The position numbers were made by a program, and so were the translations under genes. Below, in pieces: positions 1 to 64,000 of a DNA stretch of 64,000 nt. Below the pieces are notes generated by a model that was not told where the DNA came from, did not search any database, and worked only from the letters and a program-made list of their open reading frames with translations. How positions within the stretch are numbered: the first letter of the stretch is position 1; the number at the start of each line of letters is the position of its first letter. Source of the DNA: Bernardetia sp. ABR2-2B (lineage in GTDB: Bacteria; Bacteroidota; Bacteroidia; Cytophagales; Bernardetiaceae); the NCBI RefSeq assembly GCF_037126435.1, contig NZ_CP147020.1:1139001-1203000 (forward strand), given 5' to 3'.

Positions 1-157
1 AATAAACATCAGAAATTTTGAAGTTATTAATCGTTTGTTCAAAGATATTTAGAAAGTCAAAATTTACGGCAACCGTCTGCAACAAGAACATAAACGCAAA
101 AATAGCAATTGTCCCTGTAATGGTAGCAAGATTAAATATTTTTCGTAAAAAACGCAT
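1..157 (-). CDS. N-terminus of a membrane protein, cut by window edge
   Basis: A reading frame opens at an ATG on the minus strand (complement of 155-157) and runs off the left edge without a stop, giving 52 residues. The start reads MRFLRKIFNLATITG, followed by a hydrophobic stretch (about residues 10-32) that looks like one N-terminal membrane span, then a more polar segment containing NFDFLNIFEQ. A TATCTTTG promoter box lies about 80 bp upstream on the same strand, which supports a real gene. The family cannot be named from this fragment. A CHASE2-type sensor or an AsmA-like protein are guesses only. Confidence 0.55.
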   Translation of the reverse strand, partial: MRFLRKIFNLATITGTIAIFAFMFLLQTVAVNFDFLNIFEQTINNFKISDVY

Positions 158-234
158 TAGTTAAAGTGATAAGTTGTAAGTAATAGATTCAAAAAGTGGT
201 GATATAGTAGAAAATCCTATTCTGTTAATATATG

Positions 235-242
235 CAAAGATA
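235..242 (-). promoter_or_regulatory. Bacteroidota -7 box TATCTTTG for the edge gene
   Basis: On the minus strand the sequence reads TATCTTTG, an exact match to the Bacteroidota sigma-A -7 consensus TAnnTTTG, about 80 bp upstream of the ATG ending at 157. A clear -33 TTG at the usual spacing was not found, so this is a partial promoter call. Confidence 0.4.
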
Positions 243-443
243 CAAATTATTTCTAATACGCCTGTACGTTGTGAATTACTTTTTTATAATAGAAATAAAT
301 ACTAAATTTTCTTTTCTAATTAAAATAACGTTTTTTTGATAAGAATCTGAAATTATAGAGTGTTATTTTTCACAAGTTACTTAATTATCAAGAGCAAAAT
401 CAACAATTTATCAACATTACATCTTTTATAGTTTTTAATTTTT

Positions 444-1457
444 ATGGCAAAAAACAGACGTTCACGCTTAACACCTCAAGAATACATAGACGGAATTTTG
501 GCGCATAATCCTTTTATTTTGAGTAGAGCCATTACACTCATAGAAAGTCAGTTGGAAAGTGATAATGAACTTGCGACACAAATTATTGATAAATTAATGC
601 CCTATACAGGAAATTCTATTCGTGTAGGAATTACAGGCGTTCCGGGGGTAGGGAAAAGTACATTTATTGAAACGTTCGGGTTGTTTTTGACAGAATTAGA
701 GAATCAAAACAAAAAAGTAGCTGTTCTTGCCATTGACCCAAGTAGTCAGCGTTCGGGAGGAAGTATTTTGGGAGATAAAACAAGAATGGAAAAACTCTCT
801 AATCATAAAAACGCTTATATTCGTCCTTCTCCAGCTCGGAGTTCTTTGGGGGGAGTGAGTCAGAAAACTAGAGAAACAATGCTTTTGTGTGAAGCAGCAG
901 GTTTTGATATAATTTTGATAGAAACAGTAGGCGTTGGGCAGTCAGAAACGATTGTAAAAGGAATGGTAGATTTTTTTCTTTTGCTTATGCTTGCAGGAGC
1001 AGGGGACGAATTGCAGGGTATAAAACGTGGCATTATGGAAATGGCTGATATGCTTGTCATTACAAAAGCAGATGGAGAAAACAAAAATGCAGCTACACAA
1101 GCAAAATCTCAATACAAACACGCTTTACATTTATTTCCTCCTAATGATGCAAAATGGACAGTTCCAGTAGAAATTTGTTCGGCTTTAGAAAATAAAGGAA
1201 TAGAAAGTATTTGGAGTAAAATCAACGATTTTATAAAACAAACTTCATCTAATGGATTTTTTCAAAATAATCGTAGTCAGCAGAATAAACAATGGTTACA
1301 TCAAACGATTGAAGAGCAACTAAAAAGAGATTTTTATGCAACTAAAAATATCAAAACTCAATTATCTGATTTAGAAAAACAAGTGGCAAGTGGAAACAGA
1401 AATGCCGTAGAGGTAGCAAAGGAGCTTTTAGAGAATTATTACACAAAAAATGGTTAA
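444..1457 (+). CDS. meaB: Methylmalonyl-CoA mutase-associated GTPase MeaB
   Basis: This is a G3E-family P-loop GTPase that chaperones methylmalonyl-CoA mutase by gating cobalamin loading and protecting the enzyme from inactivation; it acts in the cytoplasm. The Walker A motif GVPGVGKST sits at about residues 65-73. It is followed by the family signatures AIDPSSQRSGGSILGDKTRM, PSPARSSLGGVS and ETVGVGQSE, and by the guanine-specificity motif ITKADG. The length of 337 aa is normal for MeaB/ArgK. The start is the first ATG in frame. No mutase gene (mutA/mutB) lies in this window, so its partner must be elsewhere. The C-terminal helical dimerisation region is present and nothing appears to be missing. 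Confidence 0.93.
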   Translation: MAKNRRSRLTPQEYIDGILAHNPFILSRAITLIESQLESDNELATQIIDKLMPYTGNSIRVGITGVPGVGKSTFIETFGLFLTELENQNKKVAVLAIDPSSQRSGGSILGDKTRMEKLSNHKNAYIRPSPARSSLGGVSQKTRETMLLCEAAGFDIILIETVGVGQSETIVKGMVDFFLLLMLAGAGDELQGIKRGIMEMADMLVITKADGENKNAATQAKSQYKHALHLFPPNDAKWTVPVEICSALENKGIESIWSKINDFIKQTSSNGFFQNNRSQQNKQWLHQTIEEQLKRDFYATKNIKTQLSDLEKQVASGNRNAVEVAKELLENYYTKNG

Positions 1458-1491
1458 CTGCAAACCTCGTTTAGTTTACAATTAACCATTT
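1448..1491 (+). terminator. Hairpin at the meaB stop codon
   Basis: The arms AAATGGTTAA and TTAACCATTT pair across a loop of about 24 nt and overlap the meaB stop. The downstream tract is TA-rich rather than a clean T-run, so termination is plausible but weak. Confidence 0.35.
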
Positions 1492-1500
1492 ATTACTAAT

Positions 1501-1519
1501 AATTCGTAATTAAAAATTA
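1501..1519. repeat. Dispersed TTCGTAATT-type intergenic repeat
   Basis: This stretch matches the unit AATTCGTAATTAAAAATTA, which recurs in several other intergenic regions of the window (around 5212, 7207, 15208, 32889 and 57744). Confidence 0.5.
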
Positions 1520-1573
1520 TCAAGACTTATTTCACGTAGTTTAGACATCTCTGCCTGAACATAAAAAAGTAGC

Positions 1574-1629
1574 TTTTATTACCACAGGTCAGTCTGGAAG
1601 ACTGACATATAAAAATAACTGTGATAAAA
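1574..1629. repeat. Nested palindromic element, GGTCAGTC core
   Basis: An inner hairpin (GTCAGTCtggaaGACTGAC) is followed by ATATAAAAATA. It is flanked by an imperfect outer inverted repeat, TTATTACCACAG against CTGTGATAAAA. The same core plus the ATATAAAAATA tail occurs at 9675-9710, so this looks like a dispersed mobile-like palindromic element. Confidence 0.5.
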
Positions 1630-1637
1630 TTTATTCT

Positions 1638-2705
1638 TTAATTATCCTTTAAAGATTTCATATCAATCACGAAACGATAACGAACATCACTTTTGAGCAT
1701 TCTTTCATACGCATCATTGATGTCTTGCATTTTGATTTCTTCAATTTCCGAAACAATATTATGCTTTCCACAAAAATCTAACATTTCCTGTGTTTCTTTG
1801 ATTCCACCAATTACAGAACCTGCAATAGAACGCCTTCCCATTATCATAGCTGGTGTTTGAATCATAGAATCCAATTCTCCTATAAAACCAACCAAAACTA
1901 AAGTTCCATTAATTGTAAGCGTCGAAACATAAGGATTCAAATCGTGTTCATAAGGAACTGTATCAATAATTAAATCAAACTTTCCTCTTACTGATTTCAT
2001 TTGTTTTTCGTCTGTTGAGATAATAACAGTATCAGCTCCCAACTCTTTAGCATTTTCTTCTTTGCTTGGCGAACGAGAGAAAAGCGTAACCTCTGCTCCC
2101 ATTCCTTTTGCGAGTTTGATTGCCATGTGTCCAAGACCTCCCAAACCAACAACAGCTACTTTATCTCCCTTTTTCACATTCCAATGTACCAAAGGCGACC
2201 AAGTAGTAACACCTGCACAAAGTAAAGGTGCAACCGCAGCCAAATTAGAATCTGCAAGGTTTTTGGGAACTGTTAAAACAAAATTTTCATCTACAATTAC
2301 TTTTTCAGAATATCCTCCGAAAGTTCGTCCTCCCAAATGTTCATCTTTTCCATTGTATGTTCCTGTAAAACCATTCAAGCAATATTGTTCTAAGTCTTGC
2401 TTACAACTATCACAGGTTTGGCAAGAATCTACCATACAACCCACAGCAGCATAATCGCCTACTTTGATTTTGGTAACATCGCTCCCCACTTTAGTTACTT
2501 TCCCAACAATCTCATGCCCTGGTACTGATGGATAAACTGTTCCACCCCAATCGTTTTTTGCTGTATGCAGGTCTGAATGACAGACACCACAATACAAAAT
2601 ATCGATTTCAATATCTTTTGCTTTTACTTCTCTTCGCTCAATAGTCATTTGTTCTAAAGGCTTGTCTTTAGCTTCTGTTCCAAATGCTTTTACTGTATTT
2701 GACAT
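1638..2705 (-). CDS. Zinc-dependent NAD(P) alcohol dehydrogenase (YahK/cinnamyl-alcohol type)
   Basis: This is a cytosolic medium-chain dehydrogenase that interconverts aldehydes and alcohols with NAD(P)H. The catalytic zinc ligands are visible as CGVCHSD (Cys42) and PGHE (His64). The structural zinc site is the four-cysteine lobe DSCQTCDSCKQDLEQYC. The nucleotide-binding Rossmann motif is GLGGLGHMAIK. The length of 355 aa and the NDWGGTVYPSVPGHEIVG segment match the YahK/CAD subgroup. The ATG at 2705 is the natural start. The neighbours are unrelated and the gene appears to be a single unit. The exact aldehyde substrate cannot be told from sequence. Confidence 0.9.
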   Translation of the reverse strand: MSNTVKAFGTEAKDKPLEQMTIERREVKAKDIEIDILYCGVCHSDLHTAKNDWGGTVYPSVPGHEIVGKVTKVGSDVTKIKVGDYAAVGCMVDSCQTCDSCKQDLEQYCLNGFTGTYNGKDEHLGGRTFGGYSEKVIVDENFVLTVPKNLADSNLAAVAPLLCAGVTTWSPLVHWNVKKGDKVAVVGLGGLGHMAIKLAKGMGAEVTLFSRSPSKEENAKELGADTVIISTDEKQMKSVRGKFDLIIDTVPYEHDLNPYVSTLTINGTLVLVGFIGELDSMIQTPAMIMGRRSIAGSVIGGIKETQEMLDFCGKHNIVSEIEEIKMQDINDAYERMLKSDVRYRFVIDMKSLKDN

Positions 2706-2843
2706 ATAATTTAGTCGTATTTGATAGTTTAAAAAATTATTTATTTTGGGTTTTCATAAAATGAACAATTTTATTTCTTGAATGTTCCAACTTATATCAA
2801 ATAAAAATATATCATACGATAGTATCATTTACAAAACCAAAAA

Positions 2844-3353
2844 ATGACTTCACTAAAAAATACTCAAAGCTCTCTCTCTACTGCTTATCCTCCACAAAAA
2901 ACTACATTAATTTGGGATGGAGAATGTGGCTTCTGCAAATATTGGATTACCAAATGGAAAATGATTACAGATGAAAATACTATTGATTTACGTCCTTATC
3001 AAGAAGCAGCAGATGATTTTGAGGATTTAGACAAAAAAATGTTCAAAAAAGCTGTTCGCTTGATTACTCCAGACGGAAAAGTTTATTCAGGAGCAGCAGC
3101 AGCTTTCAAAAGTTTAGAATTGGGGGGAGCAACTGATTTACTGATGAGTTGGTACAAACAAAATCCTGATTTTGCAGAGCTTACAGAATGGTTATATCAA
3201 AAAGTAGCTGATAATCGTCCTTTTTTATATGATGTCTCACATTTTTTCTTGGGAGAGAATCCTAAAAAAATTCGTCCTTCTGTTTGGGTTTGGGCTGGTT
3301 TGGGTGCGCTTATCGGAGGTAGTTTGGTTTTGAGATTGGGACGAAAGAAATGA
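2844..3353 (+). CDS. DCC-family thiol-disulfide oxidoreductase (DUF393)
   Basis: The protein has the DCC-family signature WDGECGFCKYWI near the N-terminus, with a CxxC pair at Cys28 and Cys31 in a predicted thioredoxin-like fold, as expected for DUF393 proteins. A later hydrophobic segment, VWAGLGALIGGSLVLRLG, ends the protein and may anchor it in the membrane with a short basic tail. The length is 169 aa. The redox partner is unknown. It lies divergent from the alcohol dehydrogenase with about 140 bp between the starts, and 36 bp upstream of an unknown gene on the same strand. Confidence 0.85.
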   Translation: MTSLKNTQSSLSTAYPPQKTTLIWDGECGFCKYWITKWKMITDENTIDLRPYQEAADDFEDLDKKMFKKAVRLITPDGKVYSGAAAAFKSLELGGATDLLMSWYKQNPDFAELTEWLYQKVADNRPFLYDVSHFFLGENPKKIRPSVWVWAGLGALIGGSLVLRLGRKK

Positions 3354-3389
3354 TTTTTTGTTTTTAATAATTAAAAGTTCAATAATAAA

Positions 3390-4085
3390 ATGAGAGAAGT
3401 TATAGAAATGGAGATTACAAAGTTTCTAAATGATACTACCGAAAAAAAAATATTAAATACAGATTTGGTAAGTTTTGATAAAAAAAAACTTGATATTTCA
3501 CAGTTTCGCCATTCTAAATATTTAGGAACTCCTTTTTTCTTGGAAAAAGATATTTTAAAACTAAGCACACAAATGTATTATGAAGGAATACCTTTATCTG
3601 AAATGAATAAAAATACTCAAGTCATTTTGTATAAACGCTCAAGAGAAAAATTAGAACTATTAGCTGAAGGAACTGTAAGAAGTAAATACTATATTTCAGC
3701 AGAGGAAGATGACTGGGGGCTTGAAGAAGCTCTTGATTCAAATAACTGTGATAGACTTGATGTTAAAATCAAAATTACCCAAAAAGAAAAAGAGATGTTA
3801 GAGTTAGGAATAATTCCACTTTCTATGGATGACAAATGGTTTCAGTATTGTAAAGACAATAGATTTTCTTTTATAAGAAGCTGGACAGGTATTGAGATTT
3901 TTAGAGGACAAATTTTGCCTTCAAAAACAGAGAATGAATGGGTACTTTGCAATATTACATCAAACAAAAGCTTTTTTATGAGTATGGATAAAGAAGAAAA
4001 AGAAAATTTATTAAGAGATTTAATCAAATATCCTATTTCAAGAAAAATGAAACTACACGGATTGAAATCATCAACTTTGTTATAA
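3390..4085 (+). CDS. Uncharacterised protein with an RSWTG motif
   Basis: A 231-aa soluble protein with no signal peptide or membrane span. The C-terminal third contains DDKWFQYCKDNRFSFIRSWTG followed by IEIFRGQI. This W-F/RSWTG arrangement resembles a motif in uncharacterised bacterial proteins, but no function can be assigned. The ATG at 3390 is used; a second ATG at 3408 is also possible. The gene starts 36 bp after the DCC-family gene and may share its transcript. Codon use is AT-rich and Lys/Glu-rich, similar to its neighbours. Confidence 0.65.
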   Translation: MREVIEMEITKFLNDTTEKKILNTDLVSFDKKKLDISQFRHSKYLGTPFFLEKDILKLSTQMYYEGIPLSEMNKNTQVILYKRSREKLELLAEGTVRSKYYISAEEDDWGLEEALDSNNCDRLDVKIKITQKEKEMLELGIIPLSMDDKWFQYCKDNRFSFIRSWTGIEIFRGQILPSKTENEWVLCNITSNKSFFMSMDKEEKENLLRDLIKYPISRKMKLHGLKSSTLL

Positions 4086-4235
4086 TTCTTGAAATAGTTC
4101 TTAAAAATAGATTTGTCAGTTATCTTTACATCTTGACTCAAGAGAAATCAAATTTGATTTTTCAATTTTTAGGCGATTTTAAAATGAACTATCGCTTATT
4201 TTTTTATTTTTAATTTATCGTTACTACAATTTTTT

Positions 4236-5156
4236 ATGTTAAAAATTTCAACTTTTAGTTTAGTTTTAATGTCTGTGATGGCATTATTTTTCAGTTCTTC
4301 TGTTTTTGCACAACTCACAATGCCACAGCCTAGCCCTTCAGCAATGGTAAAACAAACAGTTGGTCTTACAGATATTACTATCGATTATTCTTCTCCTGCT
4401 ATGCGTCAGCGTGAAGTTTGGGGTGGTCTTGTTCCCTATGGCGAAATATGGCGTACAGGTGCAAATAAAGCTACAAATATTACTTTTTCTGATGAAGTTT
4501 CTATAAAAGGAACAAAAATTCCAGCAGGAACGTATGCTCTTTTTACTATTCCAAATGAGAAGGAATGGACAGTAATTATCAACAAAAACTCTGAACAATG
4601 GGGAGCTGGTCAGTATGATGAAAAGGAAGATGTTGTTCGTTTTATGGTAACTCCTATGATTTCGCCTATCATCCACGAACGCATGATGTTTACGATTGAG
4701 GCAATGGAAGACAAACAAGGAGAAGTTTCGCTTTGGTGGTCTAATACTAGAATATCTTTTGTTGTAGATGCAGATCCAGTTGCGACAATGATTTCAAATA
4801 TTGAAAACACTTTGGAGAAAGCTAATAATATATGGTACACGTATGCACAATCTGCCGAGTATTATATGGATAACAAACAAGATACAAACAAAGCAATGGA
4901 ATGGATTAATAAATCTATTTCTTTGAAAGACCATTATTATAATAATTGGATAAAAGCTCGTTTGATGATGACTGGAAACAAAACAGGTGGCGTTTCGAGT
5001 AATACACAAGGAGCAATTGACTTAGCAAAAAAAGCAATGGAAATGGGCGAAAAAGAAAACACAAATTTCTACAAACGTCTAAAACCAGAAATGGAGCAGT
5101 TTATCAAAACGTACTCTCAACAACTTCCAAAAAATGTAGATACAAAGAAAAAATAA
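4236..5156 (+). CDS. DUF2911 secreted protein
   Basis: The N-terminus (MLKISTFSLVLMSVMALFF then SSSVFAQ) is a signal peptide, so the protein is periplasmic or exported. Residues about 28-170 form a DUF2911 domain, recognisable by DYSSPAMRQREVWGGLVPYG, EIWRTGANKAT and KIPAGTYALFTIP. The remaining 130 residues are helical and may contain a TPR-like pair (AEYYMDNKQDTNKAMEWINKS). DUF2911 proteins are common in Bacteroidota and have no established function. A strong bidirectional terminator follows, shared with the convergent response-regulator gene. Confidence 0.85.
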   Translation: MLKISTFSLVLMSVMALFFSSSVFAQLTMPQPSPSAMVKQTVGLTDITIDYSSPAMRQREVWGGLVPYGEIWRTGANKATNITFSDEVSIKGTKIPAGTYALFTIPNEKEWTVIINKNSEQWGAGQYDEKEDVVRFMVTPMISPIIHERMMFTIEAMEDKQGEVSLWWSNTRISFVVDADPVATMISNIENTLEKANNIWYTYAQSAEYYMDNKQDTNKAMEWINKSISLKDHYYNNWIKARLMMTGNKTGGVSSNTQGAIDLAKKAMEMGEKENTNFYKRLKPEMEQFIKTYSQQLPKNVDTKKK

Positions 5157-5263
5157 GGAATAGAAATTAAATAAATTGACACTTTTAATTATATAATTAA
5201 CTAGTAGTCAGAATTTTAATTCGTAATTCGTAATCTTTAATTCGTAATTGTTCCTAAGTATCA
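5157..5263. repeat. Intergenic repeat module, copy 1
   Basis: This segment starts GATAGAAATTAAATAAATTG-like, continues with ATAATTAACTAGTAGTCAG and then several TTCGTAATT units, and ends GTTCCTAAG. A close copy lies at 15148-15295 and a shorter one at 7180-7228. All three lie immediately downstream of a coding region or in a 3' intergenic position. Confidence 0.6.
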
Positions 5264-5278
5264 TTTCTTTCTAATTAC

Positions 5279-5316
5279 AAAAGCCTTAGTATTATAAAAA
5301 TAATGCTAAGGCTTTT
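5279..5316. terminator. Bidirectional terminator
   Basis: The arms AAAAGCCTTAGTATTA (5279-5294) and TAATGCTAAGGCTTTT (5301-5316) form a 16-bp stem with one mismatch, with A-run and T-run ends on both sides. It sits between the convergent DUF2911 and LytTR genes and would terminate both. Confidence 0.8.
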
Positions 5317-5327
5317 CTTGTATAAAT

Positions 5328-6065
5328 TTAGTTTTTTTTCTTTAAGAATCTATTCTGCGTCAATTCATTTATAATCTCCTCACTATTATTTCTACTGATT
5401 GCTATTTTTTTATCATTTATAATGATTTGATTTCCCTCAATACTCTCAACAGCATTTTTGGAGACAATAAAAGATTTTTGAACACGCAAAAAATCAGATT
5501 TTGGCAGTTCTTCTTCAGTTTGTTTAAGAGTTAGATAAGTAGTAAAAACTCCTTTTTTTTCGGTCTGAATTTCTATATAGTTTCGTTTTGATTCAACGAA
5601 AAGAATTTCGTCAAAATAAATTTTCTCCAAACGATTTTCTGTTTTGATAAAGAAAAAGGTCGGCTGTTCTTGATTTTCAATTTTATTAGCATTGTTATCA
5701 TTAATTCGTTCTTGCAATTTGTTAGCAGCCTTCAGAAAACGTGAAAAAGAAATTGGCTTTACTAAATAATCTATCACATCAAGCTCATAACCTTCAAGCG
5801 CATATTCAGAATAAGCCGTCGTAAGAACTATTAAAGGACGATTTTGGTAAGAAACAGAACGCAAAAAATCAATTCCTGAAAGCTCTGGCATTTTTATATC
5901 TAAGAAAACAGCATCGACAGAAACGGAATTTAGCTTTTCTATCAGTTCTAATGCAGACTCACACGTTCCGATAAGCTCTAAAAAAGGAATCTTTTTTACA
6001 TAATTAGCTAATCCCTCTCGTGCTAAAGGCTCATCATCAACGACTAAACATTTTATTTTCTTCAT
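5328..6065 (-). CDS. LytTR-family response regulator
   Basis: A 245-aa two-component response regulator. The receiver domain occupies residues about 4-120, with the acidic pocket DDE at 10-12, the phospho-acceptor Asp56 in FLDIKMPELSG, a Thr at LTTAYSEYALEGYELDVIDYL and the conserved Lys in the VKP motif. Residues about 145-240 form a LytTR DNA-binding domain (FIKTENRLEKIYFDEILFVES, then FLRVQKSFIVS). It should bind direct repeats in target promoters. Its ATG overlaps the stop of the upstream kinase gene by 4 bp, so the two are translationally coupled partners. Confidence 0.93.
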   Translation of the reverse strand: MKKIKCLVVDDEPLAREGLANYVKKIPFLELIGTCESALELIEKLNSVSVDAVFLDIKMPELSGIDFLRSVSYQNRPLIVLTTAYSEYALEGYELDVIDYLVKPISFSRFLKAANKLQERINDNNANKIENQEQPTFFFIKTENRLEKIYFDEILFVESKRNYIEIQTEKKGVFTTYLTLKQTEEELPKSDFLRVQKSFIVSKNAVESIEGNQIIINDKKIAISRNNSEEIINELTQNRFLKKKN

Positions 6066-7141
6066 TTTTGTAAGCGTAAACTTTCATTCAAATCTAATTC
6101 TAAAACTGCAATATACGTCTGTGGATTTTGTTGAAAGCTAAGACGGTGTTTTTTTGGATAAAGTAATTCTAATCTTCGTGCTAAGTTCTGTTGTCCTATT
6201 CCACCTTTATTTTGTGTGGGCAAAATTTGTTCAGAACGACTGTTTTCTACTGAAAAAAACAATATATTGTCTTTTATTTTGAGAATGATAGTAATAAAAT
6301 TATTTTCTTCTTTTTCCATAGAAACCCATTTACAAGCATTTTCAACTAATGGAAGAAATAGCAAAGGAGAAATCAAAACACTTTGATTTTCTACATCAAA
6401 ATCTGTTTTGATACAAACTCTATCTCCTTTTCGAAGGCTTTCCATTGATAAATAATTTTTTAAATATTCTATTTCTTGCCGTAGCTCTACTCTTTCAATT
6501 GCACAATCATAAAGCTGATAACGCAACATTTCTGAAAAAGTCAGTATTGATTCTTGTGCTTCTTCCTGTGATTTATTTACTTGAAAATAAATACTATTTA
6601 GAGCATTAAACAAGAAATGAGGGTTGAGTTGAGCTTTCAGAAAATGAACTTCACTTTGCAAATTTTCCTTTTCTAATTGGCTATTTCTCTTGTCAGCTTT
6701 TCTCCAATCTTTGAGTGCTTTCCACGCCATAAAAATAGCAGAAATCCAGAAAGTAGAAAGAAAAAACTTTGGAAACCACTTTCTTGGAAGCCAAATCTCA
6801 CTATAACTTTCTCCATTAAGAAAAAAGGATAATGTCATTCCTACCGAAATCAAAAAACTAAAAAGAAAAATAGTGAGCAATGAAAAAACAACTAAAGAAA
6901 CATATTTTTTAGTTTGAAAAAAACGAGGTAATAAAATATAGATTCCTACATAAGAAGCACCTGCATGACCAATCAAGAAAAAGAAGTTTGTCAATAATAA
7001 CTGCCAAATAGGAGCAGTAGATTCATAACCAACTATTCCCCAAAAAAGAGTATAAGCAAACCAAAAAAAGATATGTACATAAGTATTTTTGTAGGTTAAA
7101 GACCTGTTTTTTAATGTATTATGTATTTTTTGAGTATTCAT
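6062..7141 (-). CDS. LytS-type sensor histidine kinase
   Basis: A 359-aa membrane kinase, partner of the overlapping LytTR regulator. Four predicted membrane spans occupy residues about 25-145, with no large periplasmic domain. They are followed by a His_kinase domain with the phospho-acceptor motif LNPHFLFNALNSI (His175). The C-terminal ATPase domain carries the N-box LLFLPLVENACKW and a G-box GGIGQQNLARRLELLYP. The signal sensed is unknown; with so little periplasmic sequence it is probably detected in or near the membrane. The start is the first ATG. Confidence 0.92.
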   Translation of the reverse strand: MNTQKIHNTLKNRSLTYKNTYVHIFFWFAYTLFWGIVGYESTAPIWQLLLTNFFFLIGHAGASYVGIYILLPRFFQTKKYVSLVVFSLLTIFLFSFLISVGMTLSFFLNGESYSEIWLPRKWFPKFFLSTFWISAIFMAWKALKDWRKADKRNSQLEKENLQSEVHFLKAQLNPHFLFNALNSIYFQVNKSQEEAQESILTFSEMLRYQLYDCAIERVELRQEIEYLKNYLSMESLRKGDRVCIKTDFDVENQSVLISPLLFLPLVENACKWVSMEKEENNFITIILKIKDNILFFSVENSRSEQILPTQNKGGIGQQNLARRLELLYPKKHRLSFQQNPQTYIAVLELDLNESLRLQK

Positions 7142-7179
7142 TTTGATAAGAAACAGAAATTAAAAAACTATTTTTTAGC

Positions 7180-7228
7180 TTGTAATTTATTGACAATCAG
7201 CATTTTAAATTCGTAATTGATTCTAAGA
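7180..7228. repeat. Intergenic repeat module, short copy
   Basis: This stretch shares TTATTGACAATCAGCATTTT, TAAATTCGTAATTG and the ending TTCTAAG with the modules at 5157-5263 and 15148-15295. It abuts the stop codon of the DUF2306 gene. Confidence 0.45.
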
Positions 7229-7699
7229 TTATTTCAAAAACCGTTTTGCATTTTTTTCTATCAAATATCCTCCTATTGCTGAAACGGCTATTGTTCCTAT
7301 CATTACAACTACCCAAAAATACTCAAAATGCACAAAACGAGTAAAAAACTCTGCAACAAAAGCAGCATACAATCCAACAACTGACCAACTCATATAGCGA
7401 TAATGAAAACGCATTTTGTTAGAAATATTAAAAACCATGGGTAACATTCCTGCTGTTAGGCTTACTAGACTAACAATAGCAAAGAAATGAAACATAGAAA
7501 ATTTTCCAAAATTATAAATCCCAAAGGCTGTTCCATTTAATAAAAGCATTGAAAAAACATAAATATAACCTATTCTTTGATGAGAAATATTTCCTTTATG
7601 TCCTTTCAGAATAACGATAAGTCCTGTTATCATAGCGATAATGGCAGCAAATAGATGTACTGAACCTAATGAACTATGAACAATATTTGTGTAAATCAT
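7229..7699 (-). CDS. DUF2306 membrane protein
   Basis: A small polytopic inner-membrane protein with about five spans. Motifs such as LGSVHLFAAIIAMITGLIV, KGHKGNISHQRIGYIYV and MFHFFAIVSLVSLTAGMLP, with conserved histidines near the membrane faces, match DUF2306. The family has no proven role; the histidines suggest haem or metal binding by analogy only. The ATG at 7699 is preferred over an upstream GTG at 7720 because it gives a normal N-terminus (MIYTNIVHSSLG). It is divergent from nothing nearby and appears to be a single gene. Confidence 0.8.
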   Translation of the reverse strand: MIYTNIVHSSLGSVHLFAAIIAMITGLIVILKGHKGNISHQRIGYIYVFSMLLLNGTAFGIYNFGKFSMFHFFAIVSLVSLTAGMLPMVFNISNKMRFHYRYMSWSVVGLYAAFVAEFFTRFVHFEYFWVVVMIGTIAVSAIGGYLIEKNAKRFLK

Positions 7700-7759
7700 A
7701 ATTGTAGTTTTTTGTATCACTCGTGAGACATGAGCAATGGTGAAGGTTTTAAAAAGTCA

Positions 7760-8422
7760 TTATTCTAAACCAATAGTAAATCGAAAAAAGAAATTAGAAA
7801 GTTGGTCAGAGGGTGCATTAGAAAATATTTTATCATTTAATTGCCATTCTTGACTTGATGAATATTGATAACCAATTTGTAACCCCATTACACTTTTTTG
7901 AGCTTTATATTCTAGTTGTAAAGCTGTTTTGAGATAAAAGCTTCCTGTTTGTAGGTATAGCGTTTGTGGCTGTTCTAAGGCTTGTGAAAAATCAGTTGTT
8001 GCTCTTTCTTTACTTGCTAACAAGTTTATAGACTCTCCACCCAAAGCAATCAGAGGAAGTAGATGAACTTTTGATGTTGGATTGATTAAATAAGCTGTAT
8101 AGAAATTTCCTCCAAAGCCTTGAAGCTCTGTATTTTGATTACTTTCATCGTTATCATTTCTAAAATAAGCTCCCTCTCCACCTATTTTAACTCTTCCAAA
8201 CCAACCATAACCACCTGCTCCAGAAGAAAAAATTAAACCCGAAGCTGAGTTAAGACCATAACTTTTGAGACTAGAATTAATAGAAGACAGCTTCTGAAAG
8301 CGAAACTCTTGAAATAAATATAGCCCACCTTCTCGTTTTTTTATAGTTTGTGAATAAACACTTTCAATAAAAAAGAAAGAAATTACAAAGGCGAAAACAA
8401 AAAGCAATCTTGAATTTTTCAT
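7760..8422 (-). CDS. Secreted outer-membrane beta-barrel-like protein
   Basis: The ATG at 8422 gives a clear signal peptide (MKNSRLLFVFAFVISFFF, cleaved after a VYSQ site). An upstream TTG extension to 8530 would spoil this, so it is rejected. The mature protein of about 200 residues alternates hydrophobic and polar residues (FYLKTALQLEYKAQKSVMG, FFFRFTIGLE) and ends in an aromatic-rich beta strand, typical of an outer-membrane barrel. No named family is recognised. It lies 60 bp upstream of the DUF2306 gene on the same strand and may be cotranscribed with it. Confidence 0.65.
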   Translation of the reverse strand: MKNSRLLFVFAFVISFFFIESVYSQTIKKREGGLYLFQEFRFQKLSSINSSLKSYGLNSASGLIFSSGAGGYGWFGRVKIGGEGAYFRNDNDESNQNTELQGFGGNFYTAYLINPTSKVHLLPLIALGGESINLLASKERATTDFSQALEQPQTLYLQTGSFYLKTALQLEYKAQKSVMGLQIGYQYSSSQEWQLNDKIFSNAPSDQLSNFFFRFTIGLE

Positions 8423-8641
8423 TGTGGTAAAATTTAGAATTGACGGCTGTGCTAAATGATTTATACAAAACTCTAATTTCATAACTTTCCAAGCTATTAT
8501 TTTACACCAAAAGCAGTTTTGAGAGGACAAAATGCAAAATATGATTTCTTCTACCTAACCCAAATCAGTTATTTTACGTTATATTGCTTACTATTTAGAA
8601 ATCGAAATTACCTTTTCATCCAATCAAAAAAATAAAATAAT

Positions 8642-9463
8642 ATGGCTAACTCAAGAAATAAATCTTCTATATCCCCAAAAACAGTGTTCTTCGGAATCGG
8701 AACTTTTGTAGTTATTGTAGTCGCTCTCGTATTTTTATTCAGAACTTTTGTCGTAGTAGAATCAGGAAAAGTGGGCGTAGTTGCTAATTTTGGTGCAGTC
8801 CAAGATGTTTTGTTGCCAGAGGGAATGCACGCCGTTAATCCATTTGTTTCTACGGTCATTCAGCTTGATGTTCGTATCCAAAAAATGGAAGCCGATGCGT
8901 CTGCTTCTTCACGAGATTTGCAGCCTGTTACTTCAAAAGTAGCTCTCAACTTCTTTTTGTCTAAAGAAAAAGCAAATATTATTTACAGAGATTTAGGGTT
9001 AGATTACAAACGAACGATTATCGAACCTATCATTCAAGAATCTATCAAATCGGCTGCAGCTCGTTATACGGCCGAAGAATTGATTACAAAACGTCCTGCT
9101 GTAAAAGATGATGTTTATGAATATATCAAAAAACGATTAGCTCAAAATAACATCATTGTTACTGACTTTTCTATCGTAGATTTTAACTTTTCGCCAGAGT
9201 TTAATTCTGCTATTGAATTAAAACAAATTGCAGAACAAAAAGCATTGACTGCTCTGAATGACCTTGAACGTATCAAAACAGAAGGAGAGCAAGAAAGAGT
9301 AAGAGCACAGGCACAATCTGATGCACAAAAACTATTACAACTTTCTCTAGATGATGACCTTTTGAGATTAAGAGCTATCGAAAAATGGGACGGAAAATTA
9401 CCTGTTGTTGCAGGAGAAGGAGGAACATTTGTTGATATAGGTGCAATTATGAAAGCTAAATAA
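8642..9463 (+). CDS. Prohibitin-family (SPFH/band 7) membrane protein
   Basis: A 273-aa protein with one N-terminal membrane span (residues about 17-38) and an SPFH/band-7 domain starting VVVESGKVGVVANFG and containing LPEGMHAVNPFVSTVIQLDVRIQKMEADASA. The C-terminal half is a charged coiled coil (ALTALNDLERIKTEGEQERVRAQAQ in part) as in prohibitins. Such proteins form ring-shaped membrane assemblies and influence membrane protein stability; no specific role can be read here. It has its own hairpin terminator downstream. Confidence 0.88.
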   Translation: MANSRNKSSISPKTVFFGIGTFVVIVVALVFLFRTFVVVESGKVGVVANFGAVQDVLLPEGMHAVNPFVSTVIQLDVRIQKMEADASASSRDLQPVTSKVALNFFLSKEKANIIYRDLGLDYKRTIIEPIIQESIKSAAARYTAEELITKRPAVKDDVYEYIKKRLAQNNIIVTDFSIVDFNFSPEFNSAIELKQIAEQKALTALNDLERIKTEGEQERVRAQAQSDAQKLLQLSLDDDLLRLRAIEKWDGKLPVVAGEGGTFVDIGAIMKAK

Positions 9464-9490
9464 AAAGTCTTAGCACATAATTTAGAAGGG

Positions 9491-9533
9491 TAGAGATTAG
9501 AGAAAATTTATATTTCTAATCTCTATTTTTTTT
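9491..9533 (+). terminator. Rho-independent terminator after the prohibitin-family gene
   Basis: The 10-bp stem TAGAGATTAG / CTAATCTCTA is followed directly by a run of eight T. It lies 28 bp after the stop codon. Confidence 0.8.
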
Positions 9534-9651
9534 GCAGTAATTATTTCTAATTTTTGAATTAAAAAAAGAAAAATTATGGCAAAATGCAAAACACATATTA
9601 TGAAAATAACTTTCAAAACTTTTGAAACAGTGTCATTTTAAAGACCTTTAG

Positions 9652-9740
9652 CATACTACTAGACATTTTACTGAATAGGTCAGTCCAAAGGGCTGACCTA
9701 TATAAAAATAGAGAATCAATAGTTTTTATCTAGTAGTATG
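9652..9740. repeat. Nested palindromic (MITE-like) element
   Basis: Perfect 12-bp terminal inverted repeats CATACTACTAGA (9652-9663) and TCTAGTAGTATG (9729-9740) enclose a hairpin, AGGTCAGTCcaaaGGGCTGACCT, followed by ATATAAAAATA. The core and tail match the element at 1574-1629. There is no ORF inside. Length is 89 bp. Confidence 0.65.
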
Positions 9741-9761
9741 GAACTTTAGTTATGTTTTACT

Positions 9762-11339
9762 TTACTCTACCTCCAAAATTTTCATTTCTACACGTCTATT
9801 TAAAGCAGAGTTTGAGTTCACAATTGGTTTTGTTCCTCCATAGGCTTTCTTCTCTATTCTTGAAGCATCGATTCCTCTGTCTGTCAAATATCTATATACA
9901 GTTTCTACACGCTGACGAGACAAATCTAATTGCTGTTTGGCGATACGTGCATAACTCGGGTGAGCAGGGTGTGGGTCTCTGTCAGTATGTCCAGCAATTT
10001 CTATTCTTACTTTTGGATTTGCTTTCATAAAATCTACCAACGCCTGTACTCCTTCTGCATTATTGAGAGAATAACTTTTGATATTAAACTCTATATTTTC
10101 AAGGCTAATAGCTTCCCCTTTTTTGATTTCTTTTTCATTGAAAATTATTTTCGGAACTTCTATTTTAGCAATCTTAATTTCTGGCTTAACAACTTCTGTT
10201 TCTATTTCTACCTCTTTTTCTTCTGTCTTTATTTCTGTCTCTATTTTAATAGGTTCTTTTTCTTCGATAACAGCTAAAATTTCAGCTTCCTTTGGGATTT
10301 CTATTTTTTTGAACTGCATCTTAAACAAGCCTTCTTTTGGAGTTCCTAACCAAATATCTCCATTTATATCATATGCCAATGCCGTAACTGCACTTACTAC
10401 TAAACCAGAATCTTGGTCATAAAAAATAGGGTCTTCATCTTTTGAGAACTTAACAACACCTTCGTTTCCTGCTATCCAAACATTTTCATTAGGCGTAACC
10501 ACAACATCATTAAACCTAAAGTTTTTGGTTTTTGTAACTCTTTTAGACATCTGAAACATTTCTTGATTACAAACCAAAAACTGCTTTTCTTTACGATTCA
10601 GAGCCGTTACACACAAATTTCCATCAGGTTTTAAATCAATGTGTAAAACATTATCATAACCATAACCACTATTGGTTACATCAAAAGCATCTTGAAATTT
10701 CCCATTCTTAATATTAAACATTCCTGCACTCGTTCCTACCCAAACAACATCATTATTATCTACCGTTACAGCATTTATTCTGTCACTTGGAATATTAGGT
10801 TCTATCTCATTATTATAAATCGTTTTTTTGTTGTTGGCTGCAATATGCCAAAGTCCACCCTCTGCCGTAGCAATCCATTTCCCACCTTTAGAATCTACAT
10901 CAATCGCATTGATATAAAAACTCTTATTACTGAAAGTCGGAATTTCGGTATGCCAAATATATTCTCCATAAGTATCCAAATTGACAACACTAACAATATC
11001 GTTCGAAAAAGTACCAAGCCAAATTGTTCCCTTTTTATCAAAACGAATAGAACTGACTTTGTCTATCAAAGAATCATACTTTCCTGCTCTATTAAATGTT
11101 CTGACAGTAGAATCAGCATAAAAAGCAACCAAACCACTTTCAGTAGCTACCCATTTTGTATCATTTTGGTCGATGGCAATAGAATTGATTTGTCCCTCTG
11201 GAAAACCTATCCTTCCTTTACTTATATTTTTAAATTCTACTTTTTGGACAATATCTGCTTCTGTATTTTCTTGAGCAAATAAAGCTGATACAGAGAAAAG
11301 CAATAAAAATAAGGCAATAAATATGCTATTTTGTTTCAT
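9762..11339 (-). CDS. Propeller repeat protein fused to an OmpA domain
   Basis: A periplasmic or outer-membrane-associated protein. The ATG at 11339 gives a signal peptide (MKQNSIFIALFLLLFSVSALFAQ). Residues about 35-345 hold six or seven repeats of the two-component-regulator-propeller type (patterns such as WVATESGLVAFY, IWLGTFSND, WIATAEGGLWHI, VWVGTSAGMFNI, IWLGTPKEGLFKM), enough for one seven-bladed beta propeller. A Glu/Lys/Val-rich linker follows. The C-terminus (about 430-525) is an OmpA peptidoglycan-binding domain with IEIAGHTDRDPH and NRRVEMKILEVE. The likely role is anchoring a protein-binding propeller to peptidoglycan. The fusion is unusual. Confidence 0.85.
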   Translation of the reverse strand: MKQNSIFIALFLLLFSVSALFAQENTEADIVQKVEFKNISKGRIGFPEGQINSIAIDQNDTKWVATESGLVAFYADSTVRTFNRAGKYDSLIDKVSSIRFDKKGTIWLGTFSNDIVSVVNLDTYGEYIWHTEIPTFSNKSFYINAIDVDSKGGKWIATAEGGLWHIAANNKKTIYNNEIEPNIPSDRINAVTVDNNDVVWVGTSAGMFNIKNGKFQDAFDVTNSGYGYDNVLHIDLKPDGNLCVTALNRKEKQFLVCNQEMFQMSKRVTKTKNFRFNDVVVTPNENVWIAGNEGVVKFSKDEDPIFYDQDSGLVVSAVTALAYDINGDIWLGTPKEGLFKMQFKKIEIPKEAEILAVIEEKEPIKIETEIKTEEKEVEIETEVVKPEIKIAKIEVPKIIFNEKEIKKGEAISLENIEFNIKSYSLNNAEGVQALVDFMKANPKVRIEIAGHTDRDPHPAHPSYARIAKQQLDLSRQRVETVYRYLTDRGIDASRIEKKAYGGTKPIVNSNSALNRRVEMKILEVE

Positions 11340-11449
11340 ATAATTAATGGGTTGAGAGATGTAAATTTTGTTCAGAATAGAATATTCAAGATTCATTCCT
11401 AAATGAAAATTATAATTTATGGCTCATAAAGTTACCACTATTTATTAAA

Positions 11450-12559
11450 TCACTTATCTATTCTAACTTCTTTATCTAATTCTTTTCCAGTAGATAAATA
11501 TTCTACAAACTGCCAAGCAAAATAAGGAATCATAGAAACTCCTTTTGCACCAAATCCATTAAAAATACTAATTTGAGGATAATCTTTATGCGTTCCAATA
11601 AGTGGCTTTCTTGTTCGTGTCGCTGGTCGTATTCCTACCTCATGTTTTCTGATTTGATAATCAAGATTTAGAACAGCTTTTAGTTTGGTTTCAATTTCTT
11701 CTTTTGCCTTTTGAGTAGGCTCTAGTGATAAATCTTTGTGGTCATAATTCGAACCTGTACGGAAAATTGTTGTAAAACTCTCTTCCACTTTGTTATTCAA
11801 ATTACTCTTACTTTCTTTAAAAGGAACAAGCCAACAGCCTTTATTCAGAATAATTTGATTTAATTCTCTGACTGTTTTTTCATCTTTATCAAAATCGATA
11901 TGCAAAATTTCGCCTTTTGCTGGTGCAAAGGGTAGTTTTTCAAAGAATGGGTTGGTTTTGTCTGCTGCTCCTCTACAAAAAATAATATGGTTTGCTATAA
12001 TATCTTGATAGATTACGTTCTTATTTTCAGATTCATTATTTAGAGTCAATTTCTCAAAATCAAATAATTCTTCTTGATACGCATTTTTTTCTATTAAGTA
12101 TTTTTTGATAGTCTCTAAAAAAATATCTGTACGTAAATGCCCTCCATTTTTTATCAAAAGTCCTCCCAGTTTGTCATCTACATTTTCTGTCAGAAATCGT
12201 TTTTTAGGATAAATGACCTCTTCATTTATTTTATCTTCGTGTGCTGACCAGTCTTGCTGTTGCTCTAAAGTTTGGAAGGGACGATAAACAGGAGTTTTGA
12301 AAAAGAACTCACAATCAAACTGTTTTTCTAATTTTGGATAAAAATCATTTAGAAATGGAAATAACTGATTACTTTTCCAAGTTCGGACAAGATTTCTTCC
12401 TGTAATTGGATTACAAATCCCTGCTGCTACTTTTGAACAGTTTTGAAGTTTGGGTTCGTCTAGCACCAATACTCTTTTCCCTTTTTCAAGAAGCGTATAA
12501 GCCAAGATAGAACCTGCCAAACCCTGTCCGATAATCAAATAATCAAATTTGTTTTTCAT
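11450..12559 (-). CDS. FAD-dependent oxidoreductase (DAO family)
   Basis: A 369-aa cytosolic flavoprotein. The N-terminal dinucleotide-binding motif is FDYLIIGQGLAGSILAY, followed by an acidic residue ending beta-2 (VLVLDEPK). The central substrate region contains CRGAADKTNPFFEKLPFAPAKG in overlapping parts. The C-terminal FAD-contact segment VGIRPATRTRKPLIGTHK and FNGFGAKGVSMIPYFAWQ are typical of D-amino-acid oxidase/glycine oxidase-like proteins. The substrate is unknown. The nearest family guess is an amine or amino-acid oxidase. The start is the first ATG. Confidence 0.85.
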   Translation of the reverse strand: MKNKFDYLIIGQGLAGSILAYTLLEKGKRVLVLDEPKLQNCSKVAAGICNPITGRNLVRTWKSNQLFPFLNDFYPKLEKQFDCEFFFKTPVYRPFQTLEQQQDWSAHEDKINEEVIYPKKRFLTENVDDKLGGLLIKNGGHLRTDIFLETIKKYLIEKNAYQEELFDFEKLTLNNESENKNVIYQDIIANHIIFCRGAADKTNPFFEKLPFAPAKGEILHIDFDKDEKTVRELNQIILNKGCWLVPFKESKSNLNNKVEESFTTIFRTGSNYDHKDLSLEPTQKAKEEIETKLKAVLNLDYQIRKHEVGIRPATRTRKPLIGTHKDYPQISIFNGFGAKGVSMIPYFAWQFVEYLSTGKELDKEVRIDK

Positions 12560-12593
12560 TTTTTTAAAAAATAATTTATGGTAAGCTATTTAA

Positions 12594-12632
12594 TTGTTGG
12601 TATCACTTCGCTAAAACACCAACAATGGCTAA
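12594..12632. repeat. Dispersed TTGTTGGT hairpin repeat, copy a
   Basis: TTGTTGGT and ACCAACAA arms flank a 16-nt loop containing CACTTCGCTAAAAC, followed by TGGCTAA. Read on the minus strand it aligns closely with copy c at 54817-54857 and, with a shortened loop, with copy b inside thrA at 23910-23940. Confidence 0.6.
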
Positions 12633-12633
12633 T

Positions 12634-12675
12634 AAAAAATGTCTGATACTTTGATAATGTATCAGACATTTTTTT
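12634..12675. terminator. Terminator below the TlpA-like gene
   Basis: The arms AAAAAATGTCTGATAC (12634-12649) and GTATCAGACATTTTTTT (12659-12675) form a 16-bp perfect stem with T-runs usable in both directions. It lies just past the stop of the TlpA-like gene on the minus strand. Confidence 0.8.
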
Positions 12676-12689
12676 ACTCTAAACTAATT

Positions 12690-13820
12690 TTATTTCATTA
12701 AAAAAGCATTTAGTTTTTCTATTGACGAAGCTTTATAAATCATTTTATGGTTTTCGTCTAAGACTACAAATAGTGGCAAACTCGTCAGATGATATGTAAT
12801 GGCTGCATTTTGGTCAGTAGAAATATCAATAAGTTGGGTATGATTTTGAGGTAATTCTTCAATTGCTTCTTTCCATGCATCAATATCTGAATCTAAAGAA
12901 ATTCCAACAAATTGATATTCTTTTTTCATCGTTGCCTTATCTAAAAGTGCAAACTGTTGTACTTGAGAAGCTGCCTTTGGCTCAAAAGAAGCCCAAAAAT
13001 ACAGAATAGTAGGCTTTTTTTCCAAACTATCTATAGAAACAGACTCACTTTTTATGTTTTGAAGCGTCGCAATATTAGGTGCAGTTTGCCCCATTGATAT
13101 TTTCTTGACTTGATTAATAAAAGAGTTGATTTGATTTGTCCAAGTAGAAGTTTTTCCTTCTATCAATGCTTCTAATTCTGTTGCATAATCTTCTTCTAAC
13201 ATATAGTTTACAGCTAGAAATGAACGTACAGCATAATCGATAGAATCTTCTGCAATAAATTTTTTATTATAATTTTTCCATTGCTCATATTGTCTTTCAT
13301 AGTTTGCCATTGCAGTCTGATACGTTGCTGTATCGCCAGTTTGCGAACTACTCATTGCCTTTGCTGTCAGTTCTTTCATACTCTTTTCATAGCCCATTGT
13401 TCCTTTTCTATACATTTCAAAATGAGAGTGCGAACGAGAGCCTGTAACTTTTGCCTCTGAAAGCTTTCCAGCATCAGCTTGAATTTCCATTGCAGAAGGC
13501 TCAAAAAATACAACCAAATTGTCAGAAGGTGAGAACGTACTGTCCGATTCTCTGATTAGAGTTAAATAAAAAGGTGTTGGTTCAGTGATTTCTCCTTTCA
13601 GTTTGAACTTATCATTTTTCCTAACAGCTACTTCATAGAGAGGAACAATATCTTTTGTACTAATATCAGAAACAATTAGCTTCATATCTTGAGATAAATT
13701 ATTTACCTTTCCTTCTACTAGATACTCATTTTGAGGTAAATTTTTCTTAGAATCACAGCTTGAAAAAATAAATGATATAAGCGTAAAAAATATAAACGAA
13801 AAACAGATAGTTTTTTTCAT
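12690..13820 (-). CDS. TlpA-like thioredoxin-fold lipoprotein without CxxC
   Basis: The ATG at 13820 gives a lipoprotein signal (FTLISFIFSSC, lipobox Cys); an upstream ATG at 13916 would add a second hydrophobic block and is less likely. Residues about 30-110 resemble the DUF4369 domain that precedes Bacteroidota TlpA proteins, then comes a helical linker, and the C-terminal 140 residues are a thioredoxin/AhpC-TSA-like fold (QTAPNIATLQNIKSE, KPTILYFWASFEPKAASQ, FVGISLDSD, TSLPLFVVLDENHKMIYK). The usual WxxxCxxC active site is replaced by WASFEPKA, so no redox-active disulfide is present at that position. It may be a binding or scaffold protein rather than a reductase. Confidence 0.82.
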   Translation of the reverse strand: MKKTICFSFIFFTLISFIFSSCDSKKNLPQNEYLVEGKVNNLSQDMKLIVSDISTKDIVPLYEVAVRKNDKFKLKGEITEPTPFYLTLIRESDSTFSPSDNLVVFFEPSAMEIQADAGKLSEAKVTGSRSHSHFEMYRKGTMGYEKSMKELTAKAMSSSQTGDTATYQTAMANYERQYEQWKNYNKKFIAEDSIDYAVRSFLAVNYMLEEDYATELEALIEGKTSTWTNQINSFINQVKKISMGQTAPNIATLQNIKSESVSIDSLEKKPTILYFWASFEPKAASQVQQFALLDKATMKKEYQFVGISLDSDIDAWKEAIEELPQNHTQLIDISTDQNAAITYHLTSLPLFVVLDENHKMIYKASSIEKLNAFLMK

Positions 13821-13961
13821 AAAAAATAAATGAACGTAAATGACTAAAAATAAATTAATGAATAGCGAAATAAAATAGTAAAACACAAAAAAGAGTCTTT
13901 TTGTTAAAAATGACATTCCAATTTTATATTTTTCAAATTCTGAAATACTTGTTTGAGCTTG

Positions 13962-14504
13962 TTAATTTTGACTCATATAACGTTCTTTCAAAATATTTAG
14001 ATGATGAATTTCGTGTCCTGCAATCATATAAACAAGCCCACGAACAGACATAGGATTACCACTTGCTTCTCCTATTTTTGAAGTTTGCTTGGCATCAAAG
14101 GTTTTGAAAAGCTCAACTGAAGACTTACGAACAACCTCATACCTTTCCAGCAAATCTGAATATGGAATTGCATCAAAGTTAGCTTCTCTAGCATATTCGT
14201 TTTCATTAAAACCTACTAAAGATTGTTTTTCGCCACGATAAAAAGCCAAAGCACGGTACGCCATAATTTGTTCAGTATCTATCATATGTCCCAAAAGTTC
14301 TTTGATGCTCCACTTTTCTTTTTCATACCTAAATAAAGATTCTTCTTCTGAAAATTTGGCGAAGATGTCTTTCGTTTTTTGTCCACAATCAGAAAGAATT
14401 TCTATAATATCTTCTTTTTCATTTTCTGCAATATAATTGCCTATAAGTTTGATATAATTAGCATAAAAAGAAGCGTATTCACTTGAACTTGGAAATGGAA
14501 TCAT
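13962..14504 (-). CDS. DinB-family protein
   Basis: A four-helix-bundle protein of the DinB/YfiT type with possible metal ligands GHMIDTEQIM, then IAGHEIHHLNILKERY at the C-terminus. The family includes metal-dependent thiol transferases; the substrate is unknown. The internal ATG at 14504 (MIPFPSSSEYASFYANY) is preferred because it matches the usual family N-terminus and because the terminator of the upstream gene ends its T-run directly at the alternative ATG at 14540. Confidence 0.8.
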   Translation of the reverse strand: MIPFPSSSEYASFYANYIKLIGNYIAENEKEDIIEILSDCGQKTKDIFAKFSEEESLFRYEKEKWSIKELLGHMIDTEQIMAYRALAFYRGEKQSLVGFNENEYAREANFDAIPYSDLLERYEVVRKSSVELFKTFDAKQTSKIGEASGNPMSVRGLVYMIAGHEIHHLNILKERYMSQN

Positions 14505-14542
14505 ATTTGGTTGATCTTTGGGCTGGAAATAAAAGTGCATAA

Positions 14543-14574
14543 AAAAACTACGTTTACAAAGAAACGTAGTTTTT
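14543..14574 (-). terminator. Terminator of the small lipoprotein gene
   Basis: The 13-bp perfect stem AAAAACTACGTTT / AAACGTAGTTTTT ends in a run of T on the minus strand. It lies 40 bp past the stop at 14614 and abuts the alternative ATG of the DinB gene. Confidence 0.8.
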
Positions 14575-14613
14575 AGATAAAATCCTTAAAATAGAATGAT
14601 AATTATACAGAAA

Positions 14614-15030
14614 TTACTTAGTATAAGTTCTTGTTCCTCCATTACCTGACAAAACAAGTTGTGTGTCTGTGATAGATTCAATAGTATAAGTTTCGGCAGC
14701 TTTTACAGCTTGAGCAGACTCATCCCAATCTTCTAAAGTAAGTTTGTTTCCATCTTCTAGCTTCCAATATCCTGTTACAGTAGTTGCTGCTGTACCTTCG
14801 CCATAAATTCTTTGATAAGATAATTCGCCCTTTTCAGCATCTTTAGCAAAATTTAGCTCTTCTCCACCTTCTACACCAGAGGTTGCTTTCCAACGAACAT
14901 CCATAAGTTGTTCTGTTGTGAATGTTTTTGAAGTATCTGCTGTATCTTTGTTTTCTTTGCCTTTACAAGCTACAAAACCAGTTACGAAAAATAAAAATGC
15001 GATGAGTAGTGAATAATAATTTGTGTTCAT
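14614..15030 (-). CDS. Small lipoprotein, function unknown
   Basis: A 138-aa protein with a lipoprotein signal (LLIAFLFFVTGFVACKG; Cys22 is the lipidation site). The mature part has a beta-rich pattern with W-K motifs (LMDVRWKATSG, TGYWKLEDGNKLTLEDWDES, YTIESITDTQLVLSGNGG) that resembles META/lipocalin-like small beta barrels found in many Bacteroidota lipoproteins. This resemblance is a fold-level guess. It is flanked by its own terminator and by a repeat-rich gap upstream. Confidence 0.7.
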   Translation of the reverse strand: MNTNYYSLLIAFLFFVTGFVACKGKENKDTADTSKTFTTEQLMDVRWKATSGVEGGEELNFAKDAEKGELSYQRIYGEGTAATTVTGYWKLEDGNKLTLEDWDESAQAVKAAETYTIESITDTQLVLSGNGGTRTYTK

Positions 15031-15147
15031 TCTGAAAAATTGAGTTAAAAAAAATAATTAATGTTTTATAAACTAGTCTAACTATAAATTTATAAAGTTC
15101 AAATATACGTTAAAAAGCAATAAAAAATCAAATTGTTTATTTTTTAG

Positions 15148-15295
15148 GGATAGAAATTAAATAAATTGACAATTTCAGTCTTATAATTAACTGGTAGTCA
15201 GAAATTTAAATTCGTAATTAGCTGTGCTGAATATTCATTTCGTAATTTTTAATTAGCTTCGCTGCTTTAGCAGGTAGTAATTGTTTCTTAGATTC
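15148..15295. repeat. Intergenic repeat module, copy 2
   Basis: It shares with 5157-5263 the blocks GATAGAAATTAAATAAATTG, TATAATTAACTGGTAGTCAG and TTCGTAATT units, ending GTTTCTTAG. It has an insertion containing GCTTCGCTGCTTTAGCAGG. A segment AATATTCATTTCGTAATTTT is also found near 57737. Confidence 0.6.
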
Positions 15296-15302
15296 AAAAA
15301 TC

Positions 15303-15340
15303 AAAAAACCTTTCCTACAAATATGTAGAAAAGGCTTCTT
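15303..15340 (-). terminator. Terminator after gldN
   Basis: The arms AACCTTTCCTAC and GTAGAAAAGGCTT form an imperfect stem, with a T-run on the minus strand (the AAAAAA at 15303). It is 22 bp past the gldN stop. Confidence 0.65.
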
Positions 15341-15361
15341 TGATAGAATAAAAATCAACTT

Positions 15362-16294
15362 TTAGTTTTCCCAAAGGTTACTTTCATACTCTAGTAATTG
15401 ATGTTCATATTGTTGAGCTGCGATAAGAGCAGAACGTTGGTCTTCATAAATATCAACAATCATATTATCTCTAGCATTGTCATATTTAATAACACGAGCA
15501 TTGAATAAACGCAAATCAAACGCTTCTTCTAAATTTCTGTGATGACGATTGTTGCGCTCATTGTACCAAATTGCTTGTGAATTATCACGGAAAAGGTTTT
15601 GAACCAATTCTTTATACGAAAATGCAGCTAATTTTTTCTCTAAACCTGTTGAAGGATTCATTTCAGCAGGAATAATAATTGTAATTGCTTGAATATCGTG
15701 CTTCATACGAGAGTGCTTGTTATCAAACAATAAATCTTCTTTGATTTCTAATAAGTGAAGTTGTTTAGGATAAAACTCATTAGCTACTGTTTCAGCTTCG
15801 GCAGAGCCTCCACCGTCGCCACCCCAGTCGCCACCAGAACCCCAATCATCTCCTCCACCACCAAAACCACCAAGGTCGTCTTGTGTAAAGCCCATCGCAA
15901 TTTCTTCTTCTGTAAGTTGAACTTCTTCTGAAGGAATAGTAAGATTTTCTAAAAATTCTTCTTGCGACATACGAGTGCGCAAAGAATCGTTTTTGTAAGG
16001 ACGAATAATCCCTAATTTTACGGCATCAATAATTACTTTTGTAATTTGATTTTCCATTGCAAAGAAAGGCAAGTTTTGCTTTTCCTTTAAAGACATTCTG
16101 AACCAAAGTGTCTTTTTATACATAATGTGTGATTCGTGCAAAGGACGGATAGAGTTGTGGTTATATCCATCTTGAGCATATTCCATTCCGAACTCTTGTG
16201 CATTTGCAGAAAAAGTAACTCCACATATAAGAGCTGCCATTCCGATAATTCCTTTTTTCAGAAAGTTGAAAATGTTTTTGTTTTGTTTCTTCAT
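15362..16294 (-). CDS. gldN: Gliding motility / type IX secretion protein GldN
   Basis: GldN (PorN) forms the periplasmic ring of the T9SS together with the lipoprotein GldK, and is needed for secretion and gliding. The protein has a signal peptide (GIIGMAALICGVTFSANAQ) and the GldN features NSIRPLHESHIMYKKTLWFRM and FFAMENQITKVIIDAVK, RNDSLRT-like motifs and EAFDLRLFNARVIKYDNARDN. The length of 310 aa is normal. An unusual Gly/Asp/Trp-rich block (about residues 139-165, GGFGGGGDDWGSGGDWGG) interrupts the middle. The gldK, gldL and gldM genes that usually precede gldN are absent here. Confidence 0.9.
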   Translation of the reverse strand: MKKQNKNIFNFLKKGIIGMAALICGVTFSANAQEFGMEYAQDGYNHNSIRPLHESHIMYKKTLWFRMSLKEKQNLPFFAMENQITKVIIDAVKLGIIRPYKNDSLRTRMSQEEFLENLTIPSEEVQLTEEEIAMGFTQDDLGGFGGGGDDWGSGGDWGGDGGGSAEAETVANEFYPKQLHLLEIKEDLLFDNKHSRMKHDIQAITIIIPAEMNPSTGLEKKLAAFSYKELVQNLFRDNSQAIWYNERNNRHHRNLEEAFDLRLFNARVIKYDNARDNMIVDIYEDQRSALIAAQQYEHQLLEYESNLWEN

Positions 16295-16544
16295 AGTTAT
16301 TTAATAGAGTGATTCTAAATTTATAGAGATGATAAAATAATTCTTTCTTTAGAAAGGTAAAGTTAAATCTTTTTTTGATAAAAATATATCTTTTATTACT
16401 TCCTTTGCTTATCTAACGCTTAATGTACTTCAAAATTGTATTGAAATTAAAGTTTTTTTTCGATAAATGAGTTATTTTTTTAGACGAACGAGTATTTTTA
16501 TTCGATAAAAATATTTTTAGCTAGATAATTACTTTCTGTTCTAT

Positions 16545-17333
16545 TTAGGCTCGTGAATAAATTGTAATACTTGAAGGGAGTTTTTGCAAAAACTCTTCCC
16601 ATCTATAAAAATACATCTTTCTGAGCTGTGTGTTTATTTTTCTTTCTTTGTAGATTCCATTTTTACTGAATCCTAGAGTTAAGCTCAAATCACACAAATC
16701 TTTATATCTTGAAGTATCTCCATCTACATAATTGAAGGAGTATTGAAATTTTGAAATTGTGTCTAGTGGAAGTTCTAGCTCTTTAAAATCATTTCTAAAA
16801 ACAAGCATATGTTTTTTAATGTCTATGGCTAATTTATGTTCTCTATCAACAGGAAGGATATACTTATGAATTGAAACAGGTAATTTTTTGATAATTCTCT
16901 TCATATTAAAAGATAAAATATACGATACCAATGCTCCTAAAATTAAAATTGATACTATTCCATACTCATTTTTACTTGAAGCGTAAAAGCAAAGCAGACT
17001 AAAAATGTAATAAAATATAGTAACAATAAATTTTAATGCATTGTAAGCCATATCTTGATAATAAAACCCTACAAAATCAAAAGGCAAGAACTCTAAAGGT
17101 TTTGCTTTTAGCCAAAGTGTTTGGGAAATAGGGATTTTCGAAAGCGAATTGGTTTGATTACAATGTTTTCCACTCAAATACTCCCAACTTTCCTCAAAAA
17201 AAGCAGACTTACAAGCTGAACAGATGACTATTTTATGTCCTGCTTCGATAAGTTCCCCTGTAATTGGATCAACTCGTTGTTGTAATAAAAAATTTTTGTG
17301 CTTTTGTTTTTCTAATTGGTGGGAGTAGTGCAT
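16545..17333 (-). CDS. Zinc-finger/membrane paralogue 3 of 3
   Basis: A 262-aa protein. Residues 1-70 are nearly identical to those of the neighbouring paralogue: VDPITGELIEAGHKIVICSACKSAFF in two parts, with C38-x2-C41 and H57-C58 as likely zinc ligands, and the conserved W50. The pattern resembles a RING/treble-clef finger in which the first CPxC is replaced by DPIT. Two membrane spans follow (about residues 100-150). The C-terminus (about 170-260) is beta-rich (KHMLVFRNDFKELELPL, ISKFQYSFNYV) and ends with a helix, compatible with a PH-like domain. Function unknown. It starts 3 bp after the stop of the upstream paralogue. Confidence 0.75.
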   Translation of the reverse strand: MHYSHQLEKQKHKNFLLQQRVDPITGELIEAGHKIVICSACKSAFFEESWEYLSGKHCNQTNSLSKIPISQTLWLKAKPLEFLPFDFVGFYYQDMAYNALKFIVTIFYYIFSLLCFYASSKNEYGIVSILILGALVSYILSFNMKRIIKKLPVSIHKYILPVDREHKLAIDIKKHMLVFRNDFKELELPLDTISKFQYSFNYVDGDTSRYKDLCDLSLTLGFSKNGIYKERKINTQLRKMYFYRWEEFLQKLPSSITIYSRA

Positions 17334-17336
17334 TTT

Positions 17337-18179
17337 TTATATTCTTTGTCCGATGATTTTTGTTTCTATATGTGAAGGTAATTTATTTATAAAATACTGC
17401 CATTGATTCATCTGATTTTCTTCAATTATTGTAGTCAATGTTTTTTGTTTAAGATCTTTATTATTTATAAAATTAAACTTTACTCTTAGCCTCACTTTGT
17501 ACATTTTTCTTGTAAAAGTGTATTCTATGTTTTCAATTTGTGAGAAAGGAATTGAGAATTTATCAACTGCGTTATTTATTATCAATCTACTCTTTTCTGA
17601 ATCAATATTTAATCTAAATGTATCATCAAAATCACTACAAAGGATAACCAACCTTTTATATTTTTGATATATTTTACTTTTCTCTGAATACTTTTCATCT
17701 GTCTTATAAAATATCCATATTCCAAAACTACCTATAACTAAACAAAAAGATAGAAATAGTATTACCCAAACATAAGATTCTAGTAAATTCTTCAAAACAG
17801 ATTCAAAATAGCCATAAATACCTAAGGGCAGTAAACAAATACCAAAAAACAACATACATAAAGTAAACCCAATTGTATGCCCTATTATTTTATCCTTTAG
17901 AGATATTTTACGCTTCTCAACATCCTCAAATTCAAAATCTAATTCTTTAAACTTAATTTTGATAATTTCAGCAACAGGGATTTTTGAAAGTGTCTTGGTT
18001 TGATTACAATGCTCTTTACCCAAATACTCCCAGCTTTCCTCAAAAAAGGCAGACTTACACGCTGAACAGATGACTATTTTATGTCCTGCTTCGATAAGTT
18101 CTCCTGTAATTGGATCGACTATTTGTTGTAATAAGAAATCTTTATGTTTCCGTTTTTCTAATTGGTGGGAGTAGTGCAT
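17337..18179 (-). CDS. Zinc-finger/membrane paralogue 2 of 3
   Basis: A 280-aa protein with the same architecture as its neighbours: finger (C38, C41, H57, C58, W50, DPITG at 22-26), two membrane spans at about 105-170, and a beta-rich tail (IDSEKSRLIINNAVDKFSIP, IENIEYTFTRKMYKV, WQYFINKLPSHI). The tail has little visible identity to that of the next gene, although the first 70 residues are almost the same. It lies 28 bp after paralogue 1 and 3 bp before paralogue 3, so all three are probably one transcript. Function unknown. Confidence 0.75.
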   Translation of the reverse strand: MHYSHQLEKRKHKDFLLQQIVDPITGELIEAGHKIVICSACKSAFFEESWEYLGKEHCNQTKTLSKIPVAEIIKIKFKELDFEFEDVEKRKISLKDKIIGHTIGFTLCMLFFGICLLPLGIYGYFESVLKNLLESYVWVILFLSFCLVIGSFGIWIFYKTDEKYSEKSKIYQKYKRLVILCSDFDDTFRLNIDSEKSRLIINNAVDKFSIPFSQIENIEYTFTRKMYKVRLRVKFNFINNKDLKQKTLTTIIEENQMNQWQYFINKLPSHIETKIIGQRI

Positions 18180-18207
18180 TTCTTTTTCTTAATATCTTCA
18201 ACATTTC

Positions 18208-19059
18208 TTAACGAGAAATTTGTTTTCTTCTACTAAATACTTTTAAATCTTGAGGTAGTCTTTTCAAAAATGATTTTAGCTTAGGAGCATCTTCTTCTCT
18301 AAAAATAGATTCATATTCTATTACATCATTCTTTTTTGTGGTAACACTAACTTGTAGCACCAAATAGCCATGTTTTTTCATCATTCTATCAGGATAATAA
18401 CTATATACAAATTTCTGAACATTAGAAAAAGGAATAGTTTTTTCTCCTAACTTTGTTTTAGAAACAATATTTTCGTTTTTGATATGAATAGCTAAATAAT
18501 TTTCTTTTGCGTAATTCTGACGCACATTTTTAATGAAATAATGATTTTTTCTCATCATTATATTCCCCAAGATAGTTGTTGGTTTTGAAGAAAGCGTATT
18601 TGCCACAGAATAAAAAACAACTACACCCAAAGGCATAATAAAAATATTGAAAATCATCTGAAAACCATCACTACCAAAAGAAGGAACAATTATCCAAGCA
18701 AAAACTATCAGAATCAAAGGCAAAAAAGCCATCAACGCACTTGTAGAGTTTTGCAAAAAACGATACATAAATTCATCTGAAAAAGAATCATTTTCTCTCA
18801 CATCAAAAGGAAAGAAAATTAAGGGTTCTTCATTGAAATGAATTTTTTCTGTTTTAGGAATTTTATTTAATGTTCCGTACTGGTCGCAATGTTGTTGGCG
18901 CAGGTAATTCCAGCTATCCTCCAAAAAAGCTGATTTACAAGCTGCACAAATAACGATGCAGTCGCCTTCTTGTATTTTGTCGCCTGTAATAGGGTCAATT
19001 CTGTTTTCGGAAAGGAAATCAGCATGTTGTCTTTCTTTTAAAAAATGGTAATGAAACAT
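18208..19059 (-). CDS. Zinc-finger/membrane paralogue 1 of 3
   Basis: A 283-aa protein, the first gene of the triplet and the most diverged. The finger keeps the exact spacing (IDPITGDKIQEGDCIVICAAC, W50, H57-C58). Two spans lie at about 110-165 (ALMAFLPLILIVFAWIIVP, IFIMPLGVVVFYSV). The tail has KNENIVSKTKLGEKTIPFSN, VQKFVYSYYPDRM and a final LKSFLKRLPQDL helix, parallel to the other two. The start ATG at 19059 is preceded by a divergent gene at 19.2 kb. Function unknown. The three genes make a small family cluster. Confidence 0.75.
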   Translation of the reverse strand: MFHYHFLKERQHADFLSENRIDPITGDKIQEGDCIVICAACKSAFLEDSWNYLRQQHCDQYGTLNKIPKTEKIHFNEEPLIFFPFDVRENDSFSDEFMYRFLQNSTSALMAFLPLILIVFAWIIVPSFGSDGFQMIFNIFIMPLGVVVFYSVANTLSSKPTTILGNIMMRKNHYFIKNVRQNYAKENYLAIHIKNENIVSKTKLGEKTIPFSNVQKFVYSYYPDRMMKKHGYLVLQVSVTTKKNDVIEYESIFREEDAPKLKSFLKRLPQDLKVFSRRKQISR

Positions 19060-19201
19060 AAGCAGTAGAGTTTTAGTAATTTTTTTATGGCTATCTTTAT
19101 GTACGATGTACTCTTTAAAATACGTTAAAACTACTTTTCTAGTTGCTCTTTTTGCTCAAAATCGGTCTATTTTAGTTACCGATGTAACTATTTTTATGCT
19201 T

Positions 19202-20113
19202 ATGAAGAATTATTTTTATTTGTTTTTATTCTTTCTTTCTTCCTGTAGTTCAAATCAAGAACAGAAAATTACAGAAGATTCTGAATTTATTCTATTAGAA
19301 AATATACAACAACAAAACTATTCAAAACGAATAGAAACAGGTTTTAAAAATATAGACACTTCTTGTGGAGGACTGGACAAACAACATTATTTGATTTATA
19401 AAGAACACGATTCACTCAAAAATATCCATCAAGAATACGGAATTTCGGAATATGGACAGAAATATCGAATTATTGACTCTATCAGCAATGGAAAAATTAT
19501 TGATTCAAAACGATTTTATTATGGTTTTGAAAATGTCAGTAATGCGTTAAGTCGTTCTATTTTAAATCAAATGCCTATTTCAGAAAAAACTCTTTTCGAA
19601 AAGATTGTTTATGAGTATGATTCTGAAAATAATTTGAGGAAAATTGATTATTATACACGAACAGACAAAGCCAAGTATTTATTTTTATCGGATACAAGTT
19701 GGAGTGAATGTGAAAGATACTCACTTCCTACTGTAAAAACTGATTATTTGGGTAAATATATGTCAGATTCTATGTATTTGTATCAAATAGCGATTTTCAA
19801 AAAAGATACTTTTCTAAATGAAGAACGAACTATGAAATATGTCTTTTCTAAAGATTCTGCTGAAGTGAATAAATTGAATTTGACTTCTCTTTCTAGTTAT
19901 CTAATGAAAGATTCCATAAGAATACAAATTTCTAAAAGTATAGATTTTGGAAAAGATACTTTAAGTAATGGTTCTTTTGATTATCATCACTCCAAAACTC
20001 CTTTAGATAGTATAAAGCACCAAACAATTAATATTGATTCTTGTCCTTTGGAATACAATTTACAAACAGAAAAGATAAAATATGGAAAATCAGTTTGGAT
20101 TATTTGTAATTAG
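19202..20113 (+). CDS. Lipoprotein of unknown function
   Basis: The ATG at 19202 (another at 19196) gives a compact lipoprotein signal, MKNYFYLFLFFLSSCSS, with the lipidated Cys in the SSC box. An upstream ATG at 19106 would hide it and is rejected. The mature protein of about 290 residues is rich in Asp, Ser, Lys and aromatic residues with beta-strand repeats (IVYEYDSENNLRKIDYYTR), reminiscent of YD/RHS-like short strands. No family is recognised. Its stop overlaps the stop of the convergent membrane-protein gene by 4 bp. Confidence 0.65.
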   Translation: MKNYFYLFLFFLSSCSSNQEQKITEDSEFILLENIQQQNYSKRIETGFKNIDTSCGGLDKQHYLIYKEHDSLKNIHQEYGISEYGQKYRIIDSISNGKIIDSKRFYYGFENVSNALSRSILNQMPISEKTLFEKIVYEYDSENNLRKIDYYTRTDKAKYLFLSDTSWSECERYSLPTVKTDYLGKYMSDSMYLYQIAIFKKDTFLNEERTMKYVFSKDSAEVNKLNLTSLSSYLMKDSIRIQISKSIDFGKDTLSNGSFDYHHSKTPLDSIKHQTINIDSCPLEYNLQTEKIKYGKSVWIICN

Positions 20114-20949
20114 CTTTCCTTCTTCTCAAAGGCTTTTAGTTCTGCGTTTGCCTCTTTACTTATAAGGATTAAGATTAAACCTAAAATTAATACACAAATT
20201 CCAAAAGCAGTTATCATTCCTTCTACTCCCATAGCTAATGATCCAAAAATGGACATAAAAATCAGAATTACTCCCCCAATTAACACTATACTAGAGAGTA
20301 TTATAAACATAATTTTTGCCCATTTAGGTTTTAACCAAAATAGAGTGGCAATTATACTTACAAATAATAAAGCTATTTCTGAAGTAGTGATACCTTTTAC
20401 AATGCTTGGAGAAAAAATAGAAATCATTAATAGAGGAAGTGCAAAAGCAGCAATTGTTATAGAATAAATACGATTGATAGACAAAAAATAATTAAGCTGA
20501 TTTGTCTTTTGTTCGTTTTCATAAAGCATTTGAGAATCTAATGTTTCAATATTTTTCTGTTTCTGTTTTTTATCTAAAAAACCTATTGCAGAGTAAGAAA
20601 AGAGAGATAAAAATATAATTGCACTAAGAAAAACAGGAATTGCTTCTAGGTTTTTAAAAGCATAGCCAAACTCATTGTTAAAAGATACTCCGATATAAAC
20701 TACCAGAAGTATACAGAATGAAATGAGATAACCTAGATACCTAGTTATAAAAGAACGAGTAGTTATCCAAAATACAGAAGATAGAAAACATAGAGCTGCA
20801 CAAATCACGATAACTATAAATAATGGCGTAAACGGACTTGAAGCTAAATCTTCTATTAACTTATTTAGTGAAATAGCAGAACTTATAACTATTAAACTCA
20901 ATCCCAAGTAGCAAATTCCAATACCTTTACGAATAGATATATTTTTCAT
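20110..20949 (-). CDS. Eight-span membrane protein, unknown
   Basis: A 279-aa protein with about eight hydrophobic segments (for example GICYLGLSLIVISSAISL, FIVIVICAALCFLSSVFWI, ITAFGICVLILGLILILIS) and a charged loop in the middle (KKQKQKNIETLDSQMLYENE). No transporter or enzyme motif is visible. It follows thrB by 8 bp on the same strand and so may be cotranscribed with thrA-thrB, taking the place where thrC would often lie. A role in amino-acid transport is possible but not shown. Confidence 0.65.
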   Translation of the reverse strand: MKNISIRKGIGICYLGLSLIVISSAISLNKLIEDLASSPFTPLFIVIVICAALCFLSSVFWITTRSFITRYLGYLISFCILLVVYIGVSFNNEFGYAFKNLEAIPVFLSAIIFLSLFSYSAIGFLDKKQKQKNIETLDSQMLYENEQKTNQLNYFLSINRIYSITIAAFALPLLMISIFSPSIVKGITTSEIALLFVSIIATLFWLKPKWAKIMFIILSSIVLIGGVILIFMSIFGSLAMGVEGMITAFGICVLILGLILILISKEANAELKAFEKKES

Positions 20950-20957
20950 AGTATGTT

Positions 20958-21887
20958 TTATACAATTATCCTAGCTCCATTTCCTTCACAAACAGGGTTT
21001 ATATAGGTCTGAATGCGAATATCTACATTTTGATACACTTTTTCTAAAGCATTTTTTATTGTTTCTGCATTTTCTTTTCCTCTTGCCATTGCAAAAACAG
21101 AAGGTCCTGAACCCGAAATTCCGAAAGCTAACGCCTTGTTTTCTAAAGCAGCTTGTTTCATTTCTTTAAATTTTGGAATCAAAAGACTACGCATCGGCTC
21201 AATAACCAAATCTTGCAACGAATCAGAAAACAAATCATAATCTTTTTCATACAAACTAACCACAAAAGCTCCCATAAGTCCCATTTGCTGACTAAAAGTA
21301 GCAACAGAAAGCATCGTTTTTAAAATTTTACGAGAGTCAGAAGTATTGAGTTTTACATGTGGATAAAGCGTAACAGCATAGAGATTTTCCAAAACAGGAA
21401 GCTGTAAAATATCGTTTTGTTTATTTCCTTTTGAAAGAATAATTCCACCCAAAATAGAAGGTGCAACATTATCTACGTGTGCGCTTCCACAGGCTACACG
21501 TTCGCCTTCGGCAGCAAAAGCAACCAATTCTTTATTCGAATACGGCTTTCCGATAAGCTCATTATATCCAAAAGCTGCTGCTGCACTACTTGCACTACTA
21601 GACCCCAAACCACTTCCAGAAGAAAATCCTTTTTTGAGGATAATATCAACTCCAATAAATTCGTTTTGTGCTTCTTGCATCTTACGGATTACGACGGAAG
21701 AACAGTTTTTATCAGCTTCTTTTGGTAAATTAGCTCCATTTATAATTTCTAAGATTTTATTTTCTGTTGTTCCATTGGGAGTGAGCGTAATTTCATCGCC
21801 CATATTTCCCAAAGAAAGTCCCAAAATATCAAAACCAACATTAAAATTGGCTATTGTGGCTGGTGCAAAGGCTGTTATTTTTTTCAT
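20958..21887 (-). CDS. thrB: Homoserine kinase
   Basis: A GHMP-family kinase that phosphorylates L-homoserine with ATP in threonine synthesis. The ATG at 21887 gives the typical start MKKITAFAPATIANFNVGFD; an ATG at 21914 would add nine unneeded residues. The GHMP glycine/serine loop is SGSGLGSSSASSAAAAFG and the C-terminal motif is FGISGSGPSVFAMA. It lies 64 bp after thrA on the same strand, separated by a strong hairpin. thrC is not adjacent. Confidence 0.92.
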   Translation of the reverse strand: MKKITAFAPATIANFNVGFDILGLSLGNMGDEITLTPNGTTENKILEIINGANLPKEADKNCSSVVIRKMQEAQNEFIGVDIILKKGFSSGSGLGSSSASSAAAAFGYNELIGKPYSNKELVAFAAEGERVACGSAHVDNVAPSILGGIILSKGNKQNDILQLPVLENLYAVTLYPHVKLNTSDSRKILKTMLSVATFSQQMGLMGAFVVSLYEKDYDLFSDSLQDLVIEPMRSLLIPKFKEMKQAALENKALAFGISGSGPSVFAMARGKENAETIKNALEKVYQNVDIRIQTYINPVCEGNGARIIV

Positions 21888-21902
21888 ATTTATATCTATT
21901 TT

Positions 21903-21938
21903 TCCAACCGTCAACGAGGCTTAAAGCCGTCGTTGAGG
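21903..21938 (-). repeat. Hairpin between thrA and thrB
   Basis: On the minus strand CCTCAACGACGGCTT and AAGCCTCGTTG pair almost perfectly (one bulged base), making a stem of about 11 bp. There is no T-run after it. It may be a processing or stability hairpin in the thrAB message, or a dispersed repeat: CAACGACGGCT resembles part of the hairpin inside thrA. Confidence 0.5.
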
Positions 21939-21951
21939 ATTGAAATATGTT

Positions 21952-24465
21952 TTAGTTATTCATAATAAACATCAAATCAGCAAAAACTCCACTTGCTGTT
22001 ACGGCTGCTCCTGCTCCTGCTCCTTTGATTACTAAAGGCTCATCAACATAACGATTTGTATTTATTGCCACTACATTGTCTTTTCCTTCCAAATTATAAA
22101 ATGGACTATTCGACGGAATTTCTTGTAATGCAACTGATAAATTACCCTTTTCCATTTTGGCAACAACCTTTAATTTATTGCCTTTCTCATTAGCGTTTTT
22201 GTAAAGAGTAGCAAAATGATTTTCGTGTTTTTTTAGATTTTCAAATAGTTCTTCTACTGATTTTGAGTTGGTACACTCGTCTGGTAAAAAGCTATTGAAG
22301 GTAATATCTGACATTTCTTTATTCAAACCTGATTCTCTTGAAAGAATTAAGATTTTTCGCATTACATCCAATCCAGAAAGGTCAATTAATGGATTTGGTT
22401 CAGTATAACCTTCTTCTTTTGCTTGTAAAACTACGTCGGCAAACTGATTTTCAGCATTATAATTATTAAAAATAAAATTCAGACTACCCGAAATTACAGC
22501 TTCAATTTTACCAATTTTATCGCCACTAATTCGGAGGTCATAAATCGTTTTTAAGATGGGAAGAGCTGCACCTACCGAAGTTTCATACTTAAAATAAATA
22601 TTTCTTTCTTTAGCTAGTTTATTCAATTTCAAATACGTTGAATAATCACTACTACATGCAATTTTGTTACAAGTAACTACCGAAATGCTATTTTTTATCA
22701 AAAACTCGTAGCCTTCACTCACAATATCAGAAGCTGTATTATCAATAAAAACAGCATTTCTAAGATTGAGTTTTCTGATAGTTTCGAAATATTCATTTAA
22801 AGAAGAATAGGCTTTTGCATTCTTACTCTCTTTCTTTTGTTTGAATTTCAAAACTTCTTCTTTTGTCAATTCTTCTACTCTTTCAAATGTTTCAGAAGAA
22901 TGATTGAAAAGCATTTTCTTACTATTTGCTACACCTATTACTTTGAGGTTGATTTGATACTCTTCAATTAGTTTTTGTTTTTGAGCAAAAAGGATATTTA
23001 TAAATTCCGTTCCTACATTTCCGATTCCTGCAATGAAAACGTGAACATTTTTTACTGCCGAAGCAAAGAATTTTTCGTGAATTACATTCAATGCCTTTTC
23101 TTCATCTTTTTTATCAATTACGATAGAGATATTTCGCTCTGATGCACCTTGTGCTATTGCTGTAACATTGATACCGTTTTCTCCTATTGCACCAAAAATC
23201 TTTCCTGCCAAGCCAATAGCATTTTTCATATTATCGCCCACTAAAGCCACAATACATTGGTTTTCTATAGCTTTTACTTCATTCATCAAGCCTCTTTTGA
23301 TGTCTTTTTCGAAGGCAGAATTAAGCGCATTTTGAGCAGCCAAAAGTTCAGATTGATTGATTCCTATTCCAATACTTTGTTCGGAACAGCTTTGCGTAAT
23401 CAAGATAATATTGATATTTGCTTCTTCCAAAATCTGAAAAACTCGTCTAGCACTTCCTTTTTGTTTGGCTAGTCCAACTCCTGAAACAGTAATAATTGCA
23501 ATTTCATCAAGCGAACAAATACCTTGAATTTTATTTTCTGTCAGTTGGTTTTCGCTGCTGATAAATGTTCCTTCTTGTTCTGGAAAAAATGTATTTTTCA
23601 GATACAATGGAATATTTTTATCCATTACTGGCAAAATAGAAGGTGGATACAGAACTTTTGCACCAAAATAAGCCATTTCAAATGCTTCTGCATAACTCAA
23701 TTTTTGTAAGGAATGTGTCGCCTGTACTTTTCTAGGATTTGCCGTTTGCATTCCATTGACATCACTCCAAATTTCCAAACACGTCGCATCGACAGCATTT
23801 GCATAAATAGAAGCCGAAAAATCTGAACCTCCACGCCCCAAAGTAACCGTTTCTCCTTTTTGATTATGTGCTACAAAACCTGCTGCGATATAATTTTTAT
23901 TCGTTTTTGTGTCGTTGGTGGAGACACCAACAACGGCTAAAATATTTCTAGTCGTTTTATCTAAATCTAAAATGGCATTTAGATAGTCTTTTGATTCGTT
24001 GGTAGTGGTTGCAATTAGTTTTTTGCTTTCCAATAATTCAACTTTAACAGCCTTTTTTGGATTGACAGAAAGATATTTTTGGACAATAACAGAAGAAAGT
24101 TGCTCTCCAAAGCTTAAAATAGTCGCTCTCGTTCGGTCTGATAATTCTTTCAATGTTCCTACGCTTTCACAAATTGCTTCTAACTGATTACATTTTTGCT
24201 GAACCTCTACAAAAAGGTCAATTTGATGCGATTCTGACACTAATTCTTTGATAAAATCAAAATGAAAACTTCTAAATTCTTCTAACAAGTTATGATGTTT
24301 TGCTTCTAAAGAAAGGTCTGCAATTTGTTCTAGCTTATTGGTAATTCCTGAAAAGGCAGAAACCACAACAATATAGTTTTCAGTTTTTGAAAAAAGAATA
24401 GCAGCTATTTTTTCAAGATTGGATTTTGAGGAAACACTTGTTCCTCCGAATTTCAAGACGAGCAT
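21952..24465 (-). CDS. thrA: Bifunctional aspartokinase / homoserine dehydrogenase
   Basis: An 837-aa fusion that catalyses the first and third steps from aspartate to homoserine. The aspartokinase domain opens with MLVLKFGGTSVS and contains TLGRGGSDFSASIYA. Two ACT-like regulatory segments follow (about residues 320-470: ITVSGVGLAKQKGSARRVF, ALVGDNMKNAIGLAGKIF). The dehydrogenase starts near residue 480 with the nucleotide motif FIAGIGNVGTEFI and has TCNKIACSSDY and GSLNFIFNNYN. The order and length match ThrA. A segment around ILAVVGVSTNDT (about residues 177-186) coincides with a dispersed DNA hairpin repeat and may be an insertion. Confidence 0.95.
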   Translation of the reverse strand: MLVLKFGGTSVSSKSNLEKIAAILFSKTENYIVVVSAFSGITNKLEQIADLSLEAKHHNLLEEFRSFHFDFIKELVSESHQIDLFVEVQQKCNQLEAICESVGTLKELSDRTRATILSFGEQLSSVIVQKYLSVNPKKAVKVELLESKKLIATTTNESKDYLNAILDLDKTTRNILAVVGVSTNDTKTNKNYIAAGFVAHNQKGETVTLGRGGSDFSASIYANAVDATCLEIWSDVNGMQTANPRKVQATHSLQKLSYAEAFEMAYFGAKVLYPPSILPVMDKNIPLYLKNTFFPEQEGTFISSENQLTENKIQGICSLDEIAIITVSGVGLAKQKGSARRVFQILEEANINIILITQSCSEQSIGIGINQSELLAAQNALNSAFEKDIKRGLMNEVKAIENQCIVALVGDNMKNAIGLAGKIFGAIGENGINVTAIAQGASERNISIVIDKKDEEKALNVIHEKFFASAVKNVHVFIAGIGNVGTEFINILFAQKQKLIEEYQINLKVIGVANSKKMLFNHSSETFERVEELTKEEVLKFKQKKESKNAKAYSSLNEYFETIRKLNLRNAVFIDNTASDIVSEGYEFLIKNSISVVTCNKIACSSDYSTYLKLNKLAKERNIYFKYETSVGAALPILKTIYDLRISGDKIGKIEAVISGSLNFIFNNYNAENQFADVVLQAKEEGYTEPNPLIDLSGLDVMRKILILSRESGLNKEMSDITFNSFLPDECTNSKSVEELFENLKKHENHFATLYKNANEKGNKLKVVAKMEKGNLSVALQEIPSNSPFYNLEGKDNVVAINTNRYVDEPLVIKGAGAGAAVTASGVFADLMFIMNN
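23910..23940. repeat. TTGTTGGT hairpin repeat inside thrA, copy b
   Basis: On the minus strand TTAGCCGTTGTTGGTG, then TCTC, then CACCAACGA forms a hairpin that matches the arms and the GCC flank of copies a (12594) and c (54817), but with a short loop. It is in frame and encodes LAVVGVSTND in thrA. Confidence 0.55.
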
Positions 24466-24530
24466 TTGAGATTTATTTATGTAATTGATAAAAATATCAA
24501 CAACAGAGAGTAAGTTTTGATAAAGAATTT

Positions 24531-24538
24531 CAAATTTA
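24531..24538 (-). promoter_or_regulatory. Possible -7 box TAAATTTG for thrA
   Basis: On the minus strand TAAATTTG fits TAnnTTTG, 66-73 bp upstream of the thrA ATG. The nearest TTTG upstream has too short a spacer (12 nt), so only the -7 element is supported. No leader peptide with threonine or isoleucine codons was seen. Confidence 0.3.
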
Positions 24539-24655
24539 CGATTTAATTTTCAAACTTAATATTCTATCTTTAGAAGTTGTGTTTCTATCGAATAAAGTTA
24601 AATAGTTTTAGTATTTCTTGCTTTTTTTGTAAATTGATACATCTATTAATAGCTT

Positions 24656-26497
24656 TTGACTCCATTGAAGAATATTTTTATTTTTTTAAAAATCCGATTT
24701 TTATGTAAGCTGTTATTTTTATGTAAAATAACAGCCTTGTTTTGCTATGTTTATGTTTTTCAATCAACTCCTGTTTTTGGGCAAGATTTATCTTCTCTAT
24801 ATGATTCAGCTCAAAAGTATGGAAGCAAAGATTTAGAAAAGCAAGATTATTATGTGCAAAAATTAATTTTGGAAAGCACAAAACAAACAAATGACTCCTT
24901 TTTGTTGAAAGGCTATAACCTAAAATCAGTTATTTCTTATCGAAAAGCCGATACAGATAGTGCTTTTTTTTACATCGCAAAAACATTAGATGTATCTGAA
25001 AAAATAAAAAACGACGAAGTAAGAATAGATATGTTACGTTTAAAAGCTTTCATTTATAAAAATAGACGCTATGACAAAGATTCAGCTCTATTTTATCTTG
25101 AATTGGCATTAGAAGAAAGCAAGAAAACAAATTATGAACACGGAAAAATTAAAAGCCTAGAAGCAATATCTTTTCTTTCGATGGATGAAGGAAAATACCT
25201 TGATGCTACCCAACTGCTATTAAAAGCTAGAAAAATAGCTTATAAAATTCAAGATAACAAAGCGTTATCTAGTATTGCCAATAATATTGGGCATACCTAT
25301 TTACAGATGGAAATGTATGATAAAGCTCTTCCTTTTTTTGATGAAGCAAATAAATATAGAGACGATACAACAACTATTTCAGTTATTCCCCTCAATATTG
25401 CTCACTGTTATTATCAAAAAGGGGAATACAAAAAAGCACTTTCTATTTTGGATAAAAATTCTTCTTTAGCTCTCAAAACCTCATTAAATGCAGCCATAGA
25501 ATATCATTTAGAATATGTTACTCTTTTTTTAACAACACATGAACCTAAAAAAGCTTTAGAAAAAATAGAAATATTAGATTCTTTATATACAAAAGCTAAA
25601 CCACAGGCCTACCGTAACTTATTATTATTAAAAGCCAAAACTTACTTACAACTAAAAGATACACTCACAGCTCACAAATACATAAAAGAAGTAGAAAATG
25701 AAATAGTTATTGAGAGTGAAGATGATTTTCATAATCGCTTGACTATGCATGAGTTGTTTTCCTACACTTATTCATTTTTAAAAAATTATAAGAAGGCAAA
25801 TTATCATTCACAAAAATATATTTCACTTTATAAGGCAACTTATAATAAAAAATTGCAACAGAATATTTACGAATCTGAATTAAATCAACGCATTGCATTA
25901 GAGCAAAAAGAAAGAGAGCTAGAAAAAATAAAATATACTACTCAATTAGCAAAAGAACATCAAAACACAATTTATTTTTCATTCGGTTTGATTATATTAT
26001 TACTTATTTTTCTGATTATAACAAGAGCCTATTGGATAAATAAAAAGTATAGTAAAGAGCTAAAAAGCACAAACCATCAACTTTCAGAATCACAAGCAGA
26101 AGTGATACAGCAAAATAATATTCTACATGAGCAATCAGAAGAATTGATGAGGCAATCAGCAGAATTAAAATGTTCTCACGAAGAAGTATTGGCAATGAAC
26201 GATAATTTGGAAAACATTGTCAATGAGCGCAATGAGGAAGTAATAGAGAAAAATAAAATGTTAGAAGAATATGCTTTCATAAATGCTCATAAACTACGTG
26301 CGCCTGTTGCTCGTCTTTTAGGAATTATGCAGATTATTGAACTCTCAAAAGATACTAACGAGATAGAGTTTTACCTACAACTCTGTAAGCAAGAAATCGA
26401 AGATCTTGACCGTATTATTTGGACTATCAAAGAAGCCATTGAAGAAAAAACTCCTCTTAACCGTTTGGAGTTGGAGAAAAAGAAGGAGATGAAATAA
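24656..26497 (+). CDS. TPR sensor with a histidine-kinase DHp but no ATPase domain
   Basis: The frame has no ATG before residue about 123, so a TTG at 24656 (or 24665) is the likely start; it gives a signal-like N-terminus ending VFGQ. Residues about 40-410 are TPR-like helical repeats (SSIANNIGHTYLQMEMYDKALPFFDEANKY in part). A membrane span lies at about 437-459 (TIYFSFGLIILLLIFLII), then a long coiled coil. The last 80 residues hold a dimerisation/H-box motif, YAFINAHKLRAPVARLLGIM, with the phospho-acceptor His. The gene then stops; the expected ATP-binding domain (about 110 aa) is absent and there is no room for it before the convergent gene 20 bp away. Confidence 0.85.
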   Translation: MTPLKNIFIFLKIRFLCKLLFLCKITALFCYVYVFQSTPVFGQDLSSLYDSAQKYGSKDLEKQDYYVQKLILESTKQTNDSFLLKGYNLKSVISYRKADTDSAFFYIAKTLDVSEKIKNDEVRIDMLRLKAFIYKNRRYDKDSALFYLELALEESKKTNYEHGKIKSLEAISFLSMDEGKYLDATQLLLKARKIAYKIQDNKALSSIANNIGHTYLQMEMYDKALPFFDEANKYRDDTTTISVIPLNIAHCYYQKGEYKKALSILDKNSSLALKTSLNAAIEYHLEYVTLFLTTHEPKKALEKIEILDSLYTKAKPQAYRNLLLLKAKTYLQLKDTLTAHKYIKEVENEIVIESEDDFHNRLTMHELFSYTYSFLKNYKKANYHSQKYISLYKATYNKKLQQNIYESELNQRIALEQKERELEKIKYTTQLAKEHQNTIYFSFGLIILLLIFLIITRAYWINKKYSKELKSTNHQLSESQAEVIQQNNILHEQSEELMRQSAELKCSHEEVLAMNDNLENIVNERNEEVIEKNKMLEEYAFINAHKLRAPVARLLGIMQIIELSKDTNEIEFYLQLCKQEIEDLDRIIWTIKEAIEEKTPLNRLELEKKKEMK

Positions 26498-26517
26498 GTA
26501 TAGACGCCGTACAATCT

Positions 26518-28263
26518 CTAAATTGGGATTTCAATAAAAAACGTAGTTCCGATTCCTTCTTCAGTTTCGAACCAAATTTTACCATTATGCTTGTCTATTA
26601 TTTTTTTTGTGATGTCTAGTCCTAATCCACTTCCTTCGCCAATTGGTTTGGTAGTAAAAAAAGCATCAAATACTCGTTCTTGAATTTTCTTTGGTATTCC
26701 TCCTCCTGTATCTTGAATAGAAACTAATATGTTGTTTTTAGTTGTGCTAGTAGAAACAATTAAATTTCCCTTTCCTTTCATGGCTTGAATGGCATTATGA
26801 ATTAGGTTTGTCCAAACTTGCATAAGCTCATCTGGATATCCTAAAAAAGATGGAACATAATCAAGATTTCGCTTTATATCAATGCCTTGTTTTACTTGAT
26901 TATGATATAATATAAGCGTCGTTTCGATACTCTGATTCAAATCTACCTCTGATTTTTCTTCTGAATGGTCTTGACGAGCAAAATTTTTGAGTGCAAAAAC
27001 AGTTTTACCAGCTCGTTTTGTTGCTTCTTGTATAGTTTGATTACTTTTAATGACAGTAGAGAGTTGATAAGCTGTTTCGAAGACCTCCTCTTTATTTTCT
27101 GTTTGAAGTAGCAACTTTATCATTTCTTTTTCTTGGTGCATATTCATATCTGTTATCAAATCTGCATACTCTTCTACCCCTACAAAGCCTTGCTGTTCTA
27201 ATTCTTCTATCAAATCATATTTTGCCACTCGCTGTTCTCGTGTGGAAAGTAAATCTGTTTTTTTAGAGGATATTTCTACAAATTTATTAAAAACAACTAT
27301 CGTTTTATCATCTAGTGTTTTGAGAAAGTTTGGAAGATTTGGAAGTGTTTGTAATAAAATATTTTCAATACTATCAGCTGAAGAACGAATTGCTCCTAAA
27401 GGCGTATTTATCTCGTGTGCAATACTAGCAATCAACTGTCCCAAACTAGCTAATTTTTCGGATTGAATAAGCTGTTTTTGAGTAAATTGGAGTTCTTTAT
27501 AGGCATTTTCTATTTCTGTTTTCTGTTTTCGTAATTGTTCTTGTGTGGTTTTTAGTTCCTCCAAATTCTGCTTTAATTCTTCCTCTGATGCCTGTAAGAC
27601 TACATTACTTTCTTGAATAGTAAGTGCTTGAGATTGGATTTGTTTGCGCTGCTCTTCCCTTTCTTTTGATTTTAAATAATAGGAACGTCTATCTCTATCT
27701 ACTAAAAAAGCAAAAATAAATGCTAAGGCTACTGCACTTGCTAAGTCATTAAGGCTATACCTTGAAATATCTGTTAGAATATTTACCTCTAGAGTCCATA
27801 ACGTCATAAAAAAGCAAATTATAGCTAGAATCATTACTGTGTAGTACACATAAATACGAACAGGAATAAATAGTGAAAGCACTATCACCATACAAAAACC
27901 TCCTATATAAGAAGGATCGCCTCCTGTAAGCCCTGTAATCATAGATGTACTAATACCAGCATATGCTCCCAGTACACTCATTAAATGAATAGACTTTTTT
28001 TGAAAAAATGGAATCCAGTATAATATAAAAACACTACCACCAACAACTGATAAGCCAATTCTGAAATAAAAAATAGCCTCTACATTTGGATAAAGCTCTG
28101 CATCTAAAGGAATATAACCCAGCCAAACGAAAGTAAAGACTAAACTAACAAGTGGCAAAAGTCTTTTACATTGATAGTTTTGTTCCCCTAAATAAGTATC
28201 TGGATATTGCCTATTAGCATCTCCATAGATTATAAGTCGTGCTACTTTTTTTATTTTATTCAT
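26518..28263 (-). CDS. Membrane sensor histidine kinase
   Basis: A 581-aa protein. About six membrane spans (residues 30-205) form the sensor, followed by a coiled coil (SEEELKQNLEELKTTQEQL) and the kinase core. The H-box is ASIAHEINTPLGAI with His283. Between the H-box helix and the second DHp helix lies an insertion of about 115 charged residues. The ATPase domain has NLIHNAIQAMKGKG, DTGGGIPKKIQERVF and GEGSGLGLDI. No response regulator is adjacent. The coiled coil is nearly the same as in the SpoIIE protein upstream, suggesting related input. Confidence 0.9.
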   Translation of the reverse strand: MNKIKKVARLIIYGDANRQYPDTYLGEQNYQCKRLLPLVSLVFTFVWLGYIPLDAELYPNVEAIFYFRIGLSVVGGSVFILYWIPFFQKKSIHLMSVLGAYAGISTSMITGLTGGDPSYIGGFCMVIVLSLFIPVRIYVYYTVMILAIICFFMTLWTLEVNILTDISRYSLNDLASAVALAFIFAFLVDRDRRSYYLKSKEREEQRKQIQSQALTIQESNVVLQASEEELKQNLEELKTTQEQLRKQKTEIENAYKELQFTQKQLIQSEKLASLGQLIASIAHEINTPLGAIRSSADSIENILLQTLPNLPNFLKTLDDKTIVVFNKFVEISSKKTDLLSTREQRVAKYDLIEELEQQGFVGVEEYADLITDMNMHQEKEMIKLLLQTENKEEVFETAYQLSTVIKSNQTIQEATKRAGKTVFALKNFARQDHSEEKSEVDLNQSIETTLILYHNQVKQGIDIKRNLDYVPSFLGYPDELMQVWTNLIHNAIQAMKGKGNLIVSTSTTKNNILVSIQDTGGGIPKKIQERVFDAFFTTKPIGEGSGLGLDITKKIIDKHNGKIWFETEEGIGTTFFIEIPI

Positions 28264-28749
28264 AACTCTTTTAAAGATAAACGAAGTTCTACATAAAATG
28301 TAGTTCTTATGCCTTCTTCTATTTCAAACTAACTTTTGTCATTATATTTTTCATTTTTTTGTAAAATTTAAAGAATAATCTAATTCTTTCAATTATCTAT
28401 TAAAAACTAACAGAGATAATACTCTCTATTTTATTTGTACTATCTTGAGAAGCAGAGAGATTTTTTTTGAAGTGAATCAATTTCATTTTGGAAAAAACAG
28501 ACAGAGCGATAAAAAAATCTATCAAAAAAGTAAAAACAGATTTCATGAAAATATTGTGTTTTTTGAGGGAAGCACAAAAGAGACTAAATAAATAACAAAA
28601 AAATGAAGTTTTTATATCTACAATATAGTTAAATCATGGCTTTTACATAGAAATTCCCCTCTCTTAAAACTTTAATTTTATGCCTAAAATAATATTTGCT
28701 CTCAAATCATCAGCAAAATAATATCATCTGAATTACCTGCTCTAAAAAA
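28264..28749. other. 486-bp gene-free gap with a TonB-receptor remnant
   Basis: Between the histidine kinase start and the SpoIIE gene stop there is no intact ORF. The right part contains a remnant of a TonB-receptor 3' end (28664-28729). The left part (28264-28660) is AT-rich with no recognised element apart from the kinase upstream region. Confidence 0.6.
28664..28729 (-). pseudogene. Remnant of a TonB-dependent receptor C-terminus
   Basis: On the minus strand the codons read R-stop-YYFADDLRANIILGIKLKF-stop. The intact receptor gene at 30.5 kb ends RQRYFADDLGINIVLGARLEF-stop. About 14 of the last 19 codons match in amino acid, and long stretches of DNA are the same (TTTTGCTGATGATTTG). It is the scar of a second receptor gene, now separated from the intact copy by the SpoIIE gene. 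Confidence 0.75.
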
Positions 28750-30360
28750 TTAAGTTGGCTTTACTTCAAAGCCAATTACCAAAATATCATCAATTTGCTT
28801 CTGATTTTCTCCTTTCCATTCTTCAAAAATAGCATTCAATGAATCTTCTTGTTCAGAAAAAGAATAATTGGAAATATCTAAAAGTGTTTTTCTAAATCTT
28901 TTTGTATTATATTTTAGATTTTCTTCTCCCCCAAATTGGTCTTGAAAGCCATCTGAATAAATATAAAAAGAAGTTGGAGTATCAATAGAAATAGTATGAT
29001 TGGTAAACATGGTATTCTGCTGACTGATTGAATTTCCTCCTACTGAAATCCTATCTCCTTTTATTACCTTGACCTCTTTATCTTGAATATAAACTAACGG
29101 ATTTTTTGCACCTGCAAATTCTAGTTTTTTGTTTTCCAAATCTATCATACAAATGGCTGCATCCATTCCGTCTCTTGTTGTTCGAACTTTATTTTCAAGT
29201 TGAACATAAGATTCAGATTGATGAAGCACCTTATCTATTTTTTGATTTAGAATAGTAAGGATATGAGAAGGAGTAAGAATATTTCTAGAGTCTATTATCT
29301 CATTTAGTAAGTCATTTCCTATCAAAGACATAAATGCCCCAGGAACACCATGACCTGTACAATCAATAGCAGCAATAATAATTTTATTATCCACTTTATG
29401 ATAATAATAAAAATCTCCACTCACAATATCTCTAGGTTTAAAATAAACAAATGATTGAGGCAAACCTCGTTTTATCTTTCCTATTTTTGGAAGCATTGCA
29501 TCTTGAATACGCTTGGCATAATTTATACTTGAAGTAATTTTTTTATTTTTTGTTTCAATGATTTTATTTTTATCCTCTAAAGCCATCATGTTATAAGTCA
29601 TTTCATTGTTCACTAAACTCAACTTATTTTGTGTATTCTCTAATTCTTCAATATTTCGCTTTAATTCTTCTTCAGAAGTTATTAGTCTTCCATTTTTGAC
29701 TTGTATTTTTTTCTGATTTTTTATCAAAACCATGCTATTTTTTCTAAAAAGAATTGCCCACCAACCACACACAACAGCCATAATAGAAACAATACTAAAA
29801 TGAAAAACAAGTTGAAAAGTAGTTACTTGAGCTACTGTTTCTCCTCCAAGAGTAATGCCGTTATAACTAATAAAATATTGCCCCAAACTTTCCATTCCAT
29901 AAGCTACTTGCAAAACAGCTAAAATACTATGATGCCCAACTGTAAGAATAGCGTAAGGAATCATGATACGCCAGTCTTGATAAATAATGAGAAGGGCTGC
30001 ATTTACAAAAAAGAAAAAATGAGTTTCTGCCATACCATGCATCTGTCCAATGAACTGTAACATGAAAATAGCATAAACAACACCAATAAGCATACGAGCA
30101 TATAACTTATTTTGAAGTACAAAACGAGCAATCAAATAAATACCCAAAGCACAACCTCCTGTTACCAAACTAAACACCCAAGTTTCATAAACAGGAGCTA
30201 AAAAAAAACCGATAATAAAAGATATAATCACAAATTTATCAGATATTTTATCGGCTTGTTTTTGTACTTTTATTAGATATTCTTTGAGATCTATATCTGT
30301 TAAAACTTCTTCTTTTATTTTAGGGGAAACTGTATTATCAATTATAGGGGACTGACTCAT
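28750..30360 (-). CDS. Membrane SpoIIE/PP2C-type serine phosphatase
   Basis: A 536-aa protein. Six to seven membrane spans (residues about 40-215) precede a coiled coil (SEEELKRNIEELENTQNKL) and a SpoIIE domain from about residue 285: DAMLPKIGKIKRGLPQSFVY, FKPRDIVSGDFYYYH (metal-binding Asp), IAAIDCTGHGVPGAFMSLIG, DGMDAAICMIDLENKKL, YIYSDGFQDQFGGEEN. Such enzymes dephosphorylate Ser/Thr of anti-sigma-factor antagonist (STAS) proteins. A SpoIIAA/STAS-like protein is encoded in this window at 54.3 kb, but a link is not shown. Confidence 0.9.
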   Translation of the reverse strand: MSQSPIIDNTVSPKIKEEVLTDIDLKEYLIKVQKQADKISDKFVIISFIIGFFLAPVYETWVFSLVTGGCALGIYLIARFVLQNKLYARMLIGVVYAIFMLQFIGQMHGMAETHFFFFVNAALLIIYQDWRIMIPYAILTVGHHSILAVLQVAYGMESLGQYFISYNGITLGGETVAQVTTFQLVFHFSIVSIMAVVCGWWAILFRKNSMVLIKNQKKIQVKNGRLITSEEELKRNIEELENTQNKLSLVNNEMTYNMMALEDKNKIIETKNKKITSSINYAKRIQDAMLPKIGKIKRGLPQSFVYFKPRDIVSGDFYYYHKVDNKIIIAAIDCTGHGVPGAFMSLIGNDLLNEIIDSRNILTPSHILTILNQKIDKVLHQSESYVQLENKVRTTRDGMDAAICMIDLENKKLEFAGAKNPLVYIQDKEVKVIKGDRISVGGNSISQQNTMFTNHTISIDTPTSFYIYSDGFQDQFGGEENLKYNTKRFRKTLLDISNYSFSEQEDSLNAIFEEWKGENQKQIDDILVIGFEVKPT

Positions 30361-30511
30361 AGATTTTTAAACATTAAAACAACTATTTTCAGTTGTTTTT
30401 TTTATAAAATTATTGCACTATTTCTTGTTTAATGTGTATAATTTTAAATATACTTTTTATTACTGTTTCAATATATAAAATTTATATCACAAAAATCTAA
30501 TTAATCACTTC

Positions 30512-32878
30512 TTAAAACTCCAATCTTGCTCCTAGAACAATATTTATTCCCAAATCATCAGCAAAATAACGTTGTCTATTTAGATAATCTCTGTATTCTG
30601 TATTGAGTAAGTTATCAACTTTTGCACAAACACGCCATTGTGTTTTTTGCCCTTGAATATTTGTGGAAACTCTCAAACTAATTAGGTTATAAGCAGCAGG
30701 AGGAAGTGTAAAATCTTGTTCTTCTAAAATATTATTTTGATAAAAAACATAACGATTTGTTATTTCAAACTGCGTATTGGTTAGTTTTCTTCTTTTTTCA
30801 GTCGCTCCAATAGAAATTGGTTTTTGAATCTGATAACGCAAACTGGCTTGTAAAGTATTGGAAGGCATATTTATCAAAGGCAAATCATTGGACAAATCAT
30901 CTCCTTTTATGAAGCTATAACTTGCCTTCAACCCCACCGACTTCGAAAACTGATAGCGACTAGAAATATCCAAGCCATAAATTTGAGCGTTCGTTTGTTT
31001 GTATTTGAAGACTGGAAAAGCTCCACGAATAGTCAGACGAACTTCATTTTCTGGATTTAGATAAATATAATCATCAATATTTTGATAATAAAGTAGCGTT
31101 TCGAAAGATAATTTTTCCTTAATTTTTCCACTCAAAGAAAGTGTATTTTTAATAGATTTTTCGGTATTCAAATTCGGATTTCCTTCTTCTATTCCACTTA
31201 CGCCTTGATGAAGTCCATTACTAAAAAGTTCATTGATAGCAGGATTACGAGTTGCATAACCTACATTATACGAAACTTGAATATGCTCACTCAACTGATA
31301 ATTAACTCCTAAAGACGAACCAAAATTATTAAAGTTATTATCAAAACGAACAATTTCTCTAGGAATGCTTCGGCTAATCGTAACGGCATTCTGAATCGTG
31401 TTTTGATACCTAAAGCCTGTTTCGAAAAACCAATGATTTATACTTTTGGTCAAAACTGTAAAAACTCCTGTTTCATAACTCAAATAATCTGGAATGAGTG
31501 GTAAAACCCCTGTTTCTGGGTCGTTGGTATTATCTATAATAGTAGATTGCGCCCCAACTTTGAATATCAAATTATTTTCAAATTCTTTTTGGCATTTTAT
31601 TTCTGAAAAATAAGAATACTGTTTTAAGTTTAATGCAGGTATTTCTGAGCGTCCACTTCTACGGACATCAAATTCTTTTCGGTTATTAATCTGTGTAGAA
31701 AAAGTAAAATCTAGGAATTGTTCAATGATTTTGCCCTTATTTTTTGGTTTTGGTGCAATGTACTTTTTTGAGTGAATTTTAAATAAATGATGGCTTACTC
31801 TTTGTTTGGGTGCATCAATATCATAACTAAAATCTTCTTCTGTGAAAAAAGGAACTTCCCGTTCGAAGGCATTTTCTAAATCGGTTAGATTTCCAACATG
31901 CGAACCACGCAAAACACCTAATTCTGTATTGAAAGAACTAAAATAAAAGTCTGTAAAGAAATTTTCTGTAAACTGTTTTTCTAATTGAATGGCGATATTT
32001 GCTTCCTCACTTCCTGTATTATTTAAAAAATAATCGGCTGCTTTTTTATCGCCACTTTTCTTGAGTGTTCCATTGATTTTCCACGCCACAAAAGACCCAT
32101 ATTGTTCTAATTGTAGGTTTATTCCATTGCTTCTTCCATTGGATTCGAAAAAATAGCTAGTATTTCCGTGCAAATGAGGTTCTCTTTCAATACGTGCAGG
32201 TTCTACCAAAATCACACTTCCTAAGTTTGAGCCTTGATACTCCAAACTAGAAACTCCTTTTATTACTCTGATTTTGTTGGCAACTAAAGGGTCTATTTCG
32301 GGTGCGTGGTCATTTCCCCATTGTTGTCCACTTTGTGCAATTCCGTTATTTAAGATTGTCAAACGGTTTCCGTAGAGACCATGTACAACAGGTTTTGAGA
32401 TTCCATTTCCATTTTTAAGTGTACTTACTCCAGAAATTTCTTCTAGCATATTCGAAAGATTTTGATTCGAATTATCTGAAATATGCTGATGATTGAGTGT
32501 TTGGGTATTTTGAGTAGAGTTATTTTGCTTTTCACTAATGACAACGCTTTCCAAAACTGTATTGAGTTCGTGGATTTCTACATACAAAACTGTATCGGTC
32601 AGAACATCTAAAAAAACATTATGATTTTCACCACTAATATAGCTAAATACAATATGCTGCTTTCCTTTACAAACATTTTTGAGTTCGAAAAATCCTTTCT
32701 CATTAGTTGCTGTTCCCTTCAAAGTCTCTTGTACATAGACATTTACAAACTCTAAAGGCTTATTTGTATTTTCATCTGTTATAAAACCTGTTATAGATAT
32801 GTTGCAGTTTTGAGAAAAAGCAGAAGTATATAATAATAATGAAAAAAGCAGACATAAGGTAAGAAATCGACTTTGCAT
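30512..32878 (-). CDS. TonB-dependent outer-membrane receptor
   Basis: The ATG at 32878 gives MQSRFLTLCLLFSLLLYTSAFSQ, a signal peptide; the TTG at 32890 is rejected. Residues about 25-110 are a carboxypeptidase-like regulatory beta domain (ITGFITDENTNKPLEFVNVY). The plug is at about 125-230 (LSNMLEEISGVSTLKNGNGIS, PVVHGLYGNRLTILNNGI, VIKGVSSLEYQGSNLGSVI). The 22-strand barrel follows and ends LGARLEF. At about 788 aa it is complete. The plug has WGNDHAPEIDP and the barrel EREPHLHGN, histidines that could suit a metal ligand, but the substrate is not known. A palindrome upstream may be its operator. Confidence 0.9.
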   Translation of the reverse strand: MQSRFLTLCLLFSLLLYTSAFSQNCNISITGFITDENTNKPLEFVNVYVQETLKGTATNEKGFFELKNVCKGKQHIVFSYISGENHNVFLDVLTDTVLYVEIHELNTVLESVVISEKQNNSTQNTQTLNHQHISDNSNQNLSNMLEEISGVSTLKNGNGISKPVVHGLYGNRLTILNNGIAQSGQQWGNDHAPEIDPLVANKIRVIKGVSSLEYQGSNLGSVILVEPARIEREPHLHGNTSYFFESNGRSNGINLQLEQYGSFVAWKINGTLKKSGDKKAADYFLNNTGSEEANIAIQLEKQFTENFFTDFYFSSFNTELGVLRGSHVGNLTDLENAFEREVPFFTEEDFSYDIDAPKQRVSHHLFKIHSKKYIAPKPKNKGKIIEQFLDFTFSTQINNRKEFDVRRSGRSEIPALNLKQYSYFSEIKCQKEFENNLIFKVGAQSTIIDNTNDPETGVLPLIPDYLSYETGVFTVLTKSINHWFFETGFRYQNTIQNAVTISRSIPREIVRFDNNFNNFGSSLGVNYQLSEHIQVSYNVGYATRNPAINELFSNGLHQGVSGIEEGNPNLNTEKSIKNTLSLSGKIKEKLSFETLLYYQNIDDYIYLNPENEVRLTIRGAFPVFKYKQTNAQIYGLDISSRYQFSKSVGLKASYSFIKGDDLSNDLPLINMPSNTLQASLRYQIQKPISIGATEKRRKLTNTQFEITNRYVFYQNNILEEQDFTLPPAAYNLISLRVSTNIQGQKTQWRVCAKVDNLLNTEYRDYLNRQRYFADDLGINIVLGARLEF

Positions 32879-32888
32879 AAGGACAAAC

Positions 32889-32918
32889 AATTACGAATTA
32901 CGAATTAAAAATTACGAA
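32889..32918. repeat. AATTACGAATTACGAA repeat units
   Basis: Units of the dispersed TTCGTAATT family in inverse orientation: AATTACGAATTACGAATT then AAAAATTACGAA. They sit directly upstream of the receptor start codon. Confidence 0.5.
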
Positions 32919-33024
32919 CTGCTAGAACAATAAAATTTAGCAAAACCAAGTGTGATTTTAGATTATTGAGTAAACAAAATATAATTAATTCGAAAAAGAG
33001 AGGAAAAAAGGGTTTTAATTTATG

Positions 33025-33056
33025 CAAAGGTAATCAAAGATAACAACTTATTGCAA
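33025..33056 (-). promoter_or_regulatory. Candidate promoter of the TonB receptor
   Basis: On the minus strand TTG, 21 nt, TACCTTTG. The second element fits TAnnTTTG exactly. The TTG falls inside the palindrome at 33052-33066. The resulting leader would be about 140 nt. Confidence 0.5.
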
Positions 33057-33066
33057 CAGCGTTGCA
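33052..33066. promoter_or_regulatory. Palindrome TGCAACAGCGTTGCA, candidate operator
   Basis: A perfect 6-bp inverted repeat with a 3-nt spacer (TGCAAC-AGC-GTTGCA) overlapping the -33 region of the receptor promoter. Its form and place fit a dimeric repressor site, possibly of the Fur/Zur type. Confidence 0.5.
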
Positions 33067-33100
33067 TTTATAAAATTCTAAAAAACTGTTATATTATTCA

Positions 33101-34261
33101 TTACTCTACTACTTTCCTAGGAATATGTATAGGCAAACGAGTAAGAAGTTCGTAATTGAGTTGATTACTCATCTCTCCAAAACTAGCTACACTTATTTCT
33201 TGTTCGCCTTGCTTTCCTATCAATACTACTTCATCGCCTATTTCTGCACTATTCATTTTTTCTAAGTCAATAATCATCAAATTCATATTTACTACTCCTA
33301 CTACTGCCATACGTTCGCCACGAATCAAAACCCTTCCCATATTGCTAAGGCTTCGGCTATACCCGTGTGCATAACCCACAGGAACAATAGCAATTTTCAT
33401 TTTTTGAGAAGCTAAAAAAGATGTACCATACCCTATAAACTCACCAGCTTCTACATCTTTTATTGTCATTATCTTACTTTTCCAAGACAAAACTCGCTTG
33501 AGTGGGTCTTGGTGTGTTTTGTTGTCTTTTAAGTATTGAATTAGCGTTTCTTGGGTTGGAAAAAAACCGTATTGTAAGATACCAATCCTGACCATATCCA
33601 TTTGTGTTTGTGGATAGGCTATTGTTGCAGCAGAACAGGCTGTATGGTATTTTTTGGGAAGAAAAGCAGGATTATCTCTTCGTTTAAAACGCTTTACAAT
33701 TTTTTTATAATTGATGATTTGTGATTTTACTCGTACATAATTAGCAATACTTTCAGCACCTGCATAATGCGTACAGATTCCTTCCAAAACAAAACAATTC
33801 TCATACTTTTTGAGTAACTCAAACATTTTGGGAATATCTCTTTTTGGAATCCCCAAACGATTCATTCCTGTTTCCATTTCCAAATGAATCTTGATAGGAA
33901 TTTGTGCTTTTTGAGCTAAAGTAAGTCCTGTTTCTAAGCGTTCCAAATCAAAAATATACACTTCTACTCCTGTTTGTATTGCCCATTCTATCTCTTCATT
34001 TCCTATCATTCCCATAATCATAATCTCTGAATCAGCTTTTTTTAATTGCTGAACAGCAAAAGCTTCATCTGCCGAAAAAACCGAAAAATGATTGATACCA
34101 CAAGATTCTGCCAAGGGAATAAAATTATCTAAACCGTGTCCGTAGGCATTTCCTTTTACGACAGAAGATAACACTACCTTTTCTCCTATGAGCTGTCTTA
34201 AAAAATTGTAGTTGTTTTGAAGGGCTGATTTACTGATTTCTATATGAGAAGTTGCAAACAT
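33101..34261 (-). CDS. alr: Alanine racemase
   Basis: A PLP enzyme that interconverts L- and D-alanine for peptidoglycan. The N-terminal barrel has the PLP lysine in SSVVKGNAYGHGL (Lys36). Other motifs are LEMETGMNRLGI, HTACSAATIAYP, VRIGILQYGFFP and the C-terminal catalytic tyrosine region FIGYGTSFLA. The C-terminal beta domain has RVLIRGERMAVVGVVNMNLM and GDEVVLIGKQG. The length of 386 aa is normal. It is the only cell-wall enzyme gene here and has its own promoter. Confidence 0.95.
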   Translation of the reverse strand: MFATSHIEISKSALQNNYNFLRQLIGEKVVLSSVVKGNAYGHGLDNFIPLAESCGINHFSVFSADEAFAVQQLKKADSEIMIMGMIGNEEIEWAIQTGVEVYIFDLERLETGLTLAQKAQIPIKIHLEMETGMNRLGIPKRDIPKMFELLKKYENCFVLEGICTHYAGAESIANYVRVKSQIINYKKIVKRFKRRDNPAFLPKKYHTACSAATIAYPQTQMDMVRIGILQYGFFPTQETLIQYLKDNKTHQDPLKRVLSWKSKIMTIKDVEAGEFIGYGTSFLASQKMKIAIVPVGYAHGYSRSLSNMGRVLIRGERMAVVGVVNMNLMIIDLEKMNSAEIGDEVVLIGKQGEQEISVASFGEMSNQLNYELLTRLPIHIPRKVVE

Positions 34262-34684
34262 TGTTTTTTACTTTTTTTATTTGTGTACTACCAAAGTTAA
34301 GTTTCTTAATGATTTAAATCAAGCCGATTAAATAAAATATACTTTCTAATTCTGCCAGCCTCCTAAAAGAATAAGTAAAAGTAATCATTCTGAACAATCT
34401 CTAAAAACATTGAAGAAACAGATATTTTCTAATCAAAAATTAAAAAAATAAATTATATCAACAATTTCTATGATTATATCAATAAAAAAGACAATAATTT
34501 TCTTCTGTCTATATTTTGTCTATACAGGTTTTTAGGGAAATATAGAAGGATTAGCTTTATTTGATTTGTGTGAAAGCACATCAATTAACTTGTTTTATTA
34601 AAAAAACATCAGCTACTCAAATTATAAACTGAAAAATAATCTTGTCAAAAAATGAGATATTATTTTTCATAATCCTTTAACAAA
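34262..34684. other. 423-bp divergent intergenic region
   Basis: This gap lies between alr (minus) and the first giant gene (plus). The left end holds the alr promoter (34292-34322). The rest is very AT-rich with a short direct repeat TGTCTATATT / TGTCTATACA near 34506. No ORF or RNA gene was seen, and no clear promoter for the giant gene. Confidence 0.5.
34292..34322 (-). promoter_or_regulatory. alr promoter, TTG-N20-TAACTTTG
   Basis: On the minus strand TTG is followed after 20 nt by TAACTTTG, a good match to the Bacteroidota -33/-7 consensus, giving a leader of about 25 nt before the alr ATG. Confidence 0.6.
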
Positions 34685-37600
34685 ATGAAGAAATTTGACA
34701 CTCAAAAAAAAACCTATTACAAGATACTATTGCTTGGTATCTTTCTATCTTGCTTATCCATTACATCAATTTTTGCTCAAGCTCCTACTGGAAATAGAGG
34801 AGTTTATTTTGATGATAATGCTCAAATAACAAGTGCTTTACCAACTACCAATACAGATGACATAACTGTTTCTTTTTGGATAAAAAAACAAGCCAATCAA
34901 GTAGGAACTGTTATTTATAATGGAACACAAGGCACAAACGGATACGGAGTAAACCTAGATGCAACAGGTAGAGTAATCGTAGAACTAGGAGGAGTTATTT
35001 TACTAGTTTCAGATATTACTCTAATAACAAACGAATGGACTTATATTAGTGTCATCCGAAATTCTAGTACATGGTCAATTTATAAAAATGCTATAATAGC
35101 AAGTTTTACATCTGGCGTGGTTACCTCTAGTCCTCAAACTCCAACAAATAACTTTCAGTTTGGTAAAACAGCAATTACATCTAGTTTTATTGGTCAATTA
35201 GATGAAGTAAAAATATTCAATAGCGTTCGCTCTGCTGCAAATTTAACTACTGATATGAGTTCTACTACTTTAGATGGAGCAGTTGCTTTTTGGCGTTTTG
35301 AAGAAGCTAATGGAACGACTGTAAACGATGTGAGTACAAACTTTAACGGAACTTTTGCTACAGCTCCTAATACTCCTCTTCGTGCATTGAGAGTAAAAAA
35401 TACAAATGATAGTGGAACAGAATCATTAAGAGAAGTGATAGCAACAGCAGAAACAGATGCAGATAAAAATTATATCGATTTTAGTATTCCTAACGCACCT
35501 CCTCATACAATAAACTTAGCAAGTAATATTCCTAACATAACTACCTCTCTATTGATTGATGGTAGCTCACAAGAAGGCTTTGCAGTTTATTCTTCTACTG
35601 GGATGATAAATGTTAGAGGTACTACTGGCGTAGATTGGGGATTTAGGTTTTTTGGTGGAACAAATACGGATTCAGAAGTATATGGTCTATGGATTACTAA
35701 TTTCGATGGCTATGGAATATTTCAAAGCAATGCAACAAACATCAAAATAGGTGCAGAAAACAAAGGAAATGTCATAGGAAATATTTCAGGAAGAGGTATA
35801 TATATTTTAGGTGGAAATTCTATCATTGTTCAAGGTAACAGAATAGGAACAAACCCAGAGGGAACAGCAATAGCAGCAAATTCAGACTGGGGTATAGATG
35901 TACAAACCAATCCTGTTAGTGTTTTGATAGGTGGGCAAAGAGGTACTACCATAGGAAACCAAGGAGAAGGAAATCTAATATCTGGAAACACAGCAGGAGG
36001 TATAATCTTAAATGGCAATGGGCATAATGTACAAGGGAATTTAATCGGTACAAATATTTCTCAAGATGCAGCCATTCCAAACGGTTCGACAGGTATAACT
36101 GTACAATGTACGTCGTGTACAGCAGCTGCTCCAATAAATCAAATCGGTGGTTCTATTTCTGATCGAAGAGGAAATATCATAGGATATAACGAAATAGGAA
36201 TTAGAGTTGGGGGTCCTAATGTAAGGGTAGAAGGAAATCTAATCGGCATTAATCAGAATGATGTAACAATCCCTAATACTGATGAGGGAATAGCTATAGA
36301 CAATTATTTTTCTACAGTCGTACCTGCTAATATTGTAATAGGTAATACTTCACCTGACCTCCGTAATGTTATTTCAGGAAATAGCTTCGGTATAAATATT
36401 TCTGCTGCTGAAGGTACTCAAGTGATTGGAAATTATATAGGAACTACGAGTACAGGTATGGCAGCTCATCCAAACGGAAAGGGAATATCAATGCAGAGAG
36501 CTAATAATACTATTGGAGGAGCGACTGCTGCACATGGAAATCTTATTTCAGGAAATACTCAAATTGGGATAGAGCTATTTAGTAACGCAACAGGAATCAC
36601 AGTTCAAAACAATAGAATAGGTGTAAAATCAGATGGTACTGCATTAGGAAATGGGTCAGAAGGAATTTCTTGTTCAAGTGGCTCTAACTCAATTATATCT
36701 AATACTATAGCTTATAACGCAAATATTGGTGTACAAATATTTACTAGTACATCGATTTTAGTATCTGAAAATGAAATTTATTGTAATGGTAATACTGCTA
36801 TTACTTTGGGTGGTGGAGGAAATACAGAAAAACAAGCACCTATTATTACAGGTGTTACAACTTCTGCTATTTCAGGAACGTGTGCTACTTGTGCTGATGG
36901 GGAAGTGATAGAAGTATTTACAGATAATACAGCTTGTACAAATACTGGAGGAAGAAATTATCTAGGAAATACGACTGTTACAGGAAACAACTGGAGTTTT
37001 GCAGGTACTTTTTCTACTGCAAGTACATTTTCTGCTACTGCAACTGATGCTGCTAATAATACTTCTCCTTTTGGTTTTTTTCAAAGTCCAGAAATTGATA
37101 TACAAGGAAATGGAAATAGTATAACTGATGGCTCTACGGGTGTTTCTACTACTGATGATACAGATTTTGGAGATGTAACTACAAATAAGACAGTTACTTA
37201 TACCATCCGAAATATAGGGATAGAGCCATTGACAGTTTCTACTATTGGCATAACAGGAGCAAATGCTGGTAACTTTGCGGTAAGTAATATTGCTCTTCCA
37301 GCAACGGTTCCAGCTAATGGAAACATTACATTTGATGTTACTTTTACTTTATCATTGGGTGTTAATAATGCTATTGTTACTGTCAATAGTAATGACGATG
37401 ACGAAGCAGCTTATAATTTTGCAATACGAGCAACAGGAGTTATTCCTCCTAATTTCTTTGTAAAAACAACTGGTAATGATACAAATACAGGTGCAGATTT
37501 TGCCAATGCTTTTGCTACTTTAGAGAAAGCTCTTTCTGTAGCTCTTGCAGGGTCTAAAATATATGTAGCCACTGGTACATACAAACCTACACAAGAATTT

Positions 37601-40600
37601 GATTTTGATGCGAGTGGTGGAACAAATCCTAGAGAAGTTACCTTCCAAATTCCAGATAATGTAGAGGTTTATGGAGGTTTTACAGGAAACGAAACAGGAG
37701 CTATTACACAAGCTGTTTTAGATGCTCGTAACTTTACCACCAACGAGACAACGCTTAGTGGAGATATTGATAATAATGATGCTTTTTCAGGAACTTTTCC
37801 TTCTTTTACTTATGGAAATTATGCTGGAAATTCCTACCATGTAGTCTATACAAAAAATGTTTCCTCAGCTACAAAATTAGATGGCTTTACTATCAAGGCT
37901 GGAAATGCTGATGCACCCACTACTAGTGATAATAACGCAACAGGAGCAGGCTGGTTTAATGACGGACGTGGAACAGGAAATAGCTCTAACCCTACAATTA
38001 CGAATTGTTCATTCTTACAAAATACGGCTAGAGAAGTAGGAGGAGCAATCTACAATTTTGCAAGTCCACTAGGCAATGCTAGTCCTAATATAACAAACTG
38101 TTCATTTTCTCAAAATAGTGCAGGAGCTGCAGGAGCTGCAATGTATAATGGTGGAAATGAAGGAACATCTAGTCCTAGTATAGTAAATTGTATCTTCTTT
38201 CAAAATAGGTCTGATATTCATGGAGGAGCAATATTCAATGATGGAAATGCAGGAGGTACTTCTAGCCCTAGTATAATAAATTGTTCATTCTCTCAAAATA
38301 GAGCTATTATTGGTATTGGTGGTGCAATCTATAATTTTGGAACTGCTGGTACTTCTAGTCCTAGTATAATAAATTGTTCGTTCTCCTTAAATATAGCTGG
38401 TAATCTTGGAGGCGCAATGTATAATAAAGCAGATAATGGAGGAACTTCAAATACTGTCATTCGCAATTCTATTTTTTGGGAAAATTCAGATAATAATGGG
38501 ATAAGCTCTTGGTTCAATGAGAGTGCTCTACCTAACGTAGATTATTCTTTGATAGAAGAGGCTGAAAGTAACTTATCTGCTGGTACAGTAAGTGGAATAA
38601 ATAATGTCTTTACTCAAAATCCACTTTTTGTAAATACTGCTACTGGAGATTTGAGCCTTCAAGCAAATTCTTTAGCTGCTAATACAGGAGATAATACAGC
38701 TATAAATGCAACAGGTATTACTGTTGATGTAGCAGGAAACCCAAGAATATTTAATACGAATGTTGATAAAGGAGCTTATGAACTTCAATCTGCTTCTTCT
38801 GCTCCTCCTGAAATAAATGTAAGAGGAGGTGCATCATTGATTAGTATTTTAGATGGAGATACTACACCTAATACAGCAGATGATACAGATTTTGGTACAG
38901 TAGGTAGCACTAAAACAGTTACTTACACGATACAAAACCAAGGTGGTTCTGACCTTACAATTTCTTCTATTAATATAACTGGAACAGATGCTACTCAATT
39001 TGGAGTAAGTAGTTTTACAAATGGTACTATAATTCCAATAAATGGAAATACTACATTTGATGTAACTTACACACCAAATTCTCCAGCCCTACAAACAGCT
39101 ACAATTATTGTAAATAGTGATGATCCAAATGAAGCTGCGTATGACTTTGCAGTTAGTGGAACAAGTGGACTTGTAGCTTTCCCTTATGTAGAATCTTTTA
39201 CAACAGGGACTATACCTTCAAAATGGTCTGATGTAGCAGTTGCTGGAAATGACTTTTGGAGATTTTCAGGTAATGCTGATTATGCTGCTGAACTTATAGG
39301 AGACCATACAGTAGGTGGAGGTACAAACTATGCATGGGTAGATGGTTCTACTCCGAATGGAGCAGGTTTTGTAAATACACTTTATACTCCTTTTGTTGAT
39401 ATTAGTGGAGCAACAGACCCAGAAATTTCATTTTGGATATATTCTCATTCAACAGACCCTATAACAGATTATAATACAATTTTGGTAGAGTTTTATGATG
39501 GAGCAGCTTGGAATACTGTACTTAACAACAGAGGAAGTCTAGGAGATATGTGGAATAGAATAGAAGTAAACCTTGCTAGTTATACTATTACAGGTTCTGT
39601 ACAGCTTCGTTTCACGCTTACTCAAAATGGAAATCAGGCATTTTATAATGATATTTTGATTGATGATGTAGCTTTTGCAGAAAAAGTAATAGAGATAGAT
39701 GTAGTAGGAAATAATACGAGTATATCAGATGGTTCTACTACTCCTTCAGTTACAAATGATACAGATTTTGGAAATGTCCCTAATGGTTCTAAGACTGTAA
39801 CTTATACAATTCAGAGTATAGGATCTAAAGACTTGTCTATTTCTTCTATTAATATAACAGGTACAAATGCAACTGATTTTGTAGTCAATAATTTTACACC
39901 TCCTACAGTCATTAATCCATCTAACTCTGCTACATTTGATGTTACCTTTACACCCTCTTCAGAAGGCACAAAGACGGCTACAATTACTATCAATAATGAT
40001 GATACCGATGAAAGCGCATATGATTTTGCTATCACAGGAGAAAAGGATTGTAATGGAACTAATACAATTTCATCACAAGCAGGAACAGAAACACTTACTT
40101 CTGATGCAAGCCAAACAACACCTTTCTATACTTTCTATGAAGATAGTCGTAAGCAATTTCTTATAAGAGCAAGTGAGCTGACAAGTATAGCAGGTAGTTA
40201 TTCATTAACTAGGTTAGCATTTGATGTCAGTAATGCTCAATCTCAAACAATGAATAACTTCAATGTAAAAATAAAAACCACGACAGCAAATGAATTTACA
40301 TCAGCAACATTTGACGGTGGTTTTACAACAGTATATTCAGGAACTCATGTGGCAACTAATGGACTAAATTGGTTCAATTTTATAACTCCTTTTGCTTGGA
40401 ATGGTACGGACAATCTGATTGTTGAAGTATGTTTTGATAATACAAGTTTTACGAGTTCAAGTGAAGTGAGATATTCTACAACACCTTTTACAAGTGTAGT
40501 ATATGATTATGATGATGGAGCAACAGGTTGTAATCTTACAAATACGAATGTTGGTAGTGGAAGTAACAGACCTAATATAGTATTTGAGTTGGAAGCTCCT

Positions 40601-43300
40601 TTACCAGAGATTGACCTCTTAGGCAATGCTACTTCTATTACAGATGGAGACACAACTCCAAATGTAACAGACAATACAGATTTTGGAAGTGTAGCTACAA
40701 GTAGAACTATTAATTATACGATTCAAAATACAGCAGCAAGTTCTATTCTGACTATTGCAGATATTAGCGTAAGTGGAACTAATAGTGGTGATTTTGTAGT
40801 AAGTAATTTTACAAATAATACGACAGTCTTAGGAAGTAATAACACTACATTTGATATTACCTTTACACCAAGTGGAACAGGAACAAGAACAGCAACCATC
40901 ACTGTTAATAACGATGATTGTGATGAAGCTGCCTATGATTTCGTGGTACAAGGAACAAGTAGCACCACACCTCTTACTATTACAGCCACTACAACGTCAA
41001 TAAACTGTGTGGGTACAAATGGTGCAATCGATGTAACCATAACTGGAGGAACTCCTCCTTATAATTTCTCTTGGTCAAATGGAGAAACGACAGAAGATAT
41101 TTCTGCATCAGAAGTAGGAGAATATACAGTAAATGTTACGGATGGTACAACAACAACTTATACACGCACTTTTCTTATAGGTAATATAGTAGATTGGGAA
41201 AATATGAGCAATATCTCTATTACAGGTAATGTAGTTACGAAAGATAATACTATCGGCTGGACAAGTGGAGCAAACTCTGCCTCTACTCAACGAATAGCTC
41301 GTAATAATGATGGCTGGATAAGTAATACCATTACTGCTACTACAAGTTTCTATATGGTAGGTTTAGCCAAACCAAATGCAATTACCTCTTATACCTCTAT
41401 TGATTATGCATGGTATTTTGTAGGAAATGGTAGGGCAATCCCAAGCTACAACAAACAACGAGGAACAGTAGTAGAATACCAAATAGGAGACATATTTACA
41501 GTAGCTAGAGAAGGAAACCAAATAAAATTCTATAAAAATGGAGTAGTTACTCATCAATATACTATTAATTCTAATGAGGTTTTGATCGCTGACGTGGCTA
41601 TTTATTCAGGAAGTACAGGAGAGTTACAAACTTCATTTTGTGGTGCTAACGGTGGAACTCAAATTTATACAGCAGCTACTACAGGAATTGAATGTAATAA
41701 TGATGGAACTACTGGAAGTATCGATATTGAAGCTACAGGAGCAACTTATTTATGGTCGACAGGAGCAACATCTCAAGATATTTCTGGGTTAGATGCAGGA
41801 ACGTATCAACTAGAACTCACTAAAGATGGAATTTTATATACCTCTTCTTATCTAATTGGTGCGCCTCTTATGTGGACAAACTTAACAAACTTAGCTCTAA
41901 ACGGAGATGGACAATTAGACCATACAAGCTCAACAGGATGGAATACAAATGCAAATTCAACTCAAAAAGTAAGAGGAGATGGAGGAATTGTATTCAAGGT
42001 AGATAATACAACTACAGCATCTATGATTGGTCTATCCAAAACAGAAGAAGGAGCAGGATTTATGTCTATTGATTATGCTATCTATACGGCTGCCAATGGC
42101 AAATTATATGTGTTTGAAAATGGTGCTAACAGAGGAGATTTTGGAACATATCAAATAGGAGATGGGTTCAAAATAGAACGAGTAGGAACTCAAATATACT
42201 ATTCTAAAAATGGAACTATTTTCTATACAAGCACGAGTACAGCACCAACAGATGATTTGGAGGTGGACGTTAGTTTATCCACAGCGAATGCAACACTACC
42301 AGAAGTTTTGTTTATAAATTGTGCAGTAAATCTAGCTATTTCAGCTCCCCTATTAAATTGTGGTGTTAGCACAGGGTCAGCTACGGCTACATTGACAGGA
42401 GGAACATTTACCACTTCTTATGTTTGGAAAAATGGTGCTGGTACAACGGTAAGTACAACCAACACACTTAGCAACCAGCCTATTGGCTATTATACTGTTA
42501 CGGCAAGTGGTGCTTTTGGAAGCTTTACAAAATCAGTTCTACTTAGCTATCCTATTGATTTTGTAGTAGAAGCAAATACGATAATAAGTGGTACAACAGT
42601 AAGCAAAAGTATAGCAACTTCTACTTGGGATGCAGGTGTACATACAACCAATCTGTTGAATGCAAACCAAGATGGTTTTGTAGAAAATACAATTTTGGAG
42701 AATACTTCGTATATGTTTGGATTAACTCTGCAGAATACTAATCCTTCTTTTACTTCTATCAAATACAGATGGTATGTACTACTAAACGGAAGAGCAATTG
42801 CAGGTGGTGGAGTAGTCATTGACTACAATGAAGGAGACAAACTGCGTGTAGAGCGTGTCGGAAGTGTAGTAAAATATTTCCATAATAAAATAGAAATTAG
42901 CCAACAAAGCATAGACCCAAGTGAAGAACTAATTGCTGATGTAGCTATTTATACACCAAATGGAAATGCTGGTAGTTATAAAATTTCTTTCTGTAATAGT
43001 GGAATAATTGGAACCCCACCACTAAACAAAATACAAACTGCATCTAGTTTAGAAGTAGATACATTCAAAATCTACCCTAACCCAAGTACAGGTATTTTCA
43101 AAGTACATTTTGGTACATCTATTTCAGAAAATATTCAAGTAACCATATTTGATGGAATAGGTAGAAAAGTAAGTACACACACTTTTGAGAAAGGAAAACA
43201 AGATTTCAATGTAAACCTTAAAAACCAATCAAAAGGAATGTATCTTATTCATTTCAATCAAAACGGAGCTACCTACTCCAAACAGCTTATTTTAGAATAA
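34685..43300 (+). CDS. Giant modular T9SS-secreted surface protein (2871 aa)
   Basis: Signal peptide to about residue 32 (SITSIFAQ). Then: a LamG-like jelly roll (32-225); a right-handed beta helix (234-715, many GNLIxGN/GNRIGT turns); choice-of-anchor-D/Hydin-type beta modules (801-918, 1374-1493, 1667-1787, 1974-2092), each with DDTDFG, TVTYTIxN, FDVTFTPS; a second beta helix (920-1372) with five NCSFSQN repeats; a MAM/choice-of-anchor-J-like domain (1496-1665); a jelly-roll-like segment (1788-1973); and three cassettes of an SprB-like repeat plus a ~150-aa jelly-roll-like module (2095-2775). The last 80 residues are a T9SS type A sorting domain (FKIYPNPSTGIFKVHFG, GMYLIHFNQNG). It is probably exported by T9SS to the cell surface as an adhesin or polymer-binding protein. 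Confidence 0.9.
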   Translation: MKKFDTQKKTYYKILLLGIFLSCLSITSIFAQAPTGNRGVYFDDNAQITSALPTTNTDDITVSFWIKKQANQVGTVIYNGTQGTNGYGVNLDATGRVIVELGGVILLVSDITLITNEWTYISVIRNSSTWSIYKNAIIASFTSGVVTSSPQTPTNNFQFGKTAITSSFIGQLDEVKIFNSVRSAANLTTDMSSTTLDGAVAFWRFEEANGTTVNDVSTNFNGTFATAPNTPLRALRVKNTNDSGTESLREVIATAETDADKNYIDFSIPNAPPHTINLASNIPNITTSLLIDGSSQEGFAVYSSTGMINVRGTTGVDWGFRFFGGTNTDSEVYGLWITNFDGYGIFQSNATNIKIGAENKGNVIGNISGRGIYILGGNSIIVQGNRIGTNPEGTAIAANSDWGIDVQTNPVSVLIGGQRGTTIGNQGEGNLISGNTAGGIILNGNGHNVQGNLIGTNISQDAAIPNGSTGITVQCTSCTAAAPINQIGGSISDRRGNIIGYNEIGIRVGGPNVRVEGNLIGINQNDVTIPNTDEGIAIDNYFSTVVPANIVIGNTSPDLRNVISGNSFGINISAAEGTQVIGNYIGTTSTGMAAHPNGKGISMQRANNTIGGATAAHGNLISGNTQIGIELFSNATGITVQNNRIGVKSDGTALGNGSEGISCSSGSNSIISNTIAYNANIGVQIFTSTSILVSENEIYCNGNTAITLGGGGNTEKQAPIITGVTTSAISGTCATCADGEVIEVFTDNTACTNTGGRNYLGNTTVTGNNWSFAGTFSTASTFSATATDAANNTSPFGFFQSPEIDIQGNGNSITDGSTGVSTTDDTDFGDVTTNKTVTYTIRNIGIEPLTVSTIGITGANAGNFAVSNIALPATVPANGNITFDVTFTLSLGVNNAIVTVNSNDDDEAAYNFAIRATGVIPPNFFVKTTGNDTNTGADFANAFATLEKALSVALAGSKIYVATGTYKPTQEFDFDASGGTNPREVTFQIPDNVEVYGGFTGNETGAITQAVLDARNFTTNETTLSGDIDNNDAFSGTFPSFTYGNYAGNSYHVVYTKNVSSATKLDGFTIKAGNADAPTTSDNNATGAGWFNDGRGTGNSSNPTITNCSFLQNTAREVGGAIYNFASPLGNASPNITNCSFSQNSAGAAGAAMYNGGNEGTSSPSIVNCIFFQNRSDIHGGAIFNDGNAGGTSSPSIINCSFSQNRAIIGIGGAIYNFGTAGTSSPSIINCSFSLNIAGNLGGAMYNKADNGGTSNTVIRNSIFWENSDNNGISSWFNESALPNVDYSLIEEAESNLSAGTVSGINNVFTQNPLFVNTATGDLSLQANSLAANTGDNTAINATGITVDVAGNPRIFNTNVDKGAYELQSASSAPPEINVRGGASLISILDGDTTPNTADDTDFGTVGSTKTVTYTIQNQGGSDLTISSINITGTDATQFGVSSFTNGTIIPINGNTTFDVTYTPNSPALQTATIIVNSDDPNEAAYDFAVSGTSGLVAFPYVESFTTGTIPSKWSDVAVAGNDFWRFSGNADYAAELIGDHTVGGGTNYAWVDGSTPNGAGFVNTLYTPFVDISGATDPEISFWIYSHSTDPITDYNTILVEFYDGAAWNTVLNNRGSLGDMWNRIEVNLASYTITGSVQLRFTLTQNGNQAFYNDILIDDVAFAEKVIEIDVVGNNTSISDGSTTPSVTNDTDFGNVPNGSKTVTYTIQSIGSKDLSISSINITGTNATDFVVNNFTPPTVINPSNSATFDVTFTPSSEGTKTATITINNDDTDESAYDFAITGEKDCNGTNTISSQAGTETLTSDASQTTPFYTFYEDSRKQFLIRASELTSIAGSYSLTRLAFDVSNAQSQTMNNFNVKIKTTTANEFTSATFDGGFTTVYSGTHVATNGLNWFNFITPFAWNGTDNLIVEVCFDNTSFTSSSEVRYSTTPFTSVVYDYDDGATGCNLTNTNVGSGSNRPNIVFELEAPLPEIDLLGNATSITDGDTTPNVTDNTDFGSVATSRTINYTIQNTAASSILTIADISVSGTNSGDFVVSNFTNNTTVLGSNNTTFDITFTPSGTGTRTATITVNNDDCDEAAYDFVVQGTSSTTPLTITATTTSINCVGTNGAIDVTITGGTPPYNFSWSNGETTEDISASEVGEYTVNVTDGTTTTYTRTFLIGNIVDWENMSNISITGNVVTKDNTIGWTSGANSASTQRIARNNDGWISNTITATTSFYMVGLAKPNAITSYTSIDYAWYFVGNGRAIPSYNKQRGTVVEYQIGDIFTVAREGNQIKFYKNGVVTHQYTINSNEVLIADVAIYSGSTGELQTSFCGANGGTQIYTAATTGIECNNDGTTGSIDIEATGATYLWSTGATSQDISGLDAGTYQLELTKDGILYTSSYLIGAPLMWTNLTNLALNGDGQLDHTSSTGWNTNANSTQKVRGDGGIVFKVDNTTTASMIGLSKTEEGAGFMSIDYAIYTAANGKLYVFENGANRGDFGTYQIGDGFKIERVGTQIYYSKNGTIFYTSTSTAPTDDLEVDVSLSTANATLPEVLFINCAVNLAISAPLLNCGVSTGSATATLTGGTFTTSYVWKNGAGTTVSTTNTLSNQPIGYYTVTASGAFGSFTKSVLLSYPIDFVVEANTIISGTTVSKSIATSTWDAGVHTTNLLNANQDGFVENTILENTSYMFGLTLQNTNPSFTSIKYRWYVLLNGRAIAGGGVVIDYNEGDKLRVERVGSVVKYFHNKIEISQQSIDPSEELIADVAIYTPNGNAGSYKISFCNSGIIGTPPLNKIQTASSLEVDTFKIYPNPSTGIFKVHFGTSISENIQVTIFDGIGRKVSTHTFEKGKQDFNVNLKNQSKGMYLIHFNQNGATYSKQLILE
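37983..38470 (+). repeat. Tandem NCSFSQN coding repeats in the first giant gene
   Basis: Five units of about 33-40 codons with the pattern SPSIxNCSFSQNxA...GGAxYNxGxxGTS. At DNA level AATTGTTCATTCTCTCAAAA-like blocks recur. They form coils of a Pmp-like beta helix. Confidence 0.8.
40970..43010 (+). repeat. Triplicated SprB-like plus jelly-roll-like cassette
   Basis: Three units, each about 225 codons: an SprB-like domain (for example GAIDVTITGGTPPYNFSWSNG) followed by a module containing GLxKxN, SIDYAxY, YxxGDxxxxxRxGxxIxYxKNG and ADVAIY. Units begin near 40970, 41680 and 42335. Confidence 0.8.
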
Positions 43301-43324
43301 AAAATAAAACATCTTTTTTAAATC

Positions 43325-43360
43325 AAAAAACTCCATTTTCCTTGAAAGTGGAGTTTTTTT
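43325..43360. terminator. Terminator after the first giant gene
   Basis: The arms AAAAAACTCCATTT and AAAGTGGAGTTTTTTT form a stem with one bulged G, ending in seven T, 25 bp after the stop. It separates the two giant genes into independent units. Confidence 0.8.
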
Positions 43361-43416
43361 GTACCAAAAAATCAATCATTAACAATGTATATCCAACCTG
43401 TTTATACAAAAATCCG

Positions 43417-43424
43417 TATCTTTG
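43417..43424 (+). promoter_or_regulatory. -7 box TATCTTTG for the second giant gene
   Basis: An exact TAnnTTTG match, about 62 bp before the chosen ATG and downstream of the terminator at 43325. It lies inside the longer frame opened at 43342, which argues against that longer start. The -33 TTG is not clear. Confidence 0.55.
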
Positions 43425-43485
43425 TACACTACGTGTAACAAACTACCAATACTATTATATAGATTACTCTACTTCTAAATCATCT

Positions 43486-46400
43486 ATGAAAAATTTCAAT
43501 ACTCTACTCTTATTCCTATTACTAGGATTATCTGTTTCTTTTCTCTCAACAGCCCAACCCATTACCCAAAAAGAAAAATTACTTTCTGCCAGTTCACAGG
43601 CAGGAGCGGACTTCGGTCAGGCTGTTGCTATTGATGGTAATATTGCTATTGTAGGAGCTTATGTAGAAAATACTGCTGATGGTAGTAGTGCAGGTGCTGT
43701 TTATATTTATAGATTTGATGGAGCTGACTGGTTAATAGAACAAAGAATAACAGCTAGTGATGCCTTAGCAGGAGACAGGTTTGGTAGCTCTGTTGCTATT
43801 GATGGAAATCGTATCATTATAGGTGTTCCAAGTGCAGATAGTGATAAGGGAAAAGCATATATTTTTGAGTTTTCTACTTCTTGGAATGAGACAGCTATAC
43901 TGACAGCTAGTGATGGAGCTAATTTTAACAAGTTTGGAAATTCAGTTTCAATTTCTGGAGACTATGCCATTGTAGGTGCAAGTGACAAAGATATATCTGG
44001 AGACAACCTAGTAGGGAGTGCTTATATTTTTCAGCGTATAAGTGTTAGTAATTGGACAGAAAGAAGTATTTTATTAGCAGATATACCTACTGAAAACGAT
44101 TTATTTGGAGCTTCAGTAGGTATATCTGGGGATTATGCTATTGTAGGTGTTCCTAGAGATGATGATAATGGTTTTAGTTCGGGTTCAGCTTATATTTTTC
44201 AGCGTAGTGGTACTGACTGGAACTCAATAACTCCTATGAAACTAACAGCTAGTGATGCAGGTAGTAGCTCAGAGTTTGGTATTGCAGTAGCAATAGACGG
44301 AGATTATGCAGTTATTGGTGCTTATACAGATGACGCTATCACTACAAATGCAGGTGCAGGTTATGTATTTGTGCGAAGTGGAGGAAATGCATGGACAGAG
44401 CAGGAAAAGCTAACAGCAACAACTCCTACGGCTAGTGCTTATCTAGGATGGGATGTAGATATAGAAGGAGACTTGGTTGTTTTAGGAGGCTATGGAGAGA
44501 ATTCTCTTACTGGAATGATGGCTATCTATCAGCGAAGTGGCACTACTTGGACTCAGCAAGGAGGAGATTTACGAGCCTGTAACAAGGGAGTGGGAGACCT
44601 GTTTGGATGGTCTGTAGGTATATCTGGAAACAATGCTATTATAGGCGCACCAAGAGAAGATACAGGATTCAATAATGCAGGTGCTGCATATATATTTTGG
44701 GACGGAGCTGTAGCAGATCAAGAGATAAACATACTTGGAAATGGTCTAGATATACCAGATGGTAGTACAACTCCTAGCACAACTAACAATACAGACTTTG
44801 ATGATGTAACACTATCCTCTAGCAGGGAGATTACCTACCGAATAAATAATGAAGGAGGAACAGACTTGACCATTGGAGCAATAAGTATTACTCAGTCAGG
44901 AACTGACTTTTCAATAGTGACTTCTCCTGCAACTACTGTAGCAGGTTGTGATTTTACTACCCTGACAATAAAATTTACCCCCTCTTCATTAGGTGAAAAA
45001 ACAGCTACAATCAATATTGATAATGGAGATGCAGATGAAGGAATTTATAACTTTAATATACGAGGAACAGGTGTAATAAATGACATACCTGCCACAGAAA
45101 GAACTGCTTTGATTGCTTTATATAATGCTACGGGTGGTGCTGATTGGACAAATACAGTTGCAAATGACCAGCCTTGGGATATTGGAAACGCTACAAGTGA
45201 TGTCAGTACGTGGAAAGGAGTTACAGTTGCTGATGTTTCAGGTACTTTACACGTAACAGAAATAAAATTAAATGATAATAAACTAGTTGGAAATATCCCT
45301 CTTTCTTTTTGGGAAGAATTTTCTTTCTTAGAGCGTATAAACTTCTCTACATTCAATGGAAATACAACTAATCCCAATGATTTATCAGCTTCTACAACTC
45401 CCACTACTATAAACTTAAGTAATCTAAAAGAAATAGACTTAGGAAATTCTAAGTTTACTGATGCTAATTTTGAACCTAATTTTATATTTCTTCTAGCAAA
45501 TATTGAGAGAATAGATTTAGCAAGGAATACTTTTTCTAATAGCACAATTCCTAACGGAATAAATCCAAATAACAAGCTAACTGAATTAAACCTTTTCGCT
45601 TCCCAATTTGGAGGAATTATTCCAAGTAACGTTTGGCAAACAAGCCTTGTTTCTATAACCTTGGCAGCAAATAATTTTACTGGAAATATAGACGCAATTG
45701 GTAATGCAACGAATGTACAAGCTATAGAACTTTACAATAATCAACTTACAGGTTCTATTCCTGCTAGTATTGGGGGATTAACAGAACTCACTTATTTTAA
45801 TATTGGAGAAACAAATGGTGGAGTAGCCAATAATTTTGAAGGTAGCTCTGCTAACTCTATTCCTGATGAAATAGGAAACTTAGGAAAAATGGAAGATTTG
45901 TATCTCAATGGAATTAATCTAAAAGGAGAAATCCCTGCAACAATTAAAGATTTAGGCTTTGATGGAAGTAATCATAATTTGCGTTATATTAACCTTGTCA
46001 ATAATAACCTTGAAGGTGCTATTCCTACAGAAATAGGAAGTTTAATAAGCTTAGAAGAACTTTACTTGAGCAATAATAACCTTACTGGCTCTATTCCTAC
46101 TGAGCTAGACAACCTTACTGCTTTAACAGACATTAGCCTTAGTAGGAATGGTCTTAGTGGAAGTATTCCAGACTTATCTGGTCTAATTAACTTAAGAAAG
46201 TTGTACTTAGAAGAAAATGCTTTAGAAGGCTCATTTGCTGATTTGGTAACAACAAGCCTAAGCAATTTGCCTAAGCTAAACAGTTTAGGCTTAAATGACA
46301 ATCAGCTAGAAGGAGTTATTCCAAGCGAAATAAACCAAGTAGGACTTGATGTCTCTCATAACTTAGTATATCTAAACTTAGGAAATAATAATTTAGAAGG

Positions 46401-49400
46401 TGTTATTCCTAACAGTATTAGTGGTCTAACAGCACTCCAAAAACTATATCTTTTTGGTAATGAATTTACTGGCATTCCAGACCTTAATGGATTGGTGCTT
46501 TTAGATGAGTTAGAAATAGAAAATAATTCTTTATTGATGGGTAACTTAGAAGATTTATTAGCTAATGCTCCATCTTCTTTGACTGATCCTGCAAAGTTTG
46601 TCTATTCTCCTCAAGCCCCTTATTCAGTTGCTCAAAATAGTTATACTGTTGTAGCAGGAAATCCTGTTACTTTAGATGCTACTGTGAGTGGTACAGGAAT
46701 AGAGTATCAATGGTACAGACGTACAACGACAAATCCATTCATTGAAGAAATAAGTGGAGCTACAAGTGCTACCTATGAAGCTCCCTCTAGTAGCCAGACT
46801 TATTTTTGTGAAGTAAAGAGTACAGTTTCAAACGGCTCTATAAATCTATTATCTCCCTTAGAGAGCGAAGACATTATCGTAACAGAATCAGAAGCAAATG
46901 CACTACATTTTGATGGTGTAGATGATATTGTAACAATGCACTCTGACTTTAATGCAGCTGATTTCTTTGATGCTGATGTTACCATTGAGTTTTGGATAAA
47001 AACAAGTAGTATGAATAGGGTCATAATGTCAAAATGGAATGAAGGCACTGATGGTACATTCAAAATAGAGACGACAAGCGAAGGCAAGGTTAGTTTTACT
47101 TGGAATACTATATTTGATGATGAACTAGTAATAGAAAGTGATGAAATAATTGCTGACGGAGACTGGCATCATATTGCAATTACTAAAAAAGAAGAAGAAG
47201 GCGGGTTTGGTAGCTCCTATCCAGTTATTATGTGGGTAGATGCCTTACCACAATCTCAAAGACCTTTTAGTAATGATGATATGGCTCAAACTACAAACCC
47301 ATTTATATTAGCAGGAGATAATTCAGGTTCGTTATCTCCATTTGAAGGAGAAATAGACGAGTTGCGTATCTGGGATGTTGCACGTTCTTGTGATAATATT
47401 TATTCTAATCTAAATAATCAAATAAACCCTGTTTCTGAATCTTTTCTATCAGCTTATTATACTTTCAATCAGGGAACAGCAGGAGGAGATAATAGTATAA
47501 TACCAGCAGTAGATAATCTTGAAGATTTTTCAGGTAATGGAAGAGATGGCAGCTTAGATAACTTTTCTTTAACAACAGGAAATATCTCAAACTGGGTAAC
47601 AGGAAATCCTAGTATAAGTGGCTCTACGGATCCAAATAACAATCCTAAGCTATTTCTTTCAGGCTCTGACTTGAATATAGAAAATGGAGATACCACGCCT
47701 TCAGAGGAAGACGGTACTGATTTTGGAATAGTGAGTGGAACAGGTTTTGGCTCTTTTCGCATAATAAACTTAGGCTTTGATGGTTTAAATATCACAAATA
47801 TAGAAAGTGATGATGCTCAATTTACTGTTACTTCTAGCCCCCCTTTACTTCCACTTTCATCTTGTAGTCCTTATTTCTTAGACATTGAGTTTACTCCTAA
47901 TAGTGGCAGTTATGGAGAACAAACTGCTACTATAACCATAGAAAGTAACGATGGAGGAACAACTAGCACTTATACTTTTGATATAAAAGCAGTAGCTACA
48001 CCACAAATAAGAGTTTCTGATGGTGCAAATTCTATTTCAAGTGGCGCATCATTAGTAGATTTTGGAGCAGCAGATAGATGTAATACAATTACAAAAACAT
48101 TCACAATAGAAAATGCTAGAGGCTCTGAACTTGAATTATATGGAAATGTAGAAGTTTCTGGAAACAGCTATTTTGAAGTTACCAGTCAGCCAACAGCATC
48201 TATTATTGATGGTGTTTCTGTTACTTCAACAGAATTTACAATCACTTACACACCTACTGAAGTAGGCATACAAACAGCTACCGTAGCTATTTATAGTAAT
48301 GATGAAAACCAAAACCCTTTTGTATTTGAAATACAAGGAGAAGGAAATAATCCACCTTCACCGTCTTCTTATTCCAATTATGATTGGATAGAAGCAGAAA
48401 CTACCTTTTCTAACGGAGAGGCTTCTTTTTATGATTTGAAGATAGCACAAGACGGAACTCCTTATGTAGCCTTTCAAGATGCAGAGGAAGATGACCGTAC
48501 AACTGTCAGAAAATATAATGGCTTTACTTGGGAAGATGTTGGAGATTTATCTCAACTTCCTTCTGGTGGAGCTATTAATCAAAGCCTAGTTATTGATAAA
48601 GAAGATAATGTATATGTTGCTTATAAAAAGAGCTTCTTTTCAGAAATAGTAGTAGCAAAGTATGATGGTTCGGAGTGGACAAATATAAGTGATGGAGGTA
48701 GTTCTTTTGCTAGTTCTGCTACTAGTGACTTGCAACTCGCTTTAGATTCAGATGATGATTTGTTTCTAGCCTATGAAAATGATTCTGATAGAGCCGTAGT
48801 AGAAAAATATGATGATGATACGTGGGAGGTTTTTGCAGGAATTGCTTCTGATGGAGATGTAGGTTCTATTAGTTTAGCTATAGATAGTTATGATTATCCT
48901 ATTATTGCATTTGAAGATTTTGATAATGGAGGGCGTACTTCTGTAAGAGAGTATGATGGAGAAGGAAGTTGGGGATATATAGGAATGTCTGGCTTTTCTT
49001 CAAGTGCAGCGAATAGTCAAAGTATAGATATAGATAGAAATGGGACTATTTATGTAACTTACAATGAATCAGGAGCTACAAAAGCAGCAAAATATAGTGA
49101 AACGTGGAATGACATTACTACTGCTGACCTACCTACTTCAAACTCAACTCTTGGAAATATACTAGTAGATTTAGAAGGAACGCCTTATATAACCTATAAA
49201 GTTGCTGATGAAGCCATTGTAAAGAAATATAACGGCTCAAGTTGGGAAGAAATAGCTACCAATGCAGGAGATGATGCTTTAGCTGCTCCAGTAATTGCTT
49301 TTAATACAGATGGTGTTTTGCATATTGCTTACCAAAACAACGATGATAATACAGGAAGACTAAAGAAATATATTCCTACTTCTTCTGAAATAAGTGTAGA

Positions 49401-52400
49401 GGCAAACTCTAATCCTATTGTAGATGGTTCTACTACCTTTGATGTAAGTAATAATACTGAATTTGGAAATGTAGATATTTCTACCCCAAAAAGTCTTGGA
49501 TATACTATTAATAATACAGGAAATACAGACCTAAACATCTTTTCTATTGGCTTATTGACAACTACGACAGAGTTTACAATCAACCCAAGCCCACCTACTT
49601 CTATTGCAGCTTTCAGTAGTGCTACATTTACAGTTACTTTTAGTCCTACTGCTTCTGACACATACAATGATATAGTTACAATAAATACAGACAACTGCGA
49701 AAATCCAACCTACACGTTTGGTATTCAAGGAACAGGACTTGCACCTGATATTTTATTACAAGACCTATCTGCTACTACAATTGCAGAGTCCTCTTTTATA
49801 GATATGGGAGAAATGGAATACTGTCTTTCGTCTGATTTTGGCGTTCGTATCAAAAATAATGGAAGTGGAGAACTCTTAATAACTGATATTTCTAGTTCAA
49901 ATGCTAGTGATTTTGCTGTTTCTACTTTTACTAGCTCAATAGCTCCTTTTAGTGAAAGTACCTTTACCATTACTTTTACTTCTAATGCTAATCTAGGCTT
50001 ACAAAGCTCTACAATTAGCATTCAAACAAATGACCCAGATACTCCCAATTACGATTTTAATATAACGGGTACAAGGGTAAATCAAGCACCTCTTACAGTT
50101 TCTTCTGCTCCTACTGACCAAACATTTGAGATTAATACTGCTAACTGTGATTTTACGAATAGCAGTGCTGATATAGCTGATGTGATTGTAACAGATATTT
50201 GTAACGATGCTATTAGTTATAATTATGAATTCAGTGGGGCAACATCTGCAACCTCTCTAACAACACTTCAAAACCAAGCATTTGCCTTAGGAATAACAAC
50301 AGTAGATTGGAGAGCAGAAGACACAAACAGTAATTTTGCTACTGGAACTTTCACAATAACTGTCATTGACACTAGAGAAATAAGTGTAGAAGGAAATAGC
50401 ACTAGCATAGCAAATGGAGATACTTCTCCTTCTTTTGCTGATGATACAGACTTCGGAGATGTAGGTATTTCTACTACCAAGACAGTAACTTACACTATCC
50501 AAAATACAGGAACAGAAACTTTGAATATTTCTTCTATAAATGTATCTACCACTCCATCAGAGTTTACTGTAAGCAATATTTCTTCTCTTACTGTTTTAGC
50601 TGGAGAGTCTGCAACTTTTGATGTCAGTTTTACTCCTTCTACGCTCATTTCTTATTCTACTACTGTTACTATTATTAGTAATGATTGTGAAGATGGAAGT
50701 TATCAATTTGCTATTCAAGGACAGGGAATAGTAGGGCAAGAAATAAATGTAACAGGAAATGGAAATACCATCGCAGATGAAGATTTTACCCCATCTTTAG
50801 CTGACCATACTATTTTCCCTACTACCCTAACCTGTGGAAGTGCTTCTTCTACTCGTACTTATACTATTGAGAGTGTTGGCTCAACAGATTTAATGATAGA
50901 TAATATTACTTTAATAACTCCTACTGGGGATTTTACATTAGCTAATTTACCTACTGATTTCCCTTCTACTCCTCTTATTCTTCCTTCTGGCGAAACCTAC
51001 TCTTTTGATGTCGTTTTTAACCCTTCTACTACGGGAAATCAAACGGTTCTTATGAGAATAGAGAATAATGATGTTAATGAAGGTATTTATAATTTTGATA
51101 TGCAAGGTGAAGGCATAAATGATACACAAGCACCTATCTTGGTAGCTATGCAAGACTTCACTAGGAATACTAATCCAACAGATTGTTTTTATACTAACCA
51201 AACTACTCCTACAACACAGCAAATTCCGAATGGAACAGCAAGTGATAATTGTAGAATAGCTTCTTATAATTATTCTTTGAGTGGAGCTACTTTGGGTAGT
51301 CCAAACTCTTTAGAAGGTATTGAGTTCAATACAGGGGTTACGACAGTAAGATGGACAGCTAGAGATGAAAATGGTAATGTTTCTGATGTAGATGAGTTTA
51401 CAGTAACTGTTATTGATAATCAAATCCCAATTATTGAAGCTCCTTCTTCTATCTCAATAAATGCAGATTTATATTCCTGTACTGTCGATACAACAGGTTT
51501 GAGTATTGGAACTCCTATCGTTTCGGATAATTGTTTGGTCAGAGTTTTCAATGATGCACCTGCACTTTTTCCTCTTGGAGAAACAACTGTTCTTTGGACA
51601 GCCATAGATTCAGCAGGAAATACAGCAACTGATGAACAAATCGTTACGGTTATAGAACAATTCTTTGTCTCTCCTTCCGATTCACTTATTTTGGTAGATA
51701 TTTATAACCAAACAGGAGGACAAAATTGGGTAATTCCTTGGGACTTGACTACGCCAGTTTCTACTTGGAACGGAGTAGGGATAAGTTGTGGACAAATAAG
51801 TAGCCTTGATTTATCTAATAATAATCTTGTCGGAACGCTTCCAATTTCTATTTTGGATTTATCTCAACTCAACTCTTCTGGTTTTACTTTGAGAATACAA
51901 GGAAACAGACTTAGTTTTGGCTCATCAGAGAATTTTGTAGGTCAGATTCCAAACTTTACATATTCGCCACAAGCTAAAATTTATTCTCCTCGTACAGAGA
52001 TTATTTCGGAGGGAGATTCTATTACCTTTAATTCTGAAACAGAAGGGGAGTTTTCTTTTTATCAATGGTACAAAGACCAAAGCCCTATAAATGGAGCAAC
52101 TTCTAAAACCTTTACCATCACAAATGCACTTCCTTCCGATGCAGGTATTTATTTTTGTAGAATAAATAATTCGGCATCTAGTCAGCTTATTTTAGAGCGT
52201 CATTCAATCAAATTGATTGTAGAAGGATTTGTGAATGAAACAGATTCACTTGCCTTAGTTACCGTATTCAATGAAACAGGTGGAAATACGACGTGGGATA
52301 GACCATGGGACTTAACAAAACCTGTCGCTACGTGGGAAGGTGTAACACTTTCAGGAGATAAAATAACCGAACTTGATTTATCTTCTCGAAACATGACAGG

Positions 52401-54033
52401 TACACTACCAGATGTTTTTGATGCCGAACTATTTTCAGAGCTTCGTTATTTGAGTTTCTTTGATAATGACTTGGAAGGTCAAATTCCTGCAACAGTTGGA
52501 GATATTGTAACACTAACTTATTTGGATTTGGATAAAAATAATTTTGAAGGTGCTGTTCCTGCTTCATTTGGTAGTCTTACAAACCTTCAAACTCTTTGGC
52601 TTTCAAGAAATAATCTGAATGAGTTACCTAATGATATTGGGAATTTAATAGCACTAAAAAACCTATCTCTAAACGAGAATAACTTTACAAACCTTCCTGA
52701 AACACTAGGGAGTTTGAGTAACCTTTTAGTATTGAATGTAAGTGATAATCAACTAACAGACTTGCCTACTTCAATTACAAACCTTCAAAAACTTACTCAA
52801 CTTTATGTAAATCTGAATTTTGTCAGTGCGCTTCCTTTAGGAATGGAAAACCTAACTTCTTTAGTAACTTTTGAGATAAATCTAAATAATTTATCTTCAT
52901 TAGATGCAGGTTTATTAGAGCTTGATAATTTAAAGGAATTTAGAGTAGCAGAAAATAGACTAGAATTTGATGATTTATTGCCTTTCGCTACCTCTAGTTT
53001 TTCAGTATTTGATTATGCTCCTCAAGCTCCTATTAATGAAAAAGCTAATATCTTAGTTGCTGTTAATTCTACAGTTTCGTTTACCATTCAAACAACAGGA
53101 AACGGAAATACCTATCAATGGCTGAAAGATGGAGAACCTATTTCTATGCTTCAAAACTTTTCTATAAGTCAAGTTCAGAATACGGACAGAGGAGTTTATA
53201 CAGCTTTTGTCAAAAATTCAAGTTTACCTACTCTGACTTTAGAGCGTCGTTCGATAGAACTAAATATAGAATGTCAGTCTGGTTTGAGTTTTGAAATAGA
53301 ACAACCTCAACAAACTACTTTTTGCCAAGAGCAACCTTTTGGGCTGCAACTAGCTATCAATGCAGACTTTACAGCAGATAATCAGATTCGTTGGAGAAAA
53401 GACGGAGTTATTTTGGCTTTTGCAAACGAAAACAACTATACAGTTACGCAGTCAGGAACATACACAGCCGAAGTATTGACAGCAAATGGATGTACGGCTG
53501 TTTCCAACAAAATAGAAATCACAAGGCTTCCAAACCCAGAAGTTAGCATTTCTTTAGTTGATGAAAAAGTATTAGAAAGTACAATCAATACGCAAGAACC
53601 AGTAACATATCAATGGTTGAAAGATGGAAATCCTATTGAAAATGCTTCTGAAAATTCTTATACGCCAACCGAAACAGCAGAGTATAGCTTACTTATCTTG
53701 ACAGAAACAGGTTGTACTTCAGTTTCTGAAACTATCATCTTTACGACTGATGGAGTTACTGGAATAGAAGAACCAAAAGAGTTGAGAGAATTAGCACTTT
53801 TCCCTAATCCAAACAATGGAGCTTTCTTTATTGATTTTGGAACAATTGCTCCAAACGGACAAGCAAGTTTTGTTTTGATTGATGCTATTGGAAGAAAAAT
53901 AAACTTAAAGACACAAAAAATCTCTTCTACACGCTTCAAAGCAAAAACAATCAACTTAGCAGGAGGAATTTATTACCTACAAATCCAAACTAAAGATGGA
54001 CTTGCTTTCCGTAAGTTTGTGATAGAAGAGTAA
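43486..54033 (+). CDS. Giant modular T9SS-secreted protein (about 3515 aa)
   Basis: The ATG at 43486 gives a signal peptide (MKNFNTLLLFLLLGLSVSF, then LSTAQ); a longer frame from 43342 overlaps the promoter and terminator and is rejected. Order: FG-GAP/integrin-like repeats (30-406, FGxxVAIDGDYAIVGA); anchor-D module (410-530); LRR block (533-1041); Ig-like (1043-1135); LamG (1136-1375); two anchor-D modules (1385-1621); a propeller-like domain (1633-1963); anchor-D (1966-2198); HYR-like (2201-2295); anchor-D (2298-2543); two HYR-like (2548-2725); LRR+Ig (2728-2913); LRR+Ig (2916-3261); Ig-like (3263-3421); T9SS sorting domain (3431-3515, ELALFPNPNNGAFFIDFG). Likely an adhesin. Confidence 0.9.
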   Translation: MKNFNTLLLFLLLGLSVSFLSTAQPITQKEKLLSASSQAGADFGQAVAIDGNIAIVGAYVENTADGSSAGAVYIYRFDGADWLIEQRITASDALAGDRFGSSVAIDGNRIIIGVPSADSDKGKAYIFEFSTSWNETAILTASDGANFNKFGNSVSISGDYAIVGASDKDISGDNLVGSAYIFQRISVSNWTERSILLADIPTENDLFGASVGISGDYAIVGVPRDDDNGFSSGSAYIFQRSGTDWNSITPMKLTASDAGSSSEFGIAVAIDGDYAVIGAYTDDAITTNAGAGYVFVRSGGNAWTEQEKLTATTPTASAYLGWDVDIEGDLVVLGGYGENSLTGMMAIYQRSGTTWTQQGGDLRACNKGVGDLFGWSVGISGNNAIIGAPREDTGFNNAGAAYIFWDGAVADQEINILGNGLDIPDGSTTPSTTNNTDFDDVTLSSSREITYRINNEGGTDLTIGAISITQSGTDFSIVTSPATTVAGCDFTTLTIKFTPSSLGEKTATINIDNGDADEGIYNFNIRGTGVINDIPATERTALIALYNATGGADWTNTVANDQPWDIGNATSDVSTWKGVTVADVSGTLHVTEIKLNDNKLVGNIPLSFWEEFSFLERINFSTFNGNTTNPNDLSASTTPTTINLSNLKEIDLGNSKFTDANFEPNFIFLLANIERIDLARNTFSNSTIPNGINPNNKLTELNLFASQFGGIIPSNVWQTSLVSITLAANNFTGNIDAIGNATNVQAIELYNNQLTGSIPASIGGLTELTYFNIGETNGGVANNFEGSSANSIPDEIGNLGKMEDLYLNGINLKGEIPATIKDLGFDGSNHNLRYINLVNNNLEGAIPTEIGSLISLEELYLSNNNLTGSIPTELDNLTALTDISLSRNGLSGSIPDLSGLINLRKLYLEENALEGSFADLVTTSLSNLPKLNSLGLNDNQLEGVIPSEINQVGLDVSHNLVYLNLGNNNLEGVIPNSISGLTALQKLYLFGNEFTGIPDLNGLVLLDELEIENNSLLMGNLEDLLANAPSSLTDPAKFVYSPQAPYSVAQNSYTVVAGNPVTLDATVSGTGIEYQWYRRTTTNPFIEEISGATSATYEAPSSSQTYFCEVKSTVSNGSINLLSPLESEDIIVTESEANALHFDGVDDIVTMHSDFNAADFFDADVTIEFWIKTSSMNRVIMSKWNEGTDGTFKIETTSEGKVSFTWNTIFDDELVIESDEIIADGDWHHIAITKKEEEGGFGSSYPVIMWVDALPQSQRPFSNDDMAQTTNPFILAGDNSGSLSPFEGEIDELRIWDVARSCDNIYSNLNNQINPVSESFLSAYYTFNQGTAGGDNSIIPAVDNLEDFSGNGRDGSLDNFSLTTGNISNWVTGNPSISGSTDPNNNPKLFLSGSDLNIENGDTTPSEEDGTDFGIVSGTGFGSFRIINLGFDGLNITNIESDDAQFTVTSSPPLLPLSSCSPYFLDIEFTPNSGSYGEQTATITIESNDGGTTSTYTFDIKAVATPQIRVSDGANSISSGASLVDFGAADRCNTITKTFTIENARGSELELYGNVEVSGNSYFEVTSQPTASIIDGVSVTSTEFTITYTPTEVGIQTATVAIYSNDENQNPFVFEIQGEGNNPPSPSSYSNYDWIEAETTFSNGEASFYDLKIAQDGTPYVAFQDAEEDDRTTVRKYNGFTWEDVGDLSQLPSGGAINQSLVIDKEDNVYVAYKKSFFSEIVVAKYDGSEWTNISDGGSSFASSATSDLQLALDSDDDLFLAYENDSDRAVVEKYDDDTWEVFAGIASDGDVGSISLAIDSYDYPIIAFEDFDNGGRTSVREYDGEGSWGYIGMSGFSSSAANSQSIDIDRNGTIYVTYNESGATKAAKYSETWNDITTADLPTSNSTLGNILVDLEGTPYITYKVADEAIVKKYNGSSWEEIATNAGDDALAAPVIAFNTDGVLHIAYQNNDDNTGRLKKYIPTSSEISVEANSNPIVDGSTTFDVSNNTEFGNVDISTPKSLGYTINNTGNTDLNIFSIGLLTTTTEFTINPSPPTSIAAFSSATFTVTFSPTASDTYNDIVTINTDNCENPTYTFGIQGTGLAPDILLQDLSATTIAESSFIDMGEMEYCLSSDFGVRIKNNGSGELLITDISSSNASDFAVSTFTSSIAPFSESTFTITFTSNANLGLQSSTISIQTNDPDTPNYDFNITGTRVNQAPLTVSSAPTDQTFEINTANCDFTNSSADIADVIVTDICNDAISYNYEFSGATSATSLTTLQNQAFALGITTVDWRAEDTNSNFATGTFTITVIDTREISVEGNSTSIANGDTSPSFADDTDFGDVGISTTKTVTYTIQNTGTETLNISSINVSTTPSEFTVSNISSLTVLAGESATFDVSFTPSTLISYSTTVTIISNDCEDGSYQFAIQGQGIVGQEINVTGNGNTIADEDFTPSLADHTIFPTTLTCGSASSTRTYTIESVGSTDLMIDNITLITPTGDFTLANLPTDFPSTPLILPSGETYSFDVVFNPSTTGNQTVLMRIENNDVNEGIYNFDMQGEGINDTQAPILVAMQDFTRNTNPTDCFYTNQTTPTTQQIPNGTASDNCRIASYNYSLSGATLGSPNSLEGIEFNTGVTTVRWTARDENGNVSDVDEFTVTVIDNQIPIIEAPSSISINADLYSCTVDTTGLSIGTPIVSDNCLVRVFNDAPALFPLGETTVLWTAIDSAGNTATDEQIVTVIEQFFVSPSDSLILVDIYNQTGGQNWVIPWDLTTPVSTWNGVGISCGQISSLDLSNNNLVGTLPISILDLSQLNSSGFTLRIQGNRLSFGSSENFVGQIPNFTYSPQAKIYSPRTEIISEGDSITFNSETEGEFSFYQWYKDQSPINGATSKTFTITNALPSDAGIYFCRINNSASSQLILERHSIKLIVEGFVNETDSLALVTVFNETGGNTTWDRPWDLTKPVATWEGVTLSGDKITELDLSSRNMTGTLPDVFDAELFSELRYLSFFDNDLEGQIPATVGDIVTLTYLDLDKNNFEGAVPASFGSLTNLQTLWLSRNNLNELPNDIGNLIALKNLSLNENNFTNLPETLGSLSNLLVLNVSDNQLTDLPTSITNLQKLTQLYVNLNFVSALPLGMENLTSLVTFEINLNNLSSLDAGLLELDNLKEFRVAENRLEFDDLLPFATSSFSVFDYAPQAPINEKANILVAVNSTVSFTIQTTGNGNTYQWLKDGEPISMLQNFSISQVQNTDRGVYTAFVKNSSLPTLTLERRSIELNIECQSGLSFEIEQPQQTTFCQEQPFGLQLAINADFTADNQIRWRKDGVILAFANENNYTVTQSGTYTAEVLTANGCTAVSNKIEITRLPNPEVSISLVDEKVLESTINTQEPVTYQWLKDGNPIENASENSYTPTETAEYSLLILTETGCTSVSETIIFTTDGVTGIEEPKELRELALFPNPNNGAFFIDFGTIAPNGQASFVLIDAIGRKINLKTQKISSTRFKAKTINLAGGIYYLQIQTKDGLAFRKFVIEE

Positions 54034-54054
54034 AATACCTACAAATAAATCAGT

Positions 54055-54094
54055 AAAAACTCTTTTACCTCTCAAGGGTAGAAGAGTTTTTTTT
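54055..54094 (+). terminator. Terminator after the second giant gene
   Basis: The arms AAAAACTCTTTTACC and GGGTAGAAGAGTTTTTTTT form an imperfect 14-bp stem with an eight-T tail, about 20 bp after the stop. Confidence 0.8.
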
Positions 54095-54197
54095 GTGCTA
54101 GTAAGAACAACTTCACCTTTAACATCAAAAACATAGAACACTTTGTATCAATATCTTACAAATAGCAGAAAAAGACTATTTTAGTATGCAAGCATAC

Positions 54198-54228
54198 TTG
54201 TTGAATAGATTAGAGTTGATTAATTTTG
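54198..54228 (+). promoter_or_regulatory. Promoter TTG-N20-TAATTTTG
   Basis: TTG at 54198-54200 (or 54201-54203), then TAATTTTG at 54221-54228, a good Bacteroidota promoter 34 bp upstream of the ATG at 54262. Confidence 0.6.
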
Positions 54229-54261
54229 CAGTAATTCCCCACTAAATAAAATAAAATAATT

Positions 54262-54663
54262 ATGATATTACTAGACAATAAATATGTAACTGTAAAGCAT
54301 TACGAAAGTGAAAAATGTATTTCCTATTCTTGGCGAGGCTTTGTTCCTAGCAAAATTTTAAGAAATACACTTATTGATGTACTGCGTTGGATAGAAGAAT
54401 ACAATATCACTAGTATAATCAATGACGCAAAACAAATTGGAGCAGTAGGACAGGCAGACCAAGAGTGGATAACTGAAGAATTTACTCCCAAACTAACAAA
54501 GACTAGTATCAAATTATCAGCTATTATATTTCCAATTTCTGTTTTTGGCAAAATTTCTAGCCAAGAGATAGGAAAGAAAAATCCTGTTGATGATATGGGT
54601 AGAATTATTACCAACTATTTCGAAACAGAGGAGAAAGCACTAGAATGGATAAAAATATCATAA
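54262..54663 (+). CDS. SpoIIAA/STAS-like protein
   Basis: A 133-aa cytosolic protein. The order of strands and helices (YVTVKHYESEKCISYSWRGF, LIDVLRWIEEYNITSIINDAK, SIKLSAIIFPISVFGKI, TNYFETEEKALEWIKIS) matches the SpoIIAA/STAS-like family common in Bacteroidota, which bind lipids or partner proteins. The canonical phospho-serine is not visible. It has its own promoter and terminator. Confidence 0.65.
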   Translation: MILLDNKYVTVKHYESEKCISYSWRGFVPSKILRNTLIDVLRWIEEYNITSIINDAKQIGAVGQADQEWITEEFTPKLTKTSIKLSAIIFPISVFGKISSQEIGKKNPVDDMGRIITNYFETEEKALEWIKIS

Positions 54664-54683
54664 ACTCTACTACATCATACAAA

Positions 54684-54720
54684 AAAGGTCTGTTTAAAAC
54701 TAAGTAAACAGACCTTTCTT
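54684..54720. terminator. Terminator of the STAS-like gene
   Basis: A perfect 13-bp stem, AAAGGTCTGTTTA (54684-54696) with TAAACAGACCTTT (54705-54717), A-run before and T-rich after, 20 bp past the stop. Confidence 0.85.
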
Positions 54721-54747
54721 ATTTGAAAAAGAAATTTGCATTTTATG

Positions 54748-54886
54748 AAGTTGTTTAAAAATGTGAATTTTTCCATAGAATTGGGTTTGCAAATCCAATT
54801 CTACGGAAAAATACCCAGCCTTTGTTGGTGTTTTAGCGTAGCGACACCAACAAATAAATGTACAAGACCTATTATTAAACAACTTC
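54748..54886. repeat. Nested palindromic element with two inner hairpins
   Basis: Terminal inverted repeats GAAGTTGTTTAA (54748-54759ff) and TTAAACAACTTC (54875-54886) are perfect over 12 bp and extend to 16 bp with one mismatch. Inside are a 17-bp hairpin (TTTTTCCATAGAATTGG at 54768-54784 against 54795-54811, one mismatch) and the TTGTTGGTG hairpin copy c. The right end reaches the stop codon of the next gene. No ORF inside. Confidence 0.65.
54817..54857. repeat. TTGTTGGTG hairpin repeat, copy c
   Basis: TTTGTTGGTG and CACCAACAAA arms with the loop TTTTAGCGTAGCGA. It aligns with copy a at 12594-12632 over about 37 bp with few differences. Confidence 0.6.
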
Positions 54887-55563
54887 TATTTCATCTTCTC
54901 TAATTCAGTAATTTTCTTTTTAAGTTCTTCTCGTTTTTGTTCGTTTTCTTTTTGCTCTGCTGCATTCTTTTCAATGTCTTTTTCAGCTTCTGCAATTTTC
55001 TTTTTGTAATCTTCAATATCATTTTTCCAATCAGCATCATTTTTAAGATTCTTGTCTAAATCTTTTTCAATCTTGCGTAGATTTTCTTGAATAGCAGCAA
55101 TTTGAAGATTAATTTGTTCTAGCTCAACTTCTTTTACCATATTTTCTAGCCAAGAACGAATATTTTGAGCCTCTTGTGAGTGGTCTTTGCTATTAACAGC
55201 CAAATCATAACCTAATGTTTGGACAGCTTGTAGCGTAATTCTACCTTTTTTCTCCTCTACAAAAATATGTAAATCAGAAGTTTTATCAGAAAACTGTTTT
55301 ACAATTACTTCTTCTGCGTGATAATTTCCTCTCTTCTCTTTGTATTTGATTTTTTGAGAATCAAGCCATTTTTCAATAGCAATTTCAAGAGCTTCTTCAG
55401 CATCTTCCGACATAGCATCAAACTGAATTTCGAAACCGTTAAGTGATTTTTTCTTTTCTATTTTAATTGCTTTTTCACTTACATTTTGAGCCGAAACAGA
55501 AAAAGTAAAAACAGAGAAAATAGTGATAAGAAAGACAAAAAATAGAGTGTTAGTTTTTTTCAT
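54886..55563 (-). CDS. Secreted coiled-coil protein, unknown
   Basis: A 225-aa protein with a signal peptide (FFVFLITIFSVFTFSVSAQ). Residues about 30-140 form a mixed alpha/beta domain (NGFEIQFDAMSEDAEEALEIA, KSDLHIFVEEKKGRITLQAV in part). The C-terminal 90 residues are a highly charged coiled coil (IAEAEKDIEKNAAEQKENEQ). No named family is recognised. It is likely periplasmic. Confidence 0.7.
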   Translation of the reverse strand: MKKTNTLFFVFLITIFSVFTFSVSAQNVSEKAIKIEKKKSLNGFEIQFDAMSEDAEEALEIAIEKWLDSQKIKYKEKRGNYHAEEVIVKQFSDKTSDLHIFVEEKKGRITLQAVQTLGYDLAVNSKDHSQEAQNIRSWLENMVKEVELEQINLQIAAIQENLRKIEKDLDKNLKNDADWKNDIEDYKKKIAEAEKDIEKNAAEQKENEQKREELKKKITELEKMK

Positions 55564-55741
55564 TAAATTAGAGATATTAAGATTATTAGCAAATTATAGA
55601 TTTTGTTAAAAATAATTCAGAAATCTATGTGCAATAATCAAACTAATTTTGAAAGCTAACGTTTAAAGTTCAGTTTTACCATACATTTAATTTTCAATCT
55701 CAAAACTATTCCTCTTTCCAACTTTTTTCAATATTTATTCA

Positions 55742-56938
55742 ATGCAAAAAAATATACTTCTCTTATCTATTTTTACAATTTTCAATTCATTTTTATTCTT
55801 ACAAAACGAAGCAAATGCACAATACGCAACAGCCGTTTTTGAGTATGAGAAATCCTCATTTAATAATAGCCAAGCCCTTCCTGCTGAAGAAAACCTAATG
55901 ATTAGTGGTGCAGCACAACCAGAAACTGTTTTGGTAGAAATTGTTATTCTTGATGACAAAAGTAACCGAAAAGACGACCCCAAACCACTCTTTGTAGCCA
56001 CTTGGGTGCGCCCTCCTTATTCTTCTATTGGCACATTCACAGTTCCAGTCAATTACAAATTACGTGGCTCTTCAAAATACGATGTGCAAGTAGATTATTA
56101 CAGAAGAATTACAGATATGGAACGAGAAAACCTACGTCAAGACCTCTATAACAATCTTTTTGCTTACACAGAACAATCTTTTACAGTAGAAAGAAAACGA
56201 GCAAGAGTAATCGGAGGAACAGCACAATTAGTAAGAAATCTAAACGAAATTGCTAGAAAAGGGCTTTCTCTTTACAGAAATAGAAGCCAATTACAATTTG
56301 AAGGCTTTTCGGATTTGGTAGTTTCCAAAATTGACCAAATAAATAAGGCAAACCTCAAAAAAGGAAAGTTTATTTTCTCTAAAAGAAAGAAAAAAGATGC
56401 CCGTGCAGATTATAGAGAAAAATTAATGACAGAACTCAAACAACTCTTAGCAAGTGAATTAGGACAGGTTTTGAACGTAGATTTGCTCGTCTTACAAGAC
56501 CGTAAATTTATGGATGATTATCCCACCGAAAAAACTCGTACCGAAATTCCTCTGAATGTAGGTTATGGAGGTGTTCATTTAGCAGGAACAAATTCTGAAA
56601 ATAGTTCTTTTGGTTCATCTCCTTACGCTGGACTTTCATTACCATTAGGAAAAAAAGGATTTGCAGGAGAGTTTTGGAGTAGAAGTTCTATTTCAGTAGG
56701 TTTCTTTTTTAATAATTTTGAAGATGATGCAGGAAATGAAATTTCAGGACCTATTGTAAATCGTCCTACTTACATTGGTTTGGGATATAGAGTTTTTCGT
56801 TTTATTCGCTTTAATGCAGGAGGAACTTTTTTAGAAGACTCAACGCAAGGAGGAGGAGGGGTTTTTGACCAAATTTATATACGACCTTTTGTTGGCTTTA
56901 GTGCAGAATTTCGCTTTTGGATAGACCTTGAAAAGTAA
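55742..56938 (+). CDS. Secreted envelope protein, unknown
   Basis: A 398-aa protein with a signal peptide (SIFTIFNSFLFLQNEANAQ). The middle is basic and helical (KGKFIFSKRKKKDARADYRE, LMTELKQLLASELGQVLNVD). The C-terminal 130 residues look like an outer-membrane beta sheet (SPYAGLSLPLGKKGFAGEF, YIGLGYRVFRFIRFNAGG, YIRPFVGFSAEFRFWIDL). No family is recognised. It is divergent from the coiled-coil gene and about 180 bp apart. Confidence 0.65.
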   Translation: MQKNILLLSIFTIFNSFLFLQNEANAQYATAVFEYEKSSFNNSQALPAEENLMISGAAQPETVLVEIVILDDKSNRKDDPKPLFVATWVRPPYSSIGTFTVPVNYKLRGSSKYDVQVDYYRRITDMERENLRQDLYNNLFAYTEQSFTVERKRARVIGGTAQLVRNLNEIARKGLSLYRNRSQLQFEGFSDLVVSKIDQINKANLKKGKFIFSKRKKKDARADYREKLMTELKQLLASELGQVLNVDLLVLQDRKFMDDYPTEKTRTEIPLNVGYGGVHLAGTNSENSSFGSSPYAGLSLPLGKKGFAGEFWSRSSISVGFFFNNFEDDAGNEISGPIVNRPTYIGLGYRVFRFIRFNAGGTFLEDSTQGGGGVFDQIYIRPFVGFSAEFRFWIDLEK

Positions 56939-57041
56939 CCAGTTACCAGTAAATAGTAACCTGTTAATTTCAAAAATTCTATATTTAAAATTGGTCTGAA
57001 TTTAAAGGTGTTGTAATTTTCCAATTCCTAATATCTATTCT

Positions 57042-57671
57042 CTAATCCATATTTTCAAAAACAATCATTCTATTATTTTTCACTTTTGATTTCAAATTAT
57101 ATCTTTCTGCAATAAATTCAACTGTCTTTTTGGTATAAATAAAAACGTGAGTAGGGTCTTTTCTATAATACCAATCTTTAAAATTTGCATCTGTTTCAGC
57201 ATCATAAACAAGTGTCATTATCAGCAATGCACCTTTCGGATGTAGAATAGATAGAAGCTTTTCTAGTTCTTGTTTTGGATTGTAGAAATGCTCAAAGACT
57301 TCACAACTAAAAATATAATCGTAGTGGTAGTTAATGTAATTTTCATTAGGGTAAAAATAAGGGTCATAAAGTTTAGTTTTATAGCCACTATCTTTCAGAA
57401 CTTTGGAAATTACAGGCGCAGTTCCACAACCATAATCTAAACCCAAATGATTTGAATCAAATTTTTCTAAAATAGCATTCGTAATCGGCGAAGTAAAATT
57501 TTGATAGCGAATATCATTTACATCGTTTTTGTGCTTTTCATAAATTTCTTTTTCTTGAAAATCGTTCAAGTAAAATTTTTGGTCTTTTAAATATGCACCA
57601 CACGTATCACAGATGAAATAAAAATCATCAGCTTTAGTTTTTAAAAGACTTTCGCATAAAGTACAATTCAT
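57042..57671 (-). CDS. Class I SAM-dependent methyltransferase with zinc ribbon
   Basis: A 209-aa protein. The N-terminus has CTLCESLL and CDTCGAYL, a possible four-cysteine zinc ribbon. The methyltransferase core follows: motif I LGLDYGCGTAPVISKVL (SAM binding), acidic LYDPYF, motif II-like YDYIFSCEVFEHFYNPKQEL, and LHPKGALLIMTLV. The order matches Methyltransf_23-like proteins. The substrate is not known. It appears as a single gene, convergent with the gene at 55.7 kb. Confidence 0.85.
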   Translation of the reverse strand: MNCTLCESLLKTKADDFYFICDTCGAYLKDQKFYLNDFQEKEIYEKHKNDVNDIRYQNFTSPITNAILEKFDSNHLGLDYGCGTAPVISKVLKDSGYKTKLYDPYFYPNENYINYHYDYIFSCEVFEHFYNPKQELEKLLSILHPKGALLIMTLVYDAETDANFKDWYYRKDPTHVFIYTKKTVEFIAERYNLKSKVKNNRMIVFENMD

Positions 57672-57741
57672 TTTGATTATTGATTATTTTAGTCTTATTA
57701 AAATATAGAAGAAAAATCATAATTAGTCTTAATGAATATTC

Positions 57742-57775
57742 ATTTCGTAATTTTTAATTCGTAATCCGTAATTGA
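57742..57775. repeat. Dispersed TTCGTAATT repeat units
   Basis: The units TTTCGTAATTTTTAATTCG and TAATCCGTAATTG lie just upstream of the OmpA gene, preceded by AATATTCA as at 15230. Confidence 0.5.
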
Positions 57776-57787
57776 TAACAAAATACA

Positions 57788-59983
57788 ATGAAAAAAATAT
57801 ACTTCCTAATTCTGACTTTTTTCTTATTTATTCCTTTTAGTTTTAGTCAGCAAAACAATTTTAATTGGCGTGTCGGTTTGCAAACAGGAAATATGACTTA
57901 TCGTGGAGATTTGAATGAAAAGTTTTGGCAATCTGATAAAATGTTTGCAACTGATTTCAATGAGTTTTCTTTTGGTCTAAGTATCGAAAACACACCCAAT
58001 AAAACACTTTCAAATCGTCTTCAACTGACCTACGGCGAATTTACAGCAAACGATAGAAGCACAGGAATATTGGAGCGTTCTCTAAACGTTCAGACAAAAA
58101 TTTATTCGGCTGCTTATATCTTCACTTTCTATACAGATAATGGTTGGTTTTTGGGAGAAAATGCCTTGCTTTCGCCTTATCTAATGGCTGGAGTAGGAGG
58201 AAGTTATTTTGAAAATTACGGAGATTTATATTATCAAAATGCTCAAAACACAAAATCATCTTATTACTATTGGTCAGACAATACGATTCGTGATGCTGCT
58301 GAAAGTAGTGGAAACGGACAAATTATTGCACAAGATGGAAACTTCGAAACTCGTCTTCAAGATTTTAATACAGAAAAGCAAAACGGTTATTCGCCTTATT
58401 CTTTAGATATTCCTTTAGGAGTTGGTTTGAAGTTGCGTTTGCTGAATCGCCTTAGTTTGCACGTACAATCAGTTGTAAATTATTCACTAACAAGTGATTT
58501 TTTAGATGATGTAAGTGGAGATTTTCGTAACTCTTATGAAAATGCAGAACAAAACTATGTTGCTAATCCTGCCAATTATAACAATGGACAAGGAAGCAGA
58601 GGAAATACAGGACAAGGATTTTTAGGAAATGATGCGTTTATTTTTACATCTTTCGGAATTAGTTGGTCGTTTTCTCCAAAAAAACAAGCTTTCCGTGCAC
58701 CAGCTTTGTACGCTTCTAACAAACCAAAAAGCGTTTTCGAACTCAATCCAGATTCTCTAAAAACAGTTACTGTTGATGGTATTCCAGATTATACCAAAAA
58801 TTCTGAAATACAAGTGGAAACAAGTCAAACACAAAATCAGAATAACCAAGATAATCAAGGACAGAATCAACAAAATCAAAATCCTTATAATTACAATCAA
58901 AACAGTCAATATCCATATCAACAAAATCCTAACCCTGTTCAAAAAGTGGAAATTGATATTAATGTCAATGTAACAACCACAAAATCAGGAACAGATAGTA
59001 GCATTACTAAAGTAGTTGTTGTTCCTCAAAATGGGGAAGTTATAGAGTCTGAAAGTGAAAAAGCAGAGACGAACAGTCGTTTGTCTGAAGAAGAAAAAAC
59101 ACTTGAAGAACTAGAAAATCGTTTGAAGGAAATTGAAGAAGATAAGAAAAACAAAAAGACAAGAGCAGAACGTAAAGCTGACCAAGAAGCAACTGAAAAA
59201 GCACAAGAAAAAGCAAGGCTAGAAATGGATACTCTTCAAAAACAATTAGAAGAATTGAAGACACAAAGGCAAAATAATCTTTCTATTACCTTAGAAAACC
59301 CAAATCAAAACAACACAGACAGTCAAGCAAATACGCAAAAACAAGATTCTGCGATGTATAAATTAATAGAATTGCAGTTTCAATATATGCAGCAGCGTAT
59401 GGCAACCTTGGAAAAGCAACTTGAAAATCAAGCAACAAGGCAAGAAGAGAGTAAAAATACTTCTACCAAAAGTGAAGATTTATCAAAAATTGAAAATCAA
59501 TTAGCAGCTCTTCAAGCACAATTGGAGCTTTTAGCAAATCAAAAACAGAATGAAAAAACTGTTATTGAAGAAAATCCAACATCTACAAAAGATACTGTTG
59601 TAGTAATGAATAAAGAGGAAAAAATACCCGTTATCAATCAAACAAGTGAAGTAGTTGGAATAAAGAAAGTAGAGATTTTCTTCACAACAGGTTCTTCTAC
59701 TATCGTTCCAAAAGACAAAGAAAAAATTGCTCCTCTTATTAGAGTCTTGCAAAATGATAAAAACCTAAGTGTCCGTATTTATGGTTTTACAGATTCAAAA
59801 GGAAGTGCTGCCTTTAATCAAAAACTCTCTAAACAAAGGACAGATTCTGTCAAACAATTGCTTTTAGAAGCAGGAATTTCTGAAAGCAGAATCGTAGAAG
59901 GTTCTTTTGGAATAGATACAAACAATCCTTACGGAGAAGATTTTTATGGTAGAAGAGTAGAGATTGAGTTGGTGGGAAAGTAA
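57788..59983 (+). CDS. OmpA-family protein with barrel-like N-terminus and coiled coil
   Basis: A 731-aa outer-membrane protein. A signal peptide (LILTFFLFIPFSFSQ) precedes a beta-rich domain of about 290 residues (WRVGLQTGNMTYRGDLNEKF, LSPYLMAGVGGSYFENYG, GVGLKLRLLNRLSLHVQ). A Gln/Asn-rich linker (about 350-385) and a long coiled coil (about 425-620) follow. The C-terminal OmpA domain has IFFTTGSSTIVPKDKEKIAP, VRIYGFTDSKGSAAFNQKLS and YGRRVEIELV, binding peptidoglycan. The combination suggests an envelope-spanning linker. Confidence 0.88.
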   Translation: MKKIYFLILTFFLFIPFSFSQQNNFNWRVGLQTGNMTYRGDLNEKFWQSDKMFATDFNEFSFGLSIENTPNKTLSNRLQLTYGEFTANDRSTGILERSLNVQTKIYSAAYIFTFYTDNGWFLGENALLSPYLMAGVGGSYFENYGDLYYQNAQNTKSSYYYWSDNTIRDAAESSGNGQIIAQDGNFETRLQDFNTEKQNGYSPYSLDIPLGVGLKLRLLNRLSLHVQSVVNYSLTSDFLDDVSGDFRNSYENAEQNYVANPANYNNGQGSRGNTGQGFLGNDAFIFTSFGISWSFSPKKQAFRAPALYASNKPKSVFELNPDSLKTVTVDGIPDYTKNSEIQVETSQTQNQNNQDNQGQNQQNQNPYNYNQNSQYPYQQNPNPVQKVEIDINVNVTTTKSGTDSSITKVVVVPQNGEVIESESEKAETNSRLSEEEKTLEELENRLKEIEEDKKNKKTRAERKADQEATEKAQEKARLEMDTLQKQLEELKTQRQNNLSITLENPNQNNTDSQANTQKQDSAMYKLIELQFQYMQQRMATLEKQLENQATRQEESKNTSTKSEDLSKIENQLAALQAQLELLANQKQNEKTVIEENPTSTKDTVVVMNKEEKIPVINQTSEVVGIKKVEIFFTTGSSTIVPKDKEKIAPLIRVLQNDKNLSVRIYGFTDSKGSAAFNQKLSKQRTDSVKQLLLEAGISESRIVEGSFGIDTNNPYGEDFYGRRVEIELVGK

Positions 59984-60008
59984 TCAAATAACGTATTTAT
60001 AGGTCAAA

Positions 60009-60450
60009 AGGCTTACCTTTGACATTTCATAAACTGTTGAATGGGAATAAAATGATTAGAAACTTCAATTATTTCGGTGTAGCCATTTCTATAGTTGGTT
60101 TAATCATACTCTTCTATGATTTTTCTTTAGCTAATGAATTTATGCTTGAAGGTAGTTACGTAATAGCTCTTTCATTCATAGTTTTGATAAACTCGTTTAG
60201 GTTACTTCATCCAAAACTGAGTAAAAATATTGAATTTACTATCTTAACTAATATTGTTCTTCTAATCTGTCTTAGCTATAACCTTTGGACACTCTTTTGG
60301 CTTTCTTGGGGACGTGGATATTTTGGTATAGAAACTCCTTCTGTTTATGATTTAGCTTTTTTAATTCATTCTATAATGATTCTTTTCTTGATGATAGAAT
60401 TTGTAACTTTTATCAAAAACAGAAATTGAAATACTGTTGAAGGTAAGCCT
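60009..60450. repeat. Inverted repeat AGGCTTACCTT flanking a small gene
   Basis: AGGCTTACCTT (60009-60019) and AAGGTAAGCCT (60440-60450) are perfect 11-bp inverted repeats on either side of the membrane-protein gene. ACTGTTGAA also occurs directly on both sides (60032, 60432). Confidence 0.4.
60052..60429 (+). CDS. Small four-span membrane protein
   Basis: 125 residues from the ATG at 60052; a TTG at 60019 would run through a small hairpin and is rejected. Four hydrophobic spans (YFGVAISIVGLIILFYDF, YVIALSFIVLINSF, FTILTNIVLLICLSYNLW, LIHSIMILFLMIEFVTFI). No family is recognised. Confidence 0.6.
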   Translation: MIRNFNYFGVAISIVGLIILFYDFSLANEFMLEGSYVIALSFIVLINSFRLLHPKLSKNIEFTILTNIVLLICLSYNLWTLFWLSWGRGYFGIETPSVYDLAFLIHSIMILFLMIEFVTFIKNRN

Positions 60451-60477
60451 CTAAGCTATGGATTTCTGCTATTTCAT

Positions 60478-60519
60478 AAAAAAACAGCTTCAAAATACTA
60501 CTATTTTGAAGCTGTTTTT
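60478..60519. terminator. Bidirectional terminator
   Basis: A perfect 18-bp stem, AAAAACAGCTTCAAAATA with TATTTTGAAGCTGTTTTT, and a 4-nt loop. It lies between the small membrane gene and the convergent EamA gene. Confidence 0.85.
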
Positions 60520-60616
60520 GGCTGTAAACTACTGTTGAGGTGTTACTATCAATGAAGACTAAATTCATAATTTTAATCCTTGATTACTCCTAATCAGAGT
60601 TATGATACTAGAAAAA

Positions 60617-61525
60617 TCACTTCCGACTAACTAAAAAAACACCCAAAAATATACAGGCTGCCCAGATGAGTTTTGTAGTTGTCAATGAATCTTTATCTAA
60701 TGCCACAGCTATAAAAGTAGCCAAAACAGGCTGCAAATAAATATAAATGCCGACTACGCTAGAAGAAACGCTACGCAAAGCCCACGCATTGAGTAAATAG
60801 GCTAAAAATGTTGTGAAAAGAACAATATATCCCAAACCTACATAAATCATAGGTGGCATTTCTACAAAATTAGTAGTTCCTAAATCTGAAAAACCAAACG
60901 GCAAAACAAAAGGCAAAGCAAGTGTAAACATCCATTTACTGATAGATAAAGCAGAATATTTTTTCAAAAGTGGTTTTGCAATCACTAAATAAATGGCATA
61001 AGAAGTAGCATTGAGAAGAATAAATAAATCTCCTAAATTAAAATCAAAAGCGAAAGCAAAAGGAAGGGAAGAATCAGAAACTGCTTTACTACTAATTAGC
61101 ATTCCAGCTCCCAAAAGACCCAAACTAACTCCCAAGCCTTTTAGAAATGTAAATTTTTCGCCTCCACTAATTGCCGAAACTATCAAAACAAGTAAAGGCG
61201 TTGTAGTCATAATCAGAGCTGCATTAATAGGTGTGGTTCGTGCCAGTCCTTCAAAAAACAAAAGCTGATTTACCACTACTCCAAAAATAGCACTCAAAAG
61301 CAAAATTATTTTTTCCTTTCTATTTGATAGAATAAGTTTTTTTCCTCCTACCAAAATCCAAAAAAGAACACTCGCTCCCAACACACGCATCAAAATAGTT
61401 GCCGAAGGAGAAATATAAACAGGCATCACTTCTTTTGCAATTGTATAATTTGCACCATAAATCAGTGCAACAGCAAAAAGAGCCAAATGAACAAGTATAG
61501 TTTTATCAATTTTTGGTAATTTCAT
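60617..61525 (-). CDS. EamA/DMT-family transporter
   Basis: A 302-aa inner-membrane protein with ten predicted spans in two EamA halves (HLALFAVALIYGANYTIAKE ... LLGAGMLISSKAVS; then NLGDLFILLNATSYAIYLVI ... IWAACIFLGVFLVSRK). It has the DMT marks ISPSATILMRVLGASVLFW and PINAALIMTTTPLLVLI. Family members export amino acids or other metabolites; the substrate is unknown. A TACTTTTG box only 5 bp before the ATG suggests a leaderless or very short leader transcript. Confidence 0.9.
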   Translation of the reverse strand: MKLPKIDKTILVHLALFAVALIYGANYTIAKEVMPVYISPSATILMRVLGASVLFWILVGGKKLILSNRKEKIILLLSAIFGVVVNQLLFFEGLARTTPINAALIMTTTPLLVLIVSAISGGEKFTFLKGLGVSLGLLGAGMLISSKAVSDSSLPFAFAFDFNLGDLFILLNATSYAIYLVIAKPLLKKYSALSISKWMFTLALPFVLPFGFSDLGTTNFVEMPPMIYVGLGYIVLFTTFLAYLLNAWALRSVSSSVVGIYIYLQPVLATFIAVALDKDSLTTTKLIWAACIFLGVFLVSRK

Positions 61526-61529
61526 TTTG

Positions 61530-61537
61530 CAAAAGTA
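61530..61537 (-). promoter_or_regulatory. -7 box TACTTTTG next to the EamA start codon
   Basis: On the minus strand TACTTTTG, four bases, then ATG. It fits TAnnTTTG. The -33 TTG is not evident. Confidence 0.4.
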
Positions 61538-61806
61538 GCAAATTGTGGTTTAGCTTTTACGTTATATAATCGTAAAACAGCCTATTTTTTAGGTTTGAAA
61601 AACAAAAGTTGCCATAAAATCCGTTCCAATTTTGAAAAAAAATCAAAAAATTTTAATTTTATCTAAACGTCTTTCCTTTTTTTCCGTTTATAAGACATAT
61701 AAAGCAAAATTGAATCTCAAAGAAAAAAATAGAACTCAATTTTCTATAAAAAATATTCATAAATCTTTTGATTTAGCACACTCACTTTTTCAACTTTTCT
61801 ATCCCT

Positions 61807-63321
61807 ATGCAAAAATTAACAGTAAAACAATCACTTAGTCAGAAGCTATCGCCACAGCAGATACAGTTTATAAAATTATTACAAATTCCAACAGCAGAAC
61901 TAGACTCTAGGGTTGAGGAAGAACTGGAAAGCAACCCTGCTTTAGAAGAAGGAAGAGAAAAAGAGAAGGAAAAAGAAGATGATAATAGTGATGATTATGA
62001 TGAAATGGATTATTCTGAAACATCTTTAGATTCCCTAAAAGATTCGACAGCAGATATAAATGTGAATGATTATTTAAGTCAAGATGATGTAGCAGGGTAT
62101 AAAATGCAAGGCGACGGAAATTATCAAGAAGAAGATAGAGATATGCCTATTTCTTCAATGAATTCTCTAATAGACGAACTTACTCGTCAGCTTGGTTATC
62201 TGCGCCTAGACGAGCGTATGCACACGATTGGAATGCAACTCATTGGCAGTATTGATGACGATGGTTATATCAGAAGAGACCTAGATGCTATCGTAAATGA
62301 CCTTGCTTTCATACAAAATATTCAGACAGGCAGACCAGAAGTAGAAAAGTTATTACGCAGGATTCAGCAATTTGACCCAGCAGGAATTGCCGCTAGAGAT
62401 TTGCAAGAATGTTTGTTGATTCAGCTCAAAAGACAAGAAAAAATAAAAAAGGAAGATGAGCCTCTCACAGAAGAAAACAAGGGAGAGTTTAAGATTTTAG
62501 AAGATGCAATTCACCTTATCTCTATGTGTTTTGAAGAATTTAAGAAAAAACACTTTAAGAAAATACAGCGCAAACTCAATCTTTCGGAAGATGAGTTGCG
62601 TTCGGCAATGGGAGTTATTCTAAAATTAAACCCAAAACCTGGTGGTTCGGGTTCTGGAATGGTAAAGGTGCAATATGTAATCCCAGATTTTACCATAAAA
62701 TATAACAATGGCAATTTAGACCTTTCACTCAACTCTAGAAATGCTCCACAGCTTCATGTCAGTAGAAATTACACAAACATGCTAGAGGGTTATGATAAAA
62801 GTGATAAGAAAGATAAAAAACTAAAACAAGAAGTGTCGTTTGTAAAGCAAAAATTAGATGCTGCAAAATGGTTTATCGATGCTATCAAACAACGCCAACA
62901 AACACTTCTCAAAACAATGAGTGCCATAATGGAATATCAAAGGGAATTCTTTTTAGAAGGGGAAGATTCAAAGCTTCGCCCAATGATTTTGAAGGATATT
63001 GCTAATGAAATAGGAATGGATATTTCAACAGTTTCTAGGGTTGCAAATAGTAAGGCTGTTCAGACTGACTTTGGAGTTTTTCCATTAAAGTATTTCTTTT
63101 CTGAGAGTATTCAAACTGACTCGGGTGAAGATGTAAGTAGCAAAGAAGTGAAAGCTATTTTGAAAGGACTCATTGAAGACGAGAGCAAACGCAAACCTTA
63201 TTCAGACGATAAGCTAGAAAAATTATTACGTGCTAGAGGCTATCAAATTGCACGTAGAACAGTTGCCAAATACAGAGAACAACTCAATATTCCTGTGGCT
63301 AGACTTAGAAAAGAGGTTTAA
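61807..63321 (+). CDS. rpoN: RNA polymerase sigma-54 factor
   Basis: A 504-aa sigma-N protein. Region I starts MQKLTVKQSLSQKLSPQQIQ and continues with LLQIPTAELDSRVEEELESN (core activator-interacting). The acidic region II (about 55-115) is followed by the core-binding domain (FDPAGIAARDLQECLLIQLK) and the DNA-binding part with DISTVSRVANSKAVQTDFGV (-12 recognition helix). The RpoN box ARRTVAKYRE for the -24 element is intact near the end. It has its own terminator. No activator (AAA+) gene is seen in the window. Confidence 0.96.
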   Translation: MQKLTVKQSLSQKLSPQQIQFIKLLQIPTAELDSRVEEELESNPALEEGREKEKEKEDDNSDDYDEMDYSETSLDSLKDSTADINVNDYLSQDDVAGYKMQGDGNYQEEDRDMPISSMNSLIDELTRQLGYLRLDERMHTIGMQLIGSIDDDGYIRRDLDAIVNDLAFIQNIQTGRPEVEKLLRRIQQFDPAGIAARDLQECLLIQLKRQEKIKKEDEPLTEENKGEFKILEDAIHLISMCFEEFKKKHFKKIQRKLNLSEDELRSAMGVILKLNPKPGGSGSGMVKVQYVIPDFTIKYNNGNLDLSLNSRNAPQLHVSRNYTNMLEGYDKSDKKDKKLKQEVSFVKQKLDAAKWFIDAIKQRQQTLLKTMSAIMEYQREFFLEGEDSKLRPMILKDIANEIGMDISTVSRVANSKAVQTDFGVFPLKYFFSESIQTDSGEDVSSKEVKAILKGLIEDESKRKPYSDDKLEKLLRARGYQIARRTVAKYREQLNIPVARLRKEV

Positions 63322-63348
63322 GAATTATCAAAAATGAAGTTTATGTGG

Positions 63349-63375
63349 GGACAAAGTACGCTTTGTCCTTTTTTT
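63349..63375 (+). terminator. rpoN terminator
   Basis: The stem GGACAAAG-TACG-CTTTGTCC is followed by seven T, 28 bp after the rpoN stop. Confidence 0.85.
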
Positions 63376-63666
63376 ATGTATTTTAATTTGATAAAAGTGA
63401 GTGATAAAAAAGAAGATGACTGGAGTAATATTTTATTAGTAAATCTAGCTTGTCTAGTAGCTGGACTTATTATTTCCATTTTATTAGAATGGAGGTTATT
63501 TGGCTTGAGTTGGATTCTTTTCACAATCTCCACGGTCAATTACGTAATTAGTTCTAGAGCTACTAAAAACTATTTGGCTTGGGATAGAATGGGGCTTTTT
63601 TGTTTAATAGCTAGTTTTATAACTTTTATTTTAGCTTTTTTAAATTTACTTTCTGACCTACATTAA
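63376..63666 (+). CDS. Small three-span membrane protein
   Basis: 96 residues from the ATG at 63376. An earlier in-frame ATG at 63334 would place the rpoN terminator inside the gene, so it is rejected. Three hydrophobic spans (ILLVNLACLVAGLIISILL, LSWILFTISTVNYVI, FCLIASFITFILAFL). The protein starts MYFNLIKVSDKKEDDWSN. Function unknown. Confidence 0.55.
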   Translation: MYFNLIKVSDKKEDDWSNILLVNLACLVAGLIISILLEWRLFGLSWILFTISTVNYVISSRATKNYLAWDRMGLFCLIASFITFILAFLNLLSDLH

Positions 63667-63701
63667 TCTGAAAGCTATTTTTTTCAAACTAGATATAAAT
63701 T

Positions 63702-64000
63702 ATGATAAACCAAGACTTACATATTCTTTATGAAGAGCAATGGAATAAAAAAGCAAACTTTAGGGTAAAATATAAATTTTATACACGAGAAGAGGGAGGA
63801 AGAAAAACACCTCCTTTTCAAGGAATAAAAGGTAATTTTTGGTATGAACATGAAAATCACACAAAAAAAGGAATATTCAGTATTTGGGCAGAGTTTGAAG
63901 ATGAACAAGGCAATGTAATTATCAGTAAAAGCAAACCTGTTACACAAGAAGGGACTGCAAAAATGTGGATTGCAATCTCTTCCTCATTTCTTTATCATAC
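63702..64000 (+). CDS. EF-Tu-like barrel protein, N-terminal part (cut by window edge)
   Basis: A frame opens at the ATG at 63702 and is still open at the right edge (99 codons). It begins MINQDLHILYEEQWNKKANF and has REEGGRKTPPFQGIKGNFW, IWAEFEDEQGN and KPVTQEGTAKMWI. The GGRxxP...G...F pattern resembles small proteins with an EF-Tu domain-2-like barrel. That is a weak pattern match. The sequence is not low-complexity and has normal codon use. Confidence 0.5.
   Translation, partial: MINQDLHILYEEQWNKKANFRVKYKFYTREEGGRKTPPFQGIKGNFWYEHENHTKKGIFSIWAEFEDEQGNVIISKSKPVTQEGTAKMWIAISSSFLYH

What the first reader, a model, noticed from the sequence alone, without database searches (positions are those of the whole stretch)
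16545..19059. Three tandem paralogues with a degenerate RING-like finger, two membrane spans and a beta-rich tail
Seen: all three proteins keep DPITG, C38-x2-C41, W50 and H57-C58 with identical spacing, then two hydrophobic spans, then a beta-rich tail. Known: prokaryotic RING/treble-clef fingers use a CPxC...CxxC...H/C layout; here the first CPxC is DPIT, so one of two zinc sites is lost. Inference: a membrane-anchored single-zinc finger with a possible PH-like cytosolic tail, expanded by duplication, is an undescribed family candidate for ubiquitin-like, stress or conflict systems.
Basis: partly seen in the sequence, partly recalled or inferred. Interest (0 to 1): 0.72.

Follow-up and report, generated by a model that had tools for sequence, protein, structure and literature searches.

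The report
Expanded bacterial membrane RING-like fingers
A bacterium carries about fifty membrane proteins that share a cut-down version of the RING finger used by eukaryotic ubiquitin ligases, together with genes resembling parts of a ubiquitin pathway, so they may be ubiquitin-ligase-like proteins in a bacterium, although no activity has been tested.

Summary
The three paralogues are real: DPITG, C38-x2-C41, W50, H57-C58, two membrane spans, beta-rich tail. They are 3 of about 52 copies in this genome. Nine finger positions are invariant in 67 of 67 proteins from three genomes. AlphaFold2 models the finger confidently; the first 18 rows of the structural second look are RING domains, Z 5.0-6.1. 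The tail looks PH-like; other copies carry RDD or TPR parts. The same genome has a Ubl-E2-DinB-JAB gene run. Its E2 occurs in exactly the 8 of 39 genomes that have the finger. Over 395 Bacteroidota the E2 profile hits only this genome and two that hold a weak finger relative, where E1, Ubl, E2, JAB and the finger protein lie in one operon-like run. Best reading: membrane-anchored, one-zinc RING-like E3 candidates of a bacterial ubiquitin-like pathway. Against: no biochemistry, zinc geometry unmeasured, no E1 located in this genome, and a weak sequence link to the operon-borne finger.

The parts
16545..17333 (-). paralogue 1, 262 aa: RING-like finger, two membrane spans, PH-like tail
   Evidence: ORF; AF2 mean pLDDT 82.5, blocks over residues 1-70 at 93-98
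17337..18179 (-). paralogue 2, 280 aa: same layout
   Evidence: ORF; alignment; spans
18208..19059 (-). paralogue 3, 283 aa: same layout
   Evidence: ORF; alignment; spans; closest tail L051:2155-2994
17130..17333 (-). finger domain of paralogue 1 (residues 1-68)
   Evidence: AF2 (mean pLDDT 93.5, pTM 0.80); structural neighbours
17976..18179 (-). finger domain of paralogue 2 (residues 1-68)
   Evidence: 0.89 nucleotide and 0.88 amino-acid identity to the finger of paralogue 1, against 0.47 and 0.26 in the tails
18856..19059 (-). finger domain of paralogue 3 (residues 1-68)
   Evidence: alignment
17160..17222 (-). C38 to C58 of paralogue 1, the presumed single zinc site (C38, C41, H57, C58)
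   Evidence: all four invariant in 67 of 67; zinc binding is inferred
17256..17270 (-). DPITG of paralogue 1, at the place of the first CPxC pair of RING fingers
   Evidence: D22 and T25 invariant in 67 of 67
16884..17063 (-). membrane hairpin of paralogue 1 (helices 91-118 and 123-150)
16548..16844 (-). PH-like tail of paralogue 1 (residues 164-262); structural alignments also begin at about residue 80, before the hairpin
17709..17873 (-). membrane hairpin of paralogue 2 (residues 103-157)
18601..18741 (-). membrane hairpin of paralogue 3 (residues 107-153)

Best explanation
The three genes encode membrane-anchored RING-like proteins that most likely act as E3-type adaptors of a bacterial ubiquitin-like conjugation pathway. 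The N-terminal finger is a RING fold in which zinc site 1 (C1, C2, H5, C6) has been replaced (DPIT in place of CPxC, F/L-x-x-S/T-W in place of H-x-x-C-W) while site 2 (C38, C41, H57, C58) is kept, the same site that remains in the one-zinc SP-RING of SUMO ligases (ligand numbering and this parallel are recalled). The finger would dock the Ubl-loaded E2 at the inner membrane; the variable PH-like, RDD or TPR part would choose substrate or place; the JAB protease would trim the Ubl precursor and remove conjugates. Shown: conservation, predicted folds, fusions, co-occurrence with the E2, linkage to E1, Ubl, E2 and JAB genes in a distant genus. Inferred: zinc binding, E2 binding, ligase activity, substrates, JAB's role.
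For: Fold: finger model pLDDT 93.5; the first 18 rows of the second look are RING domains, Z 5.0-6.1, rmsd 2.0-2.7 over 51-58 residues. Pathway in this genome: Ubl (YukD 28.0 bits, cut-off 27), E2 (UQ_con 27.2, cut-off 27; HPN and Cys aligned with UBE2A, E 7.7e-6), DinB and JAB (27.7, cut-off 22.5). Ubl and E2 lie side by side in 8 of 8 finger genomes. The E2 is in the same 8 of 39 genomes as the finger and in none of the other 31, one match per genome against 8-56 fingers. E2 profile over 395 Bacteroidota: this genome, G101 and G194 only; the last two are the ones whose weak finger match lies in a VWA-TM-finger-TM-FHA protein encoded just after nSTAND1-E1-Ubl-E2-JAB on the same strand. A ThiF-family E1 (183 bits) lies 2.3 kb from a finger array in sister genome G006 and matches the operon E1 at E 5e-67. 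In 2 of 8 E2 loci read, finger genes lie 1.5 and 4.7 kb from the run.
Against: No biochemistry. No E1 located in this genome: never searched genome-wide, absent from the stretches read. In 6 of 8 E2 loci no finger gene lies in the stretch read, and the own finger sites have no conserved partner gene. No Prok-RING_1 match passes the cut-off, and at E up to 0.1 that model also rings in 8 of 14 control genomes. Foldseek alone is weak (best E 0.37) and its list also holds PHD, C1, LIM and DNA polymerase D fingers; Z is under 8. The match to the operon-borne finger is weak for 395 genomes (E 6.5e-5 and 1.4e-4 per genome; 20.3 and 19.0 bits against at most 6.0 in 5000 shuffles); that finger lacks one Cys of the pair and is shorter between W and HC. 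Two other weak finger matches, in genomes without the E2, were rejected by eye. No JAB is seen beside the E2 in G002. The G008 Ubl and E2 score below the Pfam cut-offs (20.0 and 24.4 against 27). The Pro and Arg typical of RING E3s near the last ligands (recalled) are missing. Genomes are not independent: two genera in the family, one outside.
Confidence: 0.55

Rival explanations
1. The finger is a reader: it binds the Ubl or Ubl-tagged proteins at the membrane and takes no part in transfer.
For: Co-occurrence and linkage fit a reader as well as a ligase; two usual RING E3 features (Pro, Arg; recalled) are missing.
Against: The leading structural neighbours are RING domains; I recognised no other E3 candidate among the operon proteins of L135.
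Confidence: 0.2
2. The finger is a general adaptor or regulatory module of membrane proteins with no tie to the Ubl pathway, like the zinc ribbons often seen at the N-terminus of bacterial membrane proteins (recalled); the co-occurrence is shared ancestry.
For: Fused to diverse parts (PH-like, RDD, TPR); no conserved neighbours at the own sites; presence is clade-bound.
Against: Same-family genomes without the finger also lack the E2 (G007, G009, G010); a distant genus has both in one gene run.
Confidence: 0.2
3. A polymorphic conflict or immunity family whose fast-changing tails recognise invaders.
For: Tandem arrays, 8-56 copies per genome, divergent tails with homogenised fingers.
Against: No toxin or effector domain recognised in the 13 family proteins scanned; no relative confirmed in the viral collection; no PADLOC model for the one finger protein of the window scanned; tails of closest pairs between genomes show dN below dS, and several loci share neighbours with counterparts in G001, so the genes look stable.
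Confidence: 0.05

Closest known systems
Prok-RING_1 (PF14446)
   Same: 49 of 53 fingers match it, best E 1.2e-5; in member 1 the matched stretch is residues 25-62, which takes in C38, C41, W50, H57 and C58
   Different: below the 29.1-bit cut-off wherever scored (best 27.3 bits); site-1 ligands replaced
RING-H2 domains (RNF38, RNF12, RNF13, RNF165/Ark2C)
   Same: predicted fold over residues 1-62, Z 5.0-6.1
   Different: four of eight ligands missing; bacterial; no activity known
SP-RING of SUMO ligases (recalled, no call)
   Same: one zinc kept at site 2, site 1 lost
   Different: no zf-MIZ match appeared in the Pfam scans; other partners
Bacterial RING domains said to lack two of four ligand pairs (PMC11354881, one passage citing Pisano et al.)
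   Different: I did not see those sequences, so overlap with this family is not excluded; copy number and membrane layout are what I add
Bacterial Ubl systems: BilABCD; the FtsH-ternary tri-ligase system
   Same: E1, E2, Ubl and JAB genes, and a RING-type E3 in the latter (passages of PMC11354881 and PMC7159879)
   Different: here a single-domain Ubl, an HPN-type E2 and tens of membrane-anchored fingers scattered over the chromosome

Membership tests
Prok-RING_1 (PF14446) | score over the curated cut-off of 29.1 bits | tested here: not met
   own genome best 25.0 bits; best over 291 genomes of the order 27.3 bits, at most 22 candidates scored per genome
RING finger | RING fold | tested here: met
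   on a predicted model only: first 18 rows RING domains, Z 5.0-6.1; Foldseek E only 0.37
RING finger | eight zinc ligands in two sites | tested here: not met
   position 22 is D and 25 is T in 67 of 67; 46 is H in 2 of 67; 49 is S or T in 67 of 67
RING finger | bound zinc | not testable with these tools
   no coordinates or metals in the model outputs
RING-type E3 ligase | binds an E2 and promotes transfer of a Ubl | not testable with these tools
   genomic association only
SP-RING (zf-MIZ) | sequence family match | tested here: inconclusive
   not among the families listed for the trio or for 53 fingers; the filters drop weak matches
PH-like domain (tail) | PH-like fold | tested here: met
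   on a predicted model only: six strands at 167-238 and a helix at 239-250; most rows are PH-like as far as I know their folds, Z up to 8.2, bacterial PH 3dcx at 7.3; a seventh strand is not assigned
Ubiquitin-conjugating enzyme (the own E2) | UQ_con over cut-off, HPN and catalytic Cys | tested here: met
   27.2 against 27 bits; H89, P90, N91 and C99 invariant in 8 of 8
Complete E1-E2-Ubl-JAB pathway in this genome | a dedicated E1 | tested here: inconclusive
   E1 found in sister genome G006 and in G101/G194, not in the own stretches read
BilABCD system | BilA with two Ubl domains and an E2 with a CEHH motif (passages) | tested here: not met
   the Ubl is a single 84-aa protein; the E2 is of HPN type

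The most novel reading that the evidence does not exclude
A bacterial ubiquitin-like system organised like the eukaryotic one: a single E2, a Ubl and a JAB protease (copy numbers of the last two not searched) serving about fifty membrane-anchored, one-zinc RING-type E3s whose substrate-choosing tails diversify while gene conversion keeps the E2-docking finger uniform within tandem arrays.
Probability: 0.42. Interest if true: 0.93.

Novelty: new variant of a known kind. Interest (0 to 1): 0.8.

Why it matters
Described bacterial ubiquitin-like systems have few ligases, and many are thought to work without an E3 (recalled). A bacterium with one E2 and tens of RING-like proteins would show E3 diversification outside eukaryotes, add a case of a RING that lost one zinc site and kept the other, and offer a place to ask what a bacterium tags at its membrane. 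It also gives a testable partner to RING-like sequences that lie below the Pfam cut-off.

Tried and rejected
Sequence search of solved structures with the finger profile gave chance-level hits only (best E 0.52; a NOSIP stretch resembling the DPITG region at E 0.74). The Prok-E2_B model (PF14461) found nothing, but no control genome rang, so it says nothing. Viral collection: 24 pattern matches, none confirmed. Neighbours of the own finger genes: one family recurs in 8 of 28 own loci; it includes a window protein with Reg_prop and OmpA matches, and I took it for a common family and did not follow it.

Two weak finger-profile matches were set aside by eye. G265 (E 6.4e-5): the frame at the match shows no CxxC...HC arrangement. 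G189 (E 5.7e-4): 21 positions with one Cys, W and HC at the family spacing, but without the first Cys or DPIT. Neither genome has the E2. If both were counted as finger genomes, two of four would lack the E2, and the genus-level chance figure would be about 4e-4 (my arithmetic) instead of 7e-5.

The start of the PH alignments at residue 80 suggests that the hairpin is inserted after the first strand; only aligned ranges were seen, so this stays a suggestion. The FACT histone-chaperone PH domains that lead that list are taken for fold only.

Span counts rest on a 19-residue hydropathy window: of 67 proteins 51 have two spans, 6 one, 7 three, 3 four; some are artefacts, such as spans scored inside the finger. 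The raw topology count (flanks richer in K/R than the loop in 40 of 42) is biased because the flanks are longer than the loop, so I quote densities. dS by NG86 saturates in many tail pairs, and 2 finger pairs gave -1.

The gene-conversion test kept 37 pairs from 25 of 51 own genes (reciprocal best tail, tail identity at least 0.5, four other genomes of which only some copies were fetched); the other 26 gave no pair. Several pairs share one own gene, so the Fisher P of 1e-4 is optimistic. L031/L075 differs the other way: tail 0.95, finger 0.86.

I left the odds as they were, since none of these was a support I had leaned on.
Full report
What is there. The window holds three adjacent minus-strand ORFs of 262, 280 and 283 aa. 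On one side lies a GldN gene (218.8 bits). On the other lie two ORFs without a Pfam family over cut-off (19106-20113 plus, 20110-20949 minus), then a GHMP kinase and an aspartate kinase/homoserine dehydrogenase gene. All three proteins share DPITG, C38-x2-C41, W50 and H57-C58 at the same spacing, two hydrophobic spans and a variable tail. Pfam gives Prok-RING_1 only below its cut-off (E 0.012-0.087, 13.2-15.9 bits against 29.1) besides other sub-threshold matches; NCBIfam gives nothing over cut-off.

How many. Searching the own genome with paralogue 2 gives 52 matches at E up to 1, of which 51 cover the finger; a finger profile gives 52. I read 51, at about 29 places, in arrays of up to five. 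Of the 11 genomes of the family searched, 8 have the finger: 52, 23, 56, 41, 12, 17 and 40 copies in the own genus and 8 in another; three genomes of two further genera have none. Of 39 relatives, 8 have it. The named records that match come from one Bernardetia, one Flexibacter and one Cytophagales MAG, so the window most likely comes from Bernardetia or a near relative (inference).

The finger. In 67 proteins from three genomes D22, T25, C38, C41, S43, F45, W50, H57 and C58 are invariant, and R20, G26, Q60 and P68 are kept in 66. In a second set of 53, C58 is lost in one 160-aa ORF and S43 varies. Set against RING fingers in order, CPxC becomes DPIT, CxxC stays, HxxCW becomes F/L-x-x-S/T-W, and the last pair becomes HC: site 1 is lost as a set and site 2 kept (inference; ligand numbering recalled). 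AlphaFold2 gives the finger pLDDT 93.5 and pTM 0.80. In the structural second look the first 18 rows are RING domains (RNF38 Z 6.1, rmsd 2.2 over 58 residues), reaching from residue 1 to 61 or 62; further down come LIM, C1, ZZ and PARP fingers, and the tool warns that Z under 8 may mean only a common arrangement. Foldseek alone is weak, best E 0.37 for RNF13, with PHD, C1 and DNA polymerase D fingers also listed. Of 53 fingers scanned, 49 match Prok-RING_1 (best E 1.2e-5), but none passes its cut-off in the own genome or in 291 genomes of the order, and at E up to 0.1 the model rings in 8 of 14 control genomes, at 0.001 in 1 of 14. So it is RING-like, and not a member of PF14446 by Pfam's rule.

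The rest of the protein. As far as I know the folds, most of the 50 structural rows are PH-like (Pob3 Z 8.2, bacterial 3dcx Z 7.3); two are channel hairpins, 3t9n and 9go3. Of 51 own proteins, 42 have exactly two spans after the finger; K/R density is 0.167 before, 0.094 between and 0.194 after them, so finger and tail are probably both cytosolic. Other copies carry other parts: of ten proteins scanned, two have RDD over cut-off (41.2 and 25.7 bits against 24.1) and one has TPR over cut-off.

How it evolves. Within arrays the fingers are alike and the tails are not: paralogues 1 and 2 have 0.89 nucleotide identity in the finger and 0.47 in the tail. The change comes at about codon 66-88, and the 100 bases upstream are 0.41-0.60 alike in all but one of the array pairs listed. 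In 37 orthologue pairs the orthologue tail is closer than the tail of the best finger paralogue in 37 of 37, but a paralogue finger is at least as close as the orthologue finger in 13 of 19 pairs from arrays and 1 of 18 from single genes (Fisher P 1e-4, pairs not independent). This fits gene conversion of the finger within arrays and suggests that the finger must stay fit for one common partner while the tails diverge (inference).

The partner. An E2 family search of the own genome rang at C1:194934-195200, 27.4 bits, with 0 of 14 control genomes ringing. On one strand there lie a YukD-type Ubl of 84 aa (28.0 against 27), an E2 of 204 aa (27.2 against 27) with HPN and a Cys eight residues on, aligned with UBE2A, a DinB protein and a JAB protein (27.7 against 22.5). 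In the other genus G008 the Ubl and E2 score 20.0 and 24.4, below cut-off. Ubl and E2 lie side by side in 8 of 8 finger genomes; JAB was seen in 6 of 8 (not in G002, and in G003 the contig ends first) and DinB in 6 of 8. The Ubl is 95-100% identical to this genome's within the genus and 76% in G008. Its end is conserved to ATDAG, followed by K, R or YHLC, which looks like a precursor to be trimmed to a C-terminal glycine (inference). Finger genes lie near the run in 2 of 8 loci: 1.5 kb upstream on the same strand in G004, 4.7 kb from JAB in G005.

Co-occurrence. The E2 is found in 8 of 39 relatives, the very 8 that have the finger, and in none of the 31 that lack it, three of them of the same family. 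Over 395 Bacteroidota the finger profile gave this genome and four weak matches, two of which I rejected by eye (see Tried and rejected). The E2 profile gave this genome and the other two, G101 (E 1.1e-8) and G194 (E 9e-8), and nothing else. With genera as units two of 171 have the E2 and the same two have the finger: chance 7e-5, given the rejections. In G194 there follow one another on one strand an nSTAND1 ATPase, an E1 (ThiF 168 bits), a Ubl ending PGGK (YukD 26.2, just under cut-off), an E2 (34.0 against 27), a JAB protein (31.9 against 22.5) and, 16 bases on, the VWA-TM-finger-TM-FHA protein. G101 has the same order; its Ubl ends in PG. That finger scores 20.3 and 19.0 bits against at most 6.0 in 5000 shuffles, but lacks one Cys of the pair. 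A related E1 (E 5e-67) lies 2.3 kb from a finger array in sister genome G006. In this genome none was found in the stretches read, and no genome-wide search was left.

What is known. I saw passages only. PMC1779556 describes bacterial gene clusters of Ubl, E1, E2 and JAB. PMC7159879 describes a system with E1, RING-type E3, JAB and a Ubl-E2 fusion. PMC11354881 describes BilABCD and says, citing Pisano et al., that bacterial RING domains lack two pairs of zinc ligands and keep two; one-zinc bacterial RINGs are thus not new as such. Burroughs 2011 on prokaryotic RINGs is not held, so I cannot say that this family is missing from it. In the held library no paper has both Bernardetia and RING finger, or Flexibacter litoralis and paralog. 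PADLOC has models near the E1 (E1-E2 8e-17, BilD 7e-8), JAB (4e-6) and, weakly, the E2 (0.006), but none for the Ubl or the two finger proteins scanned.

Verdict. The most likely reading is a lineage-expanded, membrane-anchored family of one-zinc RING-like E3 candidates for a bacterial Ubl pathway, at 0.55. The main gaps are the zinc geometry, the own-genome E1 and any biochemical test.

Noticed in passing
L135:4050-16071 and L134:4176-16123: Run of nSTAND1 ATPase, E1, Ubl, E2, JAB, VWA-finger-FHA protein and an ion channel, beside a PAAR gene on the other strand in L135; possibly an undescribed Ubl system.
   Followed up: partly
L116:7482-9770: Ubl-E2-DinB-JAB run; the Ubl is 95-100% identical within the genus. 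The DinB protein between E2 and JAB is unexplained.
   Followed up: partly
L136:13723-14955: E1-like ThiF protein with a Cys-rich C-terminal part, 2.3 kb from a finger array.
   Followed up: partly
L031:5174-6010 with L075:2968-3828: Tails 0.95 alike in nucleotides but fingers only 0.86, as if the finger had been replaced in one lineage.
   Followed up: no
L018:7390-7809, L025:5992-6459, L043:5797-6213: Short finger ORFs of 138-155 aa that lack most of the tail; truncated copies or a separate form.
   Followed up: no
window 34685-54033: Two very long ORFs in a row (2871 and 3563 aa), not examined.
   Followed up: no
L027:5977-7407: Finger joined to TPR repeats (476 aa), the only TPR form among the ten proteins scanned.
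   Followed up: no
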